DNA from: a virus
Strand: one strand, 5' to 3'
IMG/VR virus record: IMGVR_UViG_3300022916_000058
Location: 1-31,752 of that record
Length of the DNA stretch: 31,752 nt
The notes beneath the pieces are model-generated. The model was not told where the DNA came from. It saw only the letters and a program-made list of their open reading frames with translations, and searched no databases. Position 1 is the stretch's first letter, and each line of letters opens with the position of its first letter. The translations under genes and the position numbers were made by a program. Positions 1 through 31,752 of this stretch are shown here, one piece after another.

Positions 1-2
1 TC

Positions 3-146
3 GACGAACAGATCCGGGAGTACCTTGCCCGCCGTGCCCGCGATGGCCGCTGCTCGGTCGCGCACTACGTCAGGGGGCTGATCGTGCGGGACATGGTGAA
101 GGAAGCGGTGAAGGCTGATCGTGGCGAGGGAGGCGAGGATGGATAG
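3..146 (+). CDS. Ribbon-helix-helix-like protein, 3' part only
   Basis: Only the last 47 codons are in the window; the reading frame is open from base 3 and stops at TAG 144-146. The visible part reads DEQIREYLARRARDG followed by a helix ending HYVRGLIVRDM. It lines up with the complete small ribbon-helix-helix protein at 942-1118 (DDLFDHLKRRADER, then FVRDLVLRDLV), so I infer a small DNA-binding protein of the same family. The next gene starts inside its last codons (ATG at 139), suggesting translational coupling. The N-terminal beta strand that would contact DNA lies outside the window. Confidence 0.6.
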   Translation, partial: DEQIREYLARRARDGRCSVAHYVRGLIVRDMVKEAVKADRGEGGEDG

Positions 147-459
147 GCCGAAGTGGGGGACGTGTGGATCTCCCTGCAGATGGAATCGTCCGACGATGGT
201 ACACGTCTACGGTACGGACGACGTGATCCACGTCTGCGACCGCTACCCGCACACAGAGCCAATCCCATCGAAGAACACCTGCGGCGAGTGGGAGCCGCCC
301 GAAGGCCGCGTGTGTGGGACGTGTGAGTGGTGGGCCAATCCAGCCACCAACGAGAAGGCAAGATACTGTCTGACGCGTCCCATAGGGCCAACGGCTCAAC
401 TGCACGGTTGGGCCGACACATGCCCCGCATGGCGCTGGACCGGCCCATCGCCCACCTGA
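139..459 (+). CDS. Cys-rich tandem zinc-binding protein, function unknown
   Basis: This 106-aa protein has eight cysteines in two groups of four: C9, C13, C33, C48 (followed by GEW) and C59, C62, C77, C95 (followed by PAW). Each group has the same plan: a close Cys pair, a lone Cys, then a Cys before an aromatic residue. This suggests two tandem zinc-binding modules. The second group matches the single module in the protein at 1691-2050. I chose ATG 139 because GCGAGG precedes it and it overlaps the upstream stop; a GTG at 121 is also in frame. The role is unknown; protein or nucleic-acid binding is only a guess. Confidence 0.7.
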   Translation: MDRPKWGTCGSPCRWNRPTMVHVYGTDDVIHVCDRYPHTEPIPSKNTCGEWEPPEGRVCGTCEWWANPATNEKARYCLTRPIGPTAQLHGWADTCPAWRWTGPSPT

Positions 460-499
460 CACACCCGCCTGACACACCTGACACACCGCCCTTGACACA
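455..499 (+). repeat. Four short TGACACA repeats upstream of the HTH gene
   Basis: The motif CCTGACACA occurs at 455, 468 and 477, and a variant CTTGACACA at 491. Spacing is 13, 9 and 14 bases. The first copy contains the stop codon of the preceding gene. The last copy contains TTGACA (492-497), a perfect -35 hexamer, but only a weak -10 (CAGGAT, 515-520) lies 17 bases downstream. The array fills the only real gap (460-539) in the first 7 kb, directly before a helix-turn-helix gene. An operator for that regulator, or a regulated promoter, is a reasonable inference. Confidence 0.5.
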
Positions 500-539
500 T
501 GCGCCGCAACGGTGCAGGATCTCGCCCAAAGGAGATCCC

Positions 540-938
540 ATGCCGCAAGTAGGTTACGAAGTCCGCCTCTACAACAAGGGCGGGCAGTACGTCTCGGCCG
601 AGGCTGACGACGAGAAGGACGCCACCGAGAAGGCCGAGGCGAAGTTCGAAGACTACTTCGGCAAGGCTGAGATCGCGCAGAAGATCGTCAAGCGCCCCGA
701 AGACTCCACCCCGCTCGACATGAGCTTCCACGGTCGCCTCGGCCGCAGCCTGCAACGCCTGCGCGTCAACGCCGACAAGACGCAGAAGCCCGTTGCTCAG
801 GCGGTGGGCACGTCGCCATCACAGCTCAGCAAGTGGGAGAACGGCCACGACGAGATCGGCTCGCGCAACGCGGACAAGTTGCTGAAAGCGATCGGCGCCA
901 CGGTCCCGGATCTGATCGCGGAGATGTCGACGGAGTAG
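540..938 (+). CDS. XRE-type helix-turn-helix DNA-binding protein
   Basis: This 132-aa protein has two parts. Residues 1-55 form a charged beta/alpha domain (GYEVRLYNKGGQYVSAEADD and following) of unknown role. Residues about 67-125 form a Cro/C1-type helix-turn-helix: GRSLQRLRVNADKTQ, then PVAQAVGTSPSQLSKWENG, which is the classic recognition-helix signature of the XRE family. ATG 540 follows a strong AAAGGAG site. The gene is the first after the gap carrying the TGACACA repeats, so it probably regulates its own operon or a phage switch. Its targets are not known. Confidence 0.8.
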   Translation: MPQVGYEVRLYNKGGQYVSAEADDEKDATEKAEAKFEDYFGKAEIAQKIVKRPEDSTPLDMSFHGRLGRSLQRLRVNADKTQKPVAQAVGTSPSQLSKWENGHDEIGSRNADKLLKAIGATVPDLIAEMSTE

Positions 939-941
939 CCC

Positions 942-1118
942 GTGCCACCCAAGACCCGCCGATTCCACGTGATGCTCACTGACGACCTGTTCGACCACCT
1001 CAAGCGCCGAGCAGACGAGCGCCTTACGTCAATGGCCCAATTCGTGCGTGATCTCGTGCTGCGGGATCTCGTGCGCAACCCACCGAGAGAGAGCGATGAC
1101 GAAAAAGAAGCCCGGTAA
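942..1118 (+). CDS. Ribbon-helix-helix (Arc/MetJ-like) small protein
   Basis: This 58-aa protein starts at GTG 942, just after the upstream TAG, and stops at TAA 1116. A basic beta-strand region (KTRRFHVMLTDD) is followed by helix A (LFDHLKRRADER) and, after a turn with Ser-Met-Ala, helix B (QFVRDLVLRDLVRN). This is the ribbon-helix-helix layout, in which the strands of a dimer enter the DNA major groove. The acidic tail overlaps the next gene's start at 1096. It is related to the truncated protein at 3-146. It is probably a regulator; no specific operator can be assigned. Confidence 0.7.
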   Translation: MPPKTRRFHVMLTDDLFDHLKRRADERLTSMAQFVRDLVLRDLVRNPPRESDDEKEAR

Positions 1119-1365
1119 GAAGCCGACGACGAAGCCCACGCCCGCGAAGATCGCCGCTGCCATGGTGGCGAAGATCGATCGGGCACTCGCGACCGGCGAG
1201 ATCGGGATTGACGATGACGTGCAGGCGCTGGCCGTGTGCGTGACGAGGGCGGACGCCTACGCCGTTGTAGAGGCCCTCGAAGGATCGGGGTGCATGGTGC
1301 GTGTCGACGACAGCACGCCGAAGCGTGGATACCGTGTGACGGCGTGGAAGCGGGGGGACGCATGA
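1096..1365 (+). CDS. Small basic-N-terminus hypothetical protein
   Basis: This 89-aa protein begins with a Lys/Pro/Thr-rich segment (MTKKKPGKKPTTKPTPAK) that is probably disordered and could bind nucleic acid. A compact alpha/beta domain follows, with ADAYAVVEALEGSGCMVRVDD and a strand ending RVTAWKRGDA. I do not recognise a family. ATG 1096 was chosen over upstream in-frame codons because a purine-rich GAGAGAGAG lies directly upstream. The gene overlaps both neighbours (by 23 and 4 bases) and so belongs to the same operon. Confidence 0.6.
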   Translation: MTKKKPGKKPTTKPTPAKIAAAMVAKIDRALATGEIGIDDDVQALAVCVTRADAYAVVEALEGSGCMVRVDDSTPKRGYRVTAWKRGDA

Positions 1366-1694
1366 CCACGTGTGATGTAAGCCGCGGCGTCGTAGAGCTC
1401 CACAGCACGGCGGGCGGGATCACCTATCGCCTATGGATCTTCACCACCGCGATCACGGCGGTACAGGACCGCATCGAGCGCGACAACCCCGATCAGCCAT
1501 TCGAGATCCGCCCCGGCGCGATCGTGATAGCAGGCACGGGTCACGGCGTGAACGAGTCGCCCGAAGAGGTGCTAGCCGCCATCGACCGCGCGGGGTTCGT
1601 CAACAGCGAATTCGAGTCGATGGAGCCGGATACCATCGTGATCGAGATGGACGGCGCGAGGGTAGCCGAGGCCGTCGCGAAGAGGATGCCATGA
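1362..1694 (+). CDS. Hypothetical protein, 110 aa
   Basis: The start ATG at 1362 overlaps the previous TGA in an ATGA junction. The protein (MTTCDVSRGVVELHSTAGG...) looks like a mixed alpha/beta fold, with strands around YRLWIFTT and EIRPGAIVIAGTG and helices around EEVLAAIDRAG and GARVAEAVAKRM. No catalytic motif or family signature is seen. Codon use matches the surrounding genes, and the coupled junctions on both sides support that it is translated. Confidence 0.6.
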   Translation: MTTCDVSRGVVELHSTAGGITYRLWIFTTAITAVQDRIERDNPDQPFEIRPGAIVIAGTGHGVNESPEEVLAAIDRAGFVNSEFESMEPDTIVIEMDGARVAEAVAKRMP

Positions 1695-2050
1695 ACGTCG
1701 CAGCCCCACTGCTCCAAACCGTCGAAGCGCTCCACGGGTTCGTCGACCTTCGCCGCGAGGCGATCAGCAAGCGACAGCGGCGGATCGTGCAGTGCCGACG
1801 GTGCTGGTACTTCCTCCCAAGCGCAGGCGAGGCCGACGGCAACCCCGAAGTAGGCGTGTGCCGCTTCAGCCCGCCGATCCACATCATCGAGTCCACGCAG
1901 ACGCAGGTTCCCGGCCCCGACGGCAACCCCACGCAGGCGGTACAGCAGCAGGCGAAGTGGATGTTCGGGCGTACGGGCGCGTTCGACTACTGCAGCAAGT
2001 GGCGGCCGTGGGCGAAGTTGTGGACGCTGGCGTTCCGGAGGGTGTCGTGA
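1691..2050 (+). CDS. Small zinc-ribbon-like protein
   Basis: This 119-aa protein has four likely zinc ligands: C35 and C38 (QCRRCWYF), C57 (GVCRFSPP) and C101 (DYCSKW). The pattern of a Cys pair before aromatics, then CR.xPP, then a C-terminal Cys near Trp recurs in small uncharacterised phage zinc proteins, to my recollection. It resembles the second module of the protein at 139-459. ATG 1691 overlaps no base of the next frame but sits 2 bases from the upstream stop region (ATGA-type coupling). Function is unknown. Confidence 0.65.
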   Translation: MNVAAPLLQTVEALHGFVDLRREAISKRQRRIVQCRRCWYFLPSAGEADGNPEVGVCRFSPPIHIIESTQTQVPGPDGNPTQAVQQQAKWMFGRTGAFDYCSKWRPWAKLWTLAFRRVS

Positions 2051-2271
2051 GCAACAAAACCAAGGTGAACATCAATCTAGGATGCCCAGCCGTGATCGGT
2101 GTCGTCTTCGGCGCCCTGTTCGTGACGCTCAAGATCTGCGGCGTGATCGAGTGGTCGTGGCTATGGGTGACCGCGCCGCTGTGGGGATTGCCCGTCTTCG
2201 GCCTGTCCGTGGCTCTCGTGCTCGCTGCCGCCGCGGGCGGCCTGTTCGCCGTGTCGAAGGTGGTGAAATGA
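2047..2271 (+). CDS. Small two-helix membrane protein
   Basis: This 74-aa protein starts at GTG 2047, overlapping the previous stop (GTGA). It has two hydrophobic segments: about residues 14-31 (PAVIGVVFGALFVTLKIC) and about 47-70 (PLWGLPVFGLSVALVLAAAA...). Between them is GVIEWSWLWVTAPLW. The motif of a hydrophobic helix, LK.xGVI.WSW.WV and a Pro-Leu-Trp segment is typical of small phage proteins often labelled 'transmembrane Fragile-X-F' proteins, whose function is not known. Location in the inner membrane is predicted; a role in host takeover or exclusion would be speculation. Confidence 0.7.
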   Translation: MSNKTKVNINLGCPAVIGVVFGALFVTLKICGVIEWSWLWVTAPLWGLPVFGLSVALVLAAAAGGLFAVSKVVK

Positions 2272-2702
2272 TCCGCCATCTGCCCGCCGAGATGACACCC
2301 GATCTCGTGGCGCTGTCGGATTGGCTCATGGATCAGCGGTTCGAGATGAAGCCTGACGGGTACGCTGCCAAGGACGGCGAGCGCATCGCGTGGCACATGT
2401 GGCAAGCGAGGGTCACCGACGTCCCCTGCACGCCGTACGAGACGAAGGACGTTCACGGCTTTCCCATTATCAAGCAATCGAAACCGGCGATCGACCTGAC
2501 ATCATGGCGCACCTATGGCGTCTTGCGCGGCATCCTCGCGCACTTGTCGCCGCTTGGCGATGTCGAGTGCTACCCGTCCAACCGTGGCGGCCACGTGTTC
2601 GTCGTCGTCGGCTGCGGCGGGCACACGCACGAGCGGAAGCTAACCCGGATCGAAGCCGTGATCGACGCTATCCAATGGCACACGAACAGCGAGGAACGAT
2701 GA
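2268..2702 (+). CDS. Hypothetical protein, 144 aa
   Basis: ATG 2268 overlaps the previous TGA by four bases. The N-terminal half is helical (MTPDLVALSDWLMDQRFEMKP). The C-terminal half has alternating strands with a Gly-rich stretch GGHVFVVVGCGGHTHERK. Two His and two Cys in that part could bind a metal, but the spacing matches no family I know. The gene lies in the chain of overlapping accessory genes and is probably translated by coupling. Confidence 0.55.
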   Translation: MIRHLPAEMTPDLVALSDWLMDQRFEMKPDGYAAKDGERIAWHMWQARVTDVPCTPYETKDVHGFPIIKQSKPAIDLTSWRTYGVLRGILAHLSPLGDVECYPSNRGGHVFVVVGCGGHTHERKLTRIEAVIDAIQWHTNSEER

Positions 2703-3169
2703 CCAAACCAACCGTGAAGTCCCTCACAGCCGACCTCGCAGCCCTCGCCGAGCGCGTCGAACACCTCGAGGGCGCGATCCAAGTCCTACGCCGCGCAGAC
2801 GCCGACAACGCCTTCGACGTGGAGACGCTGCGGCACAAGCTCGCGATCATGGCCAGCGGGATCGAAGACCAGGACACGCACAAGGTACTGCAGGAGCATG
2901 AGGCGTATGCGGCGCGGCAGGTGCAGCTACGCGGCTTCCCCATGCACGACTTCGTGACGGCTGGCCACAACGGGCTTGCTTGGGTCACAGGCGCGATCCA
3001 GGAGATCGACGGCGAGGCGCGGATCGAGATCATGGCCATGGACGGGCCGTTCGCCGAGTTGCGCGGGCGCGTGTTCACCGGGCCGACTGCACAGGATGCT
3101 GTCGAGACGGCGCGGTTGGTGATCGAGCCGTTGGCGCGCAAGGTGGTGGGGGGCGGCGAGGATGGGTGA
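2699..3169 (+). CDS. Hypothetical protein with N-terminal coiled coil
   Basis: This 156-aa protein starts at ATG 2699 in an ATGA junction. Residues about 6-60 have heptad-like leucine spacing (LTADLAALAERVEHLEGAIQ, then VETLRHKL), predicting a coiled coil and probably oligomerisation. The C-terminal part (HNGLAWVTGAIQEIDGEARI onwards) looks like a beta-rich domain. No family is recognised. It overlaps the next gene by 8 bases. Confidence 0.55.
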   Translation: MTKPTVKSLTADLAALAERVEHLEGAIQVLRRADADNAFDVETLRHKLAIMASGIEDQDTHKVLQEHEAYAARQVQLRGFPMHDFVTAGHNGLAWVTGAIQEIDGEARIEIMAMDGPFAELRGRVFTGPTAQDAVETARLVIEPLARKVVGGGEDG

Positions 3170-3596
3170 TCGGGGATTCAAGCCGAGCGTGCCGTCAAGC
3201 GCGGTGCTAGACGTCTACTCCGGCGTCTACAACGCGGATGGCGTGTTCATCCCGCGCTTCGGCATAGCGCCGCCGCTGTCCAACTTCTCCATGTGGACGG
3301 GCGCCAGCGCGGGCGTATCAGCAGCATCCACGCCACCGCCCCGCGAGCCGAAGGAGCACGAACACGAGGCATGGCACCCCGATCGCGGCTACCTCACGAA
3401 CCACGAACTCGGCGACGTGACAGACGACAAGACCATGACCGACTTTCACATCGGGCAGTCCTACGACGACGATCCCGCGGTTACGATCTTCTGCAAGCAA
3501 TGCCTCGGCGACTCGTTCCTAGTCGGCTTCGGCCACTGCCTGACGGTGATCAAGTGCAAGGAATGCGGGTGGGAGTCGGCGGTGCATGATGGGTGA
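3162..3596 (+). CDS. Protein with C-terminal zinc ribbon
   Basis: This 144-aa protein has a low-complexity Ser/Ala/Pro middle and a Cys-rich C-terminus: CKQC, then a single Cys (GHC), then CKECGW. CxxC...CxxCGW is a zinc-ribbon arrangement, usually used for nucleic-acid or protein contacts. ATG 3162 lies inside the end of the previous gene. It is the third of four Cys-rich proteins in this accessory cluster, but its sequence does not obviously match the other three. Function unknown. Confidence 0.6.
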   Translation: MGDRGFKPSVPSSAVLDVYSGVYNADGVFIPRFGIAPPLSNFSMWTGASAGVSAASTPPPREPKEHEHEAWHPDRGYLTNHELGDVTDDKTMTDFHIGQSYDDDPAVTIFCKQCLGDSFLVGFGHCLTVIKCKECGWESAVHDG

Positions 3597-3599
3597 AGC

Positions 3600-4301
3600 A
3601 TGACGTTTATCAAGCCGATCTGGTGGGTGCGCTTGATTCGGATCTTACTGCGGCCGTTCTTCCTCCTCTCGCACAGCGTGTCAGGGTGGCTGTCGTCTAA
3701 CTCGGCGCTCATCTTGACCCGTGACGAGAACGGGCGCGAAGTCCGGATCTACCCCGTCCACGTGCTCGGCTTGACGGACAACAGCCACGACAAGGACGGC
3801 GAGCGTGTGCCGGTCGTAGCGCTGTACACCACGCTTGGCCGGTACAACTTCCGCTGCACGGTGGCCGAATTCAGGCTCAAGCTAGACGACGCCGCGGGCA
3901 TCGTCGACGACCTGCTGTTCGAGGTCACCACGCCGGTGTTCCCCGACGGCACGCAGGAGAACATGGAGCAGCGGGAGACGCTCCTATCATCCCGTGGCGT
4001 GTTCTCGATCCACCCGATGATCCGCGAGGGCGAAGACGACCCCTACGGCACTCGCATCGTAACGGCGTGCGGGTACTTCACCGCCATGGAGACGCCCGAC
4101 GAGGTGCTGCTGCGGGTGAACGCGACGGGGTTCAAGCGGTTCACAGAGGGCGAGCCCGTGATCGTCTCCCCGCCGCCGAAGCCCGATGCTGCCGAAGACG
4201 AGCCGATCGCAGCCGACGAGCCACGGGGCTACACCGAGACACCCACGCCCGACGGCACCGTGACGGCGTGGAAGGAAGTCAACGGGGAGGGCGAGGAATG
4301 A
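3600..4301 (+). CDS. Hypothetical membrane-anchored protein
   Basis: This 233-aa protein opens with a hydrophobic, Trp- and Arg-containing segment (PIWWVRLIRILLRPFFLL, residues 5-22) that could anchor it in the membrane. A probably globular domain follows, containing VVALYTTLGRYNFRCT and an acidic Pro/Glu-rich tail (residues about 195-233). No family is recognised. It starts 3 bases after the previous stop and ends in an ATGA junction with the next gene. Confidence 0.5.
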   Translation: MTFIKPIWWVRLIRILLRPFFLLSHSVSGWLSSNSALILTRDENGREVRIYPVHVLGLTDNSHDKDGERVPVVALYTTLGRYNFRCTVAEFRLKLDDAAGIVDDLLFEVTTPVFPDGTQENMEQRETLLSSRGVFSIHPMIREGEDDPYGTRIVTACGYFTAMETPDEVLLRVNATGFKRFTEGEPVIVSPPPKPDAAEDEPIAADEPRGYTETPTPDGTVTAWKEVNGEGEE

Positions 4302-4591
4302 CCGACAACACCGACGACTTCGGCCTCACATCCGAGTTCGTCAAGTCGTGCCGACTCGTCAGCGACGGCACGTGGTGGGTGAAGGGCGAGATCGTGGAGT
4401 GCGTCGACTGGTACGAGGGTCACGGCTACGGCCTGTTTCGTGGCCCGCACGCATCGCTAGGTGAGAGCATCGAGTGCAAGCCGAAGGGCGATATCCACAT
4501 GGACGAAGACACCGCGAACCTCACCGAGTTTGACATCTACACGCCCGATGGCGTGCTGTGGCGGGCAGCGGTGGAGGATGACGACGAATGA
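4298..4591 (+). CDS. Acidic hypothetical protein, 97 aa
   Basis: ATG 4298 overlaps the upstream TGA and GGCGAGG lies just before it. The protein is strongly acidic, ending VEDDDE, and beta-rich in the middle (TWWVKGEIVECVDWYEGHGY). Acidic small phage proteins sometimes mimic DNA or inhibit host enzymes, but nothing in the sequence proves that here. I do not recognise a family. Confidence 0.5.
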   Translation: MTDNTDDFGLTSEFVKSCRLVSDGTWWVKGEIVECVDWYEGHGYGLFRGPHASLGESIECKPKGDIHMDEDTANLTEFDIYTPDGVLWRAAVEDDDE

Positions 4592-4902
4592 CGCTACGCA
4601 CGAAGCGATGGCAAGACGATCCGCGGAATTGGCCGCCGAGCGAATACTCCGCAGCCGTGGCGCACAGCATGGGAAAGATGTGGGAGATCGCAGGTGACCG
4701 GCCCGCGCTGGTCCCGTTGCCACCAGCGTCATCGCTCCATGGGCAGCCCGTCGCGACAGGGCCCGATCTGCCCGTTGGCGTGGTCCCGGGCTGGTCAGCG
4801 TGCGGCGCGTTGGCTGTCCCGCTGTCGGCGCTGTACGGTGACGATCCGCGGCGCGAGAGCTACAAGGCGAAGCGTAGGGCAGCGGTGGAGGGCGACGAAT
4901 GA
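4588..4902 (+). CDS. Hypothetical protein, 104 aa
   Basis: ATG 4588 is in an ATGA junction with the previous gene, and the protein ends in another ATGA junction at 4899. The middle is rich in Pro, Gly and Val, with a basic segment RRESYKAKRRAA near the end. There are no motifs that point to a function. Retention of the coupled reading frame between two overlapping genes is the main evidence that it is real. Confidence 0.5.
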   Translation: MTLRTKRWQDDPRNWPPSEYSAAVAHSMGKMWEIAGDRPALVPLPPASSLHGQPVATGPDLPVGVVPGWSACGALAVPLSALYGDDPRRESYKAKRRAAVEGDE

Positions 4903-6419
4903 CCGCCCTACCACCCCGCCCGCAGATGTCACGCGAGCAAGAGCGTGCAGCGTCCATGTCAAACACCGTCGCCGCGTTCGGCGCCCTGTGGTGCTCGCAA
5001 GGTGCGCTCAACCTCCCAGTGCTCGCGCAGTGGCCCACGGTGGCGCAGCTAGGGGACGCCTTCAAGGGACAGCCCGCGGTCATCATCGCGCCGGGGCCGT
5101 CGCTGTCGCAGAACCTGCACCTCGTGAAGCAGCTCAAAGGCCGCGCGGTGCTGATCGCCTTCTCGCGCTGCCTCGAGATCCTCAAGCCCGCTGGGATCGT
5201 GCCTGACTTCGTGGTCGTGCTCGACCCGCTGGATCTCACGTACCACTTCGACGGGTACGACGCGCGCGAGATCGAGTGCCTGTGCGTGGGTATGACGTGC
5301 AACCCGCAGTTGTACCGACTGCCCGTCAAGCGGTTCGCCAGCTTCTCAGGAAACGCGGTGATCGAGGCGTGGCTGTATGACCACCTCGACGGGCCCGACA
5401 CGTGGCTTGATACCTCGTGCTCGGTGGCTACCACGTCGACCTCGCTGGCTCTCAAACTGGGCTGCGATCCCATCATCTACGTGGGCCAGGATCTCAGCTT
5501 CCCCAAGGGCAAGTATTACGACAAGGGAAGCCGCGACGGTGGCGCCACGCTGCAGAAGATCGAGCCGCTGAGCGCCGAGGATCAGGCGGAAGAGGATCGC
5601 ATCCTCAAGACGCTGGGAGCCCTTGCGCAGTGCGGGGATCAGGCCGCTCAGATGGCAATCCAGCGTATCTACAGCGAGCGGGACGTGCGCGAGAACGGCA
5701 GCGACGTGGCTGGGTTCAGCGCAGAAGCCAAGGAAGTCGAAGCCACGGGCAAGGCTGTGCTGTCGAGGATCGGCCGCGTGGCCAAGGTGCCAGGCTACTA
5801 CGGCGGCAAGGTGCCATGCACTCCCTCGTTTTCGTGGGTGGGTGAGTGGCTGGAGAAGCGCGCGCAGTTGCAGCCGTTCGGCCGCATGATCAACGCCACC
5901 GAGGGCGGGCGGTACATTCAGGGCATGGTGCACGCGCCTCTGCAGACCGTGATCGACGGTGGCGAGGTCAAGAGGGGCTCTGAGGTCCACGCTACGCTCG
6001 ATCCGCTACCCGATACGCCCGTGGACGTGCCCGGCGTGCTCGATGGCATCTGCGAGGCTCTGGATACCGACAAGCAACGCGCCGATCTGCTCGCCATGTC
6101 CCACGATATCCGCGACTCCATGACCACGGCGGGCGCTGCCGCCTTCCACCTCGACAACGCTATCGACAGGCGCTACCCCGCGCGCACGCTCCGCGGCCTG
6201 GAATCGTGGATGGTGGACGCCATCGCGCCCGCGTCCATGTGGGCGAGCGTGTGCATGCAAGCGCACACCGCCACGCTCACACAGCAGATGAACGCGACGG
6301 GCGGCGATGACGCATGGCGCACCGCGCTCGCGGATCTGTGCCGAGCGGTGGACACGACACGGAAGATCGCGCAGGCGTGTTTCGACGTGGCGATCGGTGA
6401 GATGGAGGGCGAGGGATGA
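4899..6419 (+). CDS. MptE-like / Maf-type (DUF115) protein
   Basis: This 506-aa protein matches the family that includes archaeal MptE (6-hydroxymethylpterin diphosphokinase) and bacterial Maf glycosyltransferases. Visible signatures in order: VIIAPGPSLS (61-70), PDFVVVLDP (102-110), SVATTSTSLALKLGCDPIIY (175-194) followed by VGQDLSF, and INATEGGRYIQG (331-342), the conserved end of the domain. Maf proteins transfer nonulosonic acids such as pseudaminic acid to flagellin; MptE transfers diphosphate. I infer a transferase using a nucleotide-activated donor, perhaps acting on a virion or host surface protein. The substrate cannot be told from sequence. Coupled by ATGA to both neighbours and upstream of the terminase genes. 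Confidence 0.75.
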   Translation: MTALPPRPQMSREQERAASMSNTVAAFGALWCSQGALNLPVLAQWPTVAQLGDAFKGQPAVIIAPGPSLSQNLHLVKQLKGRAVLIAFSRCLEILKPAGIVPDFVVVLDPLDLTYHFDGYDAREIECLCVGMTCNPQLYRLPVKRFASFSGNAVIEAWLYDHLDGPDTWLDTSCSVATTSTSLALKLGCDPIIYVGQDLSFPKGKYYDKGSRDGGATLQKIEPLSAEDQAEEDRILKTLGALAQCGDQAAQMAIQRIYSERDVRENGSDVAGFSAEAKEVEATGKAVLSRIGRVAKVPGYYGGKVPCTPSFSWVGEWLEKRAQLQPFGRMINATEGGRYIQGMVHAPLQTVIDGGEVKRGSEVHATLDPLPDTPVDVPGVLDGICEALDTDKQRADLLAMSHDIRDSMTTAGAAAFHLDNAIDRRYPARTLRGLESWMVDAIAPASMWASVCMQAHTATLTQQMNATGGDDAWRTALADLCRAVDTTRKIAQACFDVAIGEMEGEG

Positions 6420-6898
6420 TCCACGCACCGCGAGGCGATCACAAGTGGAAGCCGTTTCAAGAGGCGATCCAGTGGTCTAGCAAGCCCATGTACCTGCGGC
6501 ACGCTGACGGCGACTACATCGGCGTTGCTCAGATGGTGGACGCCGAGTGGTGGGAGATCACGAGGCACGCTGACGGGGCTGCAGTGATGATCAAGCCGAT
6601 CGACGTGGCGTGGGAGTGCACGCCCGTCGACATGCTCGCCCTCTTTCGTCACGATCTCGCAGCCTACGAATCGGCCATACGCGCGCAGTTCGCAGGCGAC
6701 GGCACACCGCGCAGGGTGGACGCCATGCGGGACAGAATCCTGTCGTTCGTGTTCTTCGGTGGCGACGCCAACCGGCTCGATGGCCCGCGCGTGTGCCCTC
6801 GGTGCGGCGAGGAGCAAAACCTGCGATCGATCGACGGGGACCAGTGTTGGGATTGCGACTGGGACGAAGCGCGCGACGGGTTGTGGAGGGACGAATGA
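6416..6898 (+). CDS. Hypothetical protein with C-terminal zinc ribbon
   Basis: This 160-aa protein ends in a clear four-Cys ribbon: CPRCGEE, about 14 residues, then CWDCDWDE. The N-terminal part has repeated Trp/His residues (KPMYLRHADGDYIGVAQM, then EWWEITRHADGAA), with HADG occurring twice; this may be a small internal duplication. ATG 6416 overlaps the previous TGA. No family is recognised beyond the zinc ribbon. Confidence 0.6.
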   Translation: MIHAPRGDHKWKPFQEAIQWSSKPMYLRHADGDYIGVAQMVDAEWWEITRHADGAAVMIKPIDVAWECTPVDMLALFRHDLAAYESAIRAQFAGDGTPRRVDAMRDRILSFVFFGGDANRLDGPRVCPRCGEEQNLRSIDGDQCWDCDWDEARDGLWRDE

Positions 6899-7155
6899 TC
6901 GATCCCAACTTCCACGGCCGGATCTCGCCGTCGCCTGAGCCGCCGCTCACGCCCGCGGACATCGCAGCAGCGTGGGGGGACATCACCGCGCCCTACGTCG
7001 GCAAGCCGCTGTACGTGTTCGATCAATACTTCGGACTCGGCGCGATCGAGATGGGTAGCGCCCGCGAACAGACGTGGTGGACGTGGGTAGATCGGTGGTT
7101 CAAGACGCTCGCCCTGCGCCAAGCGTGGGCACCGGGAGGGGAGGGGATGCCGTGA
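6895..7155 (+). CDS. Small hypothetical protein upstream of terminase
   Basis: This 86-aa protein starts at ATG 6895 (ATGA junction) and ends overlapping the GTG of the next gene. It contains TPADIAAAWGDITAPYVGK and a Trp-rich helix (TWWTWVDRWFKTLALRQAW). It is likely helical at the C-terminus. Its place before the probable small terminase would allow a packaging role, but no motif supports this. Confidence 0.5.
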   Translation: MIDPNFHGRISPSPEPPLTPADIAAAWGDITAPYVGKPLYVFDQYFGLGAIEMGSAREQTWWTWVDRWFKTLALRQAWAPGGEGMP

Positions 7156-7583
7156 CCGCCGTAACCCTCACCCCGCTCATGGTCGCCGTCCTGATCGACC
7201 TGTGCAAAGGCGGCATGTCCTACGCCGAGATCGCCACCAAGCACAAGATCACCGATCCCGACTTGATCCGCAGGTGGGCGAATCTCAAGTGTTTCAAAGA
7301 GGAACACGCATCGCTTCAAAAGGAGATCCGATCCCAGCGTGCCGCGCTCATGGACCACGCAAGCATCCTCGCGGCAAAGCACCTCGTGGCCACGCTGGAC
7401 GACGACAGCGAGGACAAGACGGCGGACAGGAACACGGCAGCGCAGATCGCGCTGAGGAACACGAACGAGCAGCCAGGCGAGGTAAGCATCACCATCGAGC
7501 CCCGTGGGATCTTCGCCGCACCGCCTGATGAGTTGCCGCCGGTGCCGGTGCTGGAGTTGGAAGAGCCGAAAGAGGACGAATGA
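7152..7583 (+). CDS. terS: Probable terminase small subunit
   Basis: This 143-aa protein begins with a helix-turn-helix-like segment (residues about 13-38: LIDLCKGGMSYAEIATKHKI, then TDPDLIRRW). A long helical region follows (EEHASLQKEIRSQRAALMDH), then an acidic Pro-rich tail. This is the layout of small terminases: DNA-binding domain, oligomerisation helices, and a flexible C-terminus that contacts TerL. The position 580 bases upstream of terL agrees. The start is GTG 7152, overlapping the previous stop. Sequence identity to known TerS proteins cannot be judged here, so the call rests on fold pattern and position. Confidence 0.6.
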   Translation: MTAVTLTPLMVAVLIDLCKGGMSYAEIATKHKITDPDLIRRWANLKCFKEEHASLQKEIRSQRAALMDHASILAAKHLVATLDDDSEDKTADRNTAAQIALRNTNEQPGEVSITIEPRGIFAAPPDELPPVPVLELEEPKEDE

Positions 7584-8158
7584 CCATCATCACCGCATGC
7601 GTTCGCAACGGCGTGGGCGCTCTCGCAGCCGACACCAACGCTACAGGCTCATTCAAGGCCCAGTACGGCCCGAAGGGTATCCAGGTCCGCGACGACTTCG
7701 CAGTGGGCTTCAGCGGCTCCCTGTGGCCGATGCAGTGGTTCAACAGGCACCGCGCGGAGTTGGAGGCGCTGCCACCAGCCGAGCCCGATGGAACGTTCCG
7801 CGAGGCCCTCGAAGACCTGTGGCTGCGCTACGTGCGTGAGCAGATGGACATGGGCAGCGGCGAGGTCCACGACCGCGAGAAGATGGTCCTGGGCTGGGGT
7901 GTGCTCGTGACTCCCGGCCACATCTACTCGCTGGAGAGTAACGGCTGCGTGTGTGAGCCCGCGGCCGAGTACCACGCGAGCGGCAGCGGTGAGGGCGTGG
8001 CCATGGGGGCGATGTGGGCGTGCGTGGATCTCGACAGGTCGAAGCGCGAGACTCACCCCGGGATCATCGCGAGGATCGGCGTGAAGGCGGCCATCGACCA
8101 CGCCCCCGGGTGCGGCGGTCCGTGGCAGCGGTGGAACGTGGGGGAGAAGCACGACTAG
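7580..8158 (+). CDS. HslV/proteasome-beta-like Ntn peptidase
   Basis: This 192-aa protein starts MTIIT. After Met removal, Thr1 would be the N-terminal nucleophile. Numbered that way, R8-N9-G10 matches the same positions of HslV, A15-A16-D17-T18 matches the conserved Asp17, and K31 sits where Lys33 lies if a short loop is deleted. GFSGS corresponds to the Gly47 loop (HslV GFAGG), and ASGSGEGVAMGAM corresponds to the conserved SGSG turn before helix H3. HslV forms double hexamers that degrade proteins fed by HslU; no HslU-like ATPase is in the window. It lies between terS and terL, with an ATGA junction upstream. Peptidase activity is inferred from motifs only. Confidence 0.75.
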   Translation: MTIITACVRNGVGALAADTNATGSFKAQYGPKGIQVRDDFAVGFSGSLWPMQWFNRHRAELEALPPAEPDGTFREALEDLWLRYVREQMDMGSGEVHDREKMVLGWGVLVTPGHIYSLESNGCVCEPAAEYHASGSGEGVAMGAMWACVDLDRSKRETHPGIIARIGVKAAIDHAPGCGGPWQRWNVGEKHD

Positions 8159-8161
8159 CCC

Positions 8162-9724
8162 ATGCACATCGATCGCATGTACACCACCCGCGGGCAGCTC
8201 GTCACGCCCAACCCCGTGCAGTGGTGGATTCTCGAGGCGTTCAGATCCTCGCGCGTGTTCGACATCCTCGTCAGCGGTGGCCTAGGCGGTGGCAAGACGG
8301 CGGTAGGCGCGCAGGCACTCGTCGAGACGGCAGCGCAAAACGCCAACATCACCGACGGTGCGCCGCTAAGGTACGGCATCGTCTCGCCGAGTTTCAGCCA
8401 GCTCAACCGCGTGACGCTGGAGGCGTTCCGAGGAGTGTGGAACGCCATGAACGATCAGAAGGGTTCGTCACCGCAGGCTTTCTCCGCATGCGACAGCGTG
8501 ATCCGGTGGGACAAAAAAGAGTGCATCATCTACACGAAGCTCGGCGCGGAGTTCGTGTACGGCACAGGCGACAACGCAGCCCGCGCGCTTGAGGGAAGCG
8601 AGTTGACCGCGGCGTGGGTCGACGAACCGGCGCTGTGCAAGGAAGAGACGCAGGCGCGCATCCGCGAGCGCTTCCGCCAAAACGTGTTCGGGCCGACGGG
8701 CGCCACGATCCAGGGCATCATATCCACCGGCACGCCTCGCCCGGGATGGTCCCTCGCGTGGCTGCACAAGACGTTCGGCAACCTCGACGACTACACCCCC
8801 AACGGGCTGCGCAAGTGCCGCGTAGCGCTGCCTACGCGCTTGAATCTGCCCAACCTGCGGCCGGGGTACCTCGACGAACTCCGCAGCATGTACAGCCCGC
8901 GCATGATGGAGGCGATGCTCGAGGGCAAGTTCGTCGTGCTCACAGGCGCCGTCTATCCCGATTGGGGCGAGGGCAGCGCCGTAGACTACATCCACGATCC
9001 CAAGCGCGAAGTCATCATCGGGCTAGATCCCGGCTACCGCCGTGCGGCGTGGATCTGCACGCAGCCGACGCACGCGTACCAAGCCGGGCTCCCGCTGATC
9101 GGGACCGAGGGCTGGACGATCTTCGACGAGATCATCACAGCCGACACCGACACCGAGCGGCAGACGCTGCAGCTACTGCAAAAGCCGTGGATGAAGGGCC
9201 GTACCACCATCACGATCGCGCACGACCCCGCAGGCGTGGCGAAGCAAAGCGCCGTGGGCAAGTCGGACATGGACATCATCAAAGACACGTGCCGCAAGGC
9301 GGGCGTCAACGTCGTGTTTAGTTGCTCCCGCAAGCCCGAAGACCACGCGATCCAGGCGAGGTGCGAGCGCCTACGCGCGCTGATCAAGTCGGCTGACGGC
9401 GTGCAGAAGATGACGATCGCGAGGCCGATGCAACGCAGGCAGTACACGCCGGGCGAGGATGGGCGCAAGTCGGTGGGGATCTACGAATCGCTGCTTGAGC
9501 AGCCGTTCAAGGACGGCAAGGACATCCCAGACGACTCGACGGTGTGGAAGCCGTGGACGCACTCGGGAGACGCGCTGGGCTACCTCGCGGTGTTCGTGGC
9601 GCCGATCTTCGCGCACGACGATCAGGGGTGGAAGGACGCGGCTGAGGAAGGGTATGAGGAGCGGGCGTTGGGTGGTGAGATGGGCGACTTCGGTGGGGAT
9701 GGGTTCGGGGTGGCTGACTTCTAG
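8162..9724 (+). CDS. terL: Terminase large subunit
   Basis: This 520-aa protein is the packaging motor and headful/cos nuclease. Its ATPase domain shows Walker A SGGLGGGKT (residues 38-46), Walker B LTAAWVDE (148-155, D154/E155) and the coupling motif ISTGTP (187-192). The RNase H-like nuclease domain shows D289 (IIGLDPGY), D355 (IAHDPAG) and D470 (HSGDALGY) as the metal-binding acids. The protein ends in a Gly/Asp-rich tail. Length and motif order are normal for the family. ATG 8162 lies 3 bases after the peptidase gene. A promoter begins right after its stop. Confidence 0.95.
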   Translation: MHIDRMYTTRGQLVTPNPVQWWILEAFRSSRVFDILVSGGLGGGKTAVGAQALVETAAQNANITDGAPLRYGIVSPSFSQLNRVTLEAFRGVWNAMNDQKGSSPQAFSACDSVIRWDKKECIIYTKLGAEFVYGTGDNAARALEGSELTAAWVDEPALCKEETQARIRERFRQNVFGPTGATIQGIISTGTPRPGWSLAWLHKTFGNLDDYTPNGLRKCRVALPTRLNLPNLRPGYLDELRSMYSPRMMEAMLEGKFVVLTGAVYPDWGEGSAVDYIHDPKREVIIGLDPGYRRAAWICTQPTHAYQAGLPLIGTEGWTIFDEIITADTDTERQTLQLLQKPWMKGRTTITIAHDPAGVAKQSAVGKSDMDIIKDTCRKAGVNVVFSCSRKPEDHAIQARCERLRALIKSADGVQKMTIARPMQRRQYTPGEDGRKSVGIYESLLEQPFKDGKDIPDDSTVWKPWTHSGDALGYLAVFVAPIFAHDDQGWKDAAEEGYEERALGGEMGDFGGDGFGVADF

Positions 9725-9753
9725 TTGACGCGCCGATCCTCGTGCCCCATACT
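9725..9753 (+). promoter_or_regulatory. Sigma70-like promoter after terL
   Basis: TTGACG (9725-9730, 5 of 6 to the -35 consensus) and CATACT (9748-9753, 4 of 6 to the -10 consensus) are separated by exactly 17 bases. Transcription would start near 9760, at the first base of the inverted repeat at 9761. The TTGACG begins immediately after the terL stop codon. This is the best-looking promoter in the window and would drive the ParB-like gene. Confidence 0.6.
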
Positions 9754-9760
9754 TCCCCCC

Positions 9761-9825
9761 GTGAGTCCCGAAACAACCCCACATTCGATTTCGTCGCCCG
9801 TCGCTTCGGCGCCTTCGGGACTCAC
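9761..9825 (+). promoter_or_regulatory. Leader inverted repeat, perfect 12-bp arms
   Basis: GTGAGTCCCGAA (9761-9772) is exactly complementary to TTCGGGACTCAC (9814-9825), with 41 bases between. The left arm begins at the predicted transcription start of the promoter at 9725-9753. No T-run follows, so a simple intrinsic terminator is unlikely. It could be an RNA leader stem closing a structured loop, or a binding site for a dimeric protein such as the ParB-like product. Confidence 0.6.
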
Positions 9826-9861
9826 ACGTCGGAGCGGCGGCGGCGATTTGTGGGAGGCATC

Positions 9862-10728
9862 GTGCCATCTTCCGTAAAGTACAGAGAAGCTGCAGCGTCC
9901 ATCGAGGTGGTTACGCCCGATCAAGCGTCGGGCATGCTCAGGAGAAACACAGGGAACCGTCCGCTGAATGAGGCGCGGGCAATGGCGCTAGCGCAAGCCA
10001 TCATGCGCGGCGAGTGGGTGTTCAACGCGCAGAGCGTAGCGGTAGGTACGGATGGGCGACTTCTCGACGGACAGCACCGCCTGCGGGCGATCGAGATCAG
10101 CGGCATCGGCGTGCCGCTGCTGGTATGCAGGGGGCTCCCCCTGCTGGCGATGCGAACAATCGACATCGGCGCGAAGCGCACGAACGGCAACATGCTGCGG
10201 GTGCTGCGCGGGATGAAGAGCGCGAATCAGGTGGCAACGGCGGTCGGGCACCTGTACAGGCTCCTGATCGGGCCATCGGCGCTCACGAGGTACCAGATCC
10301 CAACGCCAACCGAAGTCGACAGCCTCATCGACGAGTATCCTGACGTCATCGCCGGGGTGGAGGTGTACAGAACCGCAGCGTTCCGCAGGCTCACGAAGAG
10401 GACAGGCGCGTTCGCAGCCCTCTACGCTCTTACGATGCCGACGCTCCCGGGCGAAACGGCGGAGTTCGCATCGCAACTCGTGAAGGGCGTTGATGTCGCG
10501 TCCCCCGTCGCGCACCTGCGGAACTTCGCGCTGGACATCAGGTTGAAAGAGAGCAGCAAGATGGGCACCTATCGGCGCGTGCCGAACAAGCAATTCATCG
10601 GGTGCATGATCAAGGCGTGGAACACGTTCGCGCAGGGGAACGAGATGAAGCGCCTCTTCATGACGAAGAGGGAGAAGTTTCCCGCCATCGTCGGCGGCCC
10701 GGGGTGGACTGCGCCCAACGGGGACTAG
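9862..10728 (+). CDS. ParB-like / DGQHR-domain protein
   Basis: This 288-aa protein carries NRPLNEARAMALAQAI, then GEWVFNAQSVAV, then LLDGQHRLRAIEISG, and later TIDIGAKRTNGNML. The DGQHRLRA block is the hallmark of ParB-like nuclease/CTPase-type domains often seen in phage genes. The rest is helical, with a basic C-terminus. I chose GTG 9862, which follows GGGAGG; a longer frame from GTG 9742 would translate through the inverted repeat and has no ribosome site. It separates terL from the portal gene and shares its stop bases with a minus-strand gene. A DNA-binding or partition-like role is inferred. Confidence 0.7.
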   Translation: MPSSVKYREAAASIEVVTPDQASGMLRRNTGNRPLNEARAMALAQAIMRGEWVFNAQSVAVGTDGRLLDGQHRLRAIEISGIGVPLLVCRGLPLLAMRTIDIGAKRTNGNMLRVLRGMKSANQVATAVGHLYRLLIGPSALTRYQIPTPTEVDSLIDEYPDVIAGVEVYRTAAFRRLTKRTGAFAALYALTMPTLPGETAEFASQLVKGVDVASPVAHLRNFALDIRLKESSKMGTYRRVPNKQFIGCMIKAWNTFAQGNEMKRLFMTKREKFPAIVGGPGWTAPNGD

Positions 10729-10931
10729 TCCATATCCGCCATCGGGGCGACTATCCCGATCGTGATCACCCCTCGCTCGCCTACCCCCGAATCCTCGTCG
10801 AAAAGATCAAGCAACGCGCGCGCGATTGCGCGGCGGCAGAAGACAGGCGTTGCCTCGTTGGCTAAGATTGCATCGACAGATCTGATGTAGGCTGCGAAGT
10901 CTGCCAGGGAAGGGAACGGATCTTCATCCAC
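10725..10931 (-). CDS. Small minus-strand protein, second gene of a two-gene operon
   Basis: This 68-aa protein starts at GTG 10931 on the minus strand, overlapping the stop of the upstream minus gene by 8 bases; GGGCGGGG lies upstream. It reads MDEDPFPSLADFAAYIRSVD, then a helix CRRAIARALLDLF, then GVITIGIVAPM. Its TAG overlaps the TAG of the ParB-like gene on the other strand (CTAG at 10725-10728). An in-frame ATG further upstream (11000) would run deep into the neighbour and is less likely. With the RHH-like protein it could form a regulator/partner pair, but no family is recognised. Confidence 0.55.
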   Translation of the reverse strand: MDEDPFPSLADFAAYIRSVDAILANEATPVFCRRAIARALLDLFDEDSGVGERGVITIGIVAPMADMD

Positions 10932-11136
10932 TACCAACCCCGCCCACAGGCGCACCGCTGCACTCCACCTCAAGCGCCCGCAAGCCCCGCTCCATCGCAA
11001 GCCGCAGCACCTTCGTTCGGCTCGACTTCGCCCACCTGTTCATCTCGTGATAGCGGGCCACTGACGACACCATCGCGCTCGCCCTTGCCACGTGTTCACG
11101 CTGGATCTTGATCGGCATCGTGTCGTCGAATTCCAT
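10924..11136 (-). CDS. Ribbon-helix-helix-like regulator on the minus strand
   Basis: This 70-aa protein starts at ATG 11136 on the minus strand, preceded by a strong GGAGGG site 6 bases away. A longer frame from 11187 has no such site and would cross the operators. A short strand (MPIKIQR), a helix (HVARASAMVSSVARYHEM) and a C-terminal helix (SRTKVLRLAMERGLRALE) suggest a ribbon-helix-helix or similar small DNA-binding fold. Palindromic sites and a promoter lie directly upstream, so autoregulation is likely. It opens a two-gene operon pointing against the phage late genes. Confidence 0.65.
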   Translation of the reverse strand: MEFDDTMPIKIQREHVARASAMVSSVARYHEMNRWAKSSRTKVLRLAMERGLRALEVECSGAPVGGVGSG

Positions 11137-11157
11137 GGGCGCCCTCCAAAAAACCAA

Positions 11158-11210
11158 GCGGTAACCGCCCGCGGTTATTCCGCGCACCCATCATAGCACG
11201 CGGGTAACGC
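11158..11210. promoter_or_regulatory. Three related palindromic operator-like sites
   Basis: GCGGTAACCGC (11158-11168) is a perfect palindrome around a central A. GCGGTTATTCCGC (11171-11183) has GCGG/CCGC arms. GCGGGTAACGC (11200-11210) has a degenerate copy with GCG/CGC arms. The first two lie in the leader of the minus-strand operon, and the third sits between its -10 and -35. This placement fits repression by the small DNA-binding protein encoded just downstream. Confidence 0.55.
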
Positions 11211-11219
11211 TATCCCCAA
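11190..11219 (-). promoter_or_regulatory. Minus-strand promoter of the two-gene operon
   Basis: Read on the minus strand, TATGAT (11195-11190) is a 5-of-6 -10 hexamer. TTGGGG (11219-11214) lies 18 bases upstream as a weak -35 (3 of 6). Transcription would start near 11183, inside the second palindrome, about 47 bases before the ATG at 11136. The weak -35 and overlapping operators suggest a regulated promoter. It overlaps the first codon of the portal gene. Confidence 0.5.
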
Positions 11220-13732
11220 TGGCAGCCGCCACCGTCACCCGCCACGTTCACACGAGGCGAGCATCCTCACCACCCGCGCGCAAGCGGCAGCGCCCCTCCA
11301 TGCGGATCTATGAAGACGGCGACGCGTTCGCCGAGTTGGAGCGCAGGGAGTCCAACGGCCAGCCCATCGGGTGGAGCGGCACGGAACTCGCGGGCGGATA
11401 CTTCACCGGCGTCGATCCCAACGCCGAGATCGACAACGACGCATGGCTCGGCGACACGTCTGCACCCGGCTTCGGCGAGCAGATGGCCAAGGAAGACGGC
11501 GAGGTAGGCGCGTCCGTTGACGAGTGGATGGAGGCGGTCCAGAACGCCCCGTGGACGGTGCAGCCGGGAGACGCCGACGACCCGCAGCAGCACATGATGG
11601 CCGAGTTCATCCGCCGCATGCTGTTTGAGGTGAGCGAGACGAGTTGGGAGACGAATAGCCGTCACCTAGCGCGCTCCGTGCTGTGGGGCTGCTCACCGTC
11701 TGAGATCGTTACCGGGTACGTCAGCGACGACGAGACGCCGGTGTATGAGCAGGTCAAAGAGCCGGGCCGCATGGCGAAGTGGACGCCTACCGGGCAGTTC
11801 GATCGCGGTCACTACGTGCTCACGGACCTCGCCCCGCGGTCGCCAGCATCCATCGAGCGGTGGTTGCAGGACAAGGAAACGGGCCGATTCGCAGGCATCG
11901 AGCAGATCGGCCGCATGGACGACACCACGGGGCTAGGTACAGGGAACATCGAGATCCCCGCCGATCGCCTCGTGCTGGTGACGTACGGCGGTGACTCCGG
12001 CAACTGGCAAGGCGTGAGCCGCTACCGCCCCGCATACATCCTGTGGAAGGCCCGCAAGGTGCTTCTGCGGATGCACGTGATCGCCGCTGAGAGATTCGGC
12101 GTAGGCGTCCCGAACGCCAAGGTAGTAGCCAAGCCCGGCGAGGTGGATGACAAGACGCTGCGCGACAACTGGGCCAGCGTCAAGCGCATGGTGGCCCGCT
12201 ATCGCGGCGGCTCGCAGGCATGGATCGCCACGCCCTACGGGATCGACGTCGACATCATGGACACGGCGCTTCCCGCCGCAGACGCGATCCTCAAGCTGTA
12301 TCAGGCGCTGAGCACCGAGATCCACATCATCGGGCAGACGCAGCATCTGGTGCAGGGTACGCAGTCCGGCAGCGGTGGCCTCGGCACGCAGGGCCTTCGC
12401 GATGGCCAGTCCAGCGACTTCCGCAACACGATCAATCCGCTACTCGACAGCATCGCCCGCGAGACAAACCGCCGACTCGTCAAGCCGCTGATCGATCTCA
12501 ACTGGGAAGGCGTACGCACGTACCCGTTTCTCCAGGTGGGTGACGCCGCACAGCAGAGCGTCAAGGAACAGCTCGAGGCTTACGAGATCGGCGTGCGCTC
12601 GCGTGCGCTGACGCCGCAGCCCGAAGACGAAGACTTTTTCCGGCAAGAGTCTGGGTTGCCCGTTCGTGTCGAAGTTGAGGCCGAAGAGGAGCCGGACGAA
12701 GATCCCGACGACGACACCACCGACGAGCCCGAACAGCTCGCCGAGTGCGCATGCGGCTGCGGTGGCGTGGACATGTTCGCCGACATGCCCTTTGAGGCCG
12801 AGCAGGGTCGAGGCGCCGAGCGCGTGCGGCAACTCGCCGAGTCGAAATTCGACGACCGATCGAGTCGCGTGGCCCGTGAAGACGCCATCACCAGGATCTC
12901 GGTGGACACGCACAACACGATCCGCCGTCGCGTGCTCGAGCCGTATCTAGAGAAGATCGCGCCCGCGCTCGCGAGCGGTGACGCCGCTGCCATCGCAAGG
13001 ACGCCGCTACCAGGCAAGCCCGCCCTCGTTCGCACGCTGCGCGACGGGTACCAGGACGTGCGGCAGTTGGGAAAGGCGGAAGTCAAGCGCGAGACGAAGC
13101 GGATGAGCAAAGATCCCGACTTCGCCGCCGACATCGCCGAGGCAATGGCCGAGTGGGCGCAGGACAACCCGTCGCTCTTCGCCGACAACCCCAGCGGGCA
13201 AGCCAACTCGGTCGACGACATCGTGCGCAAGGCGGGCGAGATCGTAAAGAAGATCGGCCTGATCGCCACGACCACCGCGTCCATGCTGTTCGGCCAAGTC
13301 GACGCCACGATCAACAGCTATCTGCAGCAGGTGCCCGTCAACGAGTGGGTGCCGTCCGCGATCATGGAGCGGGTGCAGTCCGTCATCACGCCGCGCACCA
13401 TCGCAAGCGACGCAGTGATCCAGGACTCCAACAGCGTCTACAGCGTCGGCAGAGCCGAACAGGGGCGCATCGAGGGTGCTGGGACTGTCGTCTATACCGT
13501 GAACCCTGAGATCGGCATCAGCGGCCCTCACGTCGTGTGCGTCGAGTGCGAGGCGACGGCAGCGAGCGCGGCGAATCCGGCCGAGGTGGGAACGCCTCAA
13601 GAGGAACAGCTCATGGCGCCGAATCCGCTGTGTTTGTCCACGCTTAGCGGCGTGAACAACTGCTGGTGCACGCTGATCTATCTCTCCACAACGAGCACGG
13701 CGGACGCGGCCGATGCGGCGGGGCTGGCATGA
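11219..13732 (+). CDS. Portal protein (Mu gp29-like) fused to F-like minor head domain
   Basis: This 837-aa protein is longer than usual portals (about 450-550 aa). Residues about 30-500 look like a gp29/DUF935-type portal, with WTVQPGDADDP, LWGCSPSEIVTGY and a stem/wing region ERFGVGVPNAKV. An acidic linker with CACGCGG (about 512-518) follows. The C-terminal 300 residues end like Mu F-type minor head proteins: helices ending YSVGRAEQGR, then C774-VE-C777, then PNPLC (C805) and NNCWC (C815, C817), matching the CxxC...PLHPxCRC region. The portal forms the dodecameric DNA gate; the F part would be carried into the head. ATG 11219 lacks a clear ribosome site. Confidence 0.8.
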   Translation: MAAATVTRHVHTRRASSPPARKRQRPSMRIYEDGDAFAELERRESNGQPIGWSGTELAGGYFTGVDPNAEIDNDAWLGDTSAPGFGEQMAKEDGEVGASVDEWMEAVQNAPWTVQPGDADDPQQHMMAEFIRRMLFEVSETSWETNSRHLARSVLWGCSPSEIVTGYVSDDETPVYEQVKEPGRMAKWTPTGQFDRGHYVLTDLAPRSPASIERWLQDKETGRFAGIEQIGRMDDTTGLGTGNIEIPADRLVLVTYGGDSGNWQGVSRYRPAYILWKARKVLLRMHVIAAERFGVGVPNAKVVAKPGEVDDKTLRDNWASVKRMVARYRGGSQAWIATPYGIDVDIMDTALPAADAILKLYQALSTEIHIIGQTQHLVQGTQSGSGGLGTQGLRDGQSSDFRNTINPLLDSIARETNRRLVKPLIDLNWEGVRTYPFLQVGDAAQQSVKEQLEAYEIGVRSRALTPQPEDEDFFRQESGLPVRVEVEAEEEPDEDPDDDTTDEPEQLAECACGCGGVDMFADMPFEAEQGRGAERVRQLAESKFDDRSSRVAREDAITRISVDTHNTIRRRVLEPYLEKIAPALASGDAAAIARTPLPGKPALVRTLRDGYQDVRQLGKAEVKRETKRMSKDPDFAADIAEAMAEWAQDNPSLFADNPSGQANSVDDIVRKAGEIVKKIGLIATTTASMLFGQVDATINSYLQQVPVNEWVPSAIMERVQSVITPRTIASDAVIQDSNSVYSVGRAEQGRIEGAGTVVYTVNPEIGISGPHVVCVECEATAASAANPAEVGTPQEEQLMAPNPLCLSTLSGVNNCWCTLIYLSTTSTADAADAAGLA

Positions 13733-14955
13733 CAGACACGACCACAGGGCCTTTTAGGATCGTTGCTCTCGCGCAACTCGGCGAAGGCGAAGACGCCAAC
13801 ACGCGCTGGCACACGATTCTGACGGTAGGCACGAAGCACGGGCGCCCGATGGCTGGACCGTCCAAGGTCACCATCACGAAGGCGGATCTCGATGCGCTGG
13901 CAGCTGGCCGTGAGTCGTGCGATCTGCCGATCGATGTAAATCACGCTTTCGGCGCTGGCGACAACTCCGAAGAGAACACCGCCGCCCGCGGGTGGATCAA
14001 GGCGATCAAGCGCGTAGGCAAGGAATTGCGCGCGCTCGTCGAATGGACCGACGAAGGCGCGGAGTTGATTCGCTCAAAGAAGTTCCGGTTTTTCAGCATC
14101 GAGTTGGGGACGAAATTCGATCAGGACAACGGAGACGCAGTAGGCCAGCGCGTCACAGGCGGCACGCTCGTCAATCACCCATTCTGGGATTTGCCTGCGC
14201 TCGCGCTCAGTGAGGGCGCCGCGCAGTTCATCGAAACCGAACAGGCCAGCACTGACGCTGCGGAATCTACCGCGGAATCGGATGCCCCGGCCGCAAATGT
14301 GGAGGATTCGCAGATGACGGATCTCAAGTTGCTGTCCGAGGCATCGGGGCTGGACCTGACCGCGGACAACGCCAACAAGCTGCTCGCCGAACTGCGGGCC
14401 ACGGCCGACAAGGTCGACGGTCTGGAGACCGAGCGCGACACGCTGAAGGCGGACAAGGAAACCCTCGCGGGTGAGATCGTGACGCTCAAGGCCACCAACG
14501 CCGAGAGCACCGCCGACGCGCAGAAGTACGCCGAGCGCATCGGCAAGATCGAGGCCGAGCTGGACGGCGAGCGCGAGCAGCGCGTGTTCGACCACGACCT
14601 CAAGCGCAACGCCGTGAGCAAGGCCGAAGCGGGCACCGCCGACGAACCCGGCATCGCGCGCAAGATCTACCGCACCGACGCGACCCTGTACTCCGAGGGC
14701 TACGGCGCTCGCGCGGACAACCACGTCACGGGCAACACCACCGGCCACGACCGCAAGCCGGACAAGCCCGCCAAGGACAACACCAACGCCATCACCGAGC
14801 AGTCCGCTGCCGAGGTGTTCCTGTGCGAGAAGGCCGACGCCTACGCCGAGGAGCACGATGGCGTCAACTTCACCGCAGCGCTCGCCAAGTCGGTCGAAGC
14901 GCTCGGTACCGAGGGCATGCGCCTTCGCAACCTGATGTACGGGAAGGGGGCCTGA
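13729..14955 (+). CDS. Mu I-like prohead protease with C-terminal scaffold
   Basis: This 408-aa protein starts at ATG 13729, overlapping the portal stop. Residues 1-165 resemble Mu gpI-type head maturation proteases: LPIDVNHAF (66-74, likely catalytic H72), RGWIKAIK, LVEWTDEG, FRFFSIELG (119-127, candidate catalytic S123) and TLVNHPFWDLPALAL. Residues about 196-300 are a long coiled coil (LETERDTLKADKETLAGEIV and following), the scaffold. The enzyme is expected to cleave scaffold and capsid N-termini inside the prohead. The catalytic assignment is by family pattern, not tested. Confidence 0.85.
   Translation: MTDTTTGPFRIVALAQLGEGEDANTRWHTILTVGTKHGRPMAGPSKVTITKADLDALAAGRESCDLPIDVNHAFGAGDNSEENTAARGWIKAIKRVGKELRALVEWTDEGAELIRSKKFRFFSIELGTKFDQDNGDAVGQRVTGGTLVNHPFWDLPALALSEGAAQFIETEQASTDAAESTAESDAPAANVEDSQMTDLKLLSEASGLDLTADNANKLLAELRATADKVDGLETERDTLKADKETLAGEIVTLKATNAESTADAQKYAERIGKIEAELDGEREQRVFDHDLKRNAVSKAEAGTADEPGIARKIYRTDATLYSEGYGARADNHVTGNTTGHDRKPDKPAKDNTNAITEQSAAEVFLCEKADAYAEEHDGVNFTAALAKSVEALGTEGMRLRNLMYGKGA
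14314..14955 (+). CDS. Internal-start scaffold protein (Z/Nu3-like)
   Basis: An in-frame ATG at 14314 is preceded by GGAGG (14301-14305) with 8 bases between, an ideal ribosome site inside the protease gene. It would give a 213-aa protein, MTDLKLLSEASGLDL onwards, equal to the scaffold part alone. Mu I/Z and lambda C/Nu3 make their scaffold the same way, from a nested start. This would yield more scaffold than protease, as assembly needs. Confidence 0.75.
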   Translation: MTDLKLLSEASGLDLTADNANKLLAELRATADKVDGLETERDTLKADKETLAGEIVTLKATNAESTADAQKYAERIGKIEAELDGEREQRVFDHDLKRNAVSKAEAGTADEPGIARKIYRTDATLYSEGYGARADNHVTGNTTGHDRKPDKPAKDNTNAITEQSAAEVFLCEKADAYAEEHDGVNFTAALAKSVEALGTEGMRLRNLMYGKGA

Positions 14956-14956
14956 T

Positions 14957-15343
14957 ATGGCTCTGCGCGCAAGCCCGCGAGGGATGAGCGACACCACCAT
15001 CGTTGACTGGATCTCCTCGCTCAACAACCTGTCGGGGCAGGAGTACCGGGTCGCGATGTACTCCGGTACCGGACTCATCATCGCCTCCACGACCGATGCG
15101 CCCGCGGGCATCATCAAGAACGGCGGCACCGACAGCGCCGTTCAGGTCACGCTGCACGTCGGCGGCTACTCCGAGGGCGAGGCCGGTGGCGCGTTCTCCT
15201 TCGGCGAGATGCTGATCCCTGACTCGCAGGGCCGCCTCGTCGCTTCCATTTCCGCCGCCGAGCCGAAGGCCGCCATGGCTCTCGCCGACGCAAGCGCCGC
15301 CGGGCAGGTCATCCCGCTCAAGGTGCTCGGAGGGGCAATCTGA
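14957..15343 (+). CDS. Head decoration / capsid stabilising protein
   Basis: This 128-aa protein sits between the scaffold and the major capsid gene, the usual place for a decoration protein such as lambda gpD or a DUF2190-type protein. It reads as beta-rich, with APAGIIKNGG, a Gly-rich segment EGEAGGAFSFGE, then DSQGRLVASISAAEPKAAMA and a final VIPLKVLGGAI. The last part, in which an Ala-rich helix is followed by I.LKVL, resembles DUF2190-type proteins. ATG 14957 follows AAGGGGG. It overlaps the capsid gene by one base. It probably binds the capsid surface after expansion. Confidence 0.6.
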   Translation: MALRASPRGMSDTTIVDWISSLNNLSGQEYRVAMYSGTGLIIASTTDAPAGIIKNGGTDSAVQVTLHVGGYSEGEAGGAFSFGEMLIPDSQGRLVASISAAEPKAAMALADASAAGQVIPLKVLGGAI

Positions 15344-16305
15344 TGCCTGCTGGAACCTCGACTGTCTCCCCCCTGCTGACTCGACTGGTTCGCCAGCTCG
15401 GCGTCAACAACTCGTTCATCTTCGACAAGGTGCCGGGCGTGCCCTTCACCTCGCGAGATGGCTCCTACGTGCAGCTCGACGAGGGCACGTTCACCGGCGA
15501 CAACAACGCCCCCGACTCCGAGATGGGCCGACGCCAGATCGGTGGCAAGTACCGCAGCTTCGACTTCGGAACCACCGAGACCACGTTCCAGATGGAGGAG
15601 TTCTACGCGTACAAGAAGTACGATTGGGGCGAGAAGCAGAACGCGGACGGGCCGATGCTCGACACCGCCGGCCGTGCCGCCGTCCACTCGCGCCACAACA
15701 TCGCGCGGGAGCTGGGCTGCCACGACCTCTTCTTCACCACGGGCAACTGGACCAACGCGGCCACCGCCGCGGGCGACAGGTTCAACAACGTGAACTCGAA
15801 CCCGCCCAACGTCGTACGCGCGCAGTGGGAGGCCACCGAGGTCTCGGCTGCCAACGGCGGCGGACGTCGCGTGATGATCATCCCGCCCGTCGCGATGAAC
15901 CACCTCAAGGCGCACCCGGTCTACACCGACGTCAACGCGCGAGGCGAGATCACCAGCTTCGGTACCCACGAGCAGATCGCCAAGTCCTTCGACGTCATGC
16001 CGGAAGACCTGTGGGTGCCCCGTGCCGTGCGCTCCACGCAGACCAAGACCCGCGCGATGACCGCCACCGAGGCGCGCATCTGGAGCGAGGCGCAGGTGTG
16101 GATGGGCTACCTGCCGACGACCATCTCCGAGGGCGAGCTGACGGCAGCGGCGTACCTCTACATGGGCAGCGACATGCCGGAAGTCCGGCGTGGCGAGGTC
16201 GACAACGGCGACGAGCGGTACGACTGGATGCGCGAAGTGTCCGTGGGTGCCTACATCGCCGTCGAGACCGGCGGTGCGCGTCTGCTCACCACCGTCTACG
16301 CGTAG
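15343..16305 (+). CDS. Major capsid protein
   Basis: This 320-aa protein follows GGAGGGG closely and lies directly after the decoration gene. The N-terminus (PLLTRLVRQLGVNNSFIFDK, then VPGVPFTSRDGSYVQLDEG) and a middle with GRRQIGGKYRSFDFG and EEFYAYKKYDWGEK resemble HK97-fold coat proteins of the type with a fixed 'F-I-x-D-x-V' opening. The C-terminus contains YLPTTISEGELTAAAYLYMG and ends RLLTTVYA. Length is normal for such coats. No large delta domain is visible; scaffold is supplied by the upstream gene. Confidence 0.8.
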   Translation: MPAGTSTVSPLLTRLVRQLGVNNSFIFDKVPGVPFTSRDGSYVQLDEGTFTGDNNAPDSEMGRRQIGGKYRSFDFGTTETTFQMEEFYAYKKYDWGEKQNADGPMLDTAGRAAVHSRHNIARELGCHDLFFTTGNWTNAATAAGDRFNNVNSNPPNVVRAQWEATEVSAANGGGRRVMIIPPVAMNHLKAHPVYTDVNARGEITSFGTHEQIAKSFDVMPEDLWVPRAVRSTQTKTRAMTATEARIWSEAQVWMGYLPTTISEGELTAAAYLYMGSDMPEVRRGEVDNGDERYDWMREVSVGAYIAVETGGARLLTTVYA

Positions 16306-16319
16306 GAAGGAGGCCCCCA

Positions 16320-17924
16320 ATGGGTCGTAACAGAGTACTTCCTCACAGCCCGATTCTCCTGGGTGACGCACAGGTGCAGAGCGCCTCGACGTTCACGGTG
16401 GAGCGGGGGCGGTGGTACATCGGGTCGGCTGCTGTCACGGCCTCGGCCGCACAGCTCAACGGCGTCGAGTCGGAGCGCGTGGCCCACGCAAGCGCCAACA
16501 TCTCGGTCGGCCGCCTCGTGTACATCTCCGGCGTCACCAGCGACGTCCCGGCCGTCACCCTCGCGGGTGCGTCTGCTCCGGCCCATGCGGCGCAGTACAT
16601 GGTCACCTCGGCGATCACGTCGGGGAGCATCGGCCGGATCGACAACGTCGGCCGGATCTCCGGGCTCTCCACCGCGGATCTCGGTGCGGCTGACGGCAAC
16701 GTCTACCTCGGCAGTGCAGCGACGGGCCTCATGGCGTCGAGCACGTCGGGGCCGCTGCTGATCACGCAGCGTGTCGCGCAAGTCGTCACCCGCGACTCGG
16801 GTACAGGCGGCGTACTGGAGATCATGATCGGCCCGGCTCAGCGCCTCGGTCGTGACGCGATCCAGCTGTCGGCGATCCAGTCCAATTCGATCGCCGCCGG
16901 GCATGTCGTTCAGCGTCACGTCGGCGACTCCGCCATCTCCGCGGCTCACGTGCAGATGTCGGCCCTGTCCGGCCTGCAGATCAAGGCGTCGGGCGTCGTG
17001 TCTTCGCGACTCGCCGTTGACGCGGTGGGCCAGCGCCACATCGGCAACAGCCAGATCAGCGGGGCACACCTGCAGGTCTCGGCGGTGGCTGCAGCGGCGA
17101 TCCAGTCCAACGCGGTCACGCAGCCGAAGATCGGCGACAGCGCCATCAGCGCCGCACACGTGCAGATGTCGAGCCTCAGCGGTCTCCAGATCGCTGCGTC
17201 CGGTGTCGTCTCGTCTCGCATCGGGATCGACGCCATCGGGCAGAGGCACATCAGCGACTCGGCGATCAGCGCCGCACATGTCCAGATGTCCAGCCTTTCC
17301 GGGCTGCAGATCGTGGCATCCGGCGTCGTCTCCTCGCGGATCGGCCTCGGCGCCATCGTCGAGCGGCACATCGCGTCCAACGTGATCTCCGCAAATAAGA
17401 TGGTCATCACCGCCGACGAGACGATCGTCGGAAACGCGACAGGATCGGGGCTCTCCCGTGACTGCCTGCCCAAGGTGCTCGCCGAGTCGTTCACCGCGGC
17501 CGACTTCTCCGCAGCGGCGAACGCCGATACGGTGGGTTTCGCTGTGTCGATCCCCGATCAGGCGGTCGTCCAGGGCGCGTGGTTCGATCTGACTACCCTG
17601 TGGGGCAACGGCGCCACGGGCTCCAGTCTGTCGAACGTGCACGTTGACTTCGGCCTGTCCGGCGCGGTGACCATCGATACCGATGGCTTCTGCAACGGCT
17701 ACCCGATCTTCAGCGGTGTCGACGCAGTCGGTACGAAGAACCCGATGAGCTACCCGGTGCCGCAGGTGCTGTTCAGCGGTGGCCCGGTCTACGTCACCAG
17801 CAACGCTCAGTTGCCGATCATCACGATCAGCGCGACCGGCGTGAACATGTCGAACGTCAGCAACGGCGGTCTTCGTGCGTACGTGATGTACATCGAACAG
17901 CCGGTGGGCTCCGCCATCACCTGA
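16320..17924 (+). CDS. Repeat-containing virion protein, probable head fibre
   Basis: This 534-aa protein starts at ATG 16320 after GGAAGGAGG. Residues 1-195 are beta-rich (RGRWYIGSAAVTASAAQLNG, later GNVYLGSAATGLMASST), similar in style to fibre shaft attachments. Residues about 198-355 hold a 40-residue repeat of the type QRHISDSAISAAHVQM with SGLQI and ASGVVSSRIG. The last 170 residues form a likely beta-sandwich knob (VSIPDQAVVQGAWFDLTTLW and following). The location right after the capsid gene, not the tail tip, suggests a capsid-attached fibre. Host or mucus binding is possible but not shown. Confidence 0.65.
   Translation: MGRNRVLPHSPILLGDAQVQSASTFTVERGRWYIGSAAVTASAAQLNGVESERVAHASANISVGRLVYISGVTSDVPAVTLAGASAPAHAAQYMVTSAITSGSIGRIDNVGRISGLSTADLGAADGNVYLGSAATGLMASSTSGPLLITQRVAQVVTRDSGTGGVLEIMIGPAQRLGRDAIQLSAIQSNSIAAGHVVQRHVGDSAISAAHVQMSALSGLQIKASGVVSSRLAVDAVGQRHIGNSQISGAHLQVSAVAAAAIQSNAVTQPKIGDSAISAAHVQMSSLSGLQIAASGVVSSRIGIDAIGQRHISDSAISAAHVQMSSLSGLQIVASGVVSSRIGLGAIVERHIASNVISANKMVITADETIVGNATGSGLSRDCLPKVLAESFTAADFSAAANADTVGFAVSIPDQAVVQGAWFDLTTLWGNGATGSSLSNVHVDFGLSGAVTIDTDGFCNGYPIFSGVDAVGTKNPMSYPVPQVLFSGGPVYVTSNAQLPIITISATGVNMSNVSNGGLRAYVMYIEQPVGSAIT
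16911..17390 (+). repeat. 120-bp (40-aa) fibre shaft repeats
   Basis: Units begin at 16911, 17031, 17121, 17241 and 17361. Spacing is 120, 90, 120 and 120 bases, so one unit has lost 10 residues; the last is partial. Each unit opens with Q/E-R-H-I (PKI in the third) and carries SAIS.AHVQM, then SGLQI and ASGVVSSRI. Two full units (third and fourth) are nearly identical. Such regular repeats usually form a trimeric beta-helical or coiled shaft. Confidence 0.8.
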
Positions 17925-17933
17925 TCTTCCTGA

Positions 17934-17963
17934 GAGGTGCCGAGGCTGAGATCTCGGCGCCTC
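17934..17963 (+). promoter_or_regulatory. Strong intergenic hairpin
   Basis: GAGGTGCCGAG (17934-17944) pairs with CTCGGCGCCTC (17953-17963) over 11 bp, with one G-U pair and an 8-base loop. It lies in the 67-base gap after the fibre gene. No T-run follows, so it is a weak terminator at best; a partial transcription stop or an mRNA processing/stability element is possible. A ribosome site (AGGAGGG) for the next gene follows downstream. Confidence 0.6.
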
Positions 17964-17991
17964 AACTGGACGATCAGCAGGAGGGTCGACG

Positions 17992-18765
17992 ATGACCACG
18001 CTTTCAAATCCGCTCTTCACCGGGGCTGCAACGCTCGGCGGCGTGAGCGGGACCGACTACTACGATCGGATCAGGGTGGGCACCGGCTCGCCGGGATACG
18101 CAGGCGCCGCGGGCACGCTGTACGTCGGTGGGATCGCCGAGTTCGACGCGGTGGTGTACTTCAATGAAGACATCAGCATGGCGGGCAACCGTCGCCTCGT
18201 GATGGCGGACGGCTCCACGACCGCGTGGATCATGGGTACGGGCTCACTCGCAGCGCCCAAGCGCTATCTCACCTTCGACACCAGCGACGAACAGGTCGAG
18301 ATCGGCACAAAGCTCGAATACGAGGTCGCGAGCGGCATCTACAACAAAGCCCTCGCGGGGCTTGACATCACGGCGACACGTCAGGGCGAGTGGTTCGCCT
18401 ACACCCTCGGCAGCGCCACAGGCATCGGCGGCCCGCTCTCAGCGCCCAACCCGTACAGCGGGACCGAGGGCGTGCTGCTCGACTGCTACATCAAGATCAC
18501 GGGCGCGGCGTCGGGCAACGAGTCCCACGTCAACGTGGGTATCACCAGCGGCGCGAGCAACGTGGCGAACATCATGAAGGACGTACCTGTCACGGCAACC
18601 GGCACCCTGTTCCGCGGACCGACTGCGACGAGCGGCGGCAGCGGTGTCAGCGGGCGGCCTGTCGTGTGGGGCACCACCAACGTTCTACTCGTCACGGGCA
18701 AGGGCGGTACGGCGGTGTCGTCGTTCGCAGCCACCCTCTACGCACACGTCAAGCAGACGGATTAG
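17992..18765 (+). CDS. Virion protein, beta-rich, probable fibre/knob
   Basis: This 257-aa protein starts at ATG 17992 after AGGAGGG. The N-terminus (LSNPLFTGAATLGGVSGTDY, then TLYVGGIAEFDAVVYFN) resembles fibre segments describing a template layer. From residue about 125, a jelly-roll-like domain follows, with EWFAYTLGSATGIGG and ESHVNVGITSGASN, ending FAATLYAHVKQTD. Its last 130 residues resemble in style, not in clear identity, the knob of the preceding gene. It is likely a capsid- or neck-attached accessory protein. No enzyme motif is seen. Confidence 0.5.
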   Translation: MTTLSNPLFTGAATLGGVSGTDYYDRIRVGTGSPGYAGAAGTLYVGGIAEFDAVVYFNEDISMAGNRRLVMADGSTTAWIMGTGSLAAPKRYLTFDTSDEQVEIGTKLEYEVASGIYNKALAGLDITATRQGEWFAYTLGSATGIGGPLSAPNPYSGTEGVLLDCYIKITGAASGNESHVNVGITSGASNVANIMKDVPVTATGTLFRGPTATSGGSGVSGRPVVWGTTNVLLVTGKGGTAVSSFAATLYAHVKQTD

Positions 18766-18773
18766 GAGAGGCC

Positions 18774-19247
18774 ATGTACGTCCGGGCGATTGTCTCACAG
18801 GTGAGCGGCGGCGGATGGGGCGACCCGATCCGCGTGGCCGTTCCGAGCACACGGCGAGGTACGATCGAAGGCTTCGGCGTCAAGGCGTCGACTTCGGCAC
18901 AGTCGCAGGTGACGTTCCAGTTGGGTTACGCCACGTTCGGCGCGTCCGCTGCGTCTGCCGCGATGGTGTGGCCATTCAACGGGATCACCGAGGTCCCGCC
19001 AGCCGCGAACGACTGGAACGTGTCTGGCCTCGCAGGCGGTAGCGCGGCCACATTCCAGCACGTAGAGACGTGGACCGACGACCCGATGCGCTACGACTAC
19101 TCGATCAGCGCAGCGGCGCCGTTCATCTACTCCGGGGCTGCGCTCATGTCCGGCGCTTCGGCAGCTGGCCTCGGTGTCGCGGTGATCGGCAACGTCGCAG
19201 GCAACGCCGTCGACCTCACCTTCTACTTCGACATCGGACCCAACTAG
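18774..19247 (+). CDS. Beta-rich virion protein, 157 aa
   Basis: ATG 18774 follows AGGAGAGG and lies 8 bases after the upstream stop. The protein has alternating hydrophobic strands and Ala/Gly/Ser-rich loops (TIEGFGVKASTSAQSQVTFQ, then AAPFIYSGAALMSGASAAG, ending VDLTFYFDIG). This looks like a single jelly-roll domain comparable with the knobs of the two upstream genes. It could be an accessory capsid protein. Three consecutive genes of this kind suggest a set of surface proteins. I cannot assign a family. Confidence 0.5.
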   Translation: MYVRAIVSQVSGGGWGDPIRVAVPSTRRGTIEGFGVKASTSAQSQVTFQLGYATFGASAASAAMVWPFNGITEVPPAANDWNVSGLAGGSAATFQHVETWTDDPMRYDYSISAAAPFIYSGAALMSGASAAGLGVAVIGNVAGNAVDLTFYFDIGPN

Positions 19248-19745
19248 ATGCCGTGGAACTCCACCCTCGTCAGCGCCCTGCGGTTCATCGACGTGAAGCC
19301 CACGTCGAGCCTCTCCGCGGGTAGCGCCACGATCTCGAGCCCGATTCGCACGGGTGACATGTCGGCGATTTGGATGGAGCGGTTCTACTACGTGTACGGC
19401 GAGTTGGCGGCGTGCGGCATGAGCGTTGGAGTGGCGACGGCTACCCCGGGCAGGTATCTCATGGCGGGCCTCGAGGCGCGGTTCACGTCTGCCGATTGGG
19501 TGATCCACGCCGACGCCACAGCAGGCCGTGAGGTCGCGCCACAGGGGCGGCACCTGCTATCCGCAGCCTCGGCCATGCTCACCCGCTACTGCGACAACCC
19601 CGCGGCGATCTCCGCGCTGTCAGGCGGTGTGTTCGATACATCCTTCCGCCTCGTGACAGACGGCTACTTCCAAGACGACCCCTCGGATCTCACCGACATC
19701 GACGCGCAAAATGACGTGGTGTTCACGCGGGAGATCGAGCAGTGA
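19248..19745 (+). CDS. Probable head-tail connector protein
   Basis: This 165-aa protein starts immediately after the previous stop and ends in a GTGA junction with the next gene. It contains ALRFIDVKPTSSLSAG, a segment TSADWVIHADATAGREVAP and a helical stretch HLLSAASAMLTRYCDNPAA. Its place, after the head genes and before a gpG-like and a tail terminator-like gene, is where head-completion or neck proteins are encoded. The assignment is by position; no motif is decisive. Confidence 0.45.
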   Translation: MPWNSTLVSALRFIDVKPTSSLSAGSATISSPIRTGDMSAIWMERFYYVYGELAACGMSVGVATATPGRYLMAGLEARFTSADWVIHADATAGREVAPQGRHLLSAASAMLTRYCDNPAAISALSGGVFDTSFRLVTDGYFQDDPSDLTDIDAQNDVVFTREIEQ

Positions 19746-20410
19746 CCGACGGACTCACCATCTCGATCAAGGGCCCGGATACCGCTGAATTCACCACGCG
19801 GATCGCCACGAACCTTGGCAAGCTCCCGACGCAGTGGCTGCCGCGTATGTGGTGGTGGTTCGTGCAATTCTTCGGCCAAGTGCCGACGAAAAAGCAGTTT
19901 CAGAAAGAGGGCGGCTACCTCGGCGGCACGCAGTGGGCGCAGATCGATCCAGGATACCGCGCGTGGAAGGTGGAGAAGTACGGCCCTCCCGCCGACTGGA
20001 TCGGCCGTCGGTCGCGCGACATGATGGGCGTATTCACCGACATCCACGGCAGCGCTACCGGGATCTTCGAGGTGAGCGGCGGCGGCAGCGTGTGCACGTT
20101 CGGCGGCGAGGTGTTCGCGCAGTCCACGGGCTCCACGCGTGCGGGCTCGTTCAGCCTGCAAGACTACGCGCAGTTTTTCGACGAGCAGCGGGCGATCTAC
20201 GGCGACCCAGGATCATGGCCCGCGGAGTTGGAATTCCAGATCAACAAGATGATGAACATGGTCTACATGCTCACGATGCGCGGCGCGGTGGGCTCATCGA
20301 GGGAAGGCACGATCCGAGCAGACGGCGAGATCAGCCCGACGACGTGGCTTGACAACTTCCCCCGCGGGCAGATCGACAGCTACATCGACGGCATGGTGCG
20401 TGACATATAA
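19742..20410 (+). CDS. Virion morphogenesis protein, Mu gpG-like tail completion
   Basis: This 222-aa protein starts at GTG 19742. The N-terminal third has a helix-rich, aromatic segment (RMWWWFVQFFGQVPTKKQF), then GGTQWAQIDPGYRAWK and GRRSRDMMGVF. The order G..W..(I/L)...Y...K...G......R.S..L/M..S is typical of the phage morphogenesis family to which Mu gpG belongs. These proteins help join head to tail. The C-terminal part ends FPRGQIDSYIDGMVRDI. It overlaps the next gene by one base. Confidence 0.5.
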   Translation: MTDGLTISIKGPDTAEFTTRIATNLGKLPTQWLPRMWWWFVQFFGQVPTKKQFQKEGGYLGGTQWAQIDPGYRAWKVEKYGPPADWIGRRSRDMMGVFTDIHGSATGIFEVSGGGSVCTFGGEVFAQSTGSTRAGSFSLQDYAQFFDEQRAIYGDPGSWPAELEFQINKMMNMVYMLTMRGAVGSSREGTIRADGEISPTTWLDNFPRGQIDSYIDGMVRDI

Positions 20411-20949
20411 TGGCCGTCTCACCACGATTCAGCGAGGCTGTAGCCAACGACGTCGAGGCCATGTTCGACGATGACACCATCGGCCTCGGCGCACGCTGCA
20501 CCAACGTCAACACCCGCACGGCGGACAAATACACGCTGCCGACGAAGTGGACCAGCGACTTCACGCAGCAAACAACCTCGCACCTGCGCCCGCCGTTTTT
20601 CGAGACGTACACCAGCGGGATTCGCGCTGACGAAGTGATCACCGTCGGGACCAACGAATTCGAGATCGATTGCATCGTCAAGTGCTGGCTACCCGATCGT
20701 GAGACGCGCGCCAACTGGACCGCTGGCGCGAAGCTCTATCGCCGCCTGGAGTGGGCGATCATGGAGCTGATGATCGAGCGCCGATCGTGGGACGGGCGCA
20801 CGCTGAACGCCGCCGCCCGCATCCTCAACGTGTTGAATATTCGTGTCGAGCCGATGATCCGGTGGGACACGAGATCGAACCAAATGGGAGGCGTCGGGGC
20901 GCAGGTGTCGTTCACCGTGACCATCGCCGAGGAAGACGTCTACCTTTAG
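20410..20949 (+). CDS. Probable tail terminator / tail completion protein
   Basis: This 179-aa protein starts in a TAATG junction. It reads as alpha/beta: EAVANDVEAMFDDDTIGLG, strands ADEVITVGTNEFEIDCIVKC, a helix YRRLEWAIMELMIERRSW and a final strand VGAQVSFTVTIAEEDVYL. Tail terminators and gpU-like proteins have this size, this ending strand and this position just upstream of the tube gene. No diagnostic motif is present, so the call is from position and fold pattern. Confidence 0.5.
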   Translation: MAVSPRFSEAVANDVEAMFDDDTIGLGARCTNVNTRTADKYTLPTKWTSDFTQQTTSHLRPPFFETYTSGIRADEVITVGTNEFEIDCIVKCWLPDRETRANWTAGAKLYRRLEWAIMELMIERRSWDGRTLNAAARILNVLNIRVEPMIRWDTRSNQMGGVGAQVSFTVTIAEEDVYL

Positions 20950-20962
20950 GAGGGCAAGATCC

Positions 20963-22396
20963 ATGCCAACTGACCGACAACAGCACATGAACTTGGCGGG
21001 CGCATGCCGCCTGCAGACCGCATACAAGACGGGCCGCACGAACCTGCTGTCCAACGTCATGTACAGCCCGATCACGCTCAACATCCGCGGGATCGTGAAC
21101 GAGGAGCCGCACCCGGATCACACGGGTCAGATGGTGTGGAAGGGCAGCACGAATCATCAGGGCGAGTGCGAGTGGGATACCACGTTCGCCGTCGAGCCCG
21201 TGAGTGCGTCTGTGGCGCCCACGTGGCTCCCACTGCTGCAGCAGGGCATGTTCGGCAGCGCGGCGCCCTACAGCGGTGGCACGTACGTCTCCGCGTCGAT
21301 CAAGACGGTTCTCTCGTGCACGGTCAAGGCCACGTCAGCGCTCAGCGTCGGCAAGATGATCCTGATCGAGACGTCGGCCGGTTCGTCGCAGTACAACGCG
21401 CGGCAGATCATCGAGTTGTCCGCGACCGCACCGACGAGCGAAGGCCGTGTGGTGTTTTGGCCCGCCCTGTCCGCAGCCCCTGAGACGTCCGCGCGGATCA
21501 TGCCATGCCGGACGCTCGTGATGGACGACACCAGCAGCGATACCGCAGCGTCCCTGCAATCGTGGCTCACGTCGATCAGCCGTCGCGGCGAGGGCGCAGT
21601 CACCAACAACATCACGCTCAACTGGGGCGGCCGCACGCACCCGATGCTCAACCTCACCGGATGGGCTCGCTCCTATGCCCAGTGCGCGCCCACGTCCCTC
21701 GCCTCGGCGATCGGAACCAAGGTCGCAACCGTGATCGCCGTCGAGGACACGGATCGCGTCGAAGAGGGCTTCGTCATGGAGCTGCGATCCGGTACCACGA
21801 CCCTCGAGATGATCCGCCTCGACACGCGCAACGACGACGGAACCTTCGTGGTCGAAGCTGGATCGCGCGGCATGAACGGCACCTCGGCATCGACTCAGGC
21901 GGCCGGGCTCAGCATGCGGCCATACAAGCCGTCTGTCAGCGCCGTAGGAAGCCCTGTGCCTGCGCCTTACTGCTGCGTCACGGTCGGGCTGGCCTCGGCC
22001 ACGGTGGAGAAGCTCGAGGGCACTGACGGAACGTTCACGCTCGCCGACGGCTGCGTGCCGGATCAGCAGGAATTCTGTGATGAGTGGCTCGTGCCTTCGT
22101 ACGGCAAGAGCGACGGCGACGCGCGACCGGAGATCCAGGTCACATCCAAGCTGGACGAACGGCAACTCGACAGCTACCGCGCGAATCAGGACGGGCGCGA
22201 ACGCGGCGTGGTCGTGCAGTGCGGGAAGTACATCAACAACGGGCGCGGGATCTTCGGCGTGATGATGCCGAACAGCGTCCGCAAAATGCAGGAGTCCACC
22301 GCCGGTGATGGCAAGGGCTCCGTGGTGGCAACGCTCAAGTGGGAGGGCCGCGGTGTTCGCAATGGCGCGAAGGCAGTGGTCCTCTTCATCTCGTAA
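20963..22396 (+). CDS. Major tail tube protein, long
   Basis: This 477-aa protein follows TAGGAGGG and lies before the G/GT-like chaperone genes, the classic place for the tube protein. It is beta-rich, with YSPITLNIRGIVNEEPHPDH, a region of Thr/Ser-rich strands, NNITLNWGGRTHPMLNLTGW, and DDGTFVVEAGSRGMNGT. Tube proteins are often 150-300 aa; the extra length suggests one or more added surface domains (residues about 85-190 or 290-350). The tube conducts DNA; added domains usually decorate the outside. Confidence 0.7.
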   Translation: MPTDRQQHMNLAGACRLQTAYKTGRTNLLSNVMYSPITLNIRGIVNEEPHPDHTGQMVWKGSTNHQGECEWDTTFAVEPVSASVAPTWLPLLQQGMFGSAAPYSGGTYVSASIKTVLSCTVKATSALSVGKMILIETSAGSSQYNARQIIELSATAPTSEGRVVFWPALSAAPETSARIMPCRTLVMDDTSSDTAASLQSWLTSISRRGEGAVTNNITLNWGGRTHPMLNLTGWARSYAQCAPTSLASAIGTKVATVIAVEDTDRVEEGFVMELRSGTTTLEMIRLDTRNDDGTFVVEAGSRGMNGTSASTQAAGLSMRPYKPSVSAVGSPVPAPYCCVTVGLASATVEKLEGTDGTFTLADGCVPDQQEFCDEWLVPSYGKSDGDARPEIQVTSKLDERQLDSYRANQDGRERGVVVQCGKYINNGRGIFGVMMPNSVRKMQESTAGDGKGSVVATLKWEGRGVRNGAKAVVLFIS

Positions 22397-22416
22397 CGAC
22401 AGACAAGGAGGGGTTC

Positions 22417-22746
22417 GTGGCTGTCAAATTTACGGTGCTCGTACCGTACCGATCGAAGATCGACAAGCGAGTTTGGTACAGGTACGAAGGGCTCACGGAC
22501 GGCGAGCGCAAGGAACACCTTGAATTCGTGCGCCGTGACACATCCACCGAGGAGAACGAGCAGCACGCGCGCGACATGATCGCCAAGGTGCGCGAGATAT
22601 GGTTCGAGGGCGAACTCAGCGCGAGCGAACCTGACGACATCGTGGATACGCTGATCGAGGGATCGGGCGGCGTGCTAGGACAGGAGGTAGTGATCGCGCT
22701 GTTGACGGGCTCCAGCGTGCAGGATGACGAAGCCCCTTTCTTGTAA
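22417..22746 (+). CDS. Tail assembly chaperone G-like protein
   Basis: This 109-aa protein starts at GTG 22417 after AAGGAGGGG. It is mostly helical and acidic (GLTDGERKEHLEFVRRDTST, then HARDMIAKVREIWFEGEL). Its position between tube and tape measure fits lambda gpG, which binds the tape measure protein during tail assembly. Its final codons include the slippery heptamer at 22734-22740, from which a -1 shift makes the longer GT form. The N-terminus MAVKFT is shared with the tape measure protein. Confidence 0.75.
   Translation: MAVKFTVLVPYRSKIDKRVWYRYEGLTDGERKEHLEFVRRDTSTEENEQHARDMIAKVREIWFEGELSASEPDDIVDTLIEGSGGVLGQEVVIALLTGSSVQDDEAPFL
22734..22740 (+). other. Programmed -1 frameshift site (C CCT TTC)
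   Basis: In the zero frame the bases read GCC CCT TTC TTG TAA, so the heptamer is a textbook X XXY YYZ slippery site. A -1 shift gives CTT GTA AGC GCC TTG and enters the open frame ending at 23141. A hairpin starts 9 bases downstream: CCTTGC (22750-22755) pairs with GCAAGG (22781-22786), and CGTG (22766-22769) with CACG (22777-22780) inside it. That spacing suits a frameshift-stimulating structure. Confidence 0.8.
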
Positions 22747-23141
22747 GCGCCTTGCACTGGGCTCTCGTGATGGGGGCACGGCAAGGGGAGGACGGCGAGC
22801 AATGGCTAGCGGCGGAGCGAGATCACTTCGAGACGTGCCGAGACTGCGGTTCGCTGTACGAGTCCCCGCTCGCGTGCTCGGCGCTCGGCATCAACGCCCT
22901 TGTGCATCAAATCGAGGACTGGGTGCCCGACGCCGCCCCGTCGTGGGTATGGCCAGCGATCTCCACGTTCCTCGACATGCGCCGGTTCTCCACGCTCCCC
23001 CGCGCAGGCGGCACGCTGGATCAAGACGCGCGGTTGATGGACGCCTTCCGCATCCTGGACTCTGCCATGGGCGACATGACGAAGGCGGAGCAGATGCTAC
23101 GGGACGCGCAGAGCAACAGCGGGTGGAAGGCGCGTAAGTAG
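22740..23141 (+). CDS. T domain of the GT tail chaperone (frameshift extension)
   Basis: This frame is reached by the -1 shift at 22734-22740, giving a 241-aa GT fusion (108 aa of G plus 133 aa). No ribosome site precedes its own possible starts (TTG 22752, ATG 22770), which supports frameshifting over independent initiation. It contains HFETCRDCGSLYESPLACS, a CxxC plus a third Cys that might bind metal, and a helical region ending MTKAEQMLRDAQSNSGWKAR. In lambda, T recruits tube subunits to the tape measure. The tape measure gene starts directly after its stop. Confidence 0.75.
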   Translation, partial: LVSALHWALVMGARQGEDGEQWLAAERDHFETCRDCGSLYESPLACSALGINALVHQIEDWVPDAAPSWVWPAISTFLDMRRFSTLPRAGGTLDQDARLMDAFRILDSAMGDMTKAEQMLRDAQSNSGWKARK

Positions 23142-25271
23142 ATGGCTGTCAAATTCACCATCACGGCGGACGGCAAGAAAGCGGAAGCCGCGCTGCGCAA
23201 GGTCGCCAAGGAAGTCGACGGGCTCGGCAAGGTCACGAAGACCACGGGAAAGGAGACGGAGAAGTTAGGCAAAAAGACGACCACCGCCACGAAGGGGATG
23301 AGCACAGGGTGGTTGAAGGTCGGCGCCGCGATGGCCGGGATCACCATCATCGGTCACCGGCTGGTTAGGTTCTTCGGCAACGCGGCCGAGGCAGCGGGCG
23401 AACAGCAGGCGGCAACCGAACGCCTACGGCAGTCACTCGCCAACGTGGGCGAATCGTGGGACGTACACGGTGAGCGGCTGCAAGAGGCAGCGACGGATCT
23501 ACAAAAGCTGACGGGCGCGGCAGACGAGCAGACACTAGCGTCCATGGCGCTCGGCGTCTCGCTCGGCGTCCCCGTTGAAAAGCTCGGCGACTACTCCATG
23601 GCCCTCGCCAATGCCGAGGCCGCAGGGCTTCCGATGGAGACGCTGCAGCGCGGGTTGTCGGCGTCGTTCGAGGGCAGCGCAACAGCGCTCGGCCGCTACC
23701 TCCCCGCGGTGCGTAGCTTGACCGAGGAGCAGTTGCGGGCGGGCGGTGCGCTGGACTTGATCAACGAGCGATTCGGGGACCTCGCCAAGTCGCAGTCGAC
23801 CACGTGGTTAGGCGCAGTGAACCGGCTCAAGGGAGCGTGGGGCGATCTCGTCGATGAGGGGTTCGGCCGCATCATCACCGACTCCCCTGTCGTGCGGGCC
23901 ACGATGATCGAACTCGCCTTAGAAATGCTCGACCTCGCCAACGACACGACCGACGCAACCGAGGCGATGAGCGGGGCTGTGGGCGAGTTCGCCAAGGGCG
24001 CGATCGACGTGCTTGAGGCGCTGGTTAAGTCGTTCAACTTCGTCTCCCGCGGGTGGGTGGCTCTGCAAAACACCATCGTCGCCCACGAAAAGGCGTCGAA
24101 CGAGGTGCGGCGTGCGCAGCTTGAAGACGCCCTCTCGATGAACAAGGGCTTTCTTGCCGCGAAGCAGGAGGAGTTGGAGCAGACCGACCGCACGACGGCG
24201 CGTTATCAAAAGCTACTTGAGCAGATGGGGCCGTACCACGACACGATCAACCTGCTCACCGGGCAGATCGCCGAGTTGACCGACGAGATCACCGACGAGA
24301 GCAGGGAACTCGCCACGCTGCAGGGCGATTTTTCCGCGCTACAGGGAACGCTCGACAACACCACAGACCGATTCATAGGCATCCGCGAACGCATCGCAGC
24401 AACCGCAGCCGCCATCGGCCAGCGCGGACAGCCCGGCACGCTCGCAGGCAATCTCGGCGGCGTCAACGACGAACTAGACGAACTCGGCGCAGAGCGTGGG
24501 CAGAAGACGGGGCTAGGCAAGGGGCCGACAAGCGGCAAGTTGGGAGACGCGTTCGCAGCGGTAGCCCCCGAAGCCGACACCGGCCTCGGCGACTTCGAGT
24601 CCGGCTTCACCGCCACCGCCGACTCCGTAACCACCGACATCAACCGCATGGGCGAGGCGTTCGGCACGTTCATCGGCCAACTCGCCACCGCCGACGACAA
24701 GCAAGCCGCGCTGAAGTCGGGCGCCAAGTCCATGGCGATCGCAGCGGTGCAGGCGATCGGGCAAGTGCTCACCGCGCAGCTCAGCGCCACGGCGGCATCG
24801 TCAGCGGCGAACATCACGGCAAGCGCAGCGCAGACGGCAGCGGCTACCCCGGCCGCCATCGTCACGAGCATCGGCGACCGTGGCGCGAACGTCGGGATCG
24901 CTGCTGCTGCCCTCGCAGCCGGAGTCGCGGGAATGACCGCTATCATCGGCGCAATCGGCGACCGCGGAATCGACGCCATCCCAGGCGGCGGGCGCATGAC
25001 CGTGAACAAGCGCGGCGATGAGTTGCTGCTCGACCCCGTCGGGACAACGAAATTCCACGCCAACATGGACGCGATGGACAACCTGATCCGCAACGCGGGC
25101 GGCGGCGTGCTCGCTGGCATGCGAGGCGGAACGCAACAGCAGGCCGTGCAGACGAACGTCACCGTGAACATGGACGGCCGCACCATCGCCGAGATCGTTG
25201 ACGTGCAGATGGCGCAGCTCGCACGCTTCGGCCGCAGTGAATTCAGCCAAGCCGCGCTGGTGACGCCATGA
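23142..25271 (+). CDS. Tape measure protein
   Basis: This 709-aa protein sets tail length and is carried in the tube. It starts directly after the T frame. Residues 1-60 are Lys-rich and helical (AALRKVAKEVDGLGKVTKTT); a hydrophobic segment follows at about 56-78 (WLKVGAAMAGITIIG). Long helices occupy the middle, with WLGAVNRLKGAWGDLVDEGF typical of tape measures. A long Ala-rich hydrophobic stretch lies at about 530-605. At about 1.5 angstrom per residue, the family rule predicts a tail near 105 nm. No lysozyme or peptidase domain is seen. Confidence 0.85.
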   Translation: MAVKFTITADGKKAEAALRKVAKEVDGLGKVTKTTGKETEKLGKKTTTATKGMSTGWLKVGAAMAGITIIGHRLVRFFGNAAEAAGEQQAATERLRQSLANVGESWDVHGERLQEAATDLQKLTGAADEQTLASMALGVSLGVPVEKLGDYSMALANAEAAGLPMETLQRGLSASFEGSATALGRYLPAVRSLTEEQLRAGGALDLINERFGDLAKSQSTTWLGAVNRLKGAWGDLVDEGFGRIITDSPVVRATMIELALEMLDLANDTTDATEAMSGAVGEFAKGAIDVLEALVKSFNFVSRGWVALQNTIVAHEKASNEVRRAQLEDALSMNKGFLAAKQEELEQTDRTTARYQKLLEQMGPYHDTINLLTGQIAELTDEITDESRELATLQGDFSALQGTLDNTTDRFIGIRERIAATAAAIGQRGQPGTLAGNLGGVNDELDELGAERGQKTGLGKGPTSGKLGDAFAAVAPEADTGLGDFESGFTATADSVTTDINRMGEAFGTFIGQLATADDKQAALKSGAKSMAIAAVQAIGQVLTAQLSATAASSAANITASAAQTAAATPAAIVTSIGDRGANVGIAAAALAAGVAGMTAIIGAIGDRGIDAIPGGGRMTVNKRGDELLLDPVGTTKFHANMDAMDNLIRNAGGGVLAGMRGGTQQQAVQTNVTVNMDGRTIAEIVDVQMAQLARFGRSEFSQAALVTP

Positions 25272-26437
25272 CATCGCCGTTGCAGATCTACTTGTTCGAG
25301 GACACGCTGACGCCCACGACGCTCGCGGATAGCGGCGAGGCAACGGGGGACGCCAACCCCGCGAACCACCACCCCGGCAAGATGCTGCAGGTGGGGGAGT
25401 CGTTTCAGATCTACGACGCGGGGGCGCTGCAGAACAACAACCTGCGGGTCGACGACGGTGGCGGCGCTGTAACGCTCGTGCTGACGGCGGGCGGGTACAC
25501 GGCGGACGGGCTAGCCTTCCACGTCCAGACGCTGCTGAGGACCGAGGACATCCGGTTCAACTGCGCGTATAGCACCACCACGCGGAAGTTCACGATCCAC
25601 ACGGCGGGGACGTTCAACTTCACGCTGACGTGGCTCTTCAACACGGCATCGCAGCAGCTCGCGACCACGATGGGGTGGGCGCAGGCGAACGTCGGGCCAG
25701 TCGCCACCACGACAGCCGACAACGCCGAATACACCCACAACTACAACTGGGCCGTGTGGGATCTCTCCACCTCGCAGACGGTCGAGCGCGTCATGGTCTA
25801 CGCCACGAACCTTGCGTCCAGCGAGACGATCCAGATCTACGGCGATGATGTCAACTGGGGTGGGCTGCCGAGCGAGTGGGAAGCCCACGCCACGATCAAG
25901 GGGGCCGCTCAGACGGCCACACGCTCGCGTTCGAACGACATCTATACATGGGGCCCGTTCGGGGTGGCGGTGCGCTTCATCGCCGTCTTCGCAAACCGCG
26001 GGGCGAACGCCAATCAGTTGACTCAAGAGCCGTTCAAGCTGGGCTGCCTCGGCATCTGGGAAGAGCCGAGCTTCGACGGCGCGACGTACGGCCGCACGAT
26101 CCGCAGTCAGTACGAGACGCGGCGGGTATTCCACGACACCGTGAGCGAGTCGCATGCGGGCGGCAACTGGGAGATCGGCACCGTGCGCGGGAGGCGCGAG
26201 ACGGTGTTCGGCTTCGGCGGCTGGACCGAGACGGCGTACTTCGCCCTCGATACGTTCTTCGATAAGCACCGCGTCAAGCCGTGCCTGTGGATCGCCGATC
26301 CCGACAACATCACGACGGACTCCATGCTGTTCGCGGCTGTCCCGCCCGACGCTGGGTTCGGCTCCAGTGCCAAGGGCCCCAACCACGTGCGCGACGGTAC
26401 GCTGACGCTGCGCGGCATCCGTATGCAGCCGGAGTAG
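25268..26437 (+). CDS. Minor tail / distal tail protein
   Basis: This 389-aa protein starts at ATG 25268 (ATGA junction with the tape measure gene). It is beta-rich, with GGYTADGLAFHVQTLLRTED, RKFTIHTAGTFNFTLTW, then NYNWAVWDLSTSQTVERVMV and a C-terminal domain FDGATYGRTIRSQYETRRVF. Its position directly after the tape measure is where the distal tail (Dit) protein or an equivalent is encoded. It probably forms the ring that joins tube to tip. The family cannot be fixed without profile comparison. Confidence 0.55.
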   Translation: MTSPLQIYLFEDTLTPTTLADSGEATGDANPANHHPGKMLQVGESFQIYDAGALQNNNLRVDDGGGAVTLVLTAGGYTADGLAFHVQTLLRTEDIRFNCAYSTTTRKFTIHTAGTFNFTLTWLFNTASQQLATTMGWAQANVGPVATTTADNAEYTHNYNWAVWDLSTSQTVERVMVYATNLASSETIQIYGDDVNWGGLPSEWEAHATIKGAAQTATRSRSNDIYTWGPFGVAVRFIAVFANRGANANQLTQEPFKLGCLGIWEEPSFDGATYGRTIRSQYETRRVFHDTVSESHAGGNWEIGTVRGRRETVFGFGGWTETAYFALDTFFDKHRVKPCLWIADPDNITTDSMLFAAVPPDAGFGSSAKGPNHVRDGTLTLRGIRMQPE

Positions 26438-26440
26438 CCC

Positions 26441-28543
26441 GTGGCTTTCTCCGCGCTCGCCGATAAGGCCATCACGAACGTCGGCGTGTTCGTGTCCGTG
26501 GACGTGCTCGACACGAGCACGGGCACCACGACAACCCTGTACTTCTCCGACGGGCAGCGGCCTGCGGCTGATTGGGTAGGCGATGGCACCGTGCGCGAGT
26601 GGGATGGCAAGATTCGGGGCTGGGAGATCGTCAAGCCGAATCAGAAACTAGGCACGGCGCGGCACGCACACGCGACGATGCGGCTTTCTTTGTGGGTGTC
26701 AGGATACGACGACGACCTGTGGGATTACCTCACCCCGGATCACCAATGGGAGCGAATCGACGAGGGTGTAAACGCGTGGCTCGTCGACTTGGATCAGTCT
26801 CCAGGCAGCGGATCGCGTAGGCAGTTTATCGGCATGGTTGGAAGCGAGCCCGACAACATCATGCCCGATTCCGCGTTCACTGTGGATGGCGTTGGCGGAT
26901 GGTATAACACGCGCGTTCCTACCCGCCGGTTGGCCACGCCGGATGGCGGGTGGACCGAATACGGCGAAGCCCGGAACCGCGCCTATGCGTCGATAAGTGG
27001 GGCTGTCACAGCGGCGCAGACGCACATCAACCTGTCGAGCGTTGGCGGCTTTGGAAACGTGACAGCAGGCGACGTGATGGTGTTGATGGACGGCACGGGC
27101 GCATCGGGCCCCCCCATCCCCCGTGAAGCATGCTACCTGTCGGGGATCAATACAGACGGCGCTAACGCGTCATCCGTGGACGTGCGGCGGGGCTACGGGT
27201 TCACGTCAGCGACAAGCCATATCGACCGGCAGACAGCATGGTTCAGCAAGAACGGGATCTCCGATCCCTATACCAAAGCGTCGGCATACGAACAGCAACT
27301 CGGCTTCGTGTTCGGGTATATGTCGGCATATCGCGGCATCGTGATGCCCATGGTTCCTTACACGCTGCAAGACGACCATTACCTGTTCTATTGGACACGA
27401 GGATCGGGCGGCACTGCGTCCCGGTCGTGGTTGTTTCAGCATGACGAATTCTGGCGCAACATCGGCGCGGAGAACAGCAGCTTCAACGACTACGGCGACT
27501 CGTACAAATTCGACAGCGCGATCCTTGGCACCGGTGACGAAAATTGCGAGCCTCACTGGCAACTCGCCGGGACTTACTTCAGGACGTCGGGCCAATCAGC
27601 CACGTCGGGGCACGGCCCCCACACCGGCAGCGGGTGGAACAGCGAGGCGTGGGACGTTTACGCCCGTGTGCCTGGGATCAAGAACCCCAACAACGGCATC
27701 TATTCAGCCGCACCCGGCATCGCGCGCTACCTCGCCACCAATTCGCGGTGGGCGTGTGGGATCACGAGCGCCTTCCACGTCTCGGCGATGTCGAATTGGA
27801 ACGCGGGCGGATGGTTCGACGAGTTCGCGGGGCTAACGTACCCGTTCCGCATCGCAGGCAACGTGCCAGCGTTCGACAACACCGAGGAACCGCCGAAGCT
27901 CGCAGACGTGATCGCCGAACTATGCGACATCACCAACTCGGATCTCTTCTATCGCGGAGGCCAGTGGTATCCGAAGCGCCGCACGGTCGCCGCGACTTCG
28001 ACGGCAACGATCACACGGTCGGACGTGATCGGGCACATCGAGATGAGCCGCGGATCTCGGCATAAGGATTACATCAACGAACTAGTAGCCGAGACGGCGC
28101 AAAGCGTTCTTTCCGAACCTGGAACTAAGGCGACGGACGTCCCGGCCCCCGTGCCATATAAGTCGGTGCTCCAGGACGACGACGAGATCAACAACCTCGG
28201 CGGATACATCGACGGCAAGGTGTCGTTGACGATCTCGCGGAAGTGGTGGCGCTTTGACCTGTCGGCCGACTGGAAGATCAGCAACACGAAACGGCAACAA
28301 CGTCACCTGCAGTGGTGGCGTGCTGCGCATGCAAAGCAACTCGATCACAGGGCGCAAGCGCAGGTGTGGACCGTCACGAAACTACCAGCCCGATACCTGT
28401 GGCTCGAACAGGGCGACACCATCGAATTTGACGACGTGCCGGGAATAACTACACGCAAGGGACAGATCCGGGACATCCGGATCACGGGTGGCCAGGATCA
28501 GCCGGTTACGCTCAAGGTGAGATCATGGCACATCAACTTCTAG
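26441..28543 (+). CDS. Tail hub / tip protein
   Basis: This 700-aa protein starts at GTG 26441, 3 bases after the previous stop. It begins ALADKAITNVGVFVSVDVLD and contains GWEIVKPNQKLGTARHAHAT and a Gly/Ser/Trp-rich central region (about 200-470), with a C-terminal part resembling hub proteins: NNLGGYIDGKVSLTISRKWW, then WLEQGDTIEFDDVPGI and ITGGQDQPVTLKVRSW. The latter looks like the OB-like domain end of tail hub proteins (gp27/Tal class). It likely forms the tip that contacts the host and opens the tube. No peptidoglycan-degrading motif was found. Confidence 0.55.
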   Translation: MAFSALADKAITNVGVFVSVDVLDTSTGTTTTLYFSDGQRPAADWVGDGTVREWDGKIRGWEIVKPNQKLGTARHAHATMRLSLWVSGYDDDLWDYLTPDHQWERIDEGVNAWLVDLDQSPGSGSRRQFIGMVGSEPDNIMPDSAFTVDGVGGWYNTRVPTRRLATPDGGWTEYGEARNRAYASISGAVTAAQTHINLSSVGGFGNVTAGDVMVLMDGTGASGPPIPREACYLSGINTDGANASSVDVRRGYGFTSATSHIDRQTAWFSKNGISDPYTKASAYEQQLGFVFGYMSAYRGIVMPMVPYTLQDDHYLFYWTRGSGGTASRSWLFQHDEFWRNIGAENSSFNDYGDSYKFDSAILGTGDENCEPHWQLAGTYFRTSGQSATSGHGPHTGSGWNSEAWDVYARVPGIKNPNNGIYSAAPGIARYLATNSRWACGITSAFHVSAMSNWNAGGWFDEFAGLTYPFRIAGNVPAFDNTEEPPKLADVIAELCDITNSDLFYRGGQWYPKRRTVAATSTATITRSDVIGHIEMSRGSRHKDYINELVAETAQSVLSEPGTKATDVPAPVPYKSVLQDDDEINNLGGYIDGKVSLTISRKWWRFDLSADWKISNTKRQQRHLQWWRAAHAKQLDHRAQAQVWTVTKLPARYLWLEQGDTIEFDDVPGITTRKGQIRDIRITGGQDQPVTLKVRSWHINF

Positions 28544-28553
28544 GGCGGCAGCG

Positions 28554-29357
28554 ATGACGAACCTCAAGAATGTAGACGCGAATCTACTCACGCCGAGCGG
28601 TGTGCCCTACGGCGTCAAGCACGTGGGAAACAAACCGCGCGTCAACGCGATGCCGTACATGTGGGACATCGCCGAGGGCAACATCGCGAACCACTGGATC
28701 GCGCGGACGTTCGGCCACAACAGCAACGTCGGCACGTCGCTTGAGACGGTCGCGCACGCAGGCGGGCTGCTGAACAGGCTAGCAGCGGCCCAAGCGGTGA
28801 TCGTCAGCTGCGAGAGTGCCGCGGACTCTGCGGGATCGGCGGGCGCTCAGTCGATCATGCTGTCGTACCTCAACGCGAGCTACAGCCCGAAGACCACCGA
28901 GGTACCGACGGCGGGCGGCAGTTACGTGATCACGACGGCCACGGATATCTTCCGGATCAACGGAGCGCGTGTGTCAGCGGTCGGCGCGGACAGGCAGAAC
29001 GCTGGCGAGATCACGATCGCATCGGCGGCGGGTGGCAACATCATCGGCACGATCGCAGAGGGCGAGGGCGTGGATCACACGGCGGCGTGGACGGTTCCCG
29101 CCGGGACCACCCTCTACATCACCGCGTTCACTGGCAGCGAGGACAGCAGCAAGGGCACCGAAATCTCTTTCTACATGCGGACGGAAACCGGCCCGTGGCT
29201 CTCGCAGCTCGAGGGCAATCTGATCGACACGTTCGTGTGGTTCAACCCGTCGGCGCCATTCGTGATCCCAGCGAAAACCGAAATCGAGATCCGTGCGAAA
29301 TCCAACCTCGGCGGCGCAGACGTCACAGCCGGTTTCGAAGGATGGTTCGAGGAGTAA
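28554..29357 (+). CDS. Virion protein, possible receptor-binding or tip protein
   Basis: This 267-aa protein begins NLKNVDANLLTPSGVPYGVK and has an N-terminal helical part (WDIAEGNIANHWIARTFGHN) likely to attach to the tail. The C-terminal 140 residues form a probable jelly roll (GGSYVITTATDIFRINGARV, then FVIPAKTEIEIRAKSNLGG, ending AGFEGWFEE). This two-part plan suits a tip or receptor-binding protein. Only a weak ribosome site (AGGGCGGC) precedes ATG 28554. The function is inferred from position. Confidence 0.5.
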   Translation: MTNLKNVDANLLTPSGVPYGVKHVGNKPRVNAMPYMWDIAEGNIANHWIARTFGHNSNVGTSLETVAHAGGLLNRLAAAQAVIVSCESAADSAGSAGAQSIMLSYLNASYSPKTTEVPTAGGSYVITTATDIFRINGARVSAVGADRQNAGEITIASAAGGNIIGTIAEGEGVDHTAAWTVPAGTTLYITAFTGSEDSSKGTEISFYMRTETGPWLSQLEGNLIDTFVWFNPSAPFVIPAKTEIEIRAKSNLGGADVTAGFEGWFEE

Positions 29358-29360
29358 GTC

Positions 29361-30194
29361 ATGGCTAACGGTCCTTGGGGTTTCAAGCGTACGGGCGGAC
29401 GGTTCGATCTGCAGATGGGCCCGCGCATCACCGAAGCGTCAGCGGGCGATAGCGCCACGTGGGCGCAGTTGCTGAGCACAGCATCGTCGGTCGCCTTCGC
29501 CACGTCAGCAGCGCACGCTGGTAGCGCGACGTTCGCGGATTCGGCGGCATACGCTGCTAGCGCCGGATACGCGGCAAGCGCTGGGCACGCTGGATCGGCA
29601 ACTTTCGCGGATTCGGCGGCGTCAGCGGGCTACGCGGTGTCGGCCTCTTACGCTGAGTCGGCTGCCTATGCTGCTTCTGCCGCCTATGCCGCGAGCGCTG
29701 GATACGCTGCGAGTGCTGCCTACGCTGCTAGCGCCGGATACGCGGCAAGCGCAGGCCATGCCAACAGCGCCACCGCTGCGACGTCGGCGGCAAAGGCGAA
29801 CACCGCCAGCGCCATCGACGACGGGGTGGCGAGTGCGACGGGCGCGGAGATCGTGTCGGCTGTCGACTTGATCAACAGCCACGTGCACGCGCGGTTGCGG
29901 ATGCGGTCGCTTGGCCCGCTCGCGGTGAATGTCAAGGCTCCCACGTCGGCGCAGTGGCTGATCTTCAACCCAGCGAGCAATCTGCAGGTGAGTTTCCCTG
30001 CTGCGAGTTCGGTGCCGGGTACCGAGTGGGACATCACAACGATCGGCGTCTCCGAACTGTCGTGCATCGCGGGTAGCGGCGACTTCATCGGGGTTGCTGG
30101 TGCGGGCGGGTTCGTGTCGTCGGTGGTGCTGTCGTCGCCGCTGGAATCGGTCACGATCCGCGCGTTCGGCTCCAATGCCCTGATCGTGATGTAG
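29361..30194 (+). CDS. Tail fibre with Ala/Ser hexapeptide repeats
   Basis: This 277-aa protein has a short N-terminal anchor (PWGFKRTGGRFDLQMGPRIT), then residues about 40-155 made of a six-residue repeat of the form Y/H-A-x-S-A-x (YAASAG, YAASAA, HAGSAT, FADSAA). Similar (S/T)A(S)YA repeats occur in phage fibres, where they are thought to make thin trimeric shafts. A C-terminal beta domain follows (LAVNVKAPTSAQWLIFNPAS to the end). It is probably a side or tip fibre. Neighbouring virion genes on both sides support this. GAGGAG precedes ATG 29361. Confidence 0.65.
   Translation: MANGPWGFKRTGGRFDLQMGPRITEASAGDSATWAQLLSTASSVAFATSAAHAGSATFADSAAYAASAGYAASAGHAGSATFADSAASAGYAVSASYAESAAYAASAAYAASAGYAASAAYAASAGYAASAGHANSATAATSAAKANTASAIDDGVASATGAEIVSAVDLINSHVHARLRMRSLGPLAVNVKAPTSAQWLIFNPASNLQVSFPAASSVPGTEWDITTIGVSELSCIAGSGDFIGVAGAGGFVSSVVLSSPLESVTIRAFGSNALIVM
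29550..29752 (+). repeat. 32-bp exact direct repeat inside the fibre gene
   Basis: The same 32 bases, beginning TACGCTGCTAGCGCCGGATA, occur at 29550-29581 and 29721-29752. The 171-base offset is a multiple of three (57 codons), so recombination between the copies would delete 57 residues in frame. Shorter imperfect copies of the hexapeptide codons fill the space between, along with a second copy of TTCGCGGATTCGGCGG. Confidence 0.85.
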
Positions 30195-30203
30195 GAGGAT
30201 GCG

Positions 30204-30881
30204 ATGACTTCGCTCTATATCAACCCGAACACGTACGCCATCGCGGCGCGGGACTTCGCCACCGCGGCGGGCCACAACTTCATCTCAGGCGGCGCGCGCA
30301 ACGGGTGGGCTGCTGCTGATTTCCAATCCGGTGACACGTGCTCCGTGGACGCCAGCGGGCAGCTCACCATCGACGCCGACGGCGCCAACGGGCTGCAGAT
30401 CCGATACATCGCAAAGACGTTCCGGCTGCCCGGCCCGCCCGGATCGATGAACGGCATTCGGTGGTGGGCAAACGTCGACTTTACGAGCACCGTGGCGACA
30501 GTGACGGAAACCGAATTCCGCCCAAAGCTAGGTGACTCAAGCGGCGACCGGATCGATCTCGAGGTTCACTACGCGGGCGCGCAGCAGTACCGAATCCAGC
30601 GAGACATCGGGACCGACGGCGGCTCGACGACCAGCGGCGCGACTGCGAAGGCGTGGCCCGGTGACAACAACTCGATCGTGAGCATGTGGTGGAAGCCCAA
30701 CGCGATCTACGGCGGCGTGGGGATCGGTGGCGAGGCGGAGACGTTGCAGGGGTGGAACGCGCTACTGCGCACGTGGCGCGGCACGGACCACACGATCACC
30801 GTCACGCTGTACTTTGCCCCGTCGAACAACACGCAACGGATCAAGGCAGTCTTCAAGGACATGATCCTTGACTGCACCTAG
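30204..30881 (+). CDS. Beta-rich virion protein, probable jelly-roll
   Basis: This 225-aa protein follows TAGGAGG. It reads as a carbohydrate-binding-like beta sandwich: SVDASGQLTIDADGANGLQI, RYIAKTFRLPGPPGS, WWANVDFTSTVATVTETEF, ending TITVTLYFAPSNNTQRIKAV. It lies after the fibre gene, so a fibre-tip or host-recognition role is plausible. No enzyme motif is seen. The fold guess is from strand pattern only. Confidence 0.5.
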   Translation: MTSLYINPNTYAIAARDFATAAGHNFISGGARNGWAAADFQSGDTCSVDASGQLTIDADGANGLQIRYIAKTFRLPGPPGSMNGIRWWANVDFTSTVATVTETEFRPKLGDSSGDRIDLEVHYAGAQQYRIQRDIGTDGGSTTSGATAKAWPGDNNSIVSMWWKPNAIYGGVGIGGEAETLQGWNALLRTWRGTDHTITVTLYFAPSNNTQRIKAVFKDMILDCT

Positions 30882-30890
30882 GAGGGACAC

Positions 30891-31316
30891 ATGATCGCCA
30901 TCACGAACGACGCAGGCACGGTACAGCACGTCTACCACGCGGCGTGTCTGTCGCAGCAAGTCGGCGAACGCGTGCTCGTCATCGGCACGCACGGCACGGC
31001 GAATCACCACGCGAGCGAGTGTCACGACGTCACCGACGCCAACGGAGCGGAGATCGTGGGCGGCCCGCTGCCCGTGGTCGTAGGCGGCGCCGTGGTCGAG
31101 GGAGACGCCCCGGACAACTGGGGTGCGATGCTCGCCATGGATGCCAAGCGCGAAGCACAGCGCCAGATCGCCACCATGGACGAAGACGACGCGACGACGG
31201 CCGAGTGGGAAGCGCTGTGCGAGATCGCCTGCGTCGACATCGGCAAGGGGCGCAAGGCCGCGAAGGTCAAGACCGCGAAGGCGGCAGCGGCGCGGACGAT
31301 GGGCGGCATGCTGTGA
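30891..31316 (+). CDS. Small hypothetical protein before the endolysin
   Basis: This 141-aa protein follows TAGGAGGG. The N-terminal half is beta-rich (MIAITNDAGTVQHVYHAACL, then ERVLVIGTHG); the C-terminal half is helical and ends in an Ala/Lys-rich segment (GRKAAKVKTAKAAAARTMGG). It has five Cys with no clear zinc pattern. Its GTGA junction with the amidase gene suggests the two are translated together, perhaps as a lysis or virion-tip pair. There is no transmembrane segment, so it is not a holin. Confidence 0.55.
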   Translation: MIAITNDAGTVQHVYHAACLSQQVGERVLVIGTHGTANHHASECHDVTDANGAEIVGGPLPVVVGGAVVEGDAPDNWGAMLAMDAKREAQRQIATMDEDDATTAEWEALCEIACVDIGKGRKAAKVKTAKAAAARTMGGML

Positions 31317-31752
31317 TCGCCGTCGTCATCGGCCACCGCCTGTCATCGCAGGGCGCAGTCAACGCCCGCGGCGTGACCGAGTATGTCTTCAACGGCACGC
31401 TAGCCGCCGACGTACACGCCGCCCTCATGGTCTACGGGATCGAGTCCCGCGTGGTCGAGCGCCCGAACCACCGCGGCGGCTACAGCGAGCAGGCTGCCAA
31501 CTTGAACGCCATGGGCGTTGATGCCGTGGTCGAACTCCACTTCAACAGCGCAAGCGCCCCCGCGGCCACCGGCACCGAGACGCTATGCCACCCCCGAAGC
31601 TCGCACGGCCACGCGCTCGCCACGGCGATCCAGCGCTCCATGTGCGCGGTGCTCGGCTTGCGTGACCGCGGCGTCAAGGCAACGGAAACCAACGGCGCAG
31701 GCGTGGAACTCAAGACGCTCACGCGAACGCACGCACCAGCGGTCATCGTCGA
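31313..31752 (+). CDS. N-acetylmuramoyl-L-alanine amidase, 5' part
   Basis: The gene starts at GTG 31313 and runs off the window after 146 codons. It matches the Amidase_3 zinc enzyme family: H8 (VIGHRLS), E23 (GVTEY) and H76 (VVELHFNSA) are the expected zinc ligands, with TGTETLCHP following as in the family. The catalytic Glu would fall at the cut, after APAVIV. Such enzymes cut the bond between muramic acid and the stem peptide and serve as phage endolysins. No signal peptide is visible, so release would need a holin, not seen in this window. Confidence 0.85.
   Translation, partial: MIAVVIGHRLSSQGAVNARGVTEYVFNGTLAADVHAALMVYGIESRVVERPNHRGGYSEQAANLNAMGVDAVVELHFNSASAPAATGTETLCHPRSSHGHALATAIQRSMCAVLGLRDRGVKATETNGAGVELKTLTRTHAPAVIV

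Follow-up and report, generated by a model that had tools for sequence, protein, structure and literature searches.

A predicted Maf-type PF01973 glycosyltransferase encoded beside the packaging genes of an uncultured phage lineage

Characterised Maf glycosyltransferases O-attach ulosonic acids to Ser/Thr residues of flagellin, and two of them accept CMP-Neu5Ac and CMP-Kdo instead of the native donor (PMC11339370). According to the same paper, the PF01973 domain of Maf is structurally similar to Cst-II (GT42), which shares the use of a CMP-sugar donor but acts on glycans; the catalytic base of Cst-II is His188 (PMC4202792). MptE, the archaeal 6-hydroxymethyldihydropterin pyrophosphokinase (8sd5), is a protein of about 240 aa with the PF01973 core fold and its GPS and GxD motifs, and 'MptE-like' proteins of the same fold are found in uncultured Caudovirales phages and marine viruses (A0A6J5PG89, A0A0F7L3H2). 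Mycobacteriophages are an established case of virions being glycosylated by phage enzymes: those of Che8 (gp110), Corndog (gp38) and Myrna, as cited in PMC12363180, act on capsid or tail-tube proteins and offer a precedent for such a role.

The window, meaning the whole stretch of DNA that was analysed, covers a complete IMG/VR virus record from an uncultured tailed phage, 31,752 bases long and linear by its classification. Its gene at 4899-6419 on the plus strand is open from ATG to TGA and encodes 506 aa. The assignment of this protein to PF01973, proposed in an initial annotation, was confirmed by an HMM search with 114.8 bits (E=4.8e-33) against the curated cut-off of 34.6 bits, profile positions 6-170 of 171 (165 of 171 positions) being aligned to residues 38-203. 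No other Pfam family was hit, and no PHROGs family matches the protein. A membrane segment is absent, with a maximal 19-residue hydropathy of 1.54. The protein is organised as follows.

Residues 12-37: N-terminal helix
Residues 38-203: PF01973 core
Residues about 204-290: longer insert, specific to the lineage
Residues 297-337: VPGYYGG...INATEGG block
Residues about 377-503: C-terminal helical domain

All four family blocks named in the initial annotation are present, namely IAPGPSLS at residues 63-70, VLDP at 107-110, GCDPIIYVGQDLSF at 188-201 and INATEGG at 331-337. In an alignment of 48 members, G66-P67-S68-L69, G196 and D198, which make up the GPS and GxD motifs of the Rossmann-like core, are invariant and N72 is nearly so, while position 109 is Asp in 35 and Glu in 9 of the 44 distant relatives. 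INATEGG is also invariant, partly by construction, because nearly all distant relatives were fetched with that motif. The GQDL motif is followed by a His in 38 of the 44 relatives, and the aligned residue is Tyr207 throughout the lineage of the window; therefore the active site of this lineage is not simply that of the other members. The changed residue would sit near the presumed active site. A Tyr occupies a comparable place in the sialyltransferase Cst-II, which offers a lead for Tyr207.

An AlphaFold2 model of the protein, built from the alignment of 48 sequences (the window and the fetched loci), has a pLDDT of 87.9 and a pTM of 0.88. The top PDB match found by Foldseek is 5mu5, the Maf glycosyltransferase of Magnetospirillum (E=9.5e-11, 512 columns), and this match spans nearly the whole length, with a loose superposition (rmsd 8.0, TM 0.49 of the query). 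The shared features are the PF01973 core, a VPG..G...V.(T/S) block and the C-terminal helical domain. Archaeal MptE/HPPK ranks after 5mu5 and is aligned over about 180-200 columns of the core only (8sd5, E=7e-5), leaving the INATEGG block and the helical domain of the much longer window protein unmatched. Human ST8SiaIII sialyltransferase is a weak fold match to the model, and Cst-II lies outside the top 50. A0A6J5PG89 and A0A0F7L3H2, which are shorter or differently built, show 10-19% identity in the fold alignment. In profile searches Maf scored 79 bits and MptE 55 bits; the MptE alignment ends at the GxD motif, whereas that of Maf continues into the VPG block.

Maf/PseD is thus the best match by both sequence and fold. 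Since the 5mu5 match is nearly full-length, that of MptE is confined to the core and the Maf profile scores higher, the window protein is Maf-type and not MptE-type. The initial label of an MptE/Maf-type protein therefore stands in its Maf half, including the Maf-type fold and motifs, as the match covers the C-terminal helical domain; it falls in its MptE half, as that match stops before VPGYYG...INATEGG. Different from Maf, the protein has no N-terminal Maf domain (PF20157), only 37 residues preceding its PF01973 core, and it scores 61.6 bits with the NCBIfam PseD model, far under the cut-off of 670. For these two reasons it is not filed as a flagellin Maf. It also has Tyr in place of the common His, and its gene lies in a phage packaging context in which no flagellar genes were seen. 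The genes of this part of the window are listed below.

4588..4902, plus strand: small upstream gene whose stop overlaps the start of the PF01973 gene; weak coding score
4899..6419, plus strand: predicted Maf-type PF01973 glycosyltransferase gene (PF01973 match, AlphaFold2 model, Foldseek match to 5mu5, region identities)
6416..6898, plus strand: coupled small gene (160 aa) whose start overlaps the stop of the PF01973 gene; sub-threshold zinc-ribbon match only
7152..7583, plus strand: probable terminase small subunit (phrog_2538, E=3.3e-4)
7580-8158: HslV-like peptidase (phrog_1040, E=5.5e-15), between the TerS-like gene and TerL
8162..9724, plus strand: terminase large subunit, TerL (phrog_2, E=1.4e-26; PF03237)
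11219..13732, plus strand: Mu-type portal (PF06074, E=2e-33; phrog_113)
13729-14955: Mu I-like protease
14957-15343: scaffold-like gene, between the protease and the probable major head gene
15343..16305, plus strand: probable major head protein and candidate acceptor, from its position after the protease and the scaffold-like gene; no family match
16374..17924, plus strand: repetitive fibre-like virion protein and candidate acceptor (phrog_32822, phrog_892); start from the coding model

The gene is coupled to both neighbours by ATGA overlaps (4899-4902 and 6416-6419), in agreement with the chain of coupled genes noted earlier, and its place just before packaging, likewise noted, is borne out by the TerS-like gene, TerL, portal and protease, which all lie downstream. 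The TerL of the best-matching cultured phages is only about 24% identical to that of the window.

Several other features of this region were seen. The sequence GACGAATGA stands at four stop/start junctions (4583-4591, 4894-4902, 6890-6898 and 7575-7583), against 0.36 expected. The 4588-4902 gene is swapped for a different segment in the contig L003 (window positions 4593-4890), while the contig L006 keeps the gene with a different sequence before it, a gene-by-gene mosaicism. Two contigs that are elsewhere 99.3-99.8% identical to the window, L003/L124 and L006, lack the HslV-like gene (window segment 7568-8150). The swap points are located at or near the GACGAATGA junctions, which could possibly serve as recombination boundaries as well as coupling sites. 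A small antisense ORF (10924-11136, minus strand) precedes the portal, and G001, G005 and G006 each have a matching ORF at this position.

Three divergent lineages of the phage group to which the window belongs have the PF01973 gene shortly before TerL: that of the window itself, L001/L002 (55% identity) and L017/L091 (52%). Identities to the window are 51-55% for PF01973, 33-56% for TerL and 44-52% for the portal. Most of the remaining shared genes lie at 25-56%, though one near the end of the window shares 68% identity with its G005 match. The PF01973 gene is hence about as conserved as TerL and the portal, or more so. Within the protein, identity is 59-77% in the core and in the VPGYYG...INATEGG block and 28-29% in the C-terminal helices. 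Compared with the 99%-identical L003, the window gene has a dN of 0.0026, a dS of 0.033 and a dN/dS of about 0.08, with 2, 1 and 12 differences at codon positions 1, 2 and 3, respectively, a pattern of purifying selection. Because of its conserved place before TerL, its TerL- and portal-like identity and its low dN/dS, the gene is a core, selected gene of these phages and not a passenger or stray cargo.

A scan for VPGYYGG gave no further member of the window lineage. In a maximum-likelihood tree this lineage forms a separate clade (support 100/100, branch length 1.31) that joins neither the long Maf-like nor the compact phage types, its exact position being unsure because long branches meet there, as the tool itself warned.

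The gene is no peculiarity of a single phage: many uncultured phages carry PF01973 genes. Scanning IMG/VR for INATEGG yielded 111 stretches, from which 50 records with a PF01973-like ORF were kept; all 50 exceed the PF01973 cut-off, and TerL was detected in 24 of them. On the strand of TerL, PF01973 is upstream and close in L010, L072 and L100 and slightly further away in L013, and in at least eight records it lies about 5 kb downstream, beyond the major head gene. In L107, for example, the order is TerL, a P22-type portal, a 304-aa gene, the major head protein, a 161-aa gene and PF01973. Among the 16 records of at least 25 kb, window lineage included, 10 have PF01973 on the TerL strand and no more than 7 kb from TerL, against 2.7 expected, though these are not independent events because several records are related. 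Some contigs encode long Maf-like proteins distant from TerL or on the opposite strand, and these may be host flanks.

The Maf-like protein of L010 carries PF20157. Beside the Maf-like PF01973 genes of L010 and L072, near TerL, a gene with a lactate-racemase N-terminal domain (PF09861) is present (9114-9965, minus strand, and 342-1394, plus strand, respectively). Some records, L042/L083 (G017), L054/L011 (G025) and L073 (G033), have three PF01973 genes each.

Among 50,697 cultured phage records, tblastn with five PF01973 proteins gave no match, while the TerL and portal controls did match; one compact member used as query gave no match among plasmids. UniProt and BFVD already list PF01973 proteins of uncultured phages, some annotated as 'MptE-like', so phages were already known to carry the domain. 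A literature search on DUF115/MptE-like proteins and phages, with most subscription papers outside its reach, found no functional study. What is new is that the protein is assigned to the Maf type, that its gene is part of the phage core, that PF01973 recurs in head modules, and that the lineage is a distinct clade with a changed residue.

The initial annotation suggested looking for sialic- or pseudaminic-acid genes. NeuB and a CMP-sugar synthetase are absent from the phage records G000, G001, G002, G005 and G006, which hold no linked nonulosonic-acid synthesis genes; since these records are possibly fragments, this absence weighs little, and any donor would have to be host-made. An identical PF01973 gene is found on a Candidatus Poribacteria MAG contig (L006), which gives only a hint of the host because the compared stretch matches phage genes of the window. 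This MAG has no NeuB and one CMP-sugar synthetase match, which looks like KdsB by sequence; CMP-Kdo would therefore be available if the MAG is the host, and is a plausible donor.

As for the acceptor, the head-gene neighbourhood points indirectly to a virion protein. Most structural proteins of the window contain 13-21% Ser+Thr, compared with 5-14% for the products of the genes before the terminase, the fibre standing at 18.5% (frame 16302-17924) and the protein of 29361-30194 at 20.9%; this would lend weak support to a virion acceptor. Ser/Thr-rich fibres were put forward earlier as candidate acceptors; among the structural proteins as a whole such richness is only moderate, a point against the proposal. 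The proposal that a virion protein is glycosylated gains support from the conserved packaging neighbour in the lineage itself and from the head-module recurrence in unrelated phages, its donor and acceptor being as yet candidates.

We propose, with a probability of about 0.5, that the protein is a soluble Maf-type enzyme, encoded by a core gene, that puts a host-made CMP-activated 2-keto-3-deoxy sugar onto Ser/Thr of the virion. The host would supply the activated sugar, CMP-Kdo being the most general candidate and CMP-nonulosonic acids an option where the host makes them, and the enzyme would transfer it to a head, head decoration or fibre protein in the cytoplasm during assembly. To our knowledge, no relation exists between the mycobacteriophage virion glycosyltransferases and PF01973. 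Against a virion role speak the donor genes missing from the phage records, the His-to-Tyr change, the absent Maf N-terminal domain and the low PseD score.

Some of these points would suit other explanations. The known Mafs modify host flagellin (PMC11339370), and the sub-threshold PseD match would agree with a Maf-type enzyme acting on flagellin, pilin or another host surface molecule, whereby adsorption, phage exclusion or motility would be altered. However, this is a core gene within the packaging chain and not a variable accessory one, and PF01973 recurs in head modules. The protein also has no membrane segment, in contrast to the known serotype-converting enzymes. No positive evidence was found for the alteration of the host surface considered in the initial annotation, and we regard such a target as unlikely. 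The transferase activity may also have been lost or changed, the old fold now being an assembly factor or virion component, for instance through the C-terminal helical domain, given the His-to-Tyr change in the active-site region, the long-branch clade and the constant position before the packaging genes. The core and post-core blocks, however, are the best conserved parts and the C-terminal helices the least, as expected of a retained active site, which leaves this explanation quite unlikely.

An auxiliary metabolic gene for an MptE-like pyrophosphokinase of pterin or a related compound would fit the Pfam name and the core fold common to 8sd5, but is very improbable given that Maf outscores MptE in every comparison made, that the MptE alignment omits the post-core parts and that the gene is placed in a packaging chain. 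Equally improbable is the glycosylation of phage DNA bases as a hypermodification: the gene adjoins the terminase, which acts on DNA, and DNA-modifying phage glycosyltransferases are known (cited in PMC12619734), but the nearest fold acts on proteins and no base-hydroxymethylation gene is present among the larger genes examined in the incomplete records G001 and G006.

Returning to the glycosylation of virions, PF01973 may have been recruited repeatedly into packaging and head modules of uncultured tailed phages, so that unrelated virions bear host Kdo or nonulosonic acids, in the window lineage by way of an active site with Tyr for His; we offer this wider interpretation tentatively. The Pfam name 'MptE-like' is misleading for phage annotation, and, if our proposal is true, these so far unexplained phage genes would gain a testable function. 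The particles of several uncultured phage groups would then bear acidic bacterial sugars, which could influence adsorption, diffusion, decay or recognition, and the family would provide compact enzymes for putting Kdo or sialic acid on proteins.
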